DNA of 64,000 bases from a virus (IMGVR_UViG_3300042332_000818:1-64000), one strand, 5' to 3'. Shown: positions 1 through 64,000, numbered from the stretch's first letter. Notes: generated from the letters alone by a model not told the origin. Numbers and translations: made by a program.

Positions 1-629
1 TCCAGCTTAATGGTACAGATCTCCTCCTTAGAGATCTTAATGTATTCTGCACTACTAAAGCTAATCATAGACAAGTTCTTGAGCAGCTTAAGCAGATGGC
101 AATGACCAATAATACTACTGGTGCAAGTATCTACGATCTTGGTAATATCCTTAAATCAGATAACATTGCAGAGGTTACTCGCATTCTTAAAGAAGCTGAA
201 GCTAAGCAACAAGGTCAGAAAGAAGCTGAGATGCAGCAAATGCAGCAGATGAAAGAGCAAGAGATTCAGGCTCGTCAGCAAGAAGCTATGATGAAGATGC
301 AGTTTGAGCAAGAAGAAGCTGACAAGAATCGTCAGAAAGATATTACGGTTGCTGAGATTAGAGCTGCTGGATATGGTTCTATGCAAGACATTAATAAGAA
401 TGAGGTTTCTGATTTCCAAGATGCTCTTAAAGACATCAGAGAGTCAGATCGCTATAGAGAGCAGATGAATCTGAAGAGAGAATCTGAGGTTAATAAGGGT
501 GCAATGCATCAAGATAAGATGAGTATTGAGCGTGAAAAGCTGCAAACACAGCGTGAAATAGCTGATAAGCAATTGCAGATTGCTCGTGAGAATAAAAATA
601 AATATGATGTTAAAGGAAGTAAAAAGTAA
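1..629 (+). CDS. Portal protein, C-terminal part (5' end outside window)
   Basis: The reading frame is open from the left edge (first full codon at base 3), so the gene begins upstream. About 208 residues are visible. They start in a short hydrophobic, leucine-rich patch (GTDLLLRDLNVF) and pass into a long Gln/Glu/Lys/Met-rich helical tail that is almost certainly coiled coil. This tail, followed directly by a scaffold-like gene and the capsid gene, matches the C-terminus of crAss-like portal proteins. The portal is the dodecameric ring at the capsid vertex through which DNA is packaged and ejected. The call rests on C-terminal composition and gene order; the portal core is not visible. Ends in TAA. 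Confidence 0.7.
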   Translation, partial: QLNGTDLLLRDLNVFCTTKANHRQVLEQLKQMAMTNNTTGASIYDLGNILKSDNIAEVTRILKEAEAKQQGQKEAEMQQMQQMKEQEIQARQQEAMMKMQFEQEEADKNRQKDITVAEIRAAGYGSMQDINKNEVSDFQDALKDIRESDRYREQMNLKRESEVNKGAMHQDKMSIEREKLQTQREIADKQLQIARENKNKYDVKGSKK

Positions 630-710
630 CTATAGCCTTATTACTGCAAATTTTTTATAGAGAACCGCTAAACGGGTACAAATCTTATAAGTTTATCTGA
701 TTTGCAATCC

Positions 711-726
711 GTATATTATTAATGAG
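711..726 (+). promoter_or_regulatory. Promoter-like element, variant of the recurring GTATATT motif
   Basis: GTATATT followed by five bases and TGAG lies 22 bases upstream of the scaffold-like gene. The same variant (GTAAATT-N5-TGAG) occurs at 7516. It resembles the GTATATT-N4-TGTA element found before five other genes. The rest of the gap (630-747) is AT-rich and shows nothing else convincing. Confidence 0.35.
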
Positions 727-747
727 ATAAACCAAAACATTGACATA

Positions 748-2013
748 ATGGCTGACGATAAAACCAACGTTACGGACCTGACAACTGTAAACCAAGTAGA
801 CATTGATCTTGATGATCTGTTTGGTGGGGCTCCAGGTTCTGACAGTATCGTTCTTCCTAATTCAGATCAGAAGAAACCTAATATGTTTTCAACTGGTGCA
901 GTAGACCTCTCCTTCATTGATGAAGAGGATGATACTGATACTGATGACGGAAAAGCAACTGCCGATAATAACTCGGATGTTGCTAATGACACTAAAGCAG
1001 ATGCTACAACAGATACTTTAGATGACATTTTAAACGATACTGATGATCAGAATGATGAACCCTCAAAAGCTGGACGTAAGAAATTAGATAAATCAGGACT
1101 TGTAGAAGTCATGTCTAAACTGGTAGAAGAAGAACTTCTTATTCCGTTTGATGATGACAAGTCCTTTGAAGAGTATACAACGGCAGATTGGAAGGAGCTT
1201 TTAGAAGCAAACTTCCAAGAAAGAGAAAACAAAGTGAGGCAGGAAACTCCTCAACAGTTCTTTGAATCACTACCTGAAGAGCTTCAATATGCTGCTAAGT
1301 ATGTTGCTGACGGTGGACAAGATCTAAAAGGTTTGTTTAGAGCCTTGGCAGAAGCAGAAGAGACACGCGAGTTGTCTATTGAATCTGAAAATGGTCAAGA
1401 AGAAATTATTAGACAATACCTTTTGAATACAGGTTTCGGTACTTCAGAAGAGATTGCTGAAGAAATTGAAACTTGGAAAGATCTTGGTAAACTTGAACAA
1501 CAGGCTAAGAAGTTTAAACCGAAGTTGGATGCAATGCAAGAAGAGATCCTTATGGATAGACTTGCTGAGCAAGAGCAAATGAAAAAGCAACAAGAAGCTG
1601 CTGCTCGTCAATACATGCAAAATGTATATGAAGCTCTTAAACCCGGTGAGGTAAACGGTATTAAGCTTGATAAGAAAACTCAAGCTTCTCTGTATCAGGG
1701 TCTGGTACAACCAAATTACCCCTCTTATATGTCAGGTAAAAAGACTAACCTCTTAGGTCACCTTCTGGAGAAATACCAGTTTGTGGAGCCTAATTACGGT
1801 TTGATTGCGGAAGCTGCATGGTTGCTTTCTGATCCGGAAGGATATAGAAACAAAGTGCAGGAGATTGGTAAAAACAAAGCAGTTGAAAAAACTGTACGCC
1901 AACTTAAAACTGAGCAATCAAATAGAGCAAGTTCAACTGCTGCTAACATCAATGATGGTGAGCCAAGCAGAAGAACTATCACTCGTCCCGGAAACATTTT
2001 TAAACGAAACTAA
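748..2013 (+). CDS. Scaffold-like / head assembly protein
   Basis: 421 residues. The N-terminal ~115 residues are very acidic and probably disordered, with repeated Asp-rich runs and a short patch (DDLFGGAPG, then FSTGAVDLSFID) that I recognise from proteins between portal and capsid genes in crAss-like phages. Residues ~120-320 are helical and charged with Glu/Gln-rich coiled-coil character (for example EEILMDRLAEQEQMKKQQEA). The C-terminus is basic and polar. An acidic, helical, low-complexity protein immediately before the capsid gene is the usual profile of an internal scaffold that guides procapsid assembly. No protease motif is visible. The role is inferred from position and composition. 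Confidence 0.6.
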   Translation: MADDKTNVTDLTTVNQVDIDLDDLFGGAPGSDSIVLPNSDQKKPNMFSTGAVDLSFIDEEDDTDTDDGKATADNNSDVANDTKADATTDTLDDILNDTDDQNDEPSKAGRKKLDKSGLVEVMSKLVEEELLIPFDDDKSFEEYTTADWKELLEANFQERENKVRQETPQQFFESLPEELQYAAKYVADGGQDLKGLFRALAEAEETRELSIESENGQEEIIRQYLLNTGFGTSEEIAEEIETWKDLGKLEQQAKKFKPKLDAMQEEILMDRLAEQEQMKKQQEAAARQYMQNVYEALKPGEVNGIKLDKKTQASLYQGLVQPNYPSYMSGKKTNLLGHLLEKYQFVEPNYGLIAEAAWLLSDPEGYRNKVQEIGKNKAVEKTVRQLKTEQSNRASSTAANINDGEPSRRTITRPGNIFKRN

Positions 2014-2059
2014 CTTTTTTCAATTAATTTTTTTTCATTAACCAAATCTATATTTCAAA

Positions 2060-3697
2060 ATGGCAACACCTGTTTTAAATAATGGTATCTTTTTGAGAGA
2101 TACTCAGTATCAGGCATCCAGCCATGTAGATTCTTACCACCTGGTAAACATGTTGAAGTCGGCTGAGCCGATGGACATGGGTCCAGTTGATTTGTGGGCT
2201 ATGGCACAAAAGGTAGAAATGCCTTTGTACCAAATGGCTTCTTTCGGCGGTAAGAACACTATCATGGTTGACAATGCTAAAGGAGAGTACAAGTGGCAAG
2301 TTCCTGTTACTCAAGACCTTCCTTACATCATTGAAGACATTGAGACTGGCAACACCTCTAAGGGTATTGACGGAACTACCTTCAAAATTAAAGTAAATAA
2401 GCGCTCTTTCGGTCATGGTGATATCATCACCTACGATAAGTACAATGGTGCTGAAATGTACATCACTGCAGAAGATATCCTTCCTGCTGGTGACGGTTTC
2501 ATCTACACTGTACAGCTTGTAAACAACGACAACGTTAAGTTCTTGGACAACAAGTACCTTGCTTCTGGTACTAAGGTATTCCGTAAAGGTTCTGCACGTG
2601 GTGAGTATGGTGAGCGTTTTTCTGACATCGGAGAGTTTGGTGCTGGATTCCGTGAGTTCTACAACTTCGTAGGAGGTGCAGAAGCTCACGTACACTACAG
2701 CATCTCTAGCCGTGCTGACATGATGATCAAAGGTGGTCTTAACCAAGATGGTTCTGTACCTGTAACTGAGATCTGGAGAAACTTTGACAAGAACATTGAT
2801 CCTTCTATCACTTCTTTGGAAATGATGGCTAGCCGTATGGGTAAAGACTACGTTAAAAAAGCTATGGCAAATGGCTCTTTGAACCGTACCTTCTTGACCA
2901 CTCTTGAGGCTGCTCACCTGACCAAAATCTCTACTGACATTGAAACTTACCTCATGTGGGGTCATGGTGGACGTGTACGTCAAGATGGTCCGGATGATGT
3001 TCGTCTGTCTGTAGGTTTGTGGAAGCAGCTTGACAACTCATTCAAGCGTGTTTACAACAAGTCTTCTTTCTCTCTTGATATGTTCAAGGCTGAATTGTAC
3101 AACTTCTACCAAGGTCGTGTAGAACTGCAAGGTCCGGACCCCAAGCGTCAGATCATTGTTCAAACTGGTCTGGGTGGTATGAAGCTTGTTAACGAAGCTA
3201 TCAAGAAAGAGGCATTCGGAACTGGTCTTACCGGTATGGTTGTTAATGGTGATAAGTCTGGTATCAGCGCTATCTCTGGTTCTAGTGCAATGGATTTGAA
3301 CTTCGGTTTTGCATTCACTAGCTACGTGATTCCGTTCTTGGCAAACGTTAAGTTTGTTCTGAACCCTGCGTTTGACAACTTGCACACTAATGACATTGAG
3401 AACCCGTTGATTGACGGTCACCCCTTGAGCTCTTACAGCTTTGTAGTATTTGACATCACCGAAACTGGTAATGACAACATCTACTTGTTGAAGCTTTCTT
3501 GGGATAACCAATTGAAGTGGTTCTACCAGAACGGTACTATGGACTACATGGGACGTACTCAAGGTTTCCAGTCTTCTGGTAACTTTAACGGATACCGTGT
3601 GTTCATGACTCAGAACATGCCTGCTCTGTGGGTTAAAGACGCTACTAAAGTGTTGAAGATCGTTATGAGAAACCCAATCACTGGTGGATCATTCTAA
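2060..3697 (+). CDS. Major capsid protein
   Basis: 545 residues, in the size range of crAss-like major capsid proteins, which have the HK97 fold and form the icosahedral shell. Evidence is position (portal, scaffold-like, then this gene), length, and codon use strongly skewed to C-ending codons (AAC, TAC, TTC, ATC, CGT) compared with most neighbours, as expected for the most abundant virion protein. The sequence is rich in Gly, Phe, Asn and Tyr, with no signal peptide or membrane segment. The upstream gap is T-rich (2014-2040) and has TATATTTC at 2049-2056, a possible -10-like element just before the start. A stem-loop and a structured intergenic region follow. HK97 fold elements cannot be confirmed by eye. 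Confidence 0.8.
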   Translation: MATPVLNNGIFLRDTQYQASSHVDSYHLVNMLKSAEPMDMGPVDLWAMAQKVEMPLYQMASFGGKNTIMVDNAKGEYKWQVPVTQDLPYIIEDIETGNTSKGIDGTTFKIKVNKRSFGHGDIITYDKYNGAEMYITAEDILPAGDGFIYTVQLVNNDNVKFLDNKYLASGTKVFRKGSARGEYGERFSDIGEFGAGFREFYNFVGGAEAHVHYSISSRADMMIKGGLNQDGSVPVTEIWRNFDKNIDPSITSLEMMASRMGKDYVKKAMANGSLNRTFLTTLEAAHLTKISTDIETYLMWGHGGRVRQDGPDDVRLSVGLWKQLDNSFKRVYNKSSFSLDMFKAELYNFYQGRVELQGPDPKRQIIVQTGLGGMKLVNEAIKKEAFGTGLTGMVVNGDKSGISAISGSSAMDLNFGFAFTSYVIPFLANVKFVLNPAFDNLHTNDIENPLIDGHPLSSYSFVVFDITETGNDNIYLLKLSWDNQLKWFYQNGTMDYMGRTQGFQSSGNFNGYRVFMTQNMPALWVKDATKVLKIVMRNPITGGSF

Positions 3698-3712
3698 TAA
3701 CAAATAGGGTAG

Positions 3713-3735
3713 AGGGGGTAGCAATGCCCCCTTAT
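3713..3735 (+). terminator. Stem-loop after the capsid gene, possible weak terminator
   Basis: AGGGGG (3713-3718) pairs with CCCCCT (3727-3732) across an 8-base loop. The downstream tract is only moderately T-rich (TTATACCTTTACCTT), so it may act as a leaky terminator, a 3' RNA-stabilising hairpin, or both. It starts 16 bases after the capsid stop codon. Confidence 0.5.
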
Positions 3736-3751
3736 ACCTTTACCTTGTCGT

Positions 3752-3832
3752 GCATCATTTATGATGCTTCACCTGTGCATGCCAGCAGATTTGTTTCTAG
3801 AACAAGTTTAGAGGTCGGCAGCCTCTCCAGGT
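3752..3832 (+). other. Structured intergenic element with tRNA-like folding potential
   Basis: Several complementary segments lie in this stretch. GCATCAT/ATGATGC (3752-3767) is a perfect hairpin. ACCTG (3771-3775) pairs with CAGGT (3828-3832) and encloses TGC/GCA (3776-3787), a 5-bp stem with one G-U pair (3790-3794 with 3802-3806) around the 7-nt loop TTCTAGA, and AGAGG/CCTCT (3810-3814 with 3822-3826) around a 7-nt loop. The layout resembles a reduced cloverleaf whose anticodon position would read CTA. It lacks a normal T-loop, a full 7-bp acceptor stem and an encoded CCA, so I do not call it a tRNA gene. Confidence 0.4.
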
Positions 3833-3885
3833 ACTAATTAGTGATAAACCCCAAAACCAATAATTATTAACCAACAAAAATCACT

Positions 3886-4902
3886 ATGTCATCTGTAACA
3901 ATCGTTGAGAAGTATCAACAAACCAAGAGCAACAAGGTTGCTGTTAAACCGTTCTTTGAATCTACCGTGACCAATATGGGTCTTGAAAAATATGGGATGT
4001 CTCTCATGGATGGTGTTTATCACGAGGAGCAGCTTGCTTGCTTGGAAATGAATGGAATTAAGCGTTATATAACAGGGCTTAATGAGTTTGCTCCTGAAGT
4101 AAAGCTTCTTCCTGATGACCAAAGAGATGCAGTAGTTCAAGATATCCGTAAGACTGTAGCACAGCTTGAAAGAGAACTTGCTGCTAATATGCTTAATACG
4201 GATGATCCTGAGTTTTGGAACAAGGTAAAACTTCTCCGTCCAGACAATGATGAGTTCTGGGGAAAGATTACCATTCGTTGTGGTAATGAACCTTTGTTCT
4301 TAGATCCCTTAAAAGACCCATATGATCTGATTAAACTTCGTGCTATTGAAGCTGGTGGTTTTTCAATTGTAGCAAAGAGCTTGCAACATGCTAAGTCTAT
4401 GCCGGTTGCACCTAAGTTCTTCCTTGATAAAGTTGAAAATACAGCTTCTACTACCACAGAACTTAAGAAGTTGCGCAACAAAGCTCTTGCTGAATTGCAA
4501 AAACTTTACGATAAATCTCCTCAAAAACTTTTTCTTGTGGCAAAAGTTGTTGATATTAATAGTGCGCAGTATAAAAAGTCTACCCCTAATGATGTTATTT
4601 ATGACAACATGGATAGATTTATTAACGGTGAGTCTGTAGAAAAGAATAAGAAGAAAACTGCTGAGCAGTTTTTGGATGCTGCTAGACAAGATATGGAAAC
4701 AATTAAGATCAGAGCCGTTGTGAAGGATGCAACATATTACCGCTTCCTTGCAACAAAACCAGACGGCTTTATCTACCATATGGATTCTGGAACAGCTCTT
4801 GGAAAGACACCGTTGGCTGTCATTGAATATTTGAAGAACCCACTCAATCAAGAAGTTCTTATTGGACTGATGGAAAGAGTAGAAAAAATGTGGAACGAAT
4901 AA
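3886..4902 (+). CDS. Conserved phage protein of unknown function (head module)
   Basis: 338 residues, soluble, helical and charged, with no signal peptide or membrane segment. It seems to match a family common downstream of capsid genes in Bacteroidota phages, for which I know no assigned function. The N-terminal half carries conserved-looking stretches (KPFFESTVTNMGLEKYGMSL; LLRPDNDEFW) and the C-terminus a short alpha/beta-like segment (YRFLATKPDGFIYHM). Its place between the capsid gene and the first ring-type protein suggests a head-completion or virion-assembly role. The stop codon overlaps the next start (TAATG), so it is probably translationally coupled to the small proteins after it. 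Confidence 0.55.
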   Translation: MSSVTIVEKYQQTKSNKVAVKPFFESTVTNMGLEKYGMSLMDGVYHEEQLACLEMNGIKRYITGLNEFAPEVKLLPDDQRDAVVQDIRKTVAQLERELAANMLNTDDPEFWNKVKLLRPDNDEFWGKITIRCGNEPLFLDPLKDPYDLIKLRAIEAGGFSIVAKSLQHAKSMPVAPKFFLDKVENTASTTTELKKLRNKALAELQKLYDKSPQKLFLVAKVVDINSAQYKKSTPNDVIYDNMDRFINGESVEKNKKKTAEQFLDAARQDMETIKIRAVVKDATYYRFLATKPDGFIYHMDSGTALGKTPLAVIEYLKNPLNQEVLIGLMERVEKMWNE

Positions 4903-5012
4903 TGGCTGAAGATAAAGATCCATTTGCAGATTGGTTAGGGGAGCTTGAAAAAGCTCCTCAACCCACCTGTAATATTGACAATCCTGAAGATTGTGAAGCT
5001 TGCGGTAGTTAA
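4902..5012 (+). CDS. Small acidic protein, 36 aa
   Basis: Reads MAEDKDPFADWLGELEK and ends in a Cys-containing tail (CNIDNPEDCEACGS, residues 23-36). It starts inside the stop of the previous gene (TAATG), which supports real translation. Three Cys residues at the C-terminus could bind a metal or form disulphides. I do not recognise a function. It may be a small virion or assembly factor translated with its neighbours. Confidence 0.5.
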   Translation: MAEDKDPFADWLGELEKAPQPTCNIDNPEDCEACGS

Positions 5013-5027
5013 TGAAGTGTTTAATCC

Positions 5028-5162
5028 ATGAATAAGAAAAAATTATCACCAGAAAAAGGTCCAAGAAAAATGAAGCTTTATGATGAAAGCTTGGATAAAA
5101 AGAAGTACGGTGGTGCATCAACTAACAAGTCTGTTAAAAAAGGCTTTAAAAGAATGAAGTAA
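5028..5162 (+). CDS. Small basic protein, 44 aa
   Basis: Very Lys-rich (about 16 Lys/Arg in 44 residues) with a short LYDESLDKKKYGG core. It lies 15 bases after the preceding small gene, and its stop codon overlaps the start of the ring-type gene (TAATG), which argues for a real coupled cistron. The charge suggests contact with DNA, RNA or an acidic partner. Function unknown. Confidence 0.5.
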   Translation: MNKKKLSPEKGPRKMKLYDESLDKKKYGGASTNKSVKKGFKRMK

Positions 5163-5863
5163 TGACTAATGCAGCTCTACAGCTTAAGATTAAGCAGCGT
5201 CTTAACAAGCTGGCCAGCAATGACTATGATAACATAGAGTGTTGGCAGATAGTAGAGGCTTTTAATAAAGCTCAAGTTGAATGGGTGCGCCGTCAATTGC
5301 ACGGTAATAACCTATTTAAAGAGGGTGATGAAGGCTCTAAGAGACGTGTAGATGATCTGCAGATTCTTCTTACTCAGAGTAAACTGTACGGTAATAATAG
5401 AAAGAAGTACTTTGAATCAAAAGAACTTCCTTCTAATTACCTGCAGTATAAGCGTGTAGATGCTTATGCTAAATCTGAATGCTGCCCTGAAAGAGGGATT
5501 ACAGTATATCTAGCAGAGGAGGCAAACGCTGAACAATTGCTTAGAGACATGTATCGTCAACCAAGTTTTGAATGGGGTGAGACTTTTTGTACGTTGATTG
5601 GTAATAGAATAAGAGTGTATACTGATAACAAGTTTGATTTGTCAGATTGCAGTTTTACTTATTACAGACAACCAAGAAGAATTGAAATTCTGAACTGTGT
5701 TGATCCTTATACTGGAGTTGCTTCTACTCAAGATATTATCTGTGAATTTAAAGATGATATTGTAGAACTACTTATTGATGAAACAGCAAGCATTCTTGCT
5801 GGTGATATTGAATCTACTAATCAGTTCCAAAGAGGAACACAATCAGCTGAACGCAGTAACTAA
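5162..5863 (+). CDS. Neck/ring-type protein, crAss-like P22 gp4-like adaptor
   Basis: 233 residues. The N-terminal helical part (QRLNKLASNDYDNIECWQ, then FNKAQVEWVRRQLHG) fits the helical adaptor fold of P22 gp4-like tail accessory proteins, and I recognise it as a conserved crAss-like family. Such proteins form 12-mer rings below the portal and extend the DNA channel. The middle (residues ~95-190) is beta-rich, and the C-terminus returns to helix (FKDDIVELLIDETASILAGD). Overlapping start and stop codons tie it to both neighbours. A second and third ring-type gene lie 28 kb downstream at 33119 and 33790. Which ring it forms cannot be told. Confidence 0.6.
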   Translation: MTNAALQLKIKQRLNKLASNDYDNIECWQIVEAFNKAQVEWVRRQLHGNNLFKEGDEGSKRRVDDLQILLTQSKLYGNNRKKYFESKELPSNYLQYKRVDAYAKSECCPERGITVYLAEEANAEQLLRDMYRQPSFEWGETFCTLIGNRIRVYTDNKFDLSDCSFTYYRQPRRIEILNCVDPYTGVASTQDIICEFKDDIVELLIDETASILAGDIESTNQFQRGTQSAERSN

Positions 5864-6267
5864 TGGCACTACAAAGACTCAAAACGTCTGAAGATAAAGC
5901 ATTTGCAACTTTGGTTGGCAATTTGTTTGCATCTACTACGGCAGCTCATATGCTGCATTTAAAGGTAACCGGTGAAGGTTCTTACGCTCAGCATAAAGCT
6001 CTTGGTAAGTACTATGAGTCTCTTCCTGGATTTCTTGATTCAATTGTTGAAGGATATCAAGGTCATCATCTTAAGCTTCTTGAACCTACAGTTGTGACTC
6101 CTCCGAGCTTAAAGACTGTAAAAGAGTTTGTTGATCATCTAAATTCTTTGTATATTATTATTGACGAAGCACAGCAAGCAACTATGTGTAGTTCTTTAAA
6201 GAACGTACTAGATGAAGCTAAAAGCTTAGTCAACACTACAAAATACAAGCTCTATTTCTTGAGCTAG
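5863..6267 (+). CDS. Dps/ferritin-like four-helix protein (DUF5856-like)
   Basis: 134 residues, all helical. The pattern TTAAHMLHLKVTGEGSYAQH, a spacer, then HKALGKYYESLPGFLDSIVE resembles the H-x-x-H...helix pattern of Dps and ferritin-like proteins, and I recall related small phage proteins grouped as DUF5856. In cells Dps binds DNA and oxidises iron; whether this phage protein has ferroxidase residues is unclear, since only part of the His/Glu set is visible. It sits between two structural genes and overlaps the ring-type gene (TAATG), so a virion or assembly role is possible. It ends in TAG, one of only two TAG stops in the window. Confidence 0.6.
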   Translation: MALQRLKTSEDKAFATLVGNLFASTTAAHMLHLKVTGEGSYAQHKALGKYYESLPGFLDSIVEGYQGHHLKLLEPTVVTPPSLKTVKEFVDHLNSLYIIIDEAQQATMCSSLKNVLDEAKSLVNTTKYKLYFLS

Positions 6268-6301
6268 TTGTTTTTTCTTTTAACCTAAATTCTTTTCAAT
6301 C

Positions 6302-7432
6302 ATGGCATATTTTCCCCATGCGTACAAGAAAGTCTTTGTTGCTGCTTCTGTAGAGGCTGCTGCTGGACAAAAGTCGCACCAACTGTCTGCTGGTGAGCTG
6401 GCACTGTTGGACAAAACATTTACTTCGGTTGCTGCTGGAGGTGCTGTTGCAGGTGGTCTTTACTACTTGGCACAAGGTAGCTACCACACTGTAGACAAGC
6501 TTGGACCCCATCACGGTGGTTACAAGGAGTCTGTAAAATCTAAGGGTATCAACCCTAAGTTCATTAGCAAAATCTGGACTGTAGACGCTGAAACCGCTAC
6601 TGCTGCTACTGCTACCATTGAAACTACTTCTGGTGAAGTATTTGCAAAGGGTGAGGCTGTATACTTGCGTGTAGACGTTAAAGGTTCACCTGCTCTCCGT
6701 TTCTTGGGCCGTAACAGCTACTTTGTTGCTGACTACACTGTAGAGTGTCAAGCTGGTAACACTGTTGAGCCTGCTGCTGTTCTTCTTGAAATTGCTGCAC
6801 AAATCACTTCTGACAATCTGGTTGGTCCGTTTGTAGCTGCTACCGTACAACATTACGATCCTGCTGCTAACTCTGGTGCTGGTGCTTGGGTTACTGTAAC
6901 TGCTGCTGCTGGTTCAGCTTCTGGTTCTCACAAGAAAGCTCGTTTGATCTTGACTGGTGCATATGTAGATACCACTTTTGGTGACTGCTCTTTTGCTCCG
7001 ACCGATTTCTACGAGAAAGAGCCCGTACAAATTCTGTTGGGTGAGCTTGATGAGACTGGTAACGCTTGTGGTACTGGTAACTTTACTGCTCCTGTTGTTG
7101 TTGCTGGAAAGCAAGGTAACGGATTTGGTGAGACTGTTCTTCGTGAGTTCATTCTGTCTAACAGATACGCTCAAGAAGATTTCCAGACTGACCCCAGAAT
7201 GCGTGAAATCTTGAATGACATTGCTTTGACCGGTGTATCTCGCACTGCTACTTACAAAGCATTCAACATTCTTCACAACATCCCACGTTCATACAATCCT
7301 TCTGGTATGCACAACAGTGACCAGTACTTGCTGACTGTTTACGCTGTAGACGGTTCTGCTGCTGCAACTGCTGTAGGTGCTATCTTGACTGACTTGGCTG
7401 ATGCCGCTGGTGTGACTGTAGAGACTTACTAA
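6302..7432 (+). CDS. Abundant virion structural protein, possibly capsid auxiliary or tail component
   Basis: 376 residues, beta-rich, Ala/Thr/Val/Gly-rich, no membrane segment. Codon use is shifted to C-ending codons just as in the capsid gene, unlike most of the window, so high expression is likely. The N-terminus (HAYKKVFVAA, then GGLYYLAQGSYHTVDK) and the stretch KSKGINPKFISKIW look like a conserved phage structural family, but I cannot name it firmly. It closes the head-module operon, followed at once by a strong terminator. Alternatives are a capsid decoration protein or, if the virion is not short-tailed, a tail tube-like protein. Confidence 0.5.
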   Translation: MAYFPHAYKKVFVAASVEAAAGQKSHQLSAGELALLDKTFTSVAAGGAVAGGLYYLAQGSYHTVDKLGPHHGGYKESVKSKGINPKFISKIWTVDAETATAATATIETTSGEVFAKGEAVYLRVDVKGSPALRFLGRNSYFVADYTVECQAGNTVEPAAVLLEIAAQITSDNLVGPFVAATVQHYDPAANSGAGAWVTVTAAAGSASGSHKKARLILTGAYVDTTFGDCSFAPTDFYEKEPVQILLGELDETGNACGTGNFTAPVVVAGKQGNGFGETVLREFILSNRYAQEDFQTDPRMREILNDIALTGVSRTATYKAFNILHNIPRSYNPSGMHNSDQYLLTVYAVDGSAAATAVGAILTDLADAAGVTVETY

Positions 7433-7453
7433 GAGTTCTTAGTAAAGAAATTA

Positions 7454-7492
7454 GGGGGAGTGAGAGTTTTTATAACTCTTCTCCCCTTTTTT
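7454..7492 (+). terminator. Rho-independent terminator
   Basis: GGGGAG (7455-7460) pairs with CTCCCC (7481-7486), continuing after a small bulge through AGAGTT (7463-7468) with AACTCT (7474-7479), and is followed by six T. It lies 22 bases after the stop of the 376-residue protein and ends the head transcription unit. Confidence 0.85.
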
Positions 7493-7515
7493 CTTTGATA
7501 TATAGATCATTTTTA

Positions 7516-7531
7516 GTAAATTAATTATGAG
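7516..7531 (+). promoter_or_regulatory. Promoter-like element before the fibre module
   Basis: GTAAATT-N5-TGAG, the same variant as at 711-726, lies just after the terminator at 7454-7492 and 29 bases upstream of the next ATG. The terminator-then-motif order supports a promoter starting a new unit. Confidence 0.35.
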
Positions 7532-7560
7532 CACAACTCTGTGCGTAATTCTTGTCTGTT

Positions 7561-8097
7561 ATGGGAGCGAAACATCATTTAAGTTTAGAAATTCCGGAAA
7601 CTGCCAACACTAAACTTTTTAGAGTTAGTGATACTAGTTTCTATGCTAACGACTTAGCAGTAGAGTGCCCCACTCTCCAAATTCTTTCACCTGGTTTTAA
7701 TGTTCCTAAAGATGTAGAAGCAATTCCAGGGTTTAATTATGTACTCAATGCTTGCACACTTGGTACTCAAGTATCTGGTTGTGGAGATGTAAATGCTGAT
7801 CTTGCTGATGGTATTTACGTTATTCGTTATAGTGTGTCTCCAAACACACAAGTATTTGTTGAGTATAACTACTTGAGAGTTACTGCGGCACTTAACCTTT
7901 ATTACTCAAAGCTTGGTCAATTGGACGTAAAAGCTTGTGAGCCTGATCAAGAAGTTAAAAAGAATCTTGCTGAAATGCGTTTGATCAAATCAATGATTGA
8001 TGCAGCAAAAGCAAAAGTTGAATATTGCCACAACCCTAAAGAGGGTTATGAACTCTTCGTATATGCTCTAAGACGTTTAGAGAAAGTTTGTGTCTAA
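7561..8097 (+). CDS. Phage protein of unknown function, probably structural
   Basis: 178 residues from the ATG at 7561. A TTG nine bases upstream is in frame but less likely. The first ~115 residues are beta-rich (LSLEIPETANTKLFRVSDTS; ILSPGFNVP). The rest is a helical segment (LNLYYSKLGQLDVKAC, then a Lys/Glu helix) with regularly placed Cys. The pattern of a beta domain followed by a helical bundle fits an adaptor or base protein for fibres. It opens the fibre operon and is followed by a tiny zinc-ribbon-like protein. No function recognised. Confidence 0.55.
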   Translation: MGAKHHLSLEIPETANTKLFRVSDTSFYANDLAVECPTLQILSPGFNVPKDVEAIPGFNYVLNACTLGTQVSGCGDVNADLADGIYVIRYSVSPNTQVFVEYNYLRVTAALNLYYSKLGQLDVKACEPDQEVKKNLAEMRLIKSMIDAAKAKVEYCHNPKEGYELFVYALRRLEKVCV

Positions 8098-8118
8098 TCT
8101 TTAAAAAACCAAAAACCA

Positions 8119-8250
8119 ATGGCTCTTTGTCCCAACTGCAGATCTGTTCTCTCTTGTGGCTGTCAACAACGTACAGCTTCTAATGGTGCTTCTATTTGTC
8201 AGAATTGCCAAACTGAATACGAGAAACAGTTACAGCAACAAAAGAAATAA
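8119..8250 (+). CDS. Small zinc-ribbon-like protein, 43 aa
   Basis: Has CPNC (residues 4-7), CGC (13-15) and CQNC (27-30), then a Gln/Lys-rich tail. The paired CxxC motifs suggest a single zinc site. It is followed two bases later by a fibre gene. Similar tiny Cys-rich proteins accompany fibre genes in Bacteroidota phages; a possible job is a metal-stabilised linker or assembly aid. Function unknown. Confidence 0.6.
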   Translation: MALCPNCRSVLSCGCQQRTASNGASICQNCQTEYEKQLQQQKK

Positions 8251-8252
8251 TT

Positions 8253-8855
8253 ATGACTAACGAAGATAAGGCAGGTATTTACGGTAAGTTCTCTGATTCT
8301 GTATATAAGAAGTTCAGAGAGCTTAGATACGGTATTACCTCTTGCTGTGATCATAAGTCCTTAGAGGAATATGAGATGAGCAAAGATCTTTGTGATTGGA
8401 AGCAGATTAAAGGTTCTCAAGACCTTTCTGATACTCAGATCAGATACTTTGCTAATATGCCTATCTTCGTTGATGGTCAGAGTGGAGAAATCAGCAGTGA
8501 TTCACACTACCGTTATGCCGGTTCTGCTTCTAACAGATCCGCTACTGTCACTTATGAATATGCTAGTGATGGTAATGTAAACATTATTGAAGTAAACTCT
8601 GGAGGAGCTGTTACACGTATTAACCTTAATCCGGTTATTAATATTGACAGACGTGCTCCATCAGAGTTCACCTTTGAGCAACTTACTCCTCTTGCTACTT
8701 GGGTTATTACTCACAACCTTGGATTTATTCCGGGTAATGAGCTTACTACAGATCTTAATGGTAATGAGATTGACGGTATTACTCGTCCTATTAATGAGAA
8801 TACAATTGAGATTTGCTTTAGTGAACCTGTTGCCGGATACGCATATTTGAGCTAA
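8253..8855 (+). CDS. Small fibre/adaptor protein with C-terminal fibre domain
   Basis: 200 residues. The N-terminus is helical with paired Cys (SCCDHKSLEEYEMSKDLCDW). The C-terminal ~65 residues carry a fibre-tip pattern: TWVITHNLGFIPG, a turn with DLNGNEIDG, and an ending ICFSEPVAGYAYLS. The same pattern closes the next two genes, so the three share a terminal beta domain, probably for trimerisation or tip attachment. The start of the next gene follows the stop by one base. Likely a component of head or tail fibres. Confidence 0.6.
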   Translation: MTNEDKAGIYGKFSDSVYKKFRELRYGITSCCDHKSLEEYEMSKDLCDWKQIKGSQDLSDTQIRYFANMPIFVDGQSGEISSDSHYRYAGSASNRSATVTYEYASDGNVNIIEVNSGGAVTRINLNPVINIDRRAPSEFTFEQLTPLATWVITHNLGFIPGNELTTDLNGNEIDGITRPINENTIEICFSEPVAGYAYLS

Positions 8856-8856
8856 C

Positions 8857-9384
8857 ATGAGTACTTGTAAAAAGAAGATATTCTACAGTGATGTCAGCTT
8901 TGCTAAGAATGAGCTGCTAGACGCCCGTATTGAGAATAAAACAACTACGGAGAGGCTTGCTATGTCTCTTGGTACACCTCATACGGGTCTTGCTGTATGG
9001 GATACGGATCTTGAAGGACTTTATGTTTGGCAGACTGATCATTGGATTAGAGTTGGTGCAACTGTACAACAGATTAATAACTGGAATCAGGCTTACAATG
9101 ATTCGGTTATCAACTTTACTCTAACACAAGGTACGGATAGTGTCATCACTATTCAACGAAGAAATAGTCCAGATTTATCAATTACATATCGTAGTGGATA
9201 TATCTATAATCAGGGAGTACCCTCAGATACTTGGGTTATTAATCATAACCTAAATAAAAATCCATCAGTTACAATAGTAAGTTCTGCTGGTGAAGAGGTA
9301 GAGGGTGCAGTAGTGATTAACTCATTAAATCAAATAACAATAACGTTTTGTGCTGCGTTTTCAGGTAAAGCGTATCTCAACTAA
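8857..9384 (+). CDS. Small fibre protein, paralogue of its neighbours
   Basis: 175 residues. The N-terminus (FYSDVSFAKNELLDARIENK) resembles that of the following fibre gene (SIDLSKCELINARIHN). A short segment LAVWDTDLEGLYVWQTDHW matches the entry domain seen in long phage fibres (output and width-type tags followed by a Trp). The C-terminal domain repeats the TWVINHNLNKNPS...FSGKAYLN pattern of the preceding gene. This reads as a minimal fibre with head and tip but almost no shaft. Confidence 0.6.
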   Translation: MSTCKKKIFYSDVSFAKNELLDARIENKTTTERLAMSLGTPHTGLAVWDTDLEGLYVWQTDHWIRVGATVQQINNWNQAYNDSVINFTLTQGTDSVITIQRRNSPDLSITYRSGYIYNQGVPSDTWVINHNLNKNPSVTIVSSAGEEVEGAVVINSLNQITITFCAAFSGKAYLN

Positions 9385-9396
9385 TTCTTTTTTATC

Positions 9397-11373
9397 ATGG
9401 CAAAGAAATTTCTTACATCCATTGATCTTAGCAAGTGCGAGTTAATCAATGCTAGGATTCATAATTTACCAGATTCACCAGGGTCACCTGTATCTGGTCA
9501 AATCTATTTCAATACTGCTGATGGTCAGATGTACTTCTACGACGGTAGTGTTTGGCAATCAATGCGTGGTGATATTACCAGTGTTACACTTACCGGTGGA
9601 GCTGGTGCAAGTGTTACTCAAAACAATAGCAATGGTGGTGCTTATACAGCAACTATTGATGTAAATGTAGATAATACCACAATTGGTATTAATGGTTCTG
9701 ATAATCTTTATGTTATTAAAGATGCTGCATACCTAGAAAATATCTACACCACCGATAGTTCATTTACTAGTAACCGTACTGCTACTCTTGGTGCTAGCAA
9801 TCTAACCTTTAATGCTACCTCTACTGGTAAGTACACTATTCAAAATAGTCTTTACCTTGGTCAGCAGTCTGCGGGTAATGGTGGTCAACTTTATATTTAC
9901 GCTCCTGCTGATGGTCTTTCTACAGGTATTACCTGGGATGATGGTAGTGCTCCTACTGGTAAGATTAAGTTTCAGCACAATGTAGGAGACTTTGTATTTG
10001 AAATTGGTGGTACAGAACTTCTTCAGTTAGATGGTACTGCTGGAAGTACTGGTCTTAAGATTAATAAAGGTGTTGTATCTAGCGTATACGCTCTTGACGT
10101 AACATCTAATGCTGGTTCAGACGTTGCTCGTCTTGAAGGTATGCTTGAGTCTACTACTGAGACTAAGTTTGTTACTATTTCTACCGGTGGTGTTCTTAAG
10201 TATCGTACTGTTACTGGTATTAACGGTAGCGGTCAAGTTGAGAACTTGGGTAATACTAACCTTTCTGTTACTACTGGTGAATCAAGAACGTTTACCATTA
10301 ATGATGCTAGAACTGATGCGTTTAAGATTGCTGACGTTGATGGGGCTCTTCTTAACTTCAACACTGTTGGTGCTAGTATTACCGATAAGGTAGCGACTTT
10401 TGGTACTTCAGTTGTAATTGATGGTAATCTTACTGTATCTGGTACAACTACTACAATTAGTACTGAGACTGTAACGATTGCTGATAATATTATTGTTCTT
10501 AACTCTAATGCCGCTGGTGCTGCTACTGAGTCTGCAGGTTTTGAAATTGAGCGTGGTACAGATACTAACGTACAGTTCCTTTGGAATGAAACAAATGATT
10601 ACTGGTCTGCCGTAGGTACTAAACTTCATATTGGTAATATTCCTACCGGTACTTCTGATAGCATTCTTATTGAAAACTCTGGAGTAATTGAAAAGAGATC
10701 TCTTACGGGTCTTGTTGATGAGCTTCAGTTTTTTGATGCTATTTCTGGTTACGCAACTCCTACTGGTGGTGTAATTACGTTTGTAGGATCAACTGGTGTT
10801 AGTGTTGTTGCTGCTGGTAACATTGTAGCGGTATCTGGTGTAGATGCTACTACAACCACTAAGGGTGTTGCAAGCTTTGCTGCTGCTGACTTTGATGTAG
10901 CTTCTGGTGCTGTTAGTCTTGAAGATACTGTTGTTAAGACAGTAACTACTGACTCAGGTGCTCTTACTCCAGCGTCTCATGGATTCTCAATTCTTGGTGG
11001 AGAAGGTATTGATGTTACTCACACTAGTACAACTATTACTGTTGCTGGAGAAGATGCTACAACTACTAATAAAGGTATTGTAGAGCTTGCTACTGGTCCT
11101 GAAACAAAAGGTCTTACTGATACTGCACGTGCTGTAACTCCTTCTGGTCTTGCATCACTTCGTTATGCTGCTGCGGGTAGTGGAACTGCTTCTACTTGGG
11201 CTGTAACACACAGTTTGAATACTAGAGATGTAATTGTACAACTTTACCAGATTAGCACTGGAGATACTGTAGAATGTGATGTAACTAGAACAAGTGTAGA
11301 TGTTGTTACTCTTGGCTTCTGCGCAGCACAAGATCTCACAGATTTGCGTGTGCTTATTATCAAGATTGCTTAA
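9397..11373 (+). CDS. Tail or head fibre protein, 658 aa
   Basis: The N-terminus has the phage fibre pattern QIYFNTADGQMYFYDGSVWQ (residues 40-59). The shaft is Thr/Ser/Gly/Asn-rich with repeated beta-strand units; one region (FGTSVVIDGNLTVSGTTTTI) matches shaft segments of long phage fibres, followed by ADNIIVLNSNAAGAATESAG. The C-terminus (TWAVTHSLNTRDVIVQLYQI) is a third copy of the terminal domain shared with the two upstream genes. It likely forms a trimeric fibre for host recognition. A 20-base inverted repeat follows the stop. Confidence 0.75.
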   Translation: MAKKFLTSIDLSKCELINARIHNLPDSPGSPVSGQIYFNTADGQMYFYDGSVWQSMRGDITSVTLTGGAGASVTQNNSNGGAYTATIDVNVDNTTIGINGSDNLYVIKDAAYLENIYTTDSSFTSNRTATLGASNLTFNATSTGKYTIQNSLYLGQQSAGNGGQLYIYAPADGLSTGITWDDGSAPTGKIKFQHNVGDFVFEIGGTELLQLDGTAGSTGLKINKGVVSSVYALDVTSNAGSDVARLEGMLESTTETKFVTISTGGVLKYRTVTGINGSGQVENLGNTNLSVTTGESRTFTINDARTDAFKIADVDGALLNFNTVGASITDKVATFGTSVVIDGNLTVSGTTTTISTETVTIADNIIVLNSNAAGAATESAGFEIERGTDTNVQFLWNETNDYWSAVGTKLHIGNIPTGTSDSILIENSGVIEKRSLTGLVDELQFFDAISGYATPTGGVITFVGSTGVSVVAAGNIVAVSGVDATTTTKGVASFAAADFDVASGAVSLEDTVVKTVTTDSGALTPASHGFSILGGEGIDVTHTSTTITVAGEDATTTNKGIVELATGPETKGLTDTARAVTPSGLASLRYAAAGSGTASTWAVTHSLNTRDVIVQLYQISTGDTVECDVTRTSVDVVTLGFCAAQDLTDLRVLIIKIA

Positions 11374-11378
11374 TTAAA

Positions 11379-11398
11379 CTTACTATCTTTATAGTAAG
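11379..11398 (+). repeat. Perfect inverted repeat between two fibre genes
   Basis: CTTACTAT and ATAGTAAG flank a CTTT loop (8-bp stem). No T-tract follows, so it is not a normal terminator. It may be an mRNA processing or stability hairpin that separates the 658- and 1638-residue fibre messages. Confidence 0.5.
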
Positions 11399-11415
11399 AA
11401 TAAATGCTGCATTAA

Positions 11416-14400
11416 ATGAAGTTTTTAAATCATAATCTTTTTACAGGTGATATTACGGTAAACGGTACTACTACTCTTAGTACCGCTACCGGTATCACTC
11501 GTGCAACTGGTGATAATTCAACTCACCTTGCAACAACTGAGTTTGTAAAAGCACAAGGTTATGCTACTACAGCAGCATTATCCGGGTATGTACCTATTAC
11601 TCGTACTATTACAATTAATGGAACAACCCTTGACTTATCAGCAGATAGAACTTGGACAATAGCAAGCGGTGACTATACCTCTAAAGTTCAGCACCAGGTA
11701 AAAGCTGGTGTTGCAATTAATAAAGGTCAAGCTGTTTATGTTACTACCTCTGATGGTACTAACATGATTGTTGGACTAGCGTCTAATGCTACTGAAGCTA
11801 CATCTTCTAAGACTATGGGTCTTTTAGATGCTACAGTTGCTCAAAATGGTTTTGCTAATGTTGTTACAGAAGGTCTATTAGCTGGATTAAATACGGTTGG
11901 TGCGACTGCAGGAGATCCTGTTTGGCTTGGAACCGGAGGTAATCTTATTTATGGTTTATTAAACAAACCGTATGCACCAGCACACCTTGTATTTATTGGT
12001 ATTGTTACTAGAGTAAATGCAAACAATGGTGAGATCTTTGTTAAGGTTCAAAATGGTTTTGAGCTTAATGAGATTCATGATGTAGACCTCAAGACTGTAG
12101 TTCCGGTAAATGGACATATTCTTGGTTTTGATGGTACTCTTTGGGTAAACAAAACAATTGCTACGTGGCTTGGATATACTCCTGCAAATGCAAGCGGTAC
12201 TACTAACTATCTTTCAAAGTTTACTGGAACTACCACTCTAGGCAATTCGCAAATCTTTGATAACGGAACTAACGTTGGTATTGGGAACACATCTCCAACG
12301 GCTAAACTTCAAGTTGGAGCTGAAGCTCACGGAAACGCTACTGGAATTGAAGTTGCAGCTGGTGCTGGAGGAGCAAACCTTCTTGCATTAACAAATAGCA
12401 CTAACCACAACTGGTTTCCATATACTGACGGTTCAAACTATTATTCAGCTGTATCTCATACGTTCAGGAATGAAACGCACGCTACGGATTGGATGACAAT
12501 AACCTCAGCTGGTAAAGTTGGTATTGGGACGACTACTATAACAAAAAAACTAGAGGTTGCTGGAGACTCAGCAAGCGGTACGTTTAGACTTAGACCTCAA
12601 GATGGCACTTACCAAGATTATAGATTAGACATTACAGCTCAAGCCGCAGATGACGGAGCTGTAACTATGGCTATTAAAGAAAATATATTTTTAAAAACAT
12701 ATGGGTACTATAACTTAACTGGATTATCTTTAGGAGTTGCGGGATATACAGATTTAATACATTTAAAAAATTCTAGCAACGTCGGCATTGGTACGACGAG
12801 TCCAAATGAAAAGCTTCACGTAGCTGGAAATGTTCACGCTTATGCGGCTGGAGGAATAAATGCTGGATTGTTTGCAAGTACATCAGCTGGCGCAACAACA
12901 ATTGCTATTCGCTCTAATGGTGTGACTCATTTCAACGGCGGCAACGTCGGCATTGGGACCACTAATCCATCTAACAAACTCCAAGTAGCAAATGGAGATA
13001 TGAGTATCACAACCGGGTACTCATTTATTCTTGCTGACACAGATACAAACTGGAGACTTGGTAGAAACATTATTGTAGAAAACGGAAACCAACTTACTGC
13101 TAATACTATGCAGTTTGTTGCTGCTAATGCAGCTAATGAAGGTTGGCAGTTTGTAGATGATGACGGTAATACCCGTTTTGAAATTGGTGCAAGTACAGGT
13201 AATGCTTGGTTACCTAGTGGTAATCTATATTTGAACAGTAACCTTGCTTGGCATGCTGGTAATGATGGAAGTGGTTCTGGTTTAGATGCTGATTTGTTGG
13301 ATGGCGTTCAACTTGATAATGTAGTTTGGGGAAATGCAAGAGGTACTAATCAGCAGTTAACTAACAACAACAATGATTTAGACAAAACCGGATATTACAC
13401 TAGTGATGGTTTTGTAACAAGACCAAGTGGAGTAGCTAACTGGATGTACATAGAGCACATCAAGTTATACAATGACAATACTCAGTATCAAAAACAAATA
13501 GGTTATGACACATACGATGATCGTATGTGGGTTAGAACAAAGAACGCTGGAACTTGGTCTTCTTGGAAGCAAATATGGACATCTGATAGCCTAACTAACC
13601 TTAACCAACTTACGAACGGTCCTGGGTATATCACCGGATATACTGAAATAGATACGCTGGCAACGGTAGCTGCAAGAGGTAATATTTCCAACAATCAGCT
13701 TCAGATCAGAACTGCTGGTAATACGGCTGGAGGTAATCTTCAGCTTGGACTTTACAGTGATGGAGCGTCCAAGTGGTCATATATTACTTCACAGCATTAT
13801 AATTCGTCTAGTGAACCTGAAGGATTTACTCTGATAGGTGGTCTTGCTCAAAATGGAACCAATGCTGTTGTTATTGGTGGAAACATTTATGAGTCCAACC
13901 CTTCAACAGAAATACAATTTTGGACGCACGACTCATTTACCCACAACTTGGGTGGCTCATTGCGTGCAAGAATTGACGGTGTTGGTAATTTTGGTATTGG
14001 TACCGCTAACCCATTGCACAGGCTATCTGTGGACAGTGTTAGTCAATCAACAATTGCTAAGTTTTATACTTCTGATAATAACTATAGCACTATTGAGGTA
14101 GGTGATACCGGAGACGTATATTCATCTGTATACCTTGCTAGTGATAGTGGCAATGGACAGCTATTCAAGTATGGTTCTGGCTGGGGTGCAGATAGCGGAA
14201 TGGTTGGACTGTACAGTTCTAATGGACCAATTGCTTTACAAGCTGGTGGATCAACTAAAGTATTTGTTACAGCACTTGGTAGTGTAGGTGTTGGTACTAT
14301 TAGCCCAGATTCAAAACTTCAAATAACGTCTAGTAGTTCTAATATATTTAGAATGGTTCGTAGTCAAAACAATTTTGGTTTTGAAGCTACGGCAACATCA

Positions 14401-16332
14401 AGTGGAGGATATGGATTATATGATTATCAAGCTAGTGCTTATGATATATATTTTAAAGCCGGTACTGTTGGTATTGGAACTACTAGTCCATCTACCAAGC
14501 TTGATGTTAACGGTGTAATTACTGCAACAGGTGGTAACTCTACACAATGGAATACAGCATTTGGCTGGGGTAATCACGCTAGTGCTGGCTATTTAACTTC
14601 GTATACTGAAACAGATACACTTGCTAGTGTTACTGGAAGGGGAGCAACTACCTCTTCTAAAGTATTCTTTACTCATAACGCAACCACAGACCCACTATCA
14701 GCTGTAGAAATAAATGGTGGAGGAACCCATACTGGTCTTTACATAAATCCAGCAGCATCAGCTCAGGCTCACGTAAGATTTGGAACAAATGGAGCACTCA
14801 AGTGGCAGATTAGAGCTCCGTTTCAAGATGGTGTTGATACTGCTCTTAAGTTTTACTCTTGGGTTTCTGGTGCTGATAAGTTCCAATTTGAACACAGTGG
14901 TAATGCAATATTTAATGGTGGAACAGTTTGGACTTCAGCAAACGATGGTTCTGGTTCTGGATTAGATGCGGATCTTTGGGATGGTTATCATGTAGGACAA
15001 GCAAGTAACTGGGCATCACGTAGCACTAATGATATTGTTAGTGGTATGATGAGCTGGAGAAATTATGGAAATGGTCACGTAATTTTTGACGCTTCTGCAA
15101 GCTTATCTCCTTCCGGTACTGCTGTTAATAATACAACACCGCAAAATCTTTGGACTGGTACATACCCAACTCTTATGGGTTGGAACGGTTCAAACACTTA
15201 TGGTGTTCGTGTAGATGCTGCAAGAGTTGCAGAAACCGCTAGCAATGCCGGATATGCAACTACAGCGGGTTCATTAACATCAATGAATATTTCCCAGTTT
15301 ACAAATAACTCAGGATATATTGCTGCTGGTTCAACTGTATCTGAAGCAGCGTCTCAGTCAAATGCTACTAGATTTAGATCAGCTGGTGATATTTCACAAG
15401 GAGGTGGAAATCATGCACTGCAAATTTTTGCAGATGCTAATAATGATGCTTTTATGGCGTTTCATATTAGCGGTGATTATGCTGTTCATTTTGGTCTGGA
15501 TGATTCAACAAATAGAATGTATGTTGGTGGTTGGTCCGATGGTACCGGTACTAAATATCAAATCTGGGATTCTAGAGATTTTTCATCTACCAATGTATCA
15601 AACTGGAACACAGCATATGGCTGGGGTAACCATGCATCTCAAGGATATGCTACTCAGACATATGTAAATACCGCAATTTCAAATCTTGTAGACGCAGCTC
15701 CGACTACTCTTGATACTCTTAATGAACTTGCTGCTGCACTTGGTGATGATCCAAACTTTGCTACTACTGTAGCTACAAGCATTGGAAATAAAGTAGCTAA
15801 GGCTGGTGATACCATGACTGGTAACCTTAACTGGGGTGCCACTAATCTTGGTCTTACCTGGGATATGAATACTGATGGTGCATACATCAAGTTCTTCAAT
15901 ACTGGAAACGGTGATACTGATTCAAGATTAGAGTATGCTACATACGATGATGGTAATGAATACCATCGTTGGGTAATCTCTAGTGTTGAGAGAATGAACT
16001 TGAAGGCTGCAGGTCTTACTGTTACCGGAAACGTTACATGTACAGGAACATTCACAGAAACATCTTCTCGTAGATTTAAAGAGAATATTGTAGATCTTGA
16101 ACCTACTGCAGAGAAAGTAGAAAAGCTTCGTCCGGTACGATACAATAAGATTGACAGTGAAGCAACTGAAATTGGTCTTATTGCAGAAGAAGTTGCAGAA
16201 CTCTTTCCGGAGGTTGTAACTTATAATGAGAATGGACAACCTTCTGGTGTGCAATATCAGAGACTATCAGTAATCCTGCTGAAAACAGTTCAAGAGTTAA
16301 CAGAAAGAATCAACAAGCTAGAAAACAAGTAA
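11416..16332 (+). CDS. Long fibre with C-terminal S74 intramolecular chaperone
   Basis: 1638 residues. It opens with FLNHNLFTGDITVNGTTTLS, then a collar-like region, then many copies of the shaft motif VGIGTTSPxxKLxV (around residues 290, 370, 455, 510, 860, 960 and 1020), with copies of a GWGNHASxGY unit (about 1050 and 1400). The C-terminus is a Peptidase_S74 domain: SSRRFKENI at residues 1550-1558 aligns with the canonical S-D-x-R-x-K site, so S1550 and K1555 are the predicted catalytic pair, releasing an 89-residue chaperone after the fibre trimer folds. Known S74 domains cut themselves off T5 and K1F-type fibres. Patches with more GC-rich codons suggest mosaic origin. Confidence 0.85.
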   Translation: MKFLNHNLFTGDITVNGTTTLSTATGITRATGDNSTHLATTEFVKAQGYATTAALSGYVPITRTITINGTTLDLSADRTWTIASGDYTSKVQHQVKAGVAINKGQAVYVTTSDGTNMIVGLASNATEATSSKTMGLLDATVAQNGFANVVTEGLLAGLNTVGATAGDPVWLGTGGNLIYGLLNKPYAPAHLVFIGIVTRVNANNGEIFVKVQNGFELNEIHDVDLKTVVPVNGHILGFDGTLWVNKTIATWLGYTPANASGTTNYLSKFTGTTTLGNSQIFDNGTNVGIGNTSPTAKLQVGAEAHGNATGIEVAAGAGGANLLALTNSTNHNWFPYTDGSNYYSAVSHTFRNETHATDWMTITSAGKVGIGTTTITKKLEVAGDSASGTFRLRPQDGTYQDYRLDITAQAADDGAVTMAIKENIFLKTYGYYNLTGLSLGVAGYTDLIHLKNSSNVGIGTTSPNEKLHVAGNVHAYAAGGINAGLFASTSAGATTIAIRSNGVTHFNGGNVGIGTTNPSNKLQVANGDMSITTGYSFILADTDTNWRLGRNIIVENGNQLTANTMQFVAANAANEGWQFVDDDGNTRFEIGASTGNAWLPSGNLYLNSNLAWHAGNDGSGSGLDADLLDGVQLDNVVWGNARGTNQQLTNNNNDLDKTGYYTSDGFVTRPSGVANWMYIEHIKLYNDNTQYQKQIGYDTYDDRMWVRTKNAGTWSSWKQIWTSDSLTNLNQLTNGPGYITGYTEIDTLATVAARGNISNNQLQIRTAGNTAGGNLQLGLYSDGASKWSYITSQHYNSSSEPEGFTLIGGLAQNGTNAVVIGGNIYESNPSTEIQFWTHDSFTHNLGGSLRARIDGVGNFGIGTANPLHRLSVDSVSQSTIAKFYTSDNNYSTIEVGDTGDVYSSVYLASDSGNGQLFKYGSGWGADSGMVGLYSSNGPIALQAGGSTKVFVTALGSVGVGTISPDSKLQITSSSSNIFRMVRSQNNFGFEATATSSGGYGLYDYQASAYDIYFKAGTVGIGTTSPSTKLDVNGVITATGGNSTQWNTAFGWGNHASAGYLTSYTETDTLASVTGRGATTSSKVFFTHNATTDPLSAVEINGGGTHTGLYINPAASAQAHVRFGTNGALKWQIRAPFQDGVDTALKFYSWVSGADKFQFEHSGNAIFNGGTVWTSANDGSGSGLDADLWDGYHVGQASNWASRSTNDIVSGMMSWRNYGNGHVIFDASASLSPSGTAVNNTTPQNLWTGTYPTLMGWNGSNTYGVRVDAARVAETASNAGYATTAGSLTSMNISQFTNNSGYIAAGSTVSEAASQSNATRFRSAGDISQGGGNHALQIFADANNDAFMAFHISGDYAVHFGLDDSTNRMYVGGWSDGTGTKYQIWDSRDFSSTNVSNWNTAYGWGNHASQGYATQTYVNTAISNLVDAAPTTLDTLNELAAALGDDPNFATTVATSIGNKVAKAGDTMTGNLNWGATNLGLTWDMNTDGAYIKFFNTGNGDTDSRLEYATYDDGNEYHRWVISSVERMNLKAAGLTVTGNVTCTGTFTETSSRRFKENIVDLEPTAEKVEKLRPVRYNKIDSEATEIGLIAEEVAELFPEVVTYNENGQPSGVQYQRLSVILLKTVQELTERINKLENK

Positions 16333-16333
16333 T

Positions 16334-19300
16334 ATGGCAAATCTTATTAGTACCAGCATATCTGGAACATTAAGTGTAAGTGGAAATGGAAGTTTCTTTG
16401 CAGGAGAAACTTCTCAGTTGAGTATTGAAAACCAGAGTACTTTTACTCGTTTTGCGTTTAATAAGCTTACTTTCTATGACTGGAATAATGGTTATGATGT
16501 ATTGATTATTGATGGTGGATATGTTGAATCTCCTACATCTTTTAGAGCACCAATATTCTATGATTCTCAGAATACTGGATATTACCTAGATCCTAATAGT
16601 ACATCTAACTTAAATACTGCATATGCGGCGGCATTTTATGGTAGCGACGTATATACAACTGGTGGTTGGTTTAGAAACCACACTAATAATAATGGTATAT
16701 ATTGGCAAGGAACAGGTTGGCATTTAATGCCTGAAAATAGTGCTGATTTTAGAATCCATTCTGGAAATAATAGTGAGTCTGCACTTAGAATGGAGACAAA
16801 TGGAACTACCAGAGGATATGTGTATGCTAATAGTAGCAATGAAATTGGTTTTTTAAATCAAGGTAGAAGCTGGAGATTAAGAGCATATTCTGGTGGTGCT
16901 GTTGAGTCATATGGTGATTTCCGTGCTCCAATTTTTTACGATTCTCAGGATACTACATATTACTTAGATCCTAACTCAACCACTGCTCTTAGAACTGTTG
17001 GTTCTTGGAGATCTGATTCTGCTGCTTGGGATGGTGAGTTTGCTGGTAAGATTCAATACCATTCTAATAACTGGTATTTTCAGGCATCAAGTAATTGGTT
17101 TTTTAGAAATTCTGGGGGATCAAACGTAGTTTCAATTGACTCTGGAGGTAACATTAGTGCTAATGGTTTTGTAGGTAATAATTCTGCACAAACTAGAGAT
17201 AAACTGAGAGTTTGGGATGGTAGTCCATACACCATTGGTATGAAGAGTGGTTATGATTATGGCCATCTTGGTAATGATGAGTATGCTATGTCATTCCAAA
17301 TGAATGATAGCAGTGGTCGTGGTTTTTGGTGGGGAGATGATGCTCATAATGATAATCAGGGTGCAGCATCTCTTACTACTGATGGTCGTATGACTATTGC
17401 TAGATCTCTTAGTGTTGGCGAAGGAGAAGCCGTTGTTTCTCCATCTAGTACTCCACTTTATGTAAAAGGATCTACATCTGGTGCTGATGTAGTTGGTGTA
17501 GATGGTGTTAATGGTAGACTGTTTACTGTTACTGATGATCTATCCGGTTCATTGTTTTCAGTAAATACTATTGCCGGTCTTCCGGTAATTGAAGCATTTG
17601 CTGATAATACAGTTACTATTGGTAAATACGGATACGCTACTACCTGGTCTACTACTGGATTTGTAACTGTACCTAATAGTGCAAATATCTATAGAGATCT
17701 TTTTATTAATGGTGGTAGAGGTGGAGACTTTGGTAACCGATTAATTATTGGTACTGATGCTGCTACTTATACTCTGCAGGATAGCAATCAGAGACCTACT
17801 GCATATTTACATGGTGCTTATCCAGTTCTTACACTTAATCATACTGTAACAAGTAATGGTTCACATGGGCCTACAATTCAGTTTACTCATAATACAGCTG
17901 ATAAGCAGTGGGTTATTGGCACAAATGGAACAGGTACTCGTCTTGATATTGGATACTCAACAAACACTAACCGCAACCCTCATAACGGTATTGATGATAA
18001 TAGCGGTTCTACTTTTCTTAGAGTAGATAATGGTGGAAATATTCAGCTTGGTAGAGGTAACGGTAGATCTACTTGGGTAAACGATATTCTGTATGTAGGT
18101 GCTAGTGACTCTGGTGATTCTCATATGTACTTTGGTGAGGATTCATCTGGTTGGTATGGTTTACACTGGTACTGGGATTCTGGACATACTGTATATCTAT
18201 ATGGACGTAATGCTGGTACTGATACAGAGATCATGCGTTACACTACAAACTCTAATAGTTATGTAGAGTGGCGTAGACATTTTAATATGAATAACTATGA
18301 GATTAACTATCTCAATCAGATTCACTTTAATGATAACGTATGGTTTACTGATGATGGCAATAACCGATATCTTATTTATAAATGGGGTAACAGTACTGAA
18401 GGTGGTATAAAATTCGTTGATGGTGATAATGCACTTCAGGGTTATGTTTATGGTTCTGGAACTGGTTCATTTGGTCTTCTTGATGGTGGTGGAAACTGGA
18501 AAGTACGTGTAGATACTAGTGACGTTGAAATGTATGGTACTCAGTATCTTACAAACGTATATGCATATATTCTTTATGATAGAAGTGATAGTAGTTATTA
18601 CTTAGATCCCGCTTCATACAGTAGAATTTGGAGAACATCTACACACTGGGCACCATCACCGGGAGTAGGTTCATCTAACTGGGTAAATGATTTTAACGCT
18701 ACCCCCGTTAGTAGTATGAGTTTTGGCGGTGATTTGTCAGCTGGTGGACCACAAGGATCTTGGTGGTTCCAGCAAAATATGCGTCATAGTAATACTAGTA
18801 ACTATTGGGGTACTCAGATTGCTTGGGGTTGGGAAGATAATGCTAATGAACTTTGGCAGCGTAATGTTCAAGGAGGTAGCTGGAGTAGCTGGGTACGTTA
18901 TATCAATACTAACAACTATGCTGGTATTCTTGATGCACGTTACTATACTGAGACTGAAGTAAACAACCTTCTTAGTTCTTATGCAACAACCGCATCACTT
19001 AGCGGATATGTATCAACTACTAATAACTCATCTCTTAATTCAGATTCAAGAAATACGAGAGGTGTCACTAGACTTTATCGTAGAGATGATAACTCTGATT
19101 TTTCTGTACAGACCTATTGGACTGGAACTTACTGGAAATTAGAAGGATATAATGGTGATAGCTATCATGCTGGTGTATCAGTTGCTCATGCTGGTTTAGC
19201 TGATTCGGCAACTAATGCTAACTATGCTAACAGTGCTGGCTCTGCATCTACAGTAACACATTATTCTGGAAGAACAGACACTGATTGGTATAATGCTGTT

Positions 19301-20515
19301 TGGGGTGCAGGGAATCCATCACACATGTATTCTTGTGATTCTGTAAGAATACGTTCCAGTGAGGGTGCTTTAAGAGCCAATATATATTATGATAATAACG
19401 ATACTGGATTTTATTTAGACCCGAACGGAACTTCAAACCTAAATAAGTTTAGTGATAGAACTATGGGATTCAACGGTATGAATCCTATGTCTGCAAATTC
19501 TCCATACGCTGCTAGATATAATGCAAGTGTTAACTATCGCACTGGAAGTATGGGGAATGGCACTGTTGACCTTGGTTCTATTGGGTCAAATTGGGGTTCT
19601 GGATTTATTGATTCGTGGAGTTCGCCTGGTCAACAACCAAACAGCTCCACTTCTCACTGGGTTGGATTGCAGAGTATACACTATGGGCACCAGGATGGCA
19701 CGAATTTTTACGGATTTCAGATGGTGTCTGGCGCAGACACAAATAGATTTTATCTAAGAGCGGCCTGGCCAACTCCGCTATCTTGGAGAGAAATTATCAC
19801 GTCCGGAAACATCGCATCACAATCAGTAAACTATGCCACTTCTGCTGGTAGTGCAACTAGCTCTACAAGTGCTTCTTATGCATCTGGACTTAGCCGTTAT
19901 GGTATTATTTACGGTAATGACTGGAATACTTACAATGTAAACGGCCAGTTTATTGTAATGTCTGCTCATGGTCACAGTGGCTCTAATAGACCTTCCGGTG
20001 CATATACCTACGGTTCTGGCATGAGCTACTACAATGCTGGATCGGATCACTATCAGTTTTATATTCCTGAAAACTCTGGAAACAGTAATGGTAATAGCCA
20101 AAAAATACACTATCGTTCTGGTTGGAATAATAGCTGGAGTGGTTGGAGAACATTAATTGATCTTTACAATAGTGTTTGTTATGTTGATGGTGCCATTACT
20201 GCAAGTGGAGATATTACAGCATTTTCTGATGCAAGAGTAAAAGAAAATGTAGAAACTTTAGAGGGAGCTCTTGATAAGACACTGAAGCTTCGTGGTGTAT
20301 CTTATACTCGTACAGATATTGAGGATAAGTCTACTAAGATTGGTGTTATTGCACAAGAGATTCTTGAGGTAGTTCCAGAAGTTGTTAGTCAAGATGAGAA
20401 TGGAATGTATGCTGTTTCATATGGAAACATTACAGCTCTTCTTATTGAGGCTATCAAAGAACAGCAAAAGCAGATTGATGAACTTAAAGAGATAATCAAT
20501 GGCCTTACAAAGTAG
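16334..20515 (+). CDS. Long fibre with C-terminal S74 intramolecular chaperone, second copy
   Basis: 1393 residues, starting one base after the preceding stop. The shaft contains repeated units FRAPIFYDSQxTxYYLDPNS (near residues 70, 195, 750 and 1010), typical of long fibres of Bacteroidota phages and cyanophages. Domains between them are Trp/Asn/Ser-rich and likely bind surface glycans. The C-terminus has SDARVKENV at residues 1298-1306, a textbook S74 cleavage site (S1298, K1303), then IGVIAQEILEVVPEVV and a terminal coiled coil, so a ~96-residue chaperone is released. Ends in TAG. It overlaps the next gene by 17 bases in a different frame. Confidence 0.85.
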   Translation: MANLISTSISGTLSVSGNGSFFAGETSQLSIENQSTFTRFAFNKLTFYDWNNGYDVLIIDGGYVESPTSFRAPIFYDSQNTGYYLDPNSTSNLNTAYAAAFYGSDVYTTGGWFRNHTNNNGIYWQGTGWHLMPENSADFRIHSGNNSESALRMETNGTTRGYVYANSSNEIGFLNQGRSWRLRAYSGGAVESYGDFRAPIFYDSQDTTYYLDPNSTTALRTVGSWRSDSAAWDGEFAGKIQYHSNNWYFQASSNWFFRNSGGSNVVSIDSGGNISANGFVGNNSAQTRDKLRVWDGSPYTIGMKSGYDYGHLGNDEYAMSFQMNDSSGRGFWWGDDAHNDNQGAASLTTDGRMTIARSLSVGEGEAVVSPSSTPLYVKGSTSGADVVGVDGVNGRLFTVTDDLSGSLFSVNTIAGLPVIEAFADNTVTIGKYGYATTWSTTGFVTVPNSANIYRDLFINGGRGGDFGNRLIIGTDAATYTLQDSNQRPTAYLHGAYPVLTLNHTVTSNGSHGPTIQFTHNTADKQWVIGTNGTGTRLDIGYSTNTNRNPHNGIDDNSGSTFLRVDNGGNIQLGRGNGRSTWVNDILYVGASDSGDSHMYFGEDSSGWYGLHWYWDSGHTVYLYGRNAGTDTEIMRYTTNSNSYVEWRRHFNMNNYEINYLNQIHFNDNVWFTDDGNNRYLIYKWGNSTEGGIKFVDGDNALQGYVYGSGTGSFGLLDGGGNWKVRVDTSDVEMYGTQYLTNVYAYILYDRSDSSYYLDPASYSRIWRTSTHWAPSPGVGSSNWVNDFNATPVSSMSFGGDLSAGGPQGSWWFQQNMRHSNTSNYWGTQIAWGWEDNANELWQRNVQGGSWSSWVRYINTNNYAGILDARYYTETEVNNLLSSYATTASLSGYVSTTNNSSLNSDSRNTRGVTRLYRRDDNSDFSVQTYWTGTYWKLEGYNGDSYHAGVSVAHAGLADSATNANYANSAGSASTVTHYSGRTDTDWYNAVWGAGNPSHMYSCDSVRIRSSEGALRANIYYDNNDTGFYLDPNGTSNLNKFSDRTMGFNGMNPMSANSPYAARYNASVNYRTGSMGNGTVDLGSIGSNWGSGFIDSWSSPGQQPNSSTSHWVGLQSIHYGHQDGTNFYGFQMVSGADTNRFYLRAAWPTPLSWREIITSGNIASQSVNYATSAGSATSSTSASYASGLSRYGIIYGNDWNTYNVNGQFIVMSAHGHSGSNRPSGAYTYGSGMSYYNAGSDHYQFYIPENSGNSNGNSQKIHYRSGWNNSWSGWRTLIDLYNSVCYVDGAITASGDITAFSDARVKENVETLEGALDKTLKLRGVSYTRTDIEDKSTKIGVIAQEILEVVPEVVSQDENGMYAVSYGNITALLIEAIKEQQKQIDELKEIINGLTK

Positions 20516-21566
20516 TGGACAGCTTATTAGAATGAGTCAGATTAATACAGAGTTGGGGCGGTCTAGTACTGCCACTATCTCTTTGGATACTGCTGAAAAT
20601 GGTGGATATGGTACAATTAATACTTGTGCATCTCCTTATCCATTAGCAGCAAACTCAGCATCTATGTCTGAGTGGTATGGATATAATCACTCTGCATCTT
20701 GTGGTAATTCTAGTTATGCTATGTCTGATGGAGGAACAGCTACTTCTCAGGGTATGCTTTATTCGGATAGTATATCATATAGTGGTACTGTAAGTACTTC
20801 AAGACCAAGTCCTGTCAGTGAATTCACTATTAGTTTTTGGCTTAAAAGAGCAACTGGTGATTCTTCCGTAGGATATCTTTTTGGGCTTGATGGTGGAACT
20901 ACTAATGATAGTTTAATTATGTATTGGGATAGTACTGAAGATCCTAATGATCCAGGAGTATATGCTAATAGAATAGTCCTCTCTTTTAATGATGATGGTG
21001 GAGGCTCTATGCAATCAATAGTTAATTTAAGTGATACAAATAATTCTGCATCAACAGGTGTAAGTCCAACTTTTTGGGATAATAATAATCAAGGTAATGT
21101 TGAGCCACATGGGTATTCTTTAATTACAGTTGTTATTTATTATCCGGCTTGGGCTACTAATGATTATATTAAATGGTATTGGAATGATGTCCAGCTTGAC
21201 GTTCCTTGGAATGCTGGAGCTGTTGGTTTTCAAGACTCGTACACTGTTGGAGATAGTATAACAACTCCAGACTGGACTAATTCAGTATTATATATTGGTG
21301 GAAGTGTACCAACAGAGCTTTCTTCTGGTTGTCAGTTGGATAGTTATGCGGTATATCCCGCTACTAGACTTTTGGATTCTGATGTCTCTACTCTTTACAA
21401 TGGTGGATCTGTTGCTACCCTTACGGATTATCAGACTATTGGAGCTTTGCTATACTATAATTTTGAAAGTGCTTCACCAAGTATTGGTGAGGATACTGGA
21501 GCTAGTTATGGTATGTTCTTAGATGAATTTAGTAGTCCGACACGTATTGCTGATCCAGCTGTATAA
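20499..21566 (+). CDS. Fibre or receptor-binding protein with LamG/concanavalin-like domain
   Basis: 355 residues. The first ~65 residues follow the pattern of phage fibre attachment domains (SSGQLIRMSQINTELG, then PLAANSASMSEWYGYNH). Residues ~100-350 look like a jelly-roll LamG fold: SEFTISFWLKRATGD, internal strands, then LDSYAVYPATRLLDSDVSTL, the usual closing strand of such domains. LamG domains commonly bind polysaccharide. The start ATG lies inside the previous gene, so translation is probably coupled. Confidence 0.7.
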   Translation: MALQSSGQLIRMSQINTELGRSSTATISLDTAENGGYGTINTCASPYPLAANSASMSEWYGYNHSASCGNSSYAMSDGGTATSQGMLYSDSISYSGTVSTSRPSPVSEFTISFWLKRATGDSSVGYLFGLDGGTTNDSLIMYWDSTEDPNDPGVYANRIVLSFNDDGGGSMQSIVNLSDTNNSASTGVSPTFWDNNNQGNVEPHGYSLITVVIYYPAWATNDYIKWYWNDVQLDVPWNAGAVGFQDSYTVGDSITTPDWTNSVLYIGGSVPTELSSGCQLDSYAVYPATRLLDSDVSTLYNGGSVATLTDYQTIGALLYYNFESASPSIGEDTGASYGMFLDEFSSPTRIADPAV

Positions 21567-21578
21567 TAACTAAACGCT

Positions 21579-21791
21579 ATGAAAATAGAAGAATCAACAA
21601 TTGATGGTATAACAATCTATACTAAGATTTACGAAGAATCTGATTTTGCTACAGAGCAACAAAAAGAAACTTGGAAGTCTGTGTGTAATACCTGTGAGTT
21701 TAAGAATAACGATTCTTGCAGAAATTGTGGTTGTTTGTTTGAGTCATTAATGAATTTAGCAGAAGCTAAATGCCCAATTGATAAGTGGTAA
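21579..21791 (+). CDS. Small Cys-rich protein, 70 aa
   Basis: Contains CNTC, then a second Cys cluster CRNCGC, and ends in CPIDKW. The Cys arrangement (residues 36-51 and 66) suggests one zinc-binding knuckle. I have seen similar mini-proteins with the CPxxKW ending among Bacteroidota phage fibre genes, but know no function. It sits 12 bases after a LamG fibre and 3 bases before the next gene. A chaperone-like or linker role in fibre assembly is conjecture. Confidence 0.6.
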   Translation: MKIEESTIDGITIYTKIYEESDFATEQQKETWKSVCNTCEFKNNDSCRNCGCLFESLMNLAEAKCPIDKW

Positions 21792-21794
21792 GTT

Positions 21795-22340
21795 ATGGGA
21801 CTTGTATACGGAGCTATAACAAATAAGATCACGTCTGCTGATATTAATAGTATTACACTTACTAGTGCTACTATTGATACAGCAAATACTGGAAATATTG
21901 GTCCTAGTGGTGAATGGCAGATTAAAGTAAATCATACCAACTGTGGTTGTGATCTTACTCAAGTAGATATTCAGTTAAAGGATAATATTAACTGGACCTA
22001 TATAACTTTTGAGATGGATACTACCGGTGGAGCAGCTTGTTGGGGATGGAATAATGGATCTTATAGTTCTTCAGGAAACCTTTATAGTTATAATGAAGGT
22101 CAAGGAGATAGAATCTTTGAAAGCATAAATAGTTGGGAACTTCCTCAGTTTCAATCACATGATCGAACAGTAGCTTGTGATAATGATTCAAATAACTTTA
22201 TGCGTTATAATGAGAACGGTCCTAGAGTGTTTGCAATGAAAAGAAGAAGAAATGTTAATGGTTCATTAGCAGCTATTAGTTTTGGTAGAGCTTGTAACTG
22301 TAACGGTACAACAATAGTTAGAAATATTAGAATCTGGTAA
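21795..22340 (+). CDS. Fibre-associated protein of unknown function, 181 aa
   Basis: Beta-rich, Asn/Trp/Cys-containing protein with paired Cys in HTNCGCDLTQ (about residue 50) and CNCNGTT near the C-terminus. The two Cys pairs may bind metal or form disulphides that staple a beta sandwich. Its place among LamG fibres, one base from the next gene, suggests a tip or accessory protein. I do not recognise a family. Confidence 0.5.
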   Translation: MGLVYGAITNKITSADINSITLTSATIDTANTGNIGPSGEWQIKVNHTNCGCDLTQVDIQLKDNINWTYITFEMDTTGGAACWGWNNGSYSSSGNLYSYNEGQGDRIFESINSWELPQFQSHDRTVACDNDSNNFMRYNENGPRVFAMKRRRNVNGSLAAISFGRACNCNGTTIVRNIRIW

Positions 22341-22341
22341 T

Positions 22342-23934
22342 ATGCCCACATACGTAGGACCTAATGGTAGTGATCTTGGACTGGTCTTTGGTTTTGATAC
22401 CGGAGATACCAGAAACTCTTATTTGGGTGAACCCACAACCAATCTTCTTCCAAACCCTCCTATAAATGCACTGCCTACTTTTGGAAACGGTTGGGCAACT
22501 TACAATACTAATCAGTATTGTGGAAATAATGGATGTGCGGTATACTGGACTATTCCAGCAATTGCCTCTGTATCTAATAATATAGTTACCACCGTAAGTG
22601 CTCATCAGATTAGATCGTTTGATGTTATTAATCCGCAAACAACTGGTGGAGGTGTAACTGCGGGTACAAACTATGTAGCTAAGAAGATTTCAGATACTCA
22701 GTTTTCTCTTCATGCTTATAACAGTTCACAGGATGGTAGTCAGGGGTATATTAATCCAGCAACTAATGGCTTTAAAGTACATGATAGTTACTGGCTTGAT
22801 GAAAGAGTTTCAATTAATGCAAGTGGATTTCCTACTAATTGGTGGGGATCTCCACACTTACCAAACTCTGCTATTGTAAAAGAAATTATTCCTGATGGAT
22901 TTGATGTAAATAGAGCACAGCCTACAGACTGTATTAGACTTCACTGGTTTAGATCAGATGCTACAGACGGAATGGCTTATGGTGCAGACGCTCCTGTAAC
23001 TATTGGACAACCCGTTACAACTTCGTTTTATGTAAGGGCAGCTTCCGCTAGTGCTGTTGGACAATATATTGCGTTTCAGCATTACAATTATCAAGGTCCT
23101 GCAGGAGCTAGTGGATTTTATATGAATGCGTATACGGGTGCACTTGGAGAATGGGTAAGACGCAGCTTTACTTTTACACCAACTCACAACTATCTTATTT
23201 CATACTGGTTTCCTTCTTCTGCAAACATGAAAATAGATGTGGCAAATATTCAAATAGAGCATAAACCACATGCTACATCGTTTACTACAAGTTCAAGATC
23301 TGCTACAAACTCACTTAAAGATCTTACTGGTAACCAAACTATAGATCTTAATACTGTATCATTTAATAGTTCTGGTGCATTAGTATTTGATGGTACTGAT
23401 GATAGAATAGATCTTGGAAGTCTTAGTAATTACTTTGTTCCTGGAGTTGCTGCTATAACTGTAGAGTCTGTATTTAAAATTCCGGTTGGTGCTAGTAGTA
23501 GTCCCGGACCTCTTTTTGAAAATTATAGGTTCAATCTTTGGTATCAATATTCAAATGATAAAATATATTTTGCTGTAAGAACTGGAGCACCTGAGACAGC
23601 AGGATATCAGATGGCAGTAGAAATGGAATCTACTATTGCTTGTAGTGCAAAAGGTAATTTTAATTATGTAGTTGCTGTGTATGAAACCACAGGACCTGCT
23701 CAGGGTAGATTAAAACTTTACATTAATGGACAGTTTGCCGGACAAGCAGATGGTCTTAAAATTGGATCATATCCTTTATTTGGTACTTGGATTGGTCAAA
23801 GCAATCATGGTGGTTATGGTGTATATAAACTTATTGGTGAAGTTGCTTTAACTAAAATGTATACAAGAGCTCTACAGCAATCTGAAGTAGAAAATAATTA
23901 TAGAAATTTAAAAGGAAGATTTAACTTAGCATAA
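22342..23934 (+). CDS. Fibre/receptor-binding protein with C-terminal LamG domain, 530 aa
   Basis: The N-terminus includes LGLVFGFDTGDTRNSYLGEP, a pattern also present in the next gene and typical of Bacteroidota phage fibres. Residues ~60-310 form a variable beta-rich middle, including a carbohydrate-binding-module-like stretch (IRLHWFRSDATDG ... YFVRAASASAV-type strands). Residues ~325-520 form a LamG domain: ALVFDGTDDRIDLGS, AITVESVFKIP, GRLKLYINGQFAG and closing KMYTRALQQSEVENNY. Probably binds host-surface glycans. Confidence 0.7.
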   Translation: MPTYVGPNGSDLGLVFGFDTGDTRNSYLGEPTTNLLPNPPINALPTFGNGWATYNTNQYCGNNGCAVYWTIPAIASVSNNIVTTVSAHQIRSFDVINPQTTGGGVTAGTNYVAKKISDTQFSLHAYNSSQDGSQGYINPATNGFKVHDSYWLDERVSINASGFPTNWWGSPHLPNSAIVKEIIPDGFDVNRAQPTDCIRLHWFRSDATDGMAYGADAPVTIGQPVTTSFYVRAASASAVGQYIAFQHYNYQGPAGASGFYMNAYTGALGEWVRRSFTFTPTHNYLISYWFPSSANMKIDVANIQIEHKPHATSFTTSSRSATNSLKDLTGNQTIDLNTVSFNSSGALVFDGTDDRIDLGSLSNYFVPGVAAITVESVFKIPVGASSSPGPLFENYRFNLWYQYSNDKIYFAVRTGAPETAGYQMAVEMESTIACSAKGNFNYVVAVYETTGPAQGRLKLYINGQFAGQADGLKIGSYPLFGTWIGQSNHGGYGVYKLIGEVALTKMYTRALQQSEVENNYRNLKGRFNLA

Positions 23935-23935
23935 T

Positions 23936-25210
23936 ATGGGAGTAGCACAAGGATATGGTAAGATTGTCACCTCTGGGTTAGTATTTGCATACGATGCTGG
24001 TGATTATAGGAATTCCTATTTAGGTGCTCCTGGTCAGAACTATGCGGGTGGTCCATATAAAAATTATACGGGTCTTAATATTACTAACTTTGAAAATGGT
24101 AAAGTATTAAGAGCAAATGGGTATAGTGAGCAAGCGTTTATCCCAACACTAGGCATTAGAACCGTAGAGTCAATTGAGTTTTATAATGAGTATGATGGTT
24201 ATGGTACAAATGGTAACTATAACTGTTGTCCTAATATTTACTCTTATACAACTGGAGGCTGGGGAGCTTTTCCTTGGCTACCTGCTACAACATATACATA
24301 CCAGATAATTTATAAAAGTGAAACAGGGTATACTCACCCTAATTATATGTATCACTATCAGTATAGAGCTAATGGAAGTTATATAACTGAATATGGATTA
24401 CATAGTGATGGTCAAAGAACACATCTTGGTGATGGTTGGTACCATGCTTGGAATACATTTACAACCAGCGCAGAAGCAAGTTATGGATATTGTGGAATGT
24501 GGCACTATGAGTACTATGGAAAAAATAAAGTGTCTGTTGCCGCAGTAAGCATTGTACCTGGAACTATTATTAGACCACCTCTTCAATTTATTAATGAAGA
24601 TACAACAAGATCTTCAACACAAGCATTAATGGATCTTACGGGTAATGCAACACTAGATGTTTCTAGTGTATCTTTTGATTCTGGTGGTGTAATAACTTTT
24701 GATGGTACAGATGACTATATTGATGTACCTGCTGCAAGCTGGAATATACTTACAACACATACCTTAGAGGCAGTTTTTAAACCAACCGGTACTCCATCTG
24801 GTGGATTTCATGTGCTTTTTCAAAAAGAGGGTGGATATAGTGGAGGAGCTGTTTATGGTTTGCGAGCAAATGACTTAGGACAGCTTTTTGCAATGATTTG
24901 CTATGATAATCAAGCAGCAAGTCAAAATACACTAGGTTCTGCAATTAGTATAACAAACGGGACTTGGTATCATGTAGTTGCTACATTTGATAGCTCTTAT
25001 AGTTGGAAACTTTATGTAAACGGAGAGCTACACAATAGCACCACTTTAACAGGTAATCCTTATCAAAATTCATCAGCAATAACGATAGGTCAAGGTGATG
25101 GTCGCAAAACAAACGGTCAGCTGCCTGTAATGAAAATTTATAACAGAGCCCTTACTTCTACGGAAGTATCACAAAATTTCAATCATTATAAATCTAGATA
25201 TAACTTATGA
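23936..25210 (+). CDS. Fibre/receptor-binding protein with C-terminal LamG domain, 424 aa
   Basis: Paralogue of the preceding gene. It has the N-terminal SGLVFAYDAGDYRNSYLGAP block, a different middle (residues ~60-205, Tyr-rich), and a LamG domain at ~220-420 with GVITFDGTDDYIDVPA, HTLEAVFKPTG, WKLYVNGELHN and closing KIYNRALTSTEVSQNF. The shared ends and divergent middles suggest domain shuffling of a host-range determinant. Stop codon TGA overlaps the next start (ATGA). Confidence 0.7.
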   Translation: MGVAQGYGKIVTSGLVFAYDAGDYRNSYLGAPGQNYAGGPYKNYTGLNITNFENGKVLRANGYSEQAFIPTLGIRTVESIEFYNEYDGYGTNGNYNCCPNIYSYTTGGWGAFPWLPATTYTYQIIYKSETGYTHPNYMYHYQYRANGSYITEYGLHSDGQRTHLGDGWYHAWNTFTTSAEASYGYCGMWHYEYYGKNKVSVAAVSIVPGTIIRPPLQFINEDTTRSSTQALMDLTGNATLDVSSVSFDSGGVITFDGTDDYIDVPAASWNILTTHTLEAVFKPTGTPSGGFHVLFQKEGGYSGGAVYGLRANDLGQLFAMICYDNQAASQNTLGSAISITNGTWYHVVATFDSSYSWKLYVNGELHNSTTLTGNPYQNSSAITIGQGDGRKTNGQLPVMKIYNRALTSTEVSQNFNHYKSRYNL

Positions 25211-25545
25211 GCAACTTTCCTAATAGACGCTGGTTGGTAATACCTGCATCACAAGTAGAAAATGTAGACTTTAGTCAAGTACTAGAAGGCTCTGCAGAAT
25301 CTCTTAGATATAGTATTGATAATTCTAAAACGTTTATCAAGTATGAAATCTATGAACTACTAGAAGATGACACAAAGGTTATTGTAAATCCCGAAACAGG
25401 AGAAACAGAAACTATTACAATTCCAGCAGGAGTATATGGTAGACCTAGTATTTACCAAGAAGGCATGATAGAATATAATCATGCTGAGATTTTAGAACTA
25501 CTTGCAACTGAAGAGTGGACTAACCCTATAAAAGAGAACTTGTAA
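25207..25545 (+). CDS. Small fibre-operon protein, possible fibre assembly factor, 112 aa
   Basis: Soluble acidic protein with an N-terminal RRWLVIPASQVENVDFSQVL and a middle Pro/Thr-rich loop. Similar small proteins usually close fibre operons in Bacteroidota phages. The ATGA overlap with the upstream fibre suggests co-expression at matched levels, as for fibre chaperones. The function is inferred from context only. Confidence 0.5.
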   Translation: MSNFPNRRWLVIPASQVENVDFSQVLEGSAESLRYSIDNSKTFIKYEIYELLEDDTKVIVNPETGETETITIPAGVYGRPSIYQEGMIEYNHAEILELLATEEWTNPIKENL

Positions 25546-25561
25546 GAAATTCTAATATTTT

Positions 25562-25577
25562 GTATATTAGTACTGTA
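25562..25577 (+). promoter_or_regulatory. Promoter-like element GTATATT-N5-TGTA
   Basis: Member of the recurring motif set. It lies 29 bases upstream of the start at 25607, inside the 61-base gap after the fibre operon. Confidence 0.45.
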
Positions 25578-25606
25578 ATTACAATAACATTTAAAACGTT
25601 TTAATA

Positions 25607-25987
25607 ATGGCTGTTACTGCAACCGTAGATAAATTCGGAATGACCTTTTCCGGTGCTTATCACAAAATTACTCGTCTTACTTACGAGTCTACCGATCAAA
25701 AAAGTTTAGTTTATGCTCCTATTGGAGAGCCAACTACTGATGAAGATGGTAATATTGTACCACCAGTGCTGGTTCCACCTACAGAGACTTGGTTAAAGAA
25801 AAACTTCTGCAACTTTGAAGTAGCTACTTACGCTTCTGAAGAGACTCGTGAGAATCATGCAGAGCCTATCTACCGTACTCATTTTCATTTTGAAGCTACC
25901 CTTGATGCAGAAGCTGCTGACATTATTGTACAAGCATACTCTCATCTTAAGGCACAAGCTGGATACGAAGATGCAGTTGACTGCTAA
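25607..25987 (+). CDS. Phage protein of unknown function, 126 aa
   Basis: Beta-rich N-terminus (FGMTFSGAYHKITRLTYEST), a Pro-rich loop with a DEDGN turn (residues ~45-62), then an alternating segment ending in helix (AEAADIIVQAYSHLKA). Small and soluble, without Cys motif or membrane segment. It heads a short unit of three small genes. A role as small virion decoration or fibre accessory is possible; I do not recognise the family. Confidence 0.5.
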   Translation: MAVTATVDKFGMTFSGAYHKITRLTYESTDQKSLVYAPIGEPTTDEDGNIVPPVLVPPTETWLKKNFCNFEVATYASEETRENHAEPIYRTHFHFEATLDAEAADIIVQAYSHLKAQAGYEDAVDC

Positions 25988-26010
25988 ATAAAACATTAAA
26001 ACCAAATATC

Positions 26011-26271
26011 ATGTTAAAGAAATTCTGGAATTGGATCCTGGGTAAAACAACTATTGACGATAAGATTATTGAAGCCGTAAAGGTTGTTGAAGAACGTGTA
26101 GAAAGAGTAAAAGAAGAAACTGCAGATCTTGTTCAAGCTGTTAAAGAAGTGAAAGAACAAGCTGTAGATGTTGCAGAGGCTGCTTCTGGTGCTGCTCGTC
26201 GTGGTAGAAAACCAGCTGCTAAGAAACCCGCTGCAAAGACTGCTACTCCTAAAGCAAAAGTTTCAAAATAA
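26011..26271 (+). CDS. Coiled-coil protein with histone H1-like basic tail, 86 aa
   Basis: The N-terminus (MLKKFWNWILGKT) is amphipathic. Residues ~16-58 are a long Val/Glu/Lys helix with heptad spacing. From residue ~60 the tail is Ala/Lys/Pro/Arg-rich (RRGRKPAAKKPAAKTATPK), like histone H1 and bacterial AlgP/HctA-type tails that bind nucleic acid. An oligomeric helix with a DNA-binding tail could condense or tether phage DNA, or act as a membrane- or virion-linked anchor through its aromatic N-terminus. This is inferred from composition alone. Confidence 0.55.
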   Translation: MLKKFWNWILGKTTIDDKIIEAVKVVEERVERVKEETADLVQAVKEVKEQAVDVAEAASGAARRGRKPAAKKPAAKTATPKAKVSK

Positions 26272-26275
26272 TCAC

Positions 26276-26283
26276 TATATTTG
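26276..26283 (+). promoter_or_regulatory. Possible Bacteroidota-type -7 element TATATTTG
   Basis: TATATTTG fits the TAnnTTTG -7 consensus of Bacteroidota housekeeping promoters and lies 26 bases before the start at 26310. No clear TTTG at -33 is present, so the call is weak. Confidence 0.3.
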
Positions 26284-26309
26284 TCTAAGTTAACTAATCT
26301 TTTTACCAT

Positions 26310-26609
26310 ATGGCTAATCAACTAGAACAAACAGAACTTGAGAAAGTACAAGGTCTGGTAACCACTGTGCGTAACGCAGAGGGTGAATTCTTCCGTGCAT
26401 CTGTACAGAAGCAAGAAATGGAGCAAGTTTGCTCTGATCTTCTTCAGACAATGCGTGATGCAAATGCTAATCTTCAAGCTGCTATGAATGAGCTTAAAGA
26501 GAAGTACGGTGACATCGTAGTAAACCTGCAAGACGGTACTTACGAAGATGCTCCTGCTAAAGAAGAGGCAGCTGCACAGCCTGAGATGACAGTAGTACGT
26601 CCGGAATAA
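26310..26609 (+). CDS. Small coiled-coil protein, 99 aa
   Basis: Residues 1-70 are a continuous amphipathic helix (TELEKVQGLVTTVRNAEGEF; MRDANANLQAAMNELKEKYG), then a short acidic tail. It resembles small helical phage assembly proteins but carries no diagnostic motif. A strong terminator follows 24 bases after the stop, so it ends the three-gene unit. Confidence 0.5.
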   Translation: MANQLEQTELEKVQGLVTTVRNAEGEFFRASVQKQEMEQVCSDLLQTMRDANANLQAAMNELKEKYGDIVVNLQDGTYEDAPAKEEAAAQPEMTVVRPE

Positions 26610-26633
26610 TACGGATTTACTTTAAATATGAAT

Positions 26634-26660
26634 AAGCCCCAGAGATGGGGCTTTTTCTTT
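26634..26660 (+). terminator. Rho-independent terminator
   Basis: AAGCCCC (26634-26640) pairs with GGGGCTT (26647-26653) around a 6-base loop (AGAGAT), followed by a T-rich tract. It separates the small coiled-coil gene from the FN3 gene set. Confidence 0.85.
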
Positions 26661-26673
26661 TGTCTGAAATTTA

Positions 26674-26688
26674 GTATATTATAATGTA
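26674..26688 (+). promoter_or_regulatory. Promoter-like element GTATATT-N4-TGTA
   Basis: Follows the terminator at 26634-26660 by 13 bases and precedes the start at 26712 by 23 bases. This position between a terminator and a start codon supports promoter function. Confidence 0.5.
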
Positions 26689-26711
26689 CACCACTATAAT
26701 CTTGTTTCAGA

Positions 26712-27281
26712 ATGGCAACTATCATCCTTACATGGACCCCCACTAATAATGCTACGAGCACCGGACAACAAGTTCAGAGAAAAGTTGCCGGAACTACGAC
26801 ATGGATAACTCTTGCTACAGTTGGACCAGCAATCGCTACTTATACAGATACTACTGCTGTAGATAATATTCTGTATGATTACAGAATTCTTAATGTCTGT
26901 TCCGTTGGTGGTCCAACAGGATCTGGTGTAGTACAACAAAATTCAATTGTTTGTCCGACTATTACTGTCACAAACCCGCAGACGGGTGCAGCAAATACCT
27001 TAGTTGTAAGTTATCCCACTCTTACAGGTGCAATTTCTTATGACTCTATTGAGCTGTTTGCATCTAATGGTACAACTAGTGTACAAGGACCTTTTGATAT
27101 TTCTGCATCAGGTCAGGGTGCTGGTACCTATACCTTTACTTCTCTTGCTTATACAACTTCTTATGTTGTAAAGATTGGTGTGACTGATGGTGTATTTACA
27201 AAATTCTGTCCTGTTAATGCTTCTGTTGGATCTGCTCCTGATTGTGGTGCTCCGTTGAACCTTGTAGCAACACTTGGATAA
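26712..27281 (+). CDS. Fibronectin III-like fibre protein, 189 aa
   Basis: Two beta-sandwich domains. Residues 1-80 read as FN3 beginning at strand B (MATIILTWTPTNNATSTGQQ; then YTDTTAVDNILYDYRILNVC), and residues ~85-170 form a second Ig/FN3-like domain. It ends in CGAPLNLVATLG, which looks like the first strand of another FN3 domain, and the next cistron starts in the same frame at strand B. Likely part of a fibre or surface decoration that binds glycans or chains with its paralogues. Confidence 0.6.
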   Translation: MATIILTWTPTNNATSTGQQVQRKVAGTTTWITLATVGPAIATYTDTTAVDNILYDYRILNVCSVGGPTGSGVVQQNSIVCPTITVTNPQTGAANTLVVSYPTLTGAISYDSIELFASNGTTSVQGPFDISASGQGAGTYTFTSLAYTTSYVVKIGVTDGVFTKFCPVNASVGSAPDCGAPLNLVATLG

Positions 27282-27287
27282 TAAGTT

Positions 27288-27599
27288 ATGGCAACTATAA
27301 ACCTTAGCTGGACACCTGCTACTGGTGCTAATATAATTGAGCAAAGAATTTACAGAGGTATTACCTCTGGTTCTTTGTCATTACTTGCATCTGGTTTGTT
27401 GCCCACTACAAATACTTATTCTGATACTACCGTATTGGATAATACTACGTACTATTATAGAATAGATTCTATTTGTACTATTGGAGGACCAACTCCTAGT
27501 AATGTTGCAACTGTTACAACTCCAGCTCCTTGTGCACCTGCTTCTGGAGTATCTGCAACAAGTTTGTTTACAGTTGACTTTAATTATACTCTAACATAA
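27288..27599 (+). CDS. Fibronectin III-like protein, 103 aa
   Basis: A single FN3-like domain (MATINLSWTPATGANIIEQR; YSDTTVLDNTTYYYRIDSIC), clearly paralogous to the genes on both sides, ending in CAPASGVSATSLFTVDFNYT. It is separated from both neighbours by in-frame TAATAA double stops and short spacers, with all three genes in the same frame. Short for an independent fibre, so it probably works as a subunit of a larger assembly. Confidence 0.6.
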   Translation: MATINLSWTPATGANIIEQRIYRGITSGSLSLLASGLLPTTNTYSDTTVLDNTTYYYRIDSICTIGGPTPSNVATVTTPAPCAPASGVSATSLFTVDFNYTLT

Positions 27600-27608
27600 T
27601 AAATTAAT

Positions 27609-28616
27609 ATGTCCATATCATCTAAAATAACTATTCAATGGACACCAAGTCCTAATGCTTTGACTCAATCAGTTGAAAGAGCGTTAGTTTCAACAGGACC
27701 TTGGACAACTTTAGTTTCAGGTTTAGGGCCAACAGTAAATTCATATGATGATACTACAGTTGTTGATAATCCGCCAACATTATATTATTATAGAGTATTA
27801 ACATATTGTGATGCCGAAAGTGCTCCAACGCCCAGTGCAATAAAATTTGCGTATAGTAATAATTGTGCAACACCTACTAACCCTTATCCAGATGAAACTG
27901 TTTTCGGGTTATGGAGTACAAATGCTGGGCTTATAACAAGTTTTAACTATTATGATCATTATGCTGATATACGCGGTTTAACTGCACTTAAAACTGTAAC
28001 ATCACCTGCTGGAAAGATTAGGGTAGTTTGTCATAAGTGTGGTCAAACGGTCCAACCTGTTGGTGTTTTTGCTCAATATGGTGATGTTTCTTATTTAAGT
28101 AACCAAGGTAATATTGCTCAATATTTACCAGCAAGTCCTTCTGGGCTTGGTGGTATACAGTATAATAATAGAGGTAATGTAACTAGAAAAATTAGATTTG
28201 GTAATTCAATAATAGATAATATTGCTGCACATTTTGGTAATGGTTCAGGTAATATATTTAACCAAGTCGTTCTTAGTTCTGGAACTTATACTCTTAAAAA
28301 TCATACTCAGCTTAGATTAGGAAAATATATTTTTGGTACTACTACTGATCAGACTGCAGATTTAAATGCACTAAACTCAACAAATCTTTATGTTGCAGTT
28401 TCAATGTCTGATTATAAGTGTCATATATATATCTATCAAGCACAAAGGAATAGTAATCTTGATATTACTGCAGGTGGGCAGACAATGCTTGGATTTAATT
28501 TAAGCTATGTTTCCTTTGTTATTAATAATAATTATGCTGTATATAGTATTATTGATTCTCAAATACTTAATTTTAATGATCAGCCTAATGCAAATTTTAA
28601 ATTCTTTAATCTCTGA
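27609..28616 (+). CDS. FN3-like protein with unique C-terminal domain, 335 aa
   Basis: Residues 1-90 are a third FN3-like paralogue (ITIQWTPSPNALTQ; DDTTVVDN; YYYRVLTYCD). Residues ~95-335 are unlike any other gene here: Asn/Tyr/Ile-rich with beta character, and codon use much richer in A/T than the neighbours (AAT, TTT, TTA dominate). It could be a host-binding tip acquired from another phage. Ends in TGA, without the trailing 'C-A-P' strand found in the other FN3 genes. Confidence 0.55.
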   Translation: MSISSKITIQWTPSPNALTQSVERALVSTGPWTTLVSGLGPTVNSYDDTTVVDNPPTLYYYRVLTYCDAESAPTPSAIKFAYSNNCATPTNPYPDETVFGLWSTNAGLITSFNYYDHYADIRGLTALKTVTSPAGKIRVVCHKCGQTVQPVGVFAQYGDVSYLSNQGNIAQYLPASPSGLGGIQYNNRGNVTRKIRFGNSIIDNIAAHFGNGSGNIFNQVVLSSGTYTLKNHTQLRLGKYIFGTTTDQTADLNALNSTNLYVAVSMSDYKCHIYIYQAQRNSNLDITAGGQTMLGFNLSYVSFVINNNYAVYSIIDSQILNFNDQPNANFKFFNL

Positions 28617-28627
28617 GACTAACATTT

Positions 28628-28647
28628 GAAATACTGGAAAGTATTTC
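28628..28647 (+). repeat. Perfect inverted repeat next to a promoter-like element
   Basis: GAAATACT and AGTATTTC flank a GGAA loop. The repeat ends exactly where the GTATATT element at 28648 begins, and a second near-palindrome (AGAGTAT-A-ATACTCT, 28662-28676) follows that element. It may be an operator or a terminator stem without a T-tract. Confidence 0.45.
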
Positions 28648-28662
28648 GTATATTTTATTGTA
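28648..28662 (+). promoter_or_regulatory. Promoter-like element GTATATT-N4-TGTA
   Basis: Lies 47 bases upstream of the start at 28710 and is bracketed by two inverted repeats, as expected for a promoter with a binding site for a regulator. Confidence 0.5.
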
Positions 28663-28709
28663 GAGTATAATACTCTGCTGGAGCCACTCATAACTTATTT
28701 TCTTGTCAA

Positions 28710-29933
28710 ATGATTCCAGTATCGTCAAATACAATTACCAACGGCTGTAATCCGATCTCTTCAAACTGTGTGGTTTGGCAAGGTCCGGATATTCCCTGCA
28801 TAAATATTTGCACTGGGGATACTGTATCCGATGTGGTAGCTAAACTTGCCACTGAACTATGCACAGTTCTTGATCAGACAAGTCTTACTAATCTTGATCT
28901 GTCTTGCTTGAATCTTAATTCTCAAGACGTTCCTGCTGATTTTTCTGAATTGCAGCAACTCATTATTGATGAGATCTGCTCTTTAGGTGGTAGGTGTACT
29001 GCTCTTGAGGGTGGTGGTGGATCTGGAGGATCTTCATCTACTGTTACAGCAACTCTTCCGGTTTGCTTACAGTACACCAACCAGCAGAATGATTTGGTTA
29101 CCGTACTTCCTATTGACGATTACGCTGAACTTGTAGCAGCTAGAGTTTGTACACTTCTATCAAACATTACTACTATCAACTCAACGTTGGTTAGTCATAA
29201 TACTAGAATTACTGCTCTTGAGAATGCTACTTCTACTGGATCTACAATCCCTCAAGTAACACCTAACTGTGTTCTTCCTTCTGTACTTACCGACATTGAT
29301 GATGTTGTAGAAGCTTTGGAAGAGCAGTTTTGTAACTTGAGAACAGTAACAGGAACCTCAACTCAGCTTCTTGCTTCTACTACTTACCAGTGTCCCGGTC
29401 TAAACGTAGACAACAGATTGTCTGGATCTGGTACAATGTCTACTCTTGAAGGTTGGAACTCTAACCCTACTACTCTTTCACAGTCACTTACAAACATGTG
29501 GTTGACTATTTGTGATATTAGAGCCGCCGTTAAGACAATTCAAACTACTTGCTGCAATACTACTTGTGACGATATTCTCTTCACCTTTGCAGGAACTCTT
29601 AGCGTAAGCACTCTTACTCTAAACTTTAATGGAAGCTCTGCTCCTGTTGGATTTGATGAGTGTAATGTTAATGGTGCACTTGTAACTATTACAGATGGTA
29701 TGGGTGGTACTTACAGCACAAGAGTTCAAGTTCTTGATGCTCTTGCTGGTACTGGTACTGCACAGATTAACCTTGCTTCTTCTGGCTTGAACATTTACGT
29801 GGACTACACTGTAACAGTTACTTTCTGTGTAACAGATGGTAACATCACTTGTGATAAGTCTAAAACTATTACTGTAGAAAATCCTGCTAGTGCATGTGCT
29901 CTACCAACAGGTGTAACTGCAACAATATCTTAA
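28710..29933 (+). CDS. Cys-rich fibre/structural protein with C-terminal beta domain, 407 aa
   Basis: The N-terminal region (NGCNPISSNCVVWQGPDIPC; then ICTGDTVSDVVAKLATELC) is a pattern I recognise from structural proteins of Bacteroidota phages. Residues ~45-95 and ~135-165 are helical, separated by a Gly/Ser linker (residues ~101-111). Residues ~285-395 form a beta sandwich (FTFAGTLSVSTLTLNFNGSS). It ends in CALPTGVTATIS, an FN3 first-strand-like peptide, one stop and one codon before the next in-frame gene. Many Cys suggest disulphides or metal links. Probably a trimeric or decoration fibre. Confidence 0.6.
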   Translation: MIPVSSNTITNGCNPISSNCVVWQGPDIPCINICTGDTVSDVVAKLATELCTVLDQTSLTNLDLSCLNLNSQDVPADFSELQQLIIDEICSLGGRCTALEGGGGSGGSSSTVTATLPVCLQYTNQQNDLVTVLPIDDYAELVAARVCTLLSNITTINSTLVSHNTRITALENATSTGSTIPQVTPNCVLPSVLTDIDDVVEALEEQFCNLRTVTGTSTQLLASTTYQCPGLNVDNRLSGSGTMSTLEGWNSNPTTLSQSLTNMWLTICDIRAAVKTIQTTCCNTTCDDILFTFAGTLSVSTLTLNFNGSSAPVGFDECNVNGALVTITDGMGGTYSTRVQVLDALAGTGTAQINLASSGLNIYVDYTVTVTFCVTDGNITCDKSKTITVENPASACALPTGVTATIS

Positions 29934-29936
29934 GAT

Positions 29937-30605
29937 ATGGCAACACTAAGTATAGCCTTTAATACCTCGGTAAATGCTGTAAAGTATAGAGTTAAGTATC
30001 GTGTAACCGGAACAAGCGCTTACACTACTGTTTATACTACAACATCTCCGGTAAACCTTACTGTAAACTGCGGTACTGCTTATGAAGGTACTGTAGAAGC
30101 AATTTGTGTTGAGGGTATTCCTTGCAATGGTTACGAGATTAATAATACTGGAGATGAAATTGGTACTCTAGAATATACTGATTGTGCTACTGGAAATACT
30201 TCTCATGTAGATATTAGTGAATACTCTACATTCTTTGTTTGTTCTAGAACAGAACCTGTTCCAACAGGAAGTGCGGCACCTCAAACAGGTGTTACTCAAG
30301 TTGCTTTAGATGCATGTATCTCTCCTGTTCAAGAAGAAGGAAGCGGGTTGGCTTATTGGACTGCTCCGGCATCAGCATGTGCTTACTACTACACTGTTAG
30401 TGTTTGTCCATCTAGTCTTAATAGTACTCTTCCTCCGAACAATGAAGTTAAGTCTAACACTTCTATTCCTATTGGAACTGTAGTTCAGCTTACTGGTGTT
30501 CCTTATGTAGATGGTTGCTACACTATTACCGCTGTTTCAGTATTGCAAACATCAGCTGTTAACGTAGCTCAGACTTTCTCTAACTGTAATGCTTGTATAG
30601 CTTAA
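29937..30605 (+). CDS. FN3-like, Cys-containing protein, 222 aa
   Basis: Begins at what would be strand B of an FN3 domain (MATLSIAFNTSVNAVKYRVK; then CGTAYEGTVEAICVEG). The remaining residues (~75-222) are beta-rich with spaced Cys and resemble extracellular binding domains (SAVNVAQTFSNCNACIA at the end). It lies in the same frame as the preceding gene, separated by TAA GAT, so the two cistrons together would make one complete FN3 domain. Confidence 0.55.
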   Translation: MATLSIAFNTSVNAVKYRVKYRVTGTSAYTTVYTTTSPVNLTVNCGTAYEGTVEAICVEGIPCNGYEINNTGDEIGTLEYTDCATGNTSHVDISEYSTFFVCSRTEPVPTGSAAPQTGVTQVALDACISPVQEEGSGLAYWTAPASACAYYYTVSVCPSSLNSTLPPNNEVKSNTSIPIGTVVQLTGVPYVDGCYTITAVSVLQTSAVNVAQTFSNCNACIA

Positions 30606-30619
30606 TAAATTAAAAACTC

Positions 30620-31141
30620 ATGGCTTGTAAAGGATGTAATGATTGTAATGACCCAGCACTGAATTTGCCGGGTGCTTACAATGACTGTATTGGAGGAGAA
30701 CCTTGTGATGAGGTTCTTTCTATGGATTGCTCTAAGTATAAAGGCTTAGAGATTGTAGATATTCCGGTTAAAGCAGGTGAGCGTCTTAGCACTATTGTTA
30801 GACGCATGCTTCTTAATGAGCTTTATCCTACATGTGTTCAACCGACAAACCCTGTAATGTCAGTTATTGATGTTGCGGTTTTGACTATAAAGGATACAGA
30901 GATTGAATTTGAGTGGGTTAATCCTGGTAATACAGGTAACAAGTATACTCCTCAAATTAAGGTTGCCTCATCACCAACATGGACTCAACCTAATGGTGTT
31001 GATCTTACTGTAGTTAAGACTAAGTTTATCAACTTAGTTCCAAATACTGCATATCATTTTAGAGTTCTTAATGAAGATGTTTCAGGTGCTACTACTTGTA
31101 ATTCCTTGATTTTCAAGGTTACAACTCCTGCAACAGTATAA
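30620..31141 (+). CDS. Cys-rich FN3-like protein, 173 aa
   Basis: The N-terminus has clustered Cys (MACKGCNDCND, then CIGGEPCDEVLSMDC), likely metal-binding or disulphide-linked. A helical linker (GERLSTIVRRMLLNELYPTC) leads to an FN3-like domain at ~90-173 (EIEFEWVNPGNTGNKYTPQI; FINLVPNTAYHFRVL). The N-terminal design echoes the 407-residue protein (Cys cluster, then helix). It is the last gene before a terminator. Confidence 0.6.
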   Translation: MACKGCNDCNDPALNLPGAYNDCIGGEPCDEVLSMDCSKYKGLEIVDIPVKAGERLSTIVRRMLLNELYPTCVQPTNPVMSVIDVAVLTIKDTEIEFEWVNPGNTGNKYTPQIKVASSPTWTQPNGVDLTVVKTKFINLVPNTAYHFRVLNEDVSGATTCNSLIFKVTTPATV

Positions 31142-31186
31142 TATATTGTCGCGCGGTTTGTTGGTTTTACGTTGCTGACATGAAGG

Positions 31187-31213
31187 AGAACCCCGGGGAA
31201 ACCTGGGGTTTTC
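31187..31213 (+). terminator. Rho-independent terminator
   Basis: AACCCC plus GG pairs with CC plus GGGGTT around a GAAA loop (31189-31210), followed by TTCTGTT. The GC-rich stem in an AT-rich gap after the last FN3 gene is convincing. The rest of the gap (to 31281) has TTGAC at 31226 and TTTATATTTA at 31251, which could be promoter elements but do not have standard spacing. Confidence 0.8.
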
Positions 31214-31281
31214 TGTTATAACCCGTTGACGTTCAAGTAATATGTTTTTGTTTATATTTACAAAACCCAAATTAACTACCT

Positions 31282-32481
31282 ATGAGTTCACTTATTGATC
31301 TAGTACGACAGTCCCTCAAGTGGAAACAAAGTGCAAAGAATTGTGCTGAGAGAATCGGAATAGATGTTGAAGACTATCTGGTATTAAAGAATCAACTTAT
31401 GGAAGGATATGCTGACCCGTTTGTGGAAGGTATTATTTCAGTAAGAGAGAATCTTGACGCCAACACAAAGCAGCTAGAAGCAATTGCTACTACTGAACCA
31501 AAAACTCCAGAGGAGATTATCGCTTTACTGAATATTGATACCACCAAGTGGAAGCTCTCTCAGTATTGGAACAAACAAAAGAAAGATCACTGGATTGTTT
31601 CTGCTCTTGTTACAGCAATAAAGCAAACAGAACAAGATGTTCTTGCAGAGGTTTTGAAGAGCTTCTCACCTAAAAAAGTAGAAGTTCACATTGCAGACTT
31701 TCCAAATAATCCGGTTGCTACAAGTAACTACTGTGGAGTATTTAATGTACAGGATATTCACTTTGGTAAAGAAGGAAATGAGCTAGTTGTTTTAGATTTT
31801 AAGAATGCAGTTATTGACGTGACTACTCGTGTTGGTAAGATGCATATGCTTGATAAACTGATCTACGTCATTGGTGGTGATTTGCTTAACGCTGATACGT
31901 TTTCTGGTACAACGACTAGTGGTACACCGGTAGATAATGGTATGACCCCTGTAAAGGCATATAGTGAAGCTTTTGAGGCATTGTTCTGGGCAATCTATCA
32001 GCTGTCAACGATTACTAGTGATCTTGAGGTTGTCTATGTTCCGGGTAATCACGATAGACTAAGTTCTTATCATCTGGCACATGCTCTTTCTAAAGCTATT
32101 GATTTGCCTACTGTTACCTTTAATGTTGAGTATTCTGAAAGAAAAGTAATCACTTGGGGTAACAACTTCTTTGCTTTTGAGCATGGAGATGTAAATACTA
32201 AGGATGCCCCTATGGTTTATGCGTTTGAGTTTCCACAAGACTGGGGAGCTACAAAGTATAGAACACTGTACACAGGTCACTATCACATGAAGAAGACAAC
32301 CTCGTTTGTTTCAGAGAATGAGATTCATGGATTTGCTGTAAAGATCATGCCGAGTCTTTCTAGAACTGACTACTGGCACTACCATAATAAGTTTGTTGGT
32401 AGTAAGAGATCAGCAATCATGGACATTCACGAAAAGTACGATGGTAAAGCTGGAGAAATCTGCCACATTAGTAAAGATTAA
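31282..32481 (+). CDS. Calcineurin-like metallophosphoesterase
   Basis: 399 residues. After a ~145-residue helical N-terminal extension, the catalytic domain shows every metal-ligand block of the family in order: D158-I-H160, GGD200, GNHD (N256, H257, D258), HGD (H301) and GHYH (H333, H335). Enzymes of this family cleave phosphodiester or phosphomonoester bonds with two metals; relatives include Mre11/SbcD nucleases, DNA-end phosphatases and RNA-processing enzymes. The substrate cannot be read from the sequence. It sits alone between the fibre and neck modules, between a terminator and a promoter-like motif, so it seems to be its own transcription unit. Confidence 0.85.
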   Translation: MSSLIDLVRQSLKWKQSAKNCAERIGIDVEDYLVLKNQLMEGYADPFVEGIISVRENLDANTKQLEAIATTEPKTPEEIIALLNIDTTKWKLSQYWNKQKKDHWIVSALVTAIKQTEQDVLAEVLKSFSPKKVEVHIADFPNNPVATSNYCGVFNVQDIHFGKEGNELVVLDFKNAVIDVTTRVGKMHMLDKLIYVIGGDLLNADTFSGTTTSGTPVDNGMTPVKAYSEAFEALFWAIYQLSTITSDLEVVYVPGNHDRLSSYHLAHALSKAIDLPTVTFNVEYSERKVITWGNNFFAFEHGDVNTKDAPMVYAFEFPQDWGATKYRTLYTGHYHMKKTTSFVSENEIHGFAVKIMPSLSRTDYWHYHNKFVGSKRSAIMDIHEKYDGKAGEICHISKD

Positions 32482-32506
32482 TGGTTGGTTCTTCCAGCTT
32501 TTTTAT

Positions 32507-32521
32507 GTAAATTATAGTGTA
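32507..32521 (+). promoter_or_regulatory. Promoter-like element GTAAATT-N4-TGTA
   Basis: Ends only five bases before the ATG at 32527 and follows a T-run at 32499. If it is a -10-type element, the message would be almost leaderless. Confidence 0.4.
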
Positions 32522-32526
32522 CCTAT

Positions 32527-33108
32527 ATGAGGAAGTATAGAAAACCGGATTTAAAAGCACCACGTTATAGAAAGACAACACATAATATTTTAAATGCCAG
32601 CTTCTTAGAAGACTTTAAAACAAAATACCCACGGTATTCTGAAATAGACAATAAGAAACTTAAGAATATTATTGAGACTTATAACGGTGTTCTTTGGCAG
32701 ATGGTTATTGATGAGAGGGAAGGTGTTGAACTTCCTGAAGGTTTAGGGTTTTTGTTCATTGGAACAGCCACTTCAAAAAGTGAAAACCCTGATCCGACCA
32801 AATCAGCAGAAATGGGAGTAGCAGTTACTCACATGAACTGGGCCACCAATAACAGAATCTGTAAGATCTTCTACACCAACTATCCTTCCAAGTATAGGTT
32901 TGCTAATAGAGAGGTATGGACTTTTGGTGCTGTAAGGCAATTTAAACGTTCAGTTTCTAAAGCATATGTGGATAACTGGGAAAGATATATCGTCATTGAT
33001 AATCTCCGCAAGATTTCACACTTGTATAGGAAAATGAACCATAAGTTTTATGACGAAAAGAAATTACCCGAACTATTAGAGATGTACGATGAGTTTCAGA
33101 TAGATTAA
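32527..33108 (+). CDS. Conserved phage protein of unknown function (tail/neck module), 193 aa
   Basis: Basic N-terminus (MRKYRKPDLKAPRYRK), then an alpha/beta domain with GLGFLFIGTA, AVTHMNWATNN and IFYTNYPSKYRF. It seems to match a family found beside ring proteins in crAss-like phages. The dense aromatic and basic composition suggests nucleic acid or protein docking. It precedes the ring-type gene by ten bases. No catalytic motif stands out. Confidence 0.55.
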   Translation: MRKYRKPDLKAPRYRKTTHNILNASFLEDFKTKYPRYSEIDNKKLKNIIETYNGVLWQMVIDEREGVELPEGLGFLFIGTATSKSENPDPTKSAEMGVAVTHMNWATNNRICKIFYTNYPSKYRFANREVWTFGAVRQFKRSVSKAYVDNWERYIVIDNLRKISHLYRKMNHKFYDEKKLPELLEMYDEFQID

Positions 33109-33118
33109 ACCAAGTCTT

Positions 33119-33790
33119 ATGACTACAATTAAGGAAGTTGTTTCTAGAGTTAGAAACCTGATGAAGGGATCCAAACAGGATCCTTTTCTGACTGATAGAT
33201 ATATCTACAGTCTTATTTTGAAATACGCTGCTGTATACATGCGTCGTCAGGACTCTACAAACAAACTGATGAAATTCAACAGTGTGTTTCAGACTCTGCC
33301 ATTTGTAGAGCTAATTGAAGTAGATAAGGTAGAAGCTCACTGCTCTGGTGTAAAGAGTGGTATCACAATTAAACGTACTAAGGAGAGGCTTCCTAGTTTT
33401 ATGCAGGGTTACTGGGGTCCCATTATTAGAACCGTAAGTTCTATTGATGGCTCTATTGAATTGCAACCTACTATGCCGGGAACTTTTACGTCTATGACTA
33501 AAACAAGTTCTTTCAAGTACAATACAACTAAGTACTACTGGTTTCTTAATGGTTACCTGTACATGCCCAATATTGATTGGGATGCTATTTTGATTGAGGG
33601 TGTATTTGAAGGAGATATCACTAAGTGGAATTGTGACCCTAAAGATGATTGTGATCCAAGACATCATCAACCTCTTAATGTTCCGGATTTTCTGTTTGCT
33701 GAGATTGAAGCAATGGTGCTGAAGGATCTTGCAGCTCAAGCAAGTGTTCCTGCCGATATGAGTGATGACAAATTAAACGTTCTTAGATAA
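33119..33790 (+). CDS. Neck/ring-type tail protein (P22 gp4-like), 223 aa
   Basis: The N-terminal block SRVRNLMKGSKQDPFLTDRY, followed by LILKYAAVYMRRQDS and KFNSVFQTLPFVELIEVD, matches my recollection of crAss-like tail-tubular or ring proteins. The fold is expected to be a helical bundle with a beta insertion, forming a 12-mer ring under the portal. It overlaps the next gene by one base. Residues ~170-190 hold a Cys/His-rich loop (CDPKDDCDPRHH) that might bind a metal. Confidence 0.65.
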   Translation: MTTIKEVVSRVRNLMKGSKQDPFLTDRYIYSLILKYAAVYMRRQDSTNKLMKFNSVFQTLPFVELIEVDKVEAHCSGVKSGITIKRTKERLPSFMQGYWGPIIRTVSSIDGSIELQPTMPGTFTSMTKTSSFKYNTTKYYWFLNGYLYMPNIDWDAILIEGVFEGDITKWNCDPKDDCDPRHHQPLNVPDFLFAEIEAMVLKDLAAQASVPADMSDDKLNVLR

Positions 33791-34659
33791 TGGCACAGTA
33801 CACAGTTAAATACCGTTCGTTTGATCAACTGCTTGAGGATGTGACAGTTGACTTTAGCTCATATGCTCTTGAGGGTATGATTGAGCCTCAGCAACTTATT
33901 AAGGTTGCTTTGAGAGTTAACTATGACCTTGGTCTCAGAATTCATCAGCAGAAAGAAGTTGTTATTGATGTTGAGCATGGTAAGGCAAAACTGCCATCAG
34001 ATTTCTACACTTTGAACTTTGCTTTGCTTGCTGGTAATATGACTTGGCAGGAGCCTGTTCTTTCTGGTACACACATTGAAGATGTTGTTCTTGACCGTGG
34101 ACTTGTAGAGCTTGATGCTAATGACTGTCCGGTTGATACATCTGTTTGCCAATCTGATTGTGGTAACTACTACCAGCTTATTCAGAAGTTTAAAACAAAG
34201 ACCGTTACCTATGAGTCTTTGCAGACTATTAGAATTAAACCTTCAAGTGCTGTAAGTGGTGATTGTCCTAATACACGTTGGAGTTCTTCATATCAAGCAG
34301 ACATCCGTGGAGGATTCATCTATACTAGTTTCCAAACCGGTAAGCTTTATGTAAACTACCAAGGAGCTCTTGAAGATGAGAATGGTGAGCTTCAGGTTAT
34401 GGATCACCCTATGATTAATGAATACTATGAATATGCAATTAAGCAGCGTATTCTTGAGAACATGTACATTAATGGTGAAGATGTAGTTCAGAAGCTTACG
34501 CTTGTAGAACAACGTCTTAGAGGTGCTAGAAACAACGCTTTGTCTATTGTTAATACTCCGGACTTTGCAGAGATGAAGAAGCTTTGGGAAGTTAACCGTA
34601 AAGCGCAATACCACAAGTATGTAGATATGTTTAAGTCTTACCCGACTGTACAGTACTAA
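33790..34659 (+). CDS. Neck/ring-type tail protein, 289 aa
   Basis: Starts with YRSFDQLLEDVTVDFSSYAL and IEPQQLIKVALRVNYDLGLR, a helical entry typical of crAss-like ring proteins, then strands (KLPSDFYTLNFALLAG) and a Cys-containing loop (CPVDTSVCQSDCG). The C-terminus is helical and basic. It pairs with the preceding gene by a one-base overlap and is followed by the muzzle-like gene, the expected order of the portal-to-tail assembly. Confidence 0.65.
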   Translation: MAQYTVKYRSFDQLLEDVTVDFSSYALEGMIEPQQLIKVALRVNYDLGLRIHQQKEVVIDVEHGKAKLPSDFYTLNFALLAGNMTWQEPVLSGTHIEDVVLDRGLVELDANDCPVDTSVCQSDCGNYYQLIQKFKTKTVTYESLQTIRIKPSSAVSGDCPNTRWSSSYQADIRGGFIYTSFQTGKLYVNYQGALEDENGELQVMDHPMINEYYEYAIKQRILENMYINGEDVVQKLTLVEQRLRGARNNALSIVNTPDFAEMKKLWEVNRKAQYHKYVDMFKSYPTVQY

Positions 34660-34670
34660 AGAAATAAGAA

Positions 34671-37600
34671 ATGGCTAAACAGAATCAAGAAGGAACGTCA
34701 CCCATTGCCTTTAACAAGGGGATGGTAAAAGATAATGCTGATCTGTTTCACCCTGATGGTTCTTGGTCACATGCACGTAATGCTGTGAACTCTTCATTTC
34801 AGGGTGACGTAGGTGTATTATCTAATGAACCTTCTAACAAGTTCTGTGCACAAGCCCCATATACGGTTATCGGTACAATCCACATCACTGATGATGAGTG
34901 GGTAATATTTTCTACAGATAATAACAATAGTGAGATTGGCTACTTTAAAGAAGCCACTTGCACTTACACTAAAATTGTCAATGCCCCGTGCTTAGCATTT
35001 GATAAGAATCATCTTATTACAGGAGCCTCTAGAGAGAACTTTGACTGCAGTAGGCAGATCTATTGGGATGATGGAAAAAACCCATCACGTACACTAAATA
35101 TTAATAACCCTCCGTACATAACTACAAGAACTGTAGTTAATGACTGTGTGGTAAATACCCCAACAGATGAACTCAATTGTGAAGCCCTACGTTTGGCTCC
35201 TCTCTTTAAAGTACCATGTATTTCAATGGGAAGAGGAGACAATGCTGGCACTTTATATAATGGCTCATATCAAGCAGCAATCGCCTACTCAATCAACGGA
35301 CAACGAGTAACAGATTACATTGCTCTTTCTAATGTTGTATCATTGTTTGATCACGATAATGCAAATGGTTCTCTTGAAATTAAGATTACCGGTTTAGAGA
35401 CAGAAGCTTTTGAAGAGTATGAACTTGTAATTATTAGTAATACTAAGACCTTACAAGCTGATGCTAAGATTTTGGGTTACTACAGTACTAATCAGAATAT
35501 TATTAGTATTGACAATGTTGCAATCTCTCTTGTAACAGTTGAGCTATCTAGAATTCCTATTCTTAATTCTGTATATGAGAAGTCTGATGCAATGTTTCCA
35601 ACTGGAGACTACCTTATCAGAACAGGAGTATACGAGCGTTTTAATTTTAACTACCAGCCACAAGCAAACAAGATTAAGAGCAGATGGGTTGCTGTAGAGT
35701 ATCCAGCAGATTACTATCTAAATGGTAGTAATCGTGGTTACATGCGCGATGAGCAGTATGCTTTCTTTATTCGTTGGGTTTATAACACAGGTGAAAGATC
35801 ACTTGCATACCATATTCCTGGAAGAGCGGCATTATCCTCTGATTTAGAGAATGTTGTTGGTAATGACGTAATTTATTCTAATAAGAGTAAGCGTTGGCAG
35901 AACTACAATACTGCTACAATTACTTCTGCACAGACAGAATTACTTTCTGATGGAGGTAAGATTATTGGAAGAGGTGAAATGGGTTACTGGGAATCTACAG
36001 AAAGATATCCTGATAACAAGCCGGAACGTTGGGCTGAATTGTGTGGTAAACCTATTAGACACCACAAGTTTCCGGATGATGGATTGATTCCTAGACATAA
36101 TGTTGATGGAACTAAGATTGTAGTTCTTGGCGTTGACTTTACCAATATTACCGTTCCTGTAGATAATGACGGTAACCGAATTGATTCTATTGTAGGTTAT
36201 GAGATTCTTAGAGGATCAAGACTTGGTAATAAAACTATTCTTGCTAAGGGTCTTATTAACAACATGGGTACTTACCAGTTGCCTGGTGAGAGAGAAGCAG
36301 ATGATCAAACTATCCTCTTTACAAACTATCCGTTTAATGACCTAAGAAAGGATCCCTTTCTTTCTACCAACTTTGTAAAGGGTGGAACTGCACTTAATAA
36401 TCTACAGGTTGCAGAGCTAGATACCTATAAGGATAATAAAAGATACTTTTCTTTTCACTCACCTGAGTTTGGTTTTAACAAGACTTTTTTATCTGCTACC
36501 GAGCTTAAGGTTTATGGTGAAGCATACGGTAAAACAAAAGGTAAGTTTATTGAACCCAGTGAACATCCCAAGCATGTAATTATTAGAAACCTTACAGCTT
36601 TGGTTTCTTTGCTTTTGGGTCTTGGTAAGTTGGATAAACACTTAAGAGGTCAAAGAACATTTACATTACCAAATGTTCCAAGTATAATAAGAGGTGGACT
36701 TCTTCCTCCCTCTGCAGGAACTCTTGATAGATGGGCTACCACACTTGGCACTTTGCTTGATCCTTCAGGTGCTGCTCAATGGGCATCACTTGGTTTTTTA
36801 ACACAAGATATTGAAAGTTCTGATCTTAATGATTTACCCCAACCTTTAAGAGCTGCGGCAGCTATTCCTGCCATTATTAGGGGACTGACCGAGGGTACAA
36901 ATGACTACCTTGATAAGTTTTATGATTTTCTTCAGTACAGACAGCATGCCTTACAACATGTTGCTTATGGATTTTATAATCAGTTTAAGAAAGCACCGGT
37001 AGGTAATACTCGTAGATTGATTTCAGAATCTGCTTATGTGTATCCTCAACTTCAACAGTTTGAAAACAGAATCTCTGTAAATAATCTTTATAGAAGTAGA
37101 ACTGTAGTATTTAAAACTGGTAGTGATCTACAGCATCCTACTATTGTAGATGATTCTCGTTATACTGTAGGTCAGTCTCGTTCTTGGAAGAATCCGTTTG
37201 ATGAAAAGGTTCGTAATATTTCTTCGCACTATGGTGCAATGAAGATTGATTACGAGAATCAATATGGTCAGATTGATAGTACTATTATTCTTCCAACTGG
37301 TTGCAGATTTGTAATTCCTGGATTTGTACAAAATGGACAGAAGTTTACTTCTCCATTAGTATTTGGTGGTGATATCTACATCAATCGTTATACAGAGAAG
37401 AATACAATGTTCTTCTTTAATAACTGGATGACAGATCAGCCAGATGGAACTGTATTTGACTATACAAAATACATTAACGTTCCGTTCCCAACATATTGGA
37501 TGAATACAGAAAGATGGGAGCTTGAAGAGTTCTTCACTGGAATTGGTGACAATATATCTAACTGGGTTTCAGGATTGTTTAGCAGTAGCATTGCACAACA

Positions 37601-39374
37601 GAATAGAGAAACTATTCCTGATGCCGCAACTCTTCCTTCCAATCTTCATAACCTAGACATGAATAGAAGTCTGGTTAATAGTATAGGTTTTGGGATTAGA
37701 TATGGTTACATCTATTTGTTTAGCTCTGGTGTTAAAGACTTTTTTGTAGAGTCTGAGTTTAATACTGCACATAGAGATCATGATGATAGACCTGAAACTC
37801 GTCACTATGATCATAAAGAATACACAAGACTAGAAGATTTATTTGATATTAAGATTATTACTACTGGTAACTACTACAAGTACGATCTTACTCTTAATAT
37901 CTCTAACTTTCCAACTCAAAAGTATACTCACTCTATTCTTCAAGCTCGTTACTACAATCCGGTAACCGCAGAAGATTGTGAGATCTACTATCCCACAAGA
38001 GCTATTTACTCTTTACCCTCTACAAGTAGTACGCAGATTAAAGATCCTTGGAAGGTTTTCTTAACTAATAACGTTTATGATTTTAATAGCCGTGTTGCTA
38101 ATATTAAGATTAACGTTGATGGAACGTTTTTAATTCTGCAGGAGAACCATCCTCCTTTGAGATTCTTAGCTCAGGATACTCTTCAGTTGGATCTTGGTAC
38201 TAAGATCTCTGTGGGTGATGCTGAAGTATTTGAGAGAGCACCACAGGCTTTGCTTGCTGCTGATTCAGGATATGAATATGGTACATGTCAGAGCACGTTT
38301 GGATCAACGTCTACACCTTACGGTGTATTCTGGATGTCATCTAAGCAAGGTAAGATTTTCCAGTATTCTGAAGGATTAAAAGAAATTTCAAGAACCGGTA
38401 TGAAGTGGTGGTTGTCACGTTACATGCCCTTTATGATTCTTGAAGACTTTCCGGATTTTCCGCTTACTGATAATTCTGTAAATGGTGTTGGAACATCGGT
38501 AATCTTTGATAGCACCGAAGAGCTTGTATACTTCAGTAAGAAGGACTACATGCTTCGTCCAGAGTTTAAAGGACAACTTGTGCATGTTAGAGATAATCAA
38601 TTTGCTCTTGCTAATAACCGCCTTGTAACAATTACTCTGCAGGATCCAAATTATTTTGCTGAAGCTTCTTGGACTTTGAGTTATGACTTGAAGACCAACT
38701 CTTGGGTATCTCTACATGACTGGCATCCGAATCTTATGATTCCTTCACAGTCACACTTCTTCTCAATTAAGGATGACAAACTGTGGTTGCATAATGATAC
38801 TTGTCAAAGCTTCTGTAACTACTACGGAGCGGATTACCCATTTGAAGTAGAGATTCTATCTAATACAGGGGTAACGGTAACCACACTTCGTAGTGTAGAA
38901 TACCAAGTAGAAGCTTATCAATACAGAGAGAACTGTTCTGACGCACACCATGTGTTAGACTTCAATTTCGATAGAGCTGTTGTGCATAACTCTGAACAGG
39001 TTTCTGGTATGCTAAAACTGAATCTTACTCCTAAGAATAACTCTGCTGCAATTCTTACTTACCCTAGAATAAACGTTTCTGATATTGATATTCTTTACAG
39101 TAAGGAAGAGAATAAGTATAGATTCAATCAGTTCTGGGATATTACCCGTGACCGTGGTGAGTTTAGCACTGTACGTAGAACTATTTGGAATACTGAACCC
39201 AATGGTTATATCAGAAATCTTAATACTGTAAACCTAGACTATACTAAGGATCCGCATCAGCGTAAGAAGTTTAGACACTATCATAACCACATTATGTTTA
39301 GAAAGAACTTTAGTGGTAACAATCATATTCTTTTGAACCTAGCTACTGTTAAAGTACAATACTCACCACGATGA
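34671..39374 (+). CDS. Large tail muzzle / stabilisation-type protein, 1567 aa
   Basis: Opens with FNKGMVKDNADLFHPDGSWS and then repeated beta-propeller-like blades (VIGTIHITDDEWVIFSTDNN; GYFKEATCTYTKI). This start resembles P22 gp10-like stabilisation proteins and the crAss-like muzzle protein that plugs the distal tail tube. Residues ~635-720 are an unusually hydrophobic, Leu/Gly-rich insertion (TALVSLLLGLGKL), possibly a membrane-active or gate segment. The C-terminal third returns to propeller-like repeats (SWTLSYDLKTNSWVSLHDWH). Ends in TGA overlapping the next ATG. Confidence 0.7.
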   Translation: MAKQNQEGTSPIAFNKGMVKDNADLFHPDGSWSHARNAVNSSFQGDVGVLSNEPSNKFCAQAPYTVIGTIHITDDEWVIFSTDNNNSEIGYFKEATCTYTKIVNAPCLAFDKNHLITGASRENFDCSRQIYWDDGKNPSRTLNINNPPYITTRTVVNDCVVNTPTDELNCEALRLAPLFKVPCISMGRGDNAGTLYNGSYQAAIAYSINGQRVTDYIALSNVVSLFDHDNANGSLEIKITGLETEAFEEYELVIISNTKTLQADAKILGYYSTNQNIISIDNVAISLVTVELSRIPILNSVYEKSDAMFPTGDYLIRTGVYERFNFNYQPQANKIKSRWVAVEYPADYYLNGSNRGYMRDEQYAFFIRWVYNTGERSLAYHIPGRAALSSDLENVVGNDVIYSNKSKRWQNYNTATITSAQTELLSDGGKIIGRGEMGYWESTERYPDNKPERWAELCGKPIRHHKFPDDGLIPRHNVDGTKIVVLGVDFTNITVPVDNDGNRIDSIVGYEILRGSRLGNKTILAKGLINNMGTYQLPGEREADDQTILFTNYPFNDLRKDPFLSTNFVKGGTALNNLQVAELDTYKDNKRYFSFHSPEFGFNKTFLSATELKVYGEAYGKTKGKFIEPSEHPKHVIIRNLTALVSLLLGLGKLDKHLRGQRTFTLPNVPSIIRGGLLPPSAGTLDRWATTLGTLLDPSGAAQWASLGFLTQDIESSDLNDLPQPLRAAAAIPAIIRGLTEGTNDYLDKFYDFLQYRQHALQHVAYGFYNQFKKAPVGNTRRLISESAYVYPQLQQFENRISVNNLYRSRTVVFKTGSDLQHPTIVDDSRYTVGQSRSWKNPFDEKVRNISSHYGAMKIDYENQYGQIDSTIILPTGCRFVIPGFVQNGQKFTSPLVFGGDIYINRYTEKNTMFFFNNWMTDQPDGTVFDYTKYINVPFPTYWMNTERWELEEFFTGIGDNISNWVSGLFSSSIAQQNRETIPDAATLPSNLHNLDMNRSLVNSIGFGIRYGYIYLFSSGVKDFFVESEFNTAHRDHDDRPETRHYDHKEYTRLEDLFDIKIITTGNYYKYDLTLNISNFPTQKYTHSILQARYYNPVTAEDCEIYYPTRAIYSLPSTSSTQIKDPWKVFLTNNVYDFNSRVANIKINVDGTFLILQENHPPLRFLAQDTLQLDLGTKISVGDAEVFERAPQALLAADSGYEYGTCQSTFGSTSTPYGVFWMSSKQGKIFQYSEGLKEISRTGMKWWLSRYMPFMILEDFPDFPLTDNSVNGVGTSVIFDSTEELVYFSKKDYMLRPEFKGQLVHVRDNQFALANNRLVTITLQDPNYFAEASWTLSYDLKTNSWVSLHDWHPNLMIPSQSHFFSIKDDKLWLHNDTCQSFCNYYGADYPFEVEILSNTGVTVTTLRSVEYQVEAYQYRENCSDAHHVLDFNFDRAVVHNSEQVSGMLKLNLTPKNNSAAILTYPRINVSDIDILYSKEENKYRFNQFWDITRDRGEFSTVRRTIWNTEPNGYIRNLNTVNLDYTKDPHQRKKFRHYHNHIMFRKNFSGNNHILLNLATVKVQYSPR

Positions 39375-41113
39375 AGAAGTCAAAGCTTGGATATAAGAGA
39401 TATTCTCCGGATGTAAAGAAGCCGTATAATGTCATTCCTTCTGGTAGAATTACTATGAAGGATGTAGACTTTCCGGTATATGGAGTAGATAATATTGGCT
39501 ATGCTCAGGTAATGTATCCTGGAGGAGAATATCAATTTCCTGGTAATCAGGTATTTGAAGTACCTATGGCTCAAGTTGGTGCCCAAGTACCGCAACCTTT
39601 TATTCGTCCTGACTTTTTTACACCTGCACAAATACGCCAAGCAAAGATTGATCTAGCTCAAAATAAAAAACCTTTAACTACTGAAGGTAGAATTAATGAG
39701 ATGTTAGGTGATCCAAAAAGTAGAGCTGCTGATCTTTCACAAAAAGTTGCACCTAAAGGTGAAGGCCCGGTAGACAATATTAGACATACTGTTGCTGGTA
39801 TGTATACTGCTGATGCTATTGCTAATAAGTTAGCACCGTATCCAATGGGTCCTACAACAATTCCAGCAAAAGCATTAGGTTTTGTAGGTTCAAATCTTGC
39901 AGGACTTGCACATGAAGTAAAAGCATTTGTGCCAAGTTTGGAAGGTGACTATAGAAATATTCCTGCTGTTGCTAGGATGAGTGCTGAAGACATGATTAAC
40001 AACTTTGTTGGATCAGCACTTTCTCTTAATCCGTTTATGACTGAAAAAGAAAAAGAAGATTTTATTGTAAAGATGTCTTATGAAAATTATCTTCCAGATG
40101 GTTATGTACAAATAGATCCTAAGCATTCTAAAGATTTATATTTTAAAAAACAATATGGTGGTGATTTAGAGGAGTTTGGATCTGGTGGTTTAAAGCAATG
40201 GTTTGCTGAGAAGTGGGTTGATGTAAAGACCGGCAAAGAATGCGGACGTTCTGGTAAAGACAAAGACGGTAGACCGTATCCTGCATGCAGACCAAGTAGA
40301 AGAGTAAACTCTACTACACCTAAGACTACTTCTGAAATGTCATCTGCTGAGAAAGCTAAGTTTAAAAGTGTAAAGACTTCAGGACAAAGAATTAATTATA
40401 ATCATAAGAGAGCTCAACAAGGGGGACAACTATCTGCATCTGCTAGATATCAAACGGGTGGTTTTATGATACCAGAAGGATTATCACCAGCATTCTTTAC
40501 TGGTATGAAAGATGCAGTAGTGGATGCTTTTAAATCTTTTATGGCTTCTCCGGATGAACCAGTGGCTAAACCTAAACCTACAGACTGGAGAAAACTTTCT
40601 AGACCTGAGCAGATTGATTATGGTATCAATCAGATCGTTGCCCTAGAAGATCCTAAGAATAGAAAAGCTGTTGAGAATCTATTACAGGCTACTGCTTATA
40701 TGGAGAATACATATGGTACAAATCCAAAAGCTTACGGTAGAAACTATACATCTTCATTCATGTCTATTGATCCTATTGCCTTAACTGATATGTTTACAGG
40801 TAGAGGTAATCAGGGTGCTTATAATGCTGCACAGCAAAGACAGTTTGAAAACTTTAAGAGATTGAATCTTCCCACAGATAAGAACAAGTTTAATCAACTT
40901 CTTAGAGAAGATAATCCTGTTGCTGCAATGGCTGCAGCTAGATATAGATATGCTTTGTCACCACAAGCATTACCGGATCCAAATAACTCACGTCAGTTAT
41001 TTGACTATTGGTTGAAGAACTATAATGGTAATGGGGTATTGAAGTACAAATCAAGAGAAGAAGCATTCAAAGATTTTCAAAAGGCTTACCAAAAAGCTAT
41101 TAGTAACGATTAA
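39371..41113 (+). CDS. Virion protein with DUF5872-like motif and C-terminal lysozyme-like domain
   Basis: 580 residues. The N-terminus has VDFPVYGVDNIGYAQVMYPG and YQFPGNQVFEVPMAQ, a pattern common in Bacteroidota phage virion proteins. Residues ~270-340 carry GLKQWFAEKWVDVKTGKECG, then YPACRPSRR, which I recall as a DUF5872-type motif. Residues ~425-580 look like a lytic transglycosylase: ATAYMENTYGTNPKAYG with E445 as candidate catalytic Glu, then NPVAAMAAARYRYAL and YWLKNYNGNG. It may open peptidoglycan during DNA entry. Gly-Gly motifs link it to the next two genes. The enzyme call rests on short motifs. Confidence 0.6.
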   Translation: MKKSKLGYKRYSPDVKKPYNVIPSGRITMKDVDFPVYGVDNIGYAQVMYPGGEYQFPGNQVFEVPMAQVGAQVPQPFIRPDFFTPAQIRQAKIDLAQNKKPLTTEGRINEMLGDPKSRAADLSQKVAPKGEGPVDNIRHTVAGMYTADAIANKLAPYPMGPTTIPAKALGFVGSNLAGLAHEVKAFVPSLEGDYRNIPAVARMSAEDMINNFVGSALSLNPFMTEKEKEDFIVKMSYENYLPDGYVQIDPKHSKDLYFKKQYGGDLEEFGSGGLKQWFAEKWVDVKTGKECGRSGKDKDGRPYPACRPSRRVNSTTPKTTSEMSSAEKAKFKSVKTSGQRINYNHKRAQQGGQLSASARYQTGGFMIPEGLSPAFFTGMKDAVVDAFKSFMASPDEPVAKPKPTDWRKLSRPEQIDYGINQIVALEDPKNRKAVENLLQATAYMENTYGTNPKAYGRNYTSSFMSIDPIALTDMFTGRGNQGAYNAAQQRQFENFKRLNLPTDKNKFNQLLREDNPVAAMAAARYRYALSPQALPDPNNSRQLFDYWLKNYNGNGVLKYKSREEAFKDFQKAYQKAISND

Positions 41114-41171
41114 CATTTGGAAATCTCCCATAAAATAACGAAATTATATAGAGGACTTATTGTATTTTATC

Positions 41172-43067
41172 ATGGCTAATAAACCTACTAACCCCGCACT
41201 CTACTCTAGAGTTAAAGCAGAAGCAAAAAGAAAATTTGACCGTTGGCCTAGTGCTTACGGTTCAGCTTGGCTTGTAAAAGAATACAAGCGTAGGGGTGGT
41301 GGCTACCGTAAAGCAGAAGACGGTATGGAAGTACAAGACTCAGTTAACCAAATGATGGCAGACTTGAGCATGATGGCTAATGGTGGTATCATGTATGGTG
41401 ACTATAAGTTTCCAATGATGGATGAAGGTGGTGAAATGGCATTAGGTCAGATTGCTGCTGTTACTGATAAGATGTCTAAGCTTCAACAGTTTCTTAATCC
41501 AAACTCAGATGTTGAACCGTGGGTAGCGTCTAAGCTTGCTGTAATGGATGATAGTGCTGGTGCTATTTATGATTACATGATGTATAATCCTGAAGCTCAA
41601 GAGTCAGAAGAAGAAATGGAAGAAATGCGTAATGGTGGTATACCACAACGCTACAAGAATCAAGGTTTTACTAGAGTTGGTGCTAAGAGACAGTCTACTC
41701 GTCCTGGTAAGAAATGGATGGTGCTTGCTAAGAAAGGTGATAAGTACAAAGTAGTACACGGTGGCTACAAGGGTATGAGTGATTACACCCAACACAGAAA
41801 TAAGAACAGACAAAAGAGATTCTGGGATAGAATGGGTGGACGTAACTCAGCAAAGGCTACTGATCCGTTTAGTCCTCTTTACTGGCACAAGCGCTTTGGT
41901 ACTTGGGCAGAAGGTGGTGAACCACAGAATGAAGGATTCCAAGCATTACCGAAAGAAGTACAAGCTAAGATCATGGCTAACATGATGTATGGTGGTGATA
42001 TGTATGCTACTGGTGGTATGCCTTGCTATGAGTGTGGTGGTGCTACAATGAAAAAAGGTGGTACGCCATTTATTGCAATGGCTTACTTTAAGGATGGCGG
42101 TATTGAACTAGATCCTGCTAAGAAGGGCACTTTTAAAGCACAGGCTACACGTATGGGTCTTAGTGTACAGGAAGCTGCCAAAAAGATTTTGGATGCACCA
42201 GAGGGCAAGTATTCACCTGAGATGAGACGTAAAGCAAACTTTGCTAGAAACTTTGCTAAAGCTTACGGTGGTATGATGGAATACCAAATGGGTGGTTCTG
42301 GGATGGGTAACATGTATTTAGATGAAATGGCCTTTGATTCTGGAATGGCTGGGTTATCTGATGCACCACTTAGTCCAGATATTGCTGGAATGAGAGAATA
42401 CTCTCTTGATCAGCAAGCAGCTCCTGCTGGATTTGTTTCAGATATTCCTGCACCAGCTAGAAGAGGTGCTGGATCAGGTATGGGTCAAATGGCCTTAGAT
42501 GAGTTTGCTTTTAATCAAGCTATGACATCTATGGAAGACGCATCTCAGCAAGAACCAGAATTGGATTTTTCTGCATTTGAAAACATGGAACCTCAAATGG
42601 AGATTTCAAGTGATGAAAAGGTTGAGTTCATTCCCGGTAGAAGTAAGAACATGTATGCCACTAAAAACTTTGTAGCAGGACTTAAAGGACCTAAAGGAGA
42701 ATCTAATCCTTTTATTGCTGGTAATATTGGCAATAAGTCATTCATGGTACAAGCAAGTGACTTTGCTAAACCCGCAGCAATTGCTAGTGGTATACTTGAT
42801 GCTGGTGCATGGCTTGGTAGAAATAGAAAAGAGCGTCAGGCTGCAAGAGAGATTCAACGCCAATCATTTACAGATAATCTTTATCAAGCTGCTCCCATGG
42901 GAATAACAGGTGAAAGAGGTAATTATGATGTTTTTGGTAACTTTAGACCAGACGAAACAATATCTTCAAGAACTTACTACACTCAAATGGGTGGTGAGAT
43001 TGAAATGACTGAAGACCAAATTAGACAACTTGTAGCTCTTGGAGCTGAAATTGAAATCCTTGACTAA
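41172..43067 (+). CDS. Glycine-motif internal virion protein with DUF5872-like segments, 631 aa
   Basis: Start set at the ATG at 41172; a TTG 12 bases upstream is in frame but unlikely. The N-terminus (KPTNPALYSRVKAEAKRKFD, then GSAWLVKEYKRRGG) and two later blocks (GGYKGMSDYTQHRNKNRQKR with DPFSPLYWHKRFGTWAEGG; KGTFKAQATRMGLSVQEAAK with YSPEMRRKANFARN) are conserved motifs of unknown function in large Bacteroidota phages. About a dozen Gly-Gly motifs in Met/Tyr-rich context (MYGGDMYATGG, CYECGG) are spaced through it. Probably packaged in the capsid or tail. Function unknown. Confidence 0.6.
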   Translation: MANKPTNPALYSRVKAEAKRKFDRWPSAYGSAWLVKEYKRRGGGYRKAEDGMEVQDSVNQMMADLSMMANGGIMYGDYKFPMMDEGGEMALGQIAAVTDKMSKLQQFLNPNSDVEPWVASKLAVMDDSAGAIYDYMMYNPEAQESEEEMEEMRNGGIPQRYKNQGFTRVGAKRQSTRPGKKWMVLAKKGDKYKVVHGGYKGMSDYTQHRNKNRQKRFWDRMGGRNSAKATDPFSPLYWHKRFGTWAEGGEPQNEGFQALPKEVQAKIMANMMYGGDMYATGGMPCYECGGATMKKGGTPFIAMAYFKDGGIELDPAKKGTFKAQATRMGLSVQEAAKKILDAPEGKYSPEMRRKANFARNFAKAYGGMMEYQMGGSGMGNMYLDEMAFDSGMAGLSDAPLSPDIAGMREYSLDQQAAPAGFVSDIPAPARRGAGSGMGQMALDEFAFNQAMTSMEDASQQEPELDFSAFENMEPQMEISSDEKVEFIPGRSKNMYATKNFVAGLKGPKGESNPFIAGNIGNKSFMVQASDFAKPAAIASGILDAGAWLGRNRKERQAAREIQRQSFTDNLYQAAPMGITGERGNYDVFGNFRPDETISSRTYYTQMGGEIEMTEDQIRQLVALGAEIEILD

Positions 43068-45310
43068 TGAAAAGAAAAGTAAGAATCAAGAGCTTGCCGA
43101 AAGGGTATCACATGATGCCTGATGGTACTGTTATGAAAGACAGTGCTCACATGGCAGAAGGTGGATCAGTTAATAAAAGTCTTTCACCTGTTTCTAGAGG
43201 TATGGCAAATCTTGAAGCTGAAAAGGGTGAGATTGCTATGACTGATCTTGGCAGCACCGGTCAGATGGGTTTATATGAGATTGGTGGTCAGCGTCATTCT
43301 AATGGTGGCACACCTCTTAATCTTGATCCAGGATCTTTTATCTATTCTGATACAAGAAAGATGAAGATTAAGGATCCAGATTTTCTTGCCAAGTATGGAA
43401 AAAGTAATCCTACTACACCTGCCAAGCTTGTAAAGCCTTTTCTTAAGTTAAACGATTTTACTGATTCTTTATACGATCAAAATGCAGATCCTATTCAAAA
43501 GAGAACTGCACAAGCTATGATTGATAAGTATAAGGGTAAAGCCGGTGAGATTGCATTCTATCAAGAAGCAATGAAAGGATTTCCACAAGGTATCCCTGCA
43601 GTAGCTGCTGATTATGCTGAAGGTATTATGGGTGCTCCTATGGCTGCTTATGGTGGTTATATCCCTAAAGCACAAGATGGCAAAGAGTCAAGAAGTGATA
43701 AATTTTCTGCCATTAACCCTACTGTATTAAAAGTAATGCAGCAGCGTGGACTAAAACCTCTAGCTGGTGAGGCAGATTATTCAGATCCTAATAGAATTGA
43801 TTATTCTAGAGTTCAAGATTTTGTTCCCGGATATTCAGGTGTATATGAAGATGCTGAAAAGAATTTTCCTTCTTGGGTAAAACGTATGGAGGGTCTTGGT
43901 TATAATTTTTCTGACTGGAAAGATGCTCAAGGTAATTTTGATTTGAAGTCTTTAAAAAGTAAAGATCCAAGAGTTAAAGCTTACCAAGAATGGTGGAACC
44001 CCAGAGTTGAGCAGTTTATTCAAGAGGATGAGCAAAAAAGAAGTAATGCTGGATATGAGCCTCTTACTGAGCAAGAAAAGAATGATCTGAGAACTTTGAA
44101 ATTTTCAGAGGAGAATGCTGCTAATGCACAACCAGGAAGCAGAATAGATAGTAGACTGGGAACGTATACAACTAATAGATTCCTACCTGAAGGTGAATAT
44201 GAAGTACAACGTGGTACTGTTTACTTTTGTGTAGATGGTCAGGTAATGGGTCAAAGTGTTAGACCTGGTACACAAGCTGAAGCACCAAGTGGAAACGATG
44301 TAAAAGGTCCATTTACTTCTCAAGAAGAAGCTAATCAGGTTTGTTCTAGTAAGTCGGAGACTTCTGATTCTTCTGAATCTCCAACACCTGAACAGGAAAG
44401 AGTACTCAGACCGTTTAAGGCTGATGTTAGAAACCTAGAAGCTCTTAGACGTAATAGAGCTTCTGAAAGAAGGAGATACCCCTGGGCTCCTCAGTTGCCT
44501 TTAGATTTAATGGATGCTGTATATCCTGATGATACCCGTCAGCAACAGCAGATTGCTGGACGTGCTAAAGGTTCAATGGACGCATTAGGTGCATTTGCTG
44601 GACCTTCTAGACAGTTGTCTTCGGCTTCATTAATTTCTGGACAAGCTGCTGAGCAAGCAGCCAATGTTGCATCTACAATGGGTAACCAAATTATAGGTAT
44701 TGGTAATCAAGCTGCACAAGTAAATCAAAGAGTAAAGGCTGATAATGATAGAGCCAATTCACTACTTCGTAAAAGTGTTTATGATGACACTATAAAGACT
44801 GAAGAAGTATTTGATGAAAAGATGAGAAGATATAGAGTAAATGATGCTCTTCTTGCTAATCGTCTAGAAGATAATATGTATCGTGCTGATACATATAACA
44901 AGATGAATCCCTTGTATCAGATTACACCTGCTAAAGGTGAGTACTATAATACCGGAAACATTCAGTTTATGCCGGGTGTGTCTGCTGCAATGTTTGACTA
45001 TGAGAATTATACTCCGCAAAATCAGGGTGCAGAGAATGCTCGTAAAGCTAATTATGAAACTTTCATAAAAGATCCAAATCTTACACCTGAAGATAGAAGT
45101 GAGCTTACTAAACAATATTACTCTAGTTTACTTGGAGGAGGCTCTGGAAGTAGTCAGAGTACTGGAACCCGTTCAAGAAAAAGAAGAGATGATGAATTGG
45201 CTGCTCTTGATCAGTTAAGACAAAGACAACAACTTGCGGAAATGTACGGAGTAGATCCCCGAATTGTAAGCCCTGGTGGATATTATGATCCAAACTCTTT
45301 TGGTATTTAA
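43067..45310 (+). CDS. Internal virion protein candidate, 747 aa
   Basis: The first ~130 residues (KSLPKGYHMMPDGTVMKDSA; VSRGMANLEAEKGEIAMTDL; GGTPLNLDPGSFIYSD) form a conserved block seen in Bacteroidota phage virion proteins. The middle is charged and partly disordered, with Ser/Glu/Pro-rich stretches (~440-465). Residues ~515-620 are helical with repeated Gln/Ala/Asn (a likely coiled coil). The C-terminus is a basic Ser/Gly linker. TAATG overlap with the previous gene indicates one unit. Likely cargo ejected with DNA. Confidence 0.55.
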   Translation: MKRKVRIKSLPKGYHMMPDGTVMKDSAHMAEGGSVNKSLSPVSRGMANLEAEKGEIAMTDLGSTGQMGLYEIGGQRHSNGGTPLNLDPGSFIYSDTRKMKIKDPDFLAKYGKSNPTTPAKLVKPFLKLNDFTDSLYDQNADPIQKRTAQAMIDKYKGKAGEIAFYQEAMKGFPQGIPAVAADYAEGIMGAPMAAYGGYIPKAQDGKESRSDKFSAINPTVLKVMQQRGLKPLAGEADYSDPNRIDYSRVQDFVPGYSGVYEDAEKNFPSWVKRMEGLGYNFSDWKDAQGNFDLKSLKSKDPRVKAYQEWWNPRVEQFIQEDEQKRSNAGYEPLTEQEKNDLRTLKFSEENAANAQPGSRIDSRLGTYTTNRFLPEGEYEVQRGTVYFCVDGQVMGQSVRPGTQAEAPSGNDVKGPFTSQEEANQVCSSKSETSDSSESPTPEQERVLRPFKADVRNLEALRRNRASERRRYPWAPQLPLDLMDAVYPDDTRQQQQIAGRAKGSMDALGAFAGPSRQLSSASLISGQAAEQAANVASTMGNQIIGIGNQAAQVNQRVKADNDRANSLLRKSVYDDTIKTEEVFDEKMRRYRVNDALLANRLEDNMYRADTYNKMNPLYQITPAKGEYYNTGNIQFMPGVSAAMFDYENYTPQNQGAENARKANYETFIKDPNLTPEDRSELTKQYYSSLLGGGSGSSQSTGTRSRKRRDDELAALDQLRQRQQLAEMYGVDPRIVSPGGYYDPNSFGI

Positions 45311-45312
45311 AA

Positions 45313-45355
45313 GTAAGATATAAACCTTTAAGGTTTAAAAACTTACAAGATTTTT
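45313..45355 (+). terminator. Stem-loop with T-tract, probable terminator
   Basis: TAAACC...GGTTTA (45321-45337), with an outer GTAAG/CTTAC stem (45313-45317 with 45342-45346), is followed by AAGATTTTTCC. It starts two bases after a stop codon and immediately precedes a promoter-like element. AT-rich stems make it weaker than the others here. Confidence 0.5.
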
Positions 45356-45357
45356 CC

Positions 45358-45372
45358 GTATCTTTTACTGTA
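45358..45372 (+). promoter_or_regulatory. Promoter-like element GTATCTT-N4-TGTA
   Basis: Lies 14 bases upstream of the start at 45387 and just after the hairpin at 45313. It would drive the internal-protein and polymerase genes. Confidence 0.45.
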
Positions 45373-45386
45373 GATCTACATCAAAT

Positions 45387-48182
45387 ATGGCATCATATAT
45401 AGACAATATTGCACAGAACTCTCAGATTGCGGCAGTACTTCCGTACACGCCGGATTGGGATTTTTTGTCCAGTAGCCAAAAGACTTTAGCGCAAATGCAG
45501 ACTAATGCGTTTGAAAGCTTTTACGATAAGTATTCAACGCTTTTGAAATCTGATTTGTTAAACTCAGAGAATCAGCAGTTTAGAGATAAGTTTATGACAG
45601 AAGCTGACAACAAACTTAAAATTGTTGGCAGCACTGATCTTACTGATCCAAGAAGTCTTAGTAATGCTAATTCAATTTTTGATAGTTTGGTAAACAATCC
45701 TAGATATGTAAAGGATATTATGTTTACTAAAGCAGTTAAAAAGGATTTAGATTATGCAGACAATCTTAGATCTTCATTAGATGAAAATGTAAGATCTCTC
45801 TATAACCCCTACTCTGTACAGGATATAATGTTTAGCGTAGAGGACTTTAAAAATGCTAAGGGTGATGCAATTTTAGGTATCGGCAATCCTCGTTATGTAC
45901 AGAATATAGATCTTTGGTCTCAAGCTGAAAAGTATTTTGAGGATAAAGATTGGAAAAGAACATATGATCAAAGATCTGGAGGATATATTTATACCAGTAA
46001 GAACGGTAAGCTTATAGAGGATGATGTTTATCAGTACCTCTACAATAGATTTTCTGAGGACCCTCTTGTTAAAGACTACCTTAATGTGCAGTCTAGAGTT
46101 GAAAGAAGAAGCTTTATAGAAAACAATCTTGATGCTTTTGGTGGAGATAAGACTAGAGCAGAGATGGCTTATCTTAAAACAAAGTGGAATACTATTTCTG
46201 AACCAATCAGAAAGCAGGTTGTCAAGTATGATGAAGAACTAGCAAAACTTGAATATGGTAATGCTGAAGTTCAAAGAGCTAGACAAAATCAACCCGCAAC
46301 GGGTAATCTTCGTAGACAAAGCGATCAACAGAGTGTTGTAGAATTGTTTAATGAGCTAATGACAAAGAAGGAATCAATGCCTTCTTTGGATCCTGCCATT
46401 AGTGAAGCTCTATCTAGTAACGATTTCTCTAACATTGCTGGTATTATATCAAAAATTGATGATATCAGTTTCAAAGCTAGCATTACTAAAATTGCCGAAG
46501 TATTTTCTAGAAGAGGAGAAGAGCAAAGTATGAAAGCTGATGAGTATGCATTAGCTCAGCACAGAGCAGGTCTTGATGATTGGAAAAATCAGCAACAGGT
46601 TGCAAGACAATTTGATGCTGATTTCCGAATGGCACAGCTTAAAGGTGAGATAGTAATTCCTGGTATGGGTGTATCTCAAACCGGTACTCCAATCTCTTCC
46701 GGTACAGATCCTGTAATGAGTGATAAAAATCCTGAAGATTATCCTAATTATAATTATAAGGAACTTGCTGAGAGAACTACCGATGCTCGTAATGCTGGCT
46801 ATGAGGCAATTAAACAATGGTCTCAACTTACAGGAACACCCGTTAGAAATTCTGCTGGTAAAGTTATTCCTCTTGATGGATTAGATAAACTAACAGAAAA
46901 AGAGTTTCAGTCTTATATATCCAAGGCTGAAGTTGTAAGCAAAAGAGGTACAAGAGATATTGAAGATTCTGATGGTGCAATTAATTTGCGTCAGAAAATT
47001 AGAATTTACAATGAAAAAACTGGTATTGAAAAGGGTCTTCTTAAAATAGAGCAAGAAAATTTGCTAAAGTCAATAGACAAGGCTTCTAATTCTGTTATTA
47101 ATGATGAAGAAGGTAAGCAAGCTTTTGCTTTAATGCGTGAGATTGTAAAGTCAGGAATTGTTAACCCTCAAACTATAAAAGAGAAGTTTGAAGAAAAGTG
47201 GGATGCTGAAAGAGATGCTAAAATAGCTGCTGCCCCACTTATTGGGCCTTGGTTAAGCAGTCCTAAATTCGGAGTATGGGCTGTTACTGAGAGTGGTAGC
47301 GATGCTTGGAATACTTGGTTTGGTGGTACATCTATACTAGATCCAGGTACTTGGGCAGGAAAAGAATATGAAGTTTCTACCTACTATTCTAAAGAGGCAA
47401 AGAGTTTAGCATCTGCTGTGCAAGGTCGTGATACAAGAGTAGGTGGAGAAGAAAGAAAGGGTACCAACTTTGGTATGGCTTCTTCAAAAGGTTCTGCGGT
47501 TAATATTGTTGTTAATCAAGCTAGTCAATCTTTATCTCAAAATCTTGGCTCTGTTGGTTTTGGTACATTGGAGAGTGCTATTGATGGCAGTCTTCCAAAT
47601 CAAGATGCTGCTGAAACAGCTTTTAATACTATTGTTAATGTTTTAAATACAAAAACAACAGGTAACACAAATCCGAGAAACATGCAGGTTGAAGGATTTC
47701 AAGATAATGATGGTAATCAGTTTATTAGAATTATTCCTGATTCTAAAACTGCTGATGAGTTAATGGGGTCCAAAGAAAACCCCGGGCCTTTAAAAGATAG
47801 AGTTACTTCAGATCTGCTTGCTCAAGGTGTTGTTGTTAAACTAGCTCCGGCTGGTGCGCTACCTAAAAGCACTTTTGATTTTAGAACTACTCCAATTGAA
47901 GCGGCTATTAATGTTAACGGTGGAGAGTTAACTATAGGCGGAGGTTATTATGATGGAGGAAAAGTTACTATTACTAGAAATGGTAATGGTTCTTATCAAT
48001 ACTATGGAGAGAAGTATATTTACGATCCAAATGAAGGTGGTTATAGAGAAGTTAATATTTCTAAAGAGATAAATAAATATATTAACGAAAATAATTTTTC
48101 TATTCAACAAGCTAAAGACTGGATAGATACATACTTAAACGCAAATGCTGCAAAAAATATAACATTGGAAAAACAAGACTAA
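45387..48182 (+). CDS. Large internal virion protein candidate, 931 aa
   Basis: Helical, charged protein with Asp/Asn/Lys-rich segments and few Cys. The N-terminal ~300 residues (TPDWDFLSSSQKTLAQMQTN; RSSLDENVRSLYNPYSVQDI) resemble large proteins encoded just before the giant polymerase in crAss-like phages. A Gly/Trp-containing region near residues 610-660 (AAPLIGPWLSSPKFGVWAVT) could be membrane-interacting. It overlaps the giant gene by one base (TAATG), so the two are probably made together, packaged in the head or tail barrel, and ejected. Confidence 0.6.
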   Translation: MASYIDNIAQNSQIAAVLPYTPDWDFLSSSQKTLAQMQTNAFESFYDKYSTLLKSDLLNSENQQFRDKFMTEADNKLKIVGSTDLTDPRSLSNANSIFDSLVNNPRYVKDIMFTKAVKKDLDYADNLRSSLDENVRSLYNPYSVQDIMFSVEDFKNAKGDAILGIGNPRYVQNIDLWSQAEKYFEDKDWKRTYDQRSGGYIYTSKNGKLIEDDVYQYLYNRFSEDPLVKDYLNVQSRVERRSFIENNLDAFGGDKTRAEMAYLKTKWNTISEPIRKQVVKYDEELAKLEYGNAEVQRARQNQPATGNLRRQSDQQSVVELFNELMTKKESMPSLDPAISEALSSNDFSNIAGIISKIDDISFKASITKIAEVFSRRGEEQSMKADEYALAQHRAGLDDWKNQQQVARQFDADFRMAQLKGEIVIPGMGVSQTGTPISSGTDPVMSDKNPEDYPNYNYKELAERTTDARNAGYEAIKQWSQLTGTPVRNSAGKVIPLDGLDKLTEKEFQSYISKAEVVSKRGTRDIEDSDGAINLRQKIRIYNEKTGIEKGLLKIEQENLLKSIDKASNSVINDEEGKQAFALMREIVKSGIVNPQTIKEKFEEKWDAERDAKIAAAPLIGPWLSSPKFGVWAVTESGSDAWNTWFGGTSILDPGTWAGKEYEVSTYYSKEAKSLASAVQGRDTRVGGEERKGTNFGMASSKGSAVNIVVNQASQSLSQNLGSVGFGTLESAIDGSLPNQDAAETAFNTIVNVLNTKTTGNTNPRNMQVEGFQDNDGNQFIRIIPDSKTADELMGSKENPGPLKDRVTSDLLAQGVVVKLAPAGALPKSTFDFRTTPIEAAINVNGGELTIGGGYYDGGKVTITRNGNGSYQYYGEKYIYDPNEGGYREVNISKEINKYINENNFSIQQAKDWIDTYLNANAAKNITLEKQD

Positions 48183-51100
48183 TGGACTTTAATGCAAATC
48201 CCCTGTTTCCAAATACTTCAAATCCAAAAGTTTCAGGAATTAGCCCTGAACTTTTAGCTGATTTTAATAGTGCTTTAGCACAAGCAGCACCTGAGTTTAG
48301 ACCTGAGCCAAATCCGTTGTTTACAAGGTTTCCAAATGAAAACTTTGGATTGTATGAAACGAACTATGAGCGCTATGCTCGTCGTTCAAACTTTGATGAA
48401 TTAGGCTTCTCTCCTTATAGAGACAATGATGCAATCTATAATGCTGAAGCAAACTTTGCAGGAGAGCTTTGGAGAGGTCTTCAGGGTGCTGCAATGTTAA
48501 CCGGCAGCACTGCTTTTGATATGCTGAAAGGTACTGGAGATATTTTAACTCTTGACTTTAAAGGGTTAATGGCTCCAGATATGGGTGCTGCGGCTGAATT
48601 TGAAGATATTAATAGAATCTATGGTTCTACAAAAGGTGGTGCTACAGGATTTATTGCTAATGGTGCAACTCAGCTAGGTTTTATTGGTGGAATGGTTTTG
48701 GGTTCGTTGCCTGAAAGTGCAGCACTTGCCTTTGCTACTGCTGAAGCCGGTGGTGCTGCAGGATTTTTAAACATTGGTCGTAAAATTGGTCAGGGTTTAA
48801 GAATTATTGATAAAGCTGCTGATGCTACTGCTGCAGCAAAAGCAGCACAAGCTGCTAGCGCAACAAGCACTGTACTAAAGAATGCTGAAACGGTTAGAGG
48901 TGCTGGTGCTGTAGCTGATTGGTTGGCTACTACTTCACCACAAATTGCAAAGATTACAGGTAATCCTATTCTGAAGTTTTTTAATCCTTTAGAAAATACT
49001 GTAGGATATATTGATGATGTAGCTAAAGCTGCAAGTGCTGGCACGGCACTACCGTCTATTGGTAAGGGTGTTGGTGCTGTAATGCGTGATGGTCAAATTT
49101 TTAAAGCTGCCGCAGTAGAAGCTAGTCTTGAAGGAGGTTTTGTTGCAAAGAATCTTAGTGATAAAGCTCTAAATGAGTTTTATGAAACTAACGGAAGACT
49201 TCCAAATGAAGAAGAATTAGCTGAGATTAAAGAAAAAGTAACTGAAGCTGGAGCAAGAACAACCGCTTGGAACTTGCCTGTAATTCTTTTTACAGATAAG
49301 CTTCTTTTTGGACCTATGCTTAATAAGCTAGATAAAACAATTTCTAGAGGTATTGGTGCTGACTTACAAGGTCTTGTCAGAAATGCTGATGGTACAGTTG
49401 CAGCGAAACAAGTATTGGGTGCCAGTGCTAGAAAAAGTGTAACACTTGAAGGTAAAGAGTTTTTAAATTCTTTACTTCAGCCTGGAAAATACTTGACTAG
49501 AGGTAGTGCATTCTTAAAGAACGGACTTGGTGAAGGTGCTCAAGAAGTGTTTCAAGAGTATGCTTCTAAAACAATGGAAGATTACTATGGTGATATTCTA
49601 TCTAGTCCTATGGGTATTCCCAAAATGGATGTGATGGGATACCTTAAAGAGAACATTAGTAACACTGGAGCCGATGAAGGGCTAGCGTTTTTGTCAGGAG
49701 CTTTTGTTGGTGGTGTTGCCGGAGGTGCAATGAGTAAAGTTGCAAAAGCAGCTAAGATTAATGCAGGTATCAATACTTTTATAAACCAGACAAATGAATC
49801 TGGAGAGAAGATGTCTTTTAAAGAAAGATATCAGGCATATAAAGCTGAGCAGCAAAAAATAAATAATGAGCTTGCTGATACTATTAATTCTGCAATTCAA
49901 TCACCGGTTGATCTTTTTGAACGCTCTATTAGAACCAATGAGGATACTAAAAAGCTTCTACGTCAAATTCAAATTGGAAACCTTATCCAGGACGAGAAGC
50001 TTGTAAGAGATGCTGCAGAAGAGTTAAGATTTAATAAGATCTACACTGCTCTTGATACGGGAACATTTGATTTGCTTACAGGTAAACTTGCTACTCTTAA
50101 GCAGCTTGATGATGTTGGTATTGTAGAAGCAACCGGATCTGCTAATGCAGAAGAAGCTAGAGCTAGACTTGATAAGACTATACAGAGAGCAAACGAAATT
50201 AAAAACAGATACGATAGCGTTAAGTCTAAGTATCCTAATCCGTTTGATTACTCAATGTATGAATATGCAACTGATGCATACAACCAAGCATACTTGGCAA
50301 ACAAAGGTTATGAGGAAGCGCTTAGAGATTACATCTTTATGGGTGAGACCATTGACAAACTTAAAGAAAGAAATGCTTCTTTAAAGTCTGCATTTGGTTC
50401 TACTTCTATTGCTCCTAAGATTACAAGTCTTGATGTAGATGTAATTACAAACTTGAGCAATCTACGTAAAGAGATGTCTTTACTTTCTGATGAAGTGCTC
50501 GCGGAAGATGCAGCTGTCACACCAGATCAAAAGAAAATTATTGCTAATAAGAAAGCTAGACTAAAAGTTCTCACTGAATACAATGATGCTCTAAATGCTT
50601 TTCATGCTGCCGAGAAAGAAGGTAAGGGTACTAAGCGTAAAGAAGCTAAATTAAAGTCATCTTTTGCTAAAGTAGTTAGTCATCTTAATGAAGTATCTGA
50701 AGTAGAGTCACAATACTCTGAGGATTCTTTTAATGAGCTATTTGCACAGCTTAAAGACTACCAAAGAAACGATATTGATAGTCTTCAACTTGGTGCACGT
50801 GCAGCTACGTTGGGTAACTACAGCACACTTATAGACTATGCTAAAAGGCATAGTGCTGCAATGAATGATGTTTTTGTAAACAAAAGAAAATACATCAAGA
50901 GATCTGTAGATAACTTTATGTCTGCTGTTGCACAGAATCAAAACCTTCACAGTCTAAAAGAAGCGGGCTATGCTATTCCGGAGGAAGAGCTTATGCCATA
51001 CATTGAAGAAGGTAAGATTCCACAAAATCTTATTTCTTTAAAGAATGGTACAACTGTACCAACAACAGATCCTTCTATTGAAGGGGTTCTTGAAACAATA

Positions 51101-54100
51101 CTTAAGCCTTACGCTTTAACTAAAGAAGAAGATGTAAAAGAGCAAGAGATTGCTAAACAACGAGAAGAGGCAAAGGCTCAACCTAAAGCTGCTGATACAG
51201 AAGAAGCAAGAAAGACAGCTGAGGCTATTAAAATAGTTGCTCAAATTTCAGCTGCTGAGATGGATAATCCTCAAGCTTACAGAGCCTTGGTTGCTGAGAC
51301 ACCAGAAGTTGCAGAAGTTCTTGCAGACTTTATGGATGCTGTTGGTGATAATAGAGAAGCGTTTGAGTTTATTGTTACATCTGAAGGTACAGCATTTATG
51401 GCTTTTGTTAAAAAAGCTGTTGACGCTAAGAAGCTTTCTTCATTTGCTAATGATTCTTTGAAGAGATATCTTGGTAGCCAAGCAGCTTTGAATAGTCAAG
51501 TTCTTAATGATGCATTTGATAGTATCATTAAAGGTGAAAAGTATCAAGATCTAGGGGTATTCCTTTCAAAGTTTGTTAAGGTTGCTAAGGTTGAAGGTTT
51601 TGAGAATGAATTAGGTGAGGGTGTTAAACTACTTGCAAGCTATCCAGAACAAGATCTTTATTTAGTTTCGCTAGAAGATTATGAGAATGTTGCAGAGGGA
51701 TCAACTGCTCAGGTTCAATACTGGGTAATTAACTCTCAGCAGGTTCCTAATGAGGTAATTCACGCTAATGATAAGATTTATGTAGATCTTGACGCCGCTA
51801 AAAATGCCTTAGCTGATTTTCTTGAGACAGGATCTGTAAACACAAAGAAGAACAGATTTACTTTTGATGGTAATGTTCTTCGTCCTGGAACAGTAATACT
51901 TAATTCTAACGGTACAAGATATCAAGTTATTGGTGTTGCTAGTACAGATGAGACAGGTAGAGTAAATGCTATTCAAATTCAAAAGCAGAATAGTAAGAAT
52001 CGTCCTGAGACAATTAAAAACTTCAATGGCTACACTGTACAAACAGATATTAAAGTTTCAGAAGACGCATCTAAGCTTAGCCCTACTGCAGAATTTGGTT
52101 ACGTTAAGAGACCGCAATTTGTCACAGGAGAGCACAATGTAAAGCTTTCAGAATACTACAATTCTGTTAGTGAAACGGAGTTTCTTGAAAGTTTGGTGTT
52201 TGAAGTATCCGCACCTATGGGTGGTGAGCTTACTGAAACTAATCTTCAATACGGAGGAAGAGGTGAAAACCCAAGAATAAAGAAGCGTTCTACTGATAGA
52301 GGATCTGTTGCTGTATATGCTGTAGATCTTACAGGTGAACCTTTGCTTCTTGGATATCTTAATGATCCTAGAGAATACATATTCTACTCTGCTGATGGTA
52401 AGAGAATGGAAATCCTTACTAAAGAAATGGTTAACGCTGACCTTTTCTACGGTACACCTAATGCAGATAATGTAATCAGAGCATACAACAATAGTTTAAA
52501 TCTTTACGATTACTTAGTATCTGCACGAGGTTCTAACAACATGGCTAGAATACCGTACTCTGAAGTAAGTCAGTTTGCAACTTTGAGTCTTGCTTCTCCT
52601 GGATATTTATTTGCTGGAGAGGACAAAGTATCTTTTTCAGATCTTAAGTATAAGACTTACGACGGTTCTACTGTTGTAATTGATAGATATCAAGGAGATG
52701 CTCCTATTGTTCTTTCTGGTTCTTTGACATTTGATCAAGTTAAAGAAATTACAAGTGTAGTCAACAGCTCTAAAGCAGTATATGAGAATCTTGGGCGTTA
52801 CGTTCTTGTATCAAAGATTCCTAATGGTAGAGTAATCTTTACTGAACTTAGCGCTAAGCAAATGGAAGCAACCGAAGCTGAGGCTTTGGTTAAAGAGTTA
52901 GTTGCTGCAGCAAGTAATAAAAAGCTAAACAAGAAAGAATTTGGTGATCAGTTTAATAGTAAGTTGTTCTTTGCTTATACCGGAAAGGACACCTTTAATG
53001 ATAGCAATGTTAAGTATAAGGTTACTTTTAATATTGTAGGAACTGAGGATAAGCTTATTGAAGCTTCTTTCTTGCCTTTAAGTGGTTCTGTAAAAGCTGA
53101 ACAAAAGATTCGTTTTGCTCCTACTGCTAAATCACTGGAAGAGTTTATCAATCTCTTTAATATTGCGATTGAGGAAAACAATAAGCAACTTGATAAGAGT
53201 GCTAACCTTAAGTATGTAAAGCTTGATCCTGTAGGTGCTGATAACTTCTATCAGAATATTTCTAAGAATATTACACAAGACGATCTTGCTAATACTAAGA
53301 GTAATGTTACTCATCCGGAGATGATCTCTGTTAATGGTATCAAGATTGTTGATGTGGCAGGTGCTACACCTATGGGTGCAGTAGTTGAAGATATGACCAG
53401 TAAGCCGGCACCAGCTGTAGTACAAGAAGAGCTTCCCGCTATTACAGAACCCGTAACGGACATTTCTGATGTAGAGGCTAAGAAAGCTGATATAGAAAAT
53501 AATGATTTTGTAATTAAAATAAAAAAGATAGGACAGAGCTATGCAGGAGGAAAACAGTTTGTTAATACAAAACAAACAGGAAAAGAATTTTTAGAACAGG
53601 TTAATTATGAAATGTATGGTGAAAAAGTTCAAGCAGAACATTTATTATATTTTAAAGATAAATTTGATGGAGCATTATATGATTTAATTAATAGAGGATA
53701 TAAAGAGCTTACTGGTAAAACTTTTGAAGAGTATGATGCAGAACTAGCTGCTTTAAAACAACAACCTACATCTACTACTCAACCATCTACTAGTGTTAAA
53801 GAGGGAGTAGAAGAAGGTGCTCAGCCTTCCGCAGGTATAGAAACTTTTGTTGACACTCTTTCTGTTTTTAATAACGATATGCTCAAGCAGGACTTGCTTG
53901 TTGCAGAAGCTGAGCTTGAAAGCTACAAGGAAGGATTAGACATTGATCAAACTTTTGATAATCCTGAACTTGACAGATTAGAGAACAGGGTTAATGAGCT
54001 TAAGAAGCAATTAAATATTGCTTACAAGAATGTTGATTCTTACACTCCAGAGACTCAGCAAGAACTTGCAAACTTCCTGGATTGGGTTAAGAACTCTTTG

Positions 54101-57100
54101 CCTAGTTACATTGAGGTTGCTACAGTAGAGACTATTGCTGATCGAATGATCAGTGAAGGAATTACTGTTGGTAGATTCTCTACTATTGTAAAGAATGCAG
54201 GAGATAACATCAATGAGATCTCTGGTCTAATTGAGATTGTTAAAGACTCTCCGGCTAAGTATCACGAAGCTTTTCACTCAGTATTTAGACTAATCTTAAC
54301 TGATAAGGAAATACAGAGAGCTCTTGCCCAGGGTGAAAAAGAGCTTGTGCAAAAACTCAAGACTCAAGGTAGAAGTCTTGATTCTGTAATGAATGAGTAT
54401 AGAAAGCAACCTTTCTACTTTTCAATGACTACTCAAGAGCTTAAAGAAAGAGTTGTAGAAGAATATCTTGCTGATACGTTTGAAGAGTTTAAAAAGAATC
54501 CAAGAGCTACAAATACTGCTGTATCAAACAAGTCTACTTTTAGAAAGATTATTGACTTTTTGATTAATCTCTTTAAAGTTTACCGTCCTAGATTTGAATC
54601 TAACGATGATTTGTTTGAGGGAATTGCTGACGGAAGATTTAGAAAAGCCGGTATTGCTAATAACAAATACACCAGATCTGCAATAAACAATGGAGGTGAT
54701 GTAGCCTTTGCTGTAATGCTGAACAAAGGTTCGGTTAGTGTTTCTACCGGAAGCGGTATAGAGGTAATTCCTCAATATGTAAACTCACAAGATACTCAGT
54801 ACTTGATGTCTGCTTTGGTATCTAGAGTTTACACAACCTTGCAGGCTGATCCATCAATTCGTACAAGTGAAGCAATTAAGTTTGCTATTATAGATTTTGC
54901 TAGACTGTTTAATCCTGAAAGATATTCAAATGTTGAACTTAAAGAAAGAGCTTCTGCTCTTCTTTCAGCATTGAAGTCTCCGGTTAACCGTTCTGAAATT
55001 GAGCAGCACATTAGAGAATCTTTAAAGACGTTTAATAACGTTAGAAATCTTCTGAATGATGCTCAAGAAGAACTTGAAGAAGACTTTGGTGGTAATACTT
55101 CTAAGTCATTCTTTAAGAGTAAGGAAGAGCTTGATGGTGTAACATCGTTGCCGACAGTGGTAAAAGCTTTGATAAGCACCACTCCTGTTGTAGAGGCTGA
55201 TGCTTTTGGAAATGAGTTCTTTGTAGATAGAGAAGGCAATCTTACAGAAGAAAGAATTATTGTTCCTGCTTCAGTACAATTGGTTTATAATACTATCACA
55301 AGAATCACAGCGGATAGTGTTGATGAGATTGAAGCGCTAAATAGAATGCTTGCGTTTACTAGATTTAATTCAGATTCTAGTAAGAACTCTCACGGTGTTC
55401 AGTTTATCAATCACGCGTTTAAGGTGTTTAATATTGTTGCAGATGATTCAGGTGCTATAACAAAGCAAAGCTTGCTTAACGTTAGAAACGCTGCTACATA
55501 CCAAGCGTTTATAAAGGCGTTTGCTGAAAAGAGTAAGAGAGACTACACATTTACAGCGGTTGACTCTAGAAATAAGAAGAAGAAGTCTTATGACGCCAAC
55601 AGAAGATCTGAGGGAACTCTCCAATATGATTCTTGGAGATCTGCTTACAATGCAAAGGTTGATTCAATAACGGATGAGACTGCAAAAGAAGCTGCTGATA
55701 TACTTTCTAATCTTACCTCTATTGTAAATAACGTTGCTGTTTATGATCAGAGTGTTTCAACAGCAGTAAAAGACGGGCTTACTCGTTTTGGTGATATTAC
55801 TGGAATTGAAATAGCTCCAGCTTTCTACGAATACTCTTGGTACAAGTACAAGATCTCTGAGAATAAACTTGAAATGACTGAAGCTAACGCTGAAGTTCTT
55901 TCAACAGTTAGACTTTTGTCTTTACCTGTATTAACACCTGAGATCCTAAATCAAATTGGTAAATCTTTACTTGAGAATAAGGGAACGGGTCTTTTCCTTA
56001 GAGATGATTCAGAAAGTTCTAACGAAGAATTGTACACTGTTGGTGGTAGAGTAAAAGCTCTTGCTTCGGGTAATGTCTTCTTCAATGAGAACATTGATAC
56101 AACAAGCTTTACAAATGCTAACGGTAACAAGATTCAGACTTACCAGGTAAAGACTGTACTTACTAAGTTGGTTCAAGCTTTAAAGCAAGGACTTCCTACA
56201 GATGCATACAGAGCTGATAACTATTTGGCTAATAACAAAGAGTTCTTGGCAATACTTCCTGAGATTAATACTAAGTCAATTGACGGTCTTGCTGCTAGAA
56301 GTCTAGATAATGCGGGTGTAAGCTTTAACCAACAAGCCGGTACTGTATACGCTGACTACACTGACAGAGAGTTCTTGTTTAATATTCTTTCTCAGTACAC
56401 AGAGGTAGAGGTTATAAATGGTGTTGTTACAGTACCCCATTTTATCAGAGTACTAGAAGCTGCAAGTACCGGTATGACGGTAAATCTCCCTGTTACAAAA
56501 GCAGTAGACTTTAAGACTACCGGTTGGACAGTTAATTCAGAATACCTAGATGCGCTAGTTGCTGAGGTAGAAAGAGACGTTAGAAGAATTGCAGAAGTTC
56601 AGGATCAGATTGAAAAGGTTGAGAATCCTGCACTTGATGAATCTGAACTTGATTTTGACATTATTGAAAATTATCATAGAGGTGATAAGCTTGGTCTAAA
56701 GTTGTCTCACAACTTAAGATCTCTTCTGGGTGCAGAATTTTCTGAAAAGATTGAAAGCGGTTTAGCTACGGATGCAGAACTTAGAAAGAATCTGGAGTCC
56801 TCTCTTATTAAAAGTGTAGATCAGTTTGTTGATAAGCTCATTCAGAATAATCTTTTACAAAGAAGAAAAGGATTGCTTGAAATAGGAGACAGTCCTTTGG
56901 TGTCAGTTGTTGGTCGTTCTGGAATAGCTGCTTCTAAAGCTGCAAGATTTGTAGAAGACTTGAATCTTTTTCCTATGCAGGAGAAAGACGCACCGGGTGT
57001 TAGAAACATTAGACTCGAAGCTTCTATTGCTCAAATCTTCTTATCTAGTTTCTTGAACGTTTCTTCTTTCAACCAGCTTTTGATGGGTGATCATAACAAA

Positions 57101-60100
57101 CAGTTTAAAGATTCTAAAAACGTTGTTAAAAGAGCAAAAGGTCTTAATGCCTCTGGTATATCTACATCTCACAGCACTTTAGCACCAGAACTTGGTATTA
57201 ATAAAAAGTTTGACGCTAAAGGTGATCTTGTTCATATTACTTTTCCTAATGATCTTTCTCCAGAAAAAACTAAAAGAGATGATGGCCAGTTATATATGAC
57301 CGTTAATGGTCTTCGTTACATACTTTTTGGTATGGGTAGACTTAGAGAACCTGCTATTGCAAATTTCTTGGATAAAATACAAAATGGGTTGCCTGTTAGT
57401 GAAGAAGAAGTCTTTGGTTTAAATGGTACTATTCAGTACAATTCACAAACCAATTCTCTTAAACTTGTTTACTATGATGGTGAGACATATTTAAAAATGT
57501 CAGCTGTTGTTCTTACACCTGAGCTAACTACAAGATTTAGTTCTCCAGGAGCTTTTCTTGACAATCTCAGAAGAGTGTTAGAAAAAGCAGAAGAGACTGC
57601 AACGGTTGCTTTTGGTCACCCTGAAAGTGCTGAAAAGACTTTTGCTAAAAATGCTGTATCAAGTAGAACAGACATTACTCCTTATAATGAAGTCTTGTTT
57701 AAAAAGCATTTTAATGCTCTTGATCCTAACTTCTTATATCTGTCTACTGAAATTCCTTCAAATAAAACTAAGATTACAGATCCTACGCAAATGAAGAGTA
57801 TCCTTATTTCAGGATTTTCAAATGCTGATAAAGTATATGTTGACGGCCAAGAAGTTTCTGCAGTTGCAGCTATTAAAGAGTTGTTACAGCTTAGTGCTAA
57901 AAGAACAGAGAGTAAGTACTTTGAAAGAAGAAAGAAAACTTTTGAAATTGAGGATTTTCTTGATGAGTTTACAAAGTCTTTGGATCTTGGTAAGGTTACA
58001 CCTAAGCTAGATTCGTTTAGACTTGAAGCTGTTGATACTCTAAAGAGTATTGGAGCATCTCCACAGGAGATTGAAATATTTGAGCGTGGTGATATTAACC
58101 TTAATAACCCTGTAACATTATCAAGATTCTATACTTTATTTCTTAGCTACTTTAGTAAGGGTGTAGGTAAAGATATTATTCCTGGTTATAAGCTTACCTT
58201 GATTTCAGACTCTGGTATTGTAATTAGAAGAAGAGCAAACACTGCTATTTCTAATGGTACTAGCGTAGATACTGTTGTAACATCAGATGAATATCTGAGA
58301 ATGTCAGAAGCTGAAAGAAAAAATGTTTATGATGATCGTCTTAGACATGATGTAAAGGTTTACGATAAGGCTGGTAAAATCATAGATACTTATGCTGAAA
58401 TGCTAATGCCCTCTCACTTTAGAGGTAAATCACTTGATAGTGAAAGAACAATGCATTCAGTTCGTATTCCTTCTCAAGCAAGCCAATCTGCAACAAACAG
58501 TAAGGTTGTTGATTATATGCCTGCTTACTATGGTTCAAGTGCTATTCTCCCGCAAGAGTTGATTGATATTACTGGTTGGGACTTTGACGCTGACTCTATT
58601 TTTGTTCATCGTCCTTTTACTTATCGTTTTGAAAACAGAGAACTTGTTTACGGTGAAGAAAAAACTGTAGCTGAAAAGAAGGCTGCTTACTTTAACTCTC
58701 TTATAAATAATAATGAAGAGTATGCTTTGGAGCTTTCACGGTACGAAGATCCTACAGATGAAGTATTAAGAGAAGATATTACCCAGAAAATGGGTATTAA
58801 GTATACAGAAGAGAAGTATAGAGCCACTCCTGAATACATCAACAACAGAATTCTTAAACTAAAAACTGCATTGCAAGGCTCTGAGTCTCGTACTGTTGCA
58901 AAAGATAGTGGTATTCCTAAGTCTTATCAACCAATGAAGACCGTTTCTTATGACGCTTTTGAAAGAAAGGTAAAAGAAGAATCACCTGAGTTTGCTAACT
59001 TCATTGATGCTCAAGTGGGTATTCACGATTCTATTCTTGGTCAACTTGATTTTTTTGGTAACATTAGAGAAGGTGCTGAGAATATCGGTCCGGCTGTAAA
59101 TGGTGTACTTGCTTACTCTCTTTTAAACTTAGGAAGAGTTTCTGGTAATGAGGATGCTGGATTCACAGTAAATGGTAACCGATATAACACATTTGAAAAT
59201 GTTGTTGATACTGACGGTAACGACATTTCAGATAACATGTCTCAAACTGTGAGCATCATGGTTGATAACACTAGTAATCCTGTTGCAAGGATGTACGGTA
59301 TGAGCCTTGAGCAAACCGGTGTTGCTGCATACATGACTTCTCTTGGTGTTTCAGTAGAAGACGCTCTATTATTTATCAATCAGCCTATTGTTAGACACTT
59401 TTCAAATGCTCTTAAAAACTCTAGATCTTCAATCAAGGTTAAGAGTGCTGATAAAGGTGCAAGCAGTAAAGAGATAATGGATCAAATGATTCAACTCTTT
59501 AAAGCTAAACTTAAAACTGAAGCTGACGATGTTGAGTCTATAAGTCAATACAAAAATGCAGTAGATGCTTCTGCCGGATATGAAACTTTAAAGTACTCGG
59601 TATTGCCTATAGAAAAGGCTATTGAGGAAATGCCTATCTCAGAAGTTGAGAACCAGCTAAAGCTTTTGTTTCAATTTGATAAAGTAAAAACACAAGCTCA
59701 GATATTCAGTGACTTTGCTAAGCTAACCAAGCTTAACCAGGGTGTTGGTAAAGATTCAGATAGCTTTGATAGATATCTTGAATTAGCCGATATGTTTACT
59801 ACCGAAGAGGGTGTTAAGTCTATTTCAAATTCAGGCTTCCCTGTTGAAGGTATTACCACCGCTATATCAAACAACGATTATCTTACAACTCAAATTAAAG
59901 CGCTTAAAGAACTATCAAAACTGTTTAGAACGGTATTTATTGATAGATCTCCTGTGTTTGGATTTGTTCAGGAGTCTCTTGAAAATGTATTAAGTCCTAC
60001 GGATTACATTAAAAGAGGAGCTGTTGAAAATATTAGAAAGGATTTGATGTCTGTAATTACTGCTTCTGCTTATATGAATAAGCTAGAGGATGGTGATATG

Positions 60101-61660
60101 AGAAACAGTAATCTTTCAAATGCTTTGATCTATGAAGCTCTTAAGACTAGTCAACCTTCCGTTAAAGACATTACTCAAATTGTAGGTTCACTAAGAAGAT
60201 ACTACTCTGATAAAGGTGTTAGAAATAGATTTATTCAAGATTACCTTTTTTCTAATCCTGCTAAAAAGATTAACGGTCAGACAAATACTAAGAACCGTGA
60301 GCAGGTAAATAGAGTATCTCTTAACAGCTGGAGCAAGCTGTCACCTGAAATTGGCGATATGCTCTACAGAGATTTTGTAGATGGTATTAGTAATTCTGAT
60401 GTACTTGATAACGGTATTACTGTTAGATCAGCATTCTTGGATCTTGTACACTACTTGATGGTTAAAGACGGCTTAAACTTTAAGAGCGGAAGCTTCCTGT
60501 CTTATGTTGCACCTATTGCACTTAGAGACATATTTGCTTCTAATAATGAGGCGATTAACGTTCTTAAAGATGCTGAAGGAATGCTTACAAAGTCAAGCAA
60601 AGTATTTGGTGGACCGTTGGATGTGTTTATTGGAGACTTCCTTATAAACTGGCCAAAGCATGCGGTAAACCAAAACGCTATAAAGACTTTGTTTACACCT
60701 GACTATAAAGATGAAAGAAAAGAAATCTTTGATGCTTTATTTAAGCAGGTTACAGAGGATCGTTTAAACGTTAGCATCTTTGGATATCAATCAGCGTTTG
60801 AAGAAAATCTTAATGTTGATCAAGAGTCTGAAGGATATGCCGATTACTTTAAGAAGGTAGCTCCTGTATTTGGTGCTTCACAGTTTAACAGTGTGAAATT
60901 TGAATCAGGAACTAAGACAGAGTTTCCGTTATACATAATTAAGGATAAAAATCTTTACAAGCTTTACTATTACTATGGTGGGGTTACTGATTCTGAATTT
61001 TTTAATACTGCAGACGGAAAGGCTAGAAAGATTTCAATTGGTAATAACAATGTTGTAGCTGTATTGAATGCTTCTAAAAGAGAGTTGGGTAGAGTCGGGT
61101 TCTTCGGTTCATTTGCTCAGTACGAGAAAGTTAATGTAAAGGGTAACAGATCTCAAACTGGTGCAGGATACATCTTTGGTGATCTTCCAAACTATACTCT
61201 ACTAGAATCTCAAGCTACTACTCCTACTTTAAAGACTGAACCTGCTGCTACAAGAACAGTTACACCTGTAAATCCTAAGCTTGAACAGGAAGCAGTGGAA
61301 CAAAGATCTGCAATTATTAAAAATGCAGTATTGACAGCAACAACTACTGATAGTGAGTTTGCTGGAAATATTGACTTTGAAAATTCAAATCTTGGAGGAA
61401 GACGTATAACAAAAGTTCCAACTTCTTTCCTTGAAACTTTAAATACATATCAGCTTACCGAGCAAGATCGTAATAAGCTTCGTCAACTATATGAAAATAA
61501 AGCATTTACAACTTTAGAGACAGGTAATATAGATGTCTCAAGTTTTAGTAAATTTATGGATCTTATAGAAGAAACGATTCAAGTTAATAGAAGTGTGCAA
61601 AATCTTGACGATATTATTGATAGAATGCAAACTTGTTACGGTATAACAATCAACCTATAA
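48182..61660 (+). CDS. Giant virion RNA polymerase with HExxH metallopeptidase motif, 4492 aa
   Basis: Predicted at about 500 kDa. Residues ~150-200 and ~500-523 are Gly/Ala-rich hydrophobic segments (LGFIGGMVLGSLPESAALAF; AFLSGAFVGGVAGGAM) that may aid membrane passage. Long helical or coiled regions follow to ~1100. H2028-E-A-F-H2032, with E2093/E2094 in EEYLAD, is a gluzincin-like metallopeptidase motif. The polymerase part spans roughly 2900-3900: GDHNKQFKDSKNVVKRAKG, a DGQ motif at 3034-3036, a Lys cluster near 3195-3207 (NKTKITDPTQMK) and the catalytic-loop motif D3467-F-D3469-A-D3471. The matching crAss-like enzyme (phi14:2 gp66) is a single-chain polymerase with two double-psi barrels that transcribes early genes after ejection. 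Domain edges are estimates. Confidence 0.8.
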   Translation: MDFNANPLFPNTSNPKVSGISPELLADFNSALAQAAPEFRPEPNPLFTRFPNENFGLYETNYERYARRSNFDELGFSPYRDNDAIYNAEANFAGELWRGLQGAAMLTGSTAFDMLKGTGDILTLDFKGLMAPDMGAAAEFEDINRIYGSTKGGATGFIANGATQLGFIGGMVLGSLPESAALAFATAEAGGAAGFLNIGRKIGQGLRIIDKAADATAAAKAAQAASATSTVLKNAETVRGAGAVADWLATTSPQIAKITGNPILKFFNPLENTVGYIDDVAKAASAGTALPSIGKGVGAVMRDGQIFKAAAVEASLEGGFVAKNLSDKALNEFYETNGRLPNEEELAEIKEKVTEAGARTTAWNLPVILFTDKLLFGPMLNKLDKTISRGIGADLQGLVRNADGTVAAKQVLGASARKSVTLEGKEFLNSLLQPGKYLTRGSAFLKNGLGEGAQEVFQEYASKTMEDYYGDILSSPMGIPKMDVMGYLKENISNTGADEGLAFLSGAFVGGVAGGAMSKVAKAAKINAGINTFINQTNESGEKMSFKERYQAYKAEQQKINNELADTINSAIQSPVDLFERSIRTNEDTKKLLRQIQIGNLIQDEKLVRDAAEELRFNKIYTALDTGTFDLLTGKLATLKQLDDVGIVEATGSANAEEARARLDKTIQRANEIKNRYDSVKSKYPNPFDYSMYEYATDAYNQAYLANKGYEEALRDYIFMGETIDKLKERNASLKSAFGSTSIAPKITSLDVDVITNLSNLRKEMSLLSDEVLAEDAAVTPDQKKIIANKKARLKVLTEYNDALNAFHAAEKEGKGTKRKEAKLKSSFAKVVSHLNEVSEVESQYSEDSFNELFAQLKDYQRNDIDSLQLGARAATLGNYSTLIDYAKRHSAAMNDVFVNKRKYIKRSVDNFMSAVAQNQNLHSLKEAGYAIPEEELMPYIEEGKIPQNLISLKNGTTVPTTDPSIEGVLETILKPYALTKEEDVKEQEIAKQREEAKAQPKAADTEEARKTAEAIKIVAQISAAEMDNPQAYRALVAETPEVAEVLADFMDAVGDNREAFEFIVTSEGTAFMAFVKKAVDAKKLSSFANDSLKRYLGSQAALNSQVLNDAFDSIIKGEKYQDLGVFLSKFVKVAKVEGFENELGEGVKLLASYPEQDLYLVSLEDYENVAEGSTAQVQYWVINSQQVPNEVIHANDKIYVDLDAAKNALADFLETGSVNTKKNRFTFDGNVLRPGTVILNSNGTRYQVIGVASTDETGRVNAIQIQKQNSKNRPETIKNFNGYTVQTDIKVSEDASKLSPTAEFGYVKRPQFVTGEHNVKLSEYYNSVSETEFLESLVFEVSAPMGGELTETNLQYGGRGENPRIKKRSTDRGSVAVYAVDLTGEPLLLGYLNDPREYIFYSADGKRMEILTKEMVNADLFYGTPNADNVIRAYNNSLNLYDYLVSARGSNNMARIPYSEVSQFATLSLASPGYLFAGEDKVSFSDLKYKTYDGSTVVIDRYQGDAPIVLSGSLTFDQVKEITSVVNSSKAVYENLGRYVLVSKIPNGRVIFTELSAKQMEATEAEALVKELVAAASNKKLNKKEFGDQFNSKLFFAYTGKDTFNDSNVKYKVTFNIVGTEDKLIEASFLPLSGSVKAEQKIRFAPTAKSLEEFINLFNIAIEENNKQLDKSANLKYVKLDPVGADNFYQNISKNITQDDLANTKSNVTHPEMISVNGIKIVDVAGATPMGAVVEDMTSKPAPAVVQEELPAITEPVTDISDVEAKKADIENNDFVIKIKKIGQSYAGGKQFVNTKQTGKEFLEQVNYEMYGEKVQAEHLLYFKDKFDGALYDLINRGYKELTGKTFEEYDAELAALKQQPTSTTQPSTSVKEGVEEGAQPSAGIETFVDTLSVFNNDMLKQDLLVAEAELESYKEGLDIDQTFDNPELDRLENRVNELKKQLNIAYKNVDSYTPETQQELANFLDWVKNSLPSYIEVATVETIADRMISEGITVGRFSTIVKNAGDNINEISGLIEIVKDSPAKYHEAFHSVFRLILTDKEIQRALAQGEKELVQKLKTQGRSLDSVMNEYRKQPFYFSMTTQELKERVVEEYLADTFEEFKKNPRATNTAVSNKSTFRKIIDFLINLFKVYRPRFESNDDLFEGIADGRFRKAGIANNKYTRSAINNGGDVAFAVMLNKGSVSVSTGSGIEVIPQYVNSQDTQYLMSALVSRVYTTLQADPSIRTSEAIKFAIIDFARLFNPERYSNVELKERASALLSALKSPVNRSEIEQHIRESLKTFNNVRNLLNDAQEELEEDFGGNTSKSFFKSKEELDGVTSLPTVVKALISTTPVVEADAFGNEFFVDREGNLTEERIIVPASVQLVYNTITRITADSVDEIEALNRMLAFTRFNSDSSKNSHGVQFINHAFKVFNIVADDSGAITKQSLLNVRNAATYQAFIKAFAEKSKRDYTFTAVDSRNKKKKSYDANRRSEGTLQYDSWRSAYNAKVDSITDETAKEAADILSNLTSIVNNVAVYDQSVSTAVKDGLTRFGDITGIEIAPAFYEYSWYKYKISENKLEMTEANAEVLSTVRLLSLPVLTPEILNQIGKSLLENKGTGLFLRDDSESSNEELYTVGGRVKALASGNVFFNENIDTTSFTNANGNKIQTYQVKTVLTKLVQALKQGLPTDAYRADNYLANNKEFLAILPEINTKSIDGLAARSLDNAGVSFNQQAGTVYADYTDREFLFNILSQYTEVEVINGVVTVPHFIRVLEAASTGMTVNLPVTKAVDFKTTGWTVNSEYLDALVAEVERDVRRIAEVQDQIEKVENPALDESELDFDIIENYHRGDKLGLKLSHNLRSLLGAEFSEKIESGLATDAELRKNLESSLIKSVDQFVDKLIQNNLLQRRKGLLEIGDSPLVSVVGRSGIAASKAARFVEDLNLFPMQEKDAPGVRNIRLEASIAQIFLSSFLNVSSFNQLLMGDHNKQFKDSKNVVKRAKGLNASGISTSHSTLAPELGINKKFDAKGDLVHITFPNDLSPEKTKRDDGQLYMTVNGLRYILFGMGRLREPAIANFLDKIQNGLPVSEEEVFGLNGTIQYNSQTNSLKLVYYDGETYLKMSAVVLTPELTTRFSSPGAFLDNLRRVLEKAEETATVAFGHPESAEKTFAKNAVSSRTDITPYNEVLFKKHFNALDPNFLYLSTEIPSNKTKITDPTQMKSILISGFSNADKVYVDGQEVSAVAAIKELLQLSAKRTESKYFERRKKTFEIEDFLDEFTKSLDLGKVTPKLDSFRLEAVDTLKSIGASPQEIEIFERGDINLNNPVTLSRFYTLFLSYFSKGVGKDIIPGYKLTLISDSGIVIRRRANTAISNGTSVDTVVTSDEYLRMSEAERKNVYDDRLRHDVKVYDKAGKIIDTYAEMLMPSHFRGKSLDSERTMHSVRIPSQASQSATNSKVVDYMPAYYGSSAILPQELIDITGWDFDADSIFVHRPFTYRFENRELVYGEEKTVAEKKAAYFNSLINNNEEYALELSRYEDPTDEVLREDITQKMGIKYTEEKYRATPEYINNRILKLKTALQGSESRTVAKDSGIPKSYQPMKTVSYDAFERKVKEESPEFANFIDAQVGIHDSILGQLDFFGNIREGAENIGPAVNGVLAYSLLNLGRVSGNEDAGFTVNGNRYNTFENVVDTDGNDISDNMSQTVSIMVDNTSNPVARMYGMSLEQTGVAAYMTSLGVSVEDALLFINQPIVRHFSNALKNSRSSIKVKSADKGASSKEIMDQMIQLFKAKLKTEADDVESISQYKNAVDASAGYETLKYSVLPIEKAIEEMPISEVENQLKLLFQFDKVKTQAQIFSDFAKLTKLNQGVGKDSDSFDRYLELADMFTTEEGVKSISNSGFPVEGITTAISNNDYLTTQIKALKELSKLFRTVFIDRSPVFGFVQESLENVLSPTDYIKRGAVENIRKDLMSVITASAYMNKLEDGDMRNSNLSNALIYEALKTSQPSVKDITQIVGSLRRYYSDKGVRNRFIQDYLFSNPAKKINGQTNTKNREQVNRVSLNSWSKLSPEIGDMLYRDFVDGISNSDVLDNGITVRSAFLDLVHYLMVKDGLNFKSGSFLSYVAPIALRDIFASNNEAINVLKDAEGMLTKSSKVFGGPLDVFIGDFLINWPKHAVNQNAIKTLFTPDYKDERKEIFDALFKQVTEDRLNVSIFGYQSAFEENLNVDQESEGYADYFKKVAPVFGASQFNSVKFESGTKTEFPLYIIKDKNLYKLYYYYGGVTDSEFFNTADGKARKISIGNNNVVAVLNASKRELGRVGFFGSFAQYEKVNVKGNRSQTGAGYIFGDLPNYTLLESQATTPTLKTEPAATRTVTPVNPKLEQEAVEQRSAIIKNAVLTATTTDSEFAGNIDFENSNLGGRRITKVPTSFLETLNTYQLTEQDRNKLRQLYENKAFTTLETGNIDVSSFSKFMDLIEETIQVNRSVQNLDDIIDRMQTCYGITINL

Positions 61661-61664
61661 TTAA

Positions 61665-64000
61665 ATGGCAACGTCTTGTTTTAATGTTAATGATCCTGGA
61701 TATCAGGCTTTGTTAAGTGCTTATAACGGTAATAATATTCTAGTAGATAGTCTTATTACTTCTTACCAAAAGGCTGGTAATGGAGATGCTATACCTTCTC
61801 CTGAGCAGGTTTCAGAGATGCTGAAAAACATGTATGTTGAAAAAGCAATAGACCCTGTAAAGGTTTCTTACTATCAAACAGTTGCGGATCAGTCTACAAG
61901 CCAGGCTCAACGAGATGCTGTTATTAGTGTTCTTGAGTTTACTGAAAAAACTGACTTTGATCCTACGTCTCACACTTATGTAGATAGACAAACCGGTCAG
62001 ATTTTAAAGTCTACTACAACAGCTATCAAGGGCTCTTCTAAAATAGATAACTATTTACTTAATAGAGAAATAGGTAATCTTGCTGATAGAATGCTGGAGG
62101 GTATTATTACAGGTAAAAGATTAACCGATGTTTCTTTGGATTACTTTGATGAGCAGGGTAATAAAAAGACACTAGAGGTTTCTACTGAAACTCTAAATGA
62201 TATCTGGAGTGAGATGGAAGCTGTTGTAAGAACTCATCTTGAGATGGGCTCAGTGCTTATTCCTCAAGTGGTTGTTCAAAACTTAGAAGCTGGTATTGCC
62301 GGTTCTATAGACGTGCTTGTTGTAAAAAGAAATGGAAGCATGCAGGTTCTTGATCTTAAAACATCAAAGACTTCTGTAAAAGAGAAAAAAAATAACGGTA
62401 AGATTTCTTACTACCACACTGCATACGACCTTGAGAACGATTCAATTCTTGTAGAAAAAGGTCTGGCTTCAAAGCTTACAAAACATCAGCAGCATATTCT
62501 TCAGGTGAATATTTATACTAGAATGTTGGAGGCTGCTGGTTTTAAAGTTACAGAAGCATATACTCACAGATACAAAGTTGATATTAATGAGACTGAGACA
62601 GGTATCAATGGTATTGTAGATGAAGGTCGTTCAGAGAACATGTATTATGAAGAGTCTATGCTTGCTGACGCAATCATTGCAGAAAAAACTCATTACAGTG
62701 GTAATCCGGTAGGTCAAGCATTGTTTGAAGAAGCTGACACTGAGAAATCACTACCTCAGAAAAGAGCTCAACTCTTAATAGAGAACTCAATTATTAAGCC
62801 TTTGACTATGAGATTAAAGAATCTTTCCGATATCTATCGTGAAAGAGTGAATCTCAGAGATGATAACAATAGATTGTTTGTACCAAAGGCTGAAGATACC
62901 ATTAATAAGCTGCAAGATCTTTTGTTTGTAATAGAGAAAGAGGGTAAGTCTGGTAGAGCAATACTTGCTTACTCTAGATTTCTTCGTTATGCTACGGAGG
63001 ACATGCAAAAAATCATTGACTTTCTTTCAAATAAAGAAAACGTTGAGTCTGAGAGAGCTGCCGGTATCATTACTAATGCTTCAAATTTTCTAGAAACATA
63101 TAGTGATATTCAAAGAGCTTCAGGTGAACTACGACCAGAACTTCCATTAGAGCAACAAAAGCTCTATGATAAAATGGTATTAGCTTTAAACGAGGCATTA
63201 GCTGTTGTGCATGCTGCTAAAGAACAGCATGTAAAATATATAATTAAAACCGGTACTTCTCAAAAACTTACAGATGAGGAGATTGATCAAGCTTTAAAAG
63301 AAGCTGAGACTATTTCAGGAGTTGATGCTGCGATTGGTGATCTTGATACCAGTACAGATGTACTTCTTAGAATTATTGCTAAGAGATTTAAAAGACAGTT
63401 GTTGACTGCTCAAGATAATTCTCGTGCTTTCAATAAGAGAGCTGATGAAGCTGCTGCAGATTTGATTAGACTTTCTCCAGGAAGAGTTGTAGACTATGGT
63501 TTCATGTATGAGGTTGATGCTAAAGGAGACCTTGTAGTTGTTGATCCTTATTCTACTGCATATTATGAAATGGAGGATGATCTTAGAAAAGATCTTTATG
63601 ATTCTGACGGTAAATGGATAAACTACTACGAGATTAAAGATCCCCTTTCTGCTGATCCTAAGCACATTCAACATAACAAAGAACTCTTTGAAAAAAGAGA
63701 AGCTTATAATAGATTTAGAAGAGCTGAGATTATTGAGAATGGTACGTTTAAAGATGGTGAATATCATAAGTACAATGATGAATTTAAAGCGGCAAGATCT
63801 AGATTTGAATACTTTAATGGAAGATCTTGGGTAAAGAGACCACAGGTGAGTGATAGTCAATACCGAGTATTTAGAAACAAATACTACGAGGTTCATCATG
63901 ATGTAACTCTTCCTGTTAGAAGTGGTAAAGGTTATACCGGTGTAGCTACAACTAGAACTATTGAAGTTCCTAAACGTAAGTATGCTGAACCAAGATTAGA
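61665..64000 (+). CDS. Large PD-(D/E)XK nuclease-containing protein, 3' end outside window
   Basis: The ATG lies 4 bases after the giant gene's stop, and the frame stays open for 778 codons to the right edge. The N-terminal third holds a RecB/Cas4-type nuclease pattern: HTYVDRQTGQILKSTTTAI (about residues 108-126), AGSID216, LD230-L-K232, and Q280-VNI-Y284. Residues ~350-778 are helical and charged, probably the start of a long non-nuclease region like that of its giant neighbour. Packaging next to the polymerase suggests it enters the host and cuts or processes DNA early. Which DNA it attacks is unknown. Confidence 0.75.
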   Translation, partial: MATSCFNVNDPGYQALLSAYNGNNILVDSLITSYQKAGNGDAIPSPEQVSEMLKNMYVEKAIDPVKVSYYQTVADQSTSQAQRDAVISVLEFTEKTDFDPTSHTYVDRQTGQILKSTTTAIKGSSKIDNYLLNREIGNLADRMLEGIITGKRLTDVSLDYFDEQGNKKTLEVSTETLNDIWSEMEAVVRTHLEMGSVLIPQVVVQNLEAGIAGSIDVLVVKRNGSMQVLDLKTSKTSVKEKKNNGKISYYHTAYDLENDSILVEKGLASKLTKHQQHILQVNIYTRMLEAAGFKVTEAYTHRYKVDINETETGINGIVDEGRSENMYYEESMLADAIIAEKTHYSGNPVGQALFEEADTEKSLPQKRAQLLIENSIIKPLTMRLKNLSDIYRERVNLRDDNNRLFVPKAEDTINKLQDLLFVIEKEGKSGRAILAYSRFLRYATEDMQKIIDFLSNKENVESERAAGIITNASNFLETYSDIQRASGELRPELPLEQQKLYDKMVLALNEALAVVHAAKEQHVKYIIKTGTSQKLTDEEIDQALKEAETISGVDAAIGDLDTSTDVLLRIIAKRFKRQLLTAQDNSRAFNKRADEAAADLIRLSPGRVVDYGFMYEVDAKGDLVVVDPYSTAYYEMEDDLRKDLYDSDGKWINYYEIKDPLSADPKHIQHNKELFEKREAYNRFRRAEIIENGTFKDGEYHKYNDEFKAARSRFEYFNGRSWVKRPQVSDSQYRVFRNKYYEVHHDVTLPVRSGKGYTGVATTRTIEVPKRKYAEPRL

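Follow-up and report, generated by a model that had tools for sequence, protein, structure and literature searches.

The window, which is the whole stretch of 64,000 nucleotides analysed here, comes from a viral record of 119,389 bp, of which it covers the first 64 kb. The criterion for a Crassvirales-like genome was the presence of ring protein and muzzle homologues. Both are encoded in the window, and on the basis of these genes the source phage is crAss-like and belongs with the relatives of the gut virus crAssphage. Six small genes are located 5' of the ring genes and are labelled by the length of their products, namely P189, P103, P335, P407, P222, and P173 (Table 1). The Pfam fn3 profile matches neither P189, P103, P335 nor P222, and its match to P173 is sub-threshold. 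With a home-made profile derived from the complete internal domains of these proteins, related acceptors match from FN3 strand B onwards, and P222 itself is matched weakly.

Table 1. Genes, predicted donor tails and junctions of the locus, with positions counted from the first letter of the window.
Feature	Position	Strand	Basis
P189, two-sided unit: first FN3 from strand B (MATIILTWTP), second FN3 complete, C-terminal donor tail	26712..27281	+	sequence and profiles of homologous units
P189 donor tail CGAPLNLVATLG (strand A)	27243..27278	+	sequence; sibling tail is CGAPLNLTAVVA
Junction TAA (27279-27281) TAA (27282-27284) GTT spacer (27285-27287) ATG (27288), in frame	27279..27290	+	sequence
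P103, single FN3 from strand B (MATINLSWTP)	27288..27599	+	sequence; atypical 22-residue tail at 27531-27596
Junction TAA TAA ATT AAT ATG, in frame, not standard split	27597..27611	+	sequence
P335, acceptor-only: FN3 from strand B, large C-terminal region; N-terminus MSISSKITIQWTP	27609..28616	+	
P407, hub-like: SSNCVVWQGPDIPC module at the N-terminus, beta domain in penultimate position, donor tail at the C-terminus	28710..29933	+	
P407 donor tail CALPTGVTATIS (strand A)	29895..29930	+	
Junction TAA (29931-29933) GAT spacer ATG (29937), in frame	29931..29939	+	sequence and relatives
P222, acceptor-only: FN3 from strand B (MATLSIAF), distal part strongly divergent between siblings	29937..30605	+	
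P173, small Cys-rich hub-like protein; complete FN3 with own strand A	30620..31141	+	
Crassvirus ring protein 2	33119-33790		PF25702 CrAss_Ring_2, E 7e-18
Muzzle homologue	34671-39374		homologous to phi17:2, phi4:1, csAssE-Sib muzzle/structural proteins

A preliminary description of this sequence had proposed that FN3 domains are split across consecutive in-frame cistrons. This holds for two of the junctions, as P189 ends with an FN3 strand-A peptide and P103 opens at strand B in the same frame, while P407 ends with a strand-A peptide and P222 follows in frame past the stop. The third junction, at 27599/27609, is in frame and contains TAATAA as described, but it does not represent the same kind of split, since the tail of P103 and P335 both carry a B-type strand. 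Specifically, the P103 tail CAPASGVSATSLFTVDFNYTLT extends over 22 residues from Cys and combines strand A with a B-like strand, and a B strand of its own is also present in P335. P189 also opens at strand B, and no donor tail for it was found upstream within the window or elsewhere in the 119 kb record. Donors and acceptors of the window do not correspond one to one, with P189 lacking an obvious donor and P103 bearing an odd tail; P189 and P103 are two-sided, while P335 and P222 are acceptor-only. One P407 oligomer with several tails could supply both P189 and P222. The chance level was estimated by cutting the same proteins at random internal positions and applying simple patterns; 9.0% of these cuts resemble donor tails and 3.8% strand-B heads.

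Judged by alignments and profile matches, the split point is the A-B loop of FN3. The preliminary description had suggested a comparison with homologues in which the genes are fused, and such homologues exist. In four relatives (L066, L106, L108, and L112), P407 is joined to the next FN3 and continuous through the split point, with a short loop between strands A and B. The fused VPCPSNIAATNIEPDGVTVTF aligns with the split VPCPIVTSVSATLI, its stop, and MNITLTWTP. Gene fission had been listed as one option, and the natural fusions show that an evolutionary fission or fusion took place at exactly this point. Of the fused relatives, L066 stands closest to the window, and it also lacks the upstream P189-P103-P335 cluster. 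The distance from Cys to the strand-B aromatic residue has a median of 20 residues in 21 intact segments; summed over tail and head, it is 19 (IQR 18-20) across 43 split pairs. In 24 of 41 cases, the tail itself measures 12 residues counted from Cys. Among the recognisable first domains of acceptors, 45 of 53 begin at profile positions 13-19, strand B lying at about position 15, whereas 89 of 132 internal domains begin at position 5 or before and 5 of 132 at position 13 or later. With the true tail added, the score against the FN3 profile rose by 2.2-2.4 bits, whereas shuffled tails and unrelated ones gained 0.3-0.6 bits, with p values between 5e-4 and 3e-7 across related pairs; this test was confined to the first domain, as inclusion of the second confounds it. 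An upstream in-frame start is possible in one of 70 acceptors, and mis-called starts hiding a strand A are ruled out by its absence in the other 69. The profile start at strand B, the lack of an alternative start, and a P222 model that begins with strand B characterise a subunit fold without one strand.

AlphaFold2 was applied to P407-P222 as one chain, read through for modelling only, with 9 alignment rows. In the joined model the P407 tail forms a strand adjoining strand B, followed by the rest of FN3, albeit with low confidence (pLDDT 50-60), and Foldseek matched the model to FN3 tandems, from E 2e-5. P222 alone was modelled with low to moderate confidence as B-C-C'-E-F-G without strand A, and yielded no Foldseek match at E <= 0.001. 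The extra P407 domain in the joined model may account for part of this Foldseek difference. The models agree weakly with the split-domain idea. The preliminary description had also considered an outcome in which each protein folds completely without the trailing strand and that strand is unconserved. This combination was not found, P222 alone being predicted without strand A and the tail being conserved.

The data consist entirely of sequences from metagenomic contigs. For P407, 80 loci were taken from 200 candidates in viral contigs, and a further 80 were collected through the neighbouring exonuclease; extra scans seeded by two-sided units gained few loci. In many relatives the tail pattern C..PT.V.A.L comes immediately after a beta domain's final strand, and genes starting at strand B, such as MATLTINF, MNITLTWTP, and MAPVPATITVTF, follow the tails within the clusters. 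As the split arrangement is seen across related phages, it is conserved and not a local accident. Tail and head patterns were written post hoc, after inspection of the data, and the tail was scored on P407 and the acceptor anywhere from P407 up to the conserved gene that follows. The donor pattern was limited to P407, because it is too loose for use on all genes, where the G strands of P173-like proteins match it.

Among 93 P407 genomes, 40 contain tail and acceptor and 50 contain neither, with one having the tail only and two the acceptor only. The association yields a Fisher p = 1e-22, which is not corrected for kinship and overstates the case because the genomes are related. Of the three exceptions, two can be explained. 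In L111, scored as acceptor only, the tail sits on the gene immediately upstream, while L151, scored as tail only, has an FN3 gene with its own strand A (MCQSPTNLIINTSTTEISISW) and a spurious P407 tail match. In L135 an acceptor is present and no donor was seen. When mapped onto a tree built from the N-terminal part of P407, the tail requires 9 changes and the acceptor likewise 9. Six independent comparisons on well-supported branches were 4.6 concordant and 0.5 opposite with raw labels; with the labels of L111 and L151 corrected, which was done post hoc with the data already seen, they were 5.7 concordant and 0 opposite (sign test, p about 0.03). The kinship-aware support for the link between tail and acceptor is modest in count (6 comparisons) and uniform in direction. 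Among named phages, tblastn of P407 and P222 gave no matches, and the P407 profile matched weakly and only in Leptolyngbya phage Lbo-JY46, where the split is absent; a PDB sequence search with P407 found nothing.

Five cluster types are ordered in the sequence donor-only, at least one two-sided unit (starting at B and ending with A), and acceptor-only cap. Their protein lengths are 221-185-206 aa (L083/L173/L174), 487-177-256 aa (L156/L181), 91-182-81 aa (L177/L179), 294 or 560-180-168 aa (L141/L143), and 555-177-178-255 aa (L154). By analogy, this order is the logic of a pilus tip, with presumed initiator, linker, and terminator. When the window is compared with its sibling L004, identity is 95-98% for P335, P407, P173, and the exonuclease, whereas that of P222 drops along its length from 87% to 23-33%. 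Since P222 identity falls while the neighbours remain this similar, the split FN3 appears to carry a rapidly exchanged distal part, as would be expected of a receptor-binding tip. P407 and P173 have a weak N-terminal hub-like module in common (E 5e-5) and are located where phicrAss001 has the tail hub genes gp38 and gp39; profiles of the two proteins found no sequence match in the phicrAss001 region. In other clades, P173 homologues are situated between the donor and acceptor genes.

Donor-strand complementation of FN3 domains is the likely means by which these putative virion appendage proteins are joined. Of the options raised in the preliminary description, strand donation emerges as the best-supported working mechanism, as suggested by co-occurrence, spacing, selection, and the donor/linker/cap chains. 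The donors (P407 and P189) would each expose strand A of an FN3 domain at the C-terminus, in a free tail about 12 residues long. The acceptors (P222 and P103) would have an open edge and a groove because they begin at strand B. Once the proteins have been translated separately and have folded in the cytosol, the tail would fill the groove of the next protein, giving a normal seven-stranded FN3 and a non-covalent link. As the proteins are donor-only, two-sided, or acceptor-only, short ordered chains could form on the hub-like protein. Their acceptor-only ends are fast-changing and probably receptor-binding modules, and the hub-like protein would thereby be coupled to swappable adhesin-like modules, in what may be the attachment fibres of the virus. 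The comparative evidence supports the proposal that the missing strand would be supplied by another subunit.

The tail codons have a pN/pS of 0.56 (pS 0.335, pN 0.188) over 15 pairs, and the rest of the protein 0.35-0.39. Tail changes in close pairs are mostly conservative (V/I, S/T); a small number of divergent pairs, among them L070/L072 with its poorly conserved tails, raise the tail pN/pS. These values bear on a fission without function, in which stops broke an ancestral fusion, strand A persists only as a disordered vestige, and six strands are enough for the acceptor FN3 to fold alone. The existence of natural fusions speaks for such a history, as does the model of P222 alone, which has six strands with pLDDT 66-80 over the first 60 residues. 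It is nevertheless unlikely that fission was neutral, because purifying selection acts on the tails and they are missing wherever there are no acceptors. Moreover, the tail length is kept across distant clades, and new start codons coincide exactly with strand B in many different contexts, the gaps ranging from -1 to about 85 nt. The tail could instead be a functional strand in cis or between identical P407 subunits, with the acceptor FN3 domains pairing elsewhere. Such homo-oligomeric self-swapping leaves unexplained the linked presence and absence of tails and acceptor genes, the spacing of an intact domain in tail plus head, and the clusters of donor-only, two-sided, and acceptor-only proteins. 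It is quite improbable, even though P407 seems to resemble an oligomeric hub or fibre protein and the phicrAss001 tail hubs are locked by swapped C-terminal segments (PMC10172136).

Limited stop-codon readthrough, or frameshifting, would yield some covalent fusion besides the short forms, and all three window junctions are indeed in frame. This phase is not general in the relatives, where the gaps of 43 adjacent donor-acceptor pairs, counted without P173-like false donors, fall into phases 0/1/2 as 13/21/9. In the clade of L014 and L020, the gap is one base, e.g., TAATATG. The stops are TAA or TAG, and the double TAA at two window junctions is unfavourable for readthrough. The spacer codon is unconserved (GAT/GAG/ACC/AAC), the 3-nt spacer at the P407/P222 junction varying among four relatives in which ATGGCAACA is kept. 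Furthermore, in the L086, L053, and L070 clades, donor and acceptor are separated by a P173-like gene, which readthrough is unable to bridge. Readthrough, an option of the preliminary description, is rejected as a general mechanism, together with frameshifting, because gaps occur in all three phases and a gene intervenes in several clades, and even an occasional fusion product is very improbable.

Beyond the pairwise joining by donor strands, FN3 donor-strand complementation may produce on the virion an ordered heteropolymer that resembles a pilus, needs no chaperone, and is made up of initiator, linker, and cap subunits, with the gene boundary within the domain serving as a standard plug for whole-gene exchange of receptor-binding tips. 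This wider proposal is tentative. If true, it would provide a general, testable rule for the attachment of variable tips in many environmental crAss-like phages and account for short FN3 genes without annotated function. Natural split-FN3 pairs would also be usable as protein connectors. No description of donor-strand complementation in phage appendages was found in searches of open full-text literature, where absence is no proof.

Bacterial pili are the textbook example of donor-strand complementation, and the split FN3, as proposed, works like donor-strand pili outside those families. In chaperone-usher pili (type 1, P, Caf1), Ig-like subunits without one strand are completed by the terminal extension of a neighbour. 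Both systems have strand-deficient subunits and divide the members of an ordered chain into donor-only, two-sided, and acceptor-only ones. However, an N-terminal extension replaces strand G in the pili, whereas the predicted donor here is a C-terminal strand A, in an FN3 fold and a phage virion operon. By reading of the record's ORF tables, no periplasmic chaperone or outer-membrane usher was recognised, and the operon is one of phage structural genes. The closest mechanism is that of the type V pili of Bacteroidota (FimA, Mfa1), in which a C-terminal donor strand fills the groove left by the absent N-terminal strand A. Insertion of a C-terminal strand into the strand-A groove would be common to both systems. 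In type V pili, strand A is synthesised and then removed by a protease after lipoprotein export, whereas here it is missing from the gene. No N-terminal extension or signal peptide is visible on the split-FN3 proteins, which start directly at strand B. Fimbrillin_C matched P103 below threshold (E 0.09). Bacteroidota are known hosts of crAss-like phages (PMC10136315).

The tail hubs of phicrAss001 (THA/THB, gp22) resemble the proteins described here in their neighbourhood at ring 2, ring 1, and muzzle, and in an extended C-terminal segment that interlocks subunits. They differ in that the P407 and P173 profiles found no match there and that an FN3 split is not described in the sections covered (PMC10172136). 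Strand swapping of FN3 is known from crystal structures, as indicated by references in PMC7140400. In Tencon (PDB 4m6a), which is among the Foldseek matches, FN3 strand A is likewise exchanged between chains, but this is an engineered scaffold in which like chains swap, with no natural split between genes. During FN3 folding, strands A and G pack last (PMC4330816).

P189 and P103 are the two-sided units of the window. P189 begins at strand B of an FN3 domain, as an acceptor does; the window has no donor tail, the C-terminal strand-A peptide, upstream of it, nor was one seen elsewhere in the 119 kb record. The hub-like protein P407 may serve as its donor, or the donor may be missing. The P103 tail exceeds the other donor tails in length and contains a B-like strand of its own, and this long tail is kept in the sibling locus L004.

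In the related loci L011 and L044 the P407 homologue has a threonine-rich run (TTTTTTTTTSTTTSTTTTPP) at its C-terminus instead of the donor tail. P222, the putative acceptor for the P407 tail, shows only 54% overall conservation between the siblings, compared with 95-98% for P335, P407, P173, and the neighbouring exonuclease, a disparity that suggests module exchange at P222. P173 and P407 have a weak N-terminal module in common (profile E 5e-5, among relatives), and on this sequence similarity they may be hub paralogues.

Coordinates of features in the window
Feature	Position	Remark
Large fibre-like protein	11416-16332	C-terminal S74 endosialidase-chaperone domain, E 1.3e-11
P189, strand-B start	26712-26740	
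P103, tail	27531-27608	
P222	29937-30605	
P173	30620-31141	
Single open reading frame	48182-61660	4,492 residues

Two further contigs hold related loci. IMGVR_UViG_3300030098_004828 (245,646 bp) comprises L035 and L068 and carries the exonuclease/P407 region twice in divergent copies, possibly as two genomes merged during assembly. RFPL01000044.1 (L183), a 4.3-kb contig from a MAG labelled Sphingomonadaceae, holds this phage region with the FN3 split, seen in a P407 homologue of 506 aa ending in CVSPEPVTAFLIN and a gene beginning MSTLYVKFTPP; it is probably phage DNA binned into this MAG.
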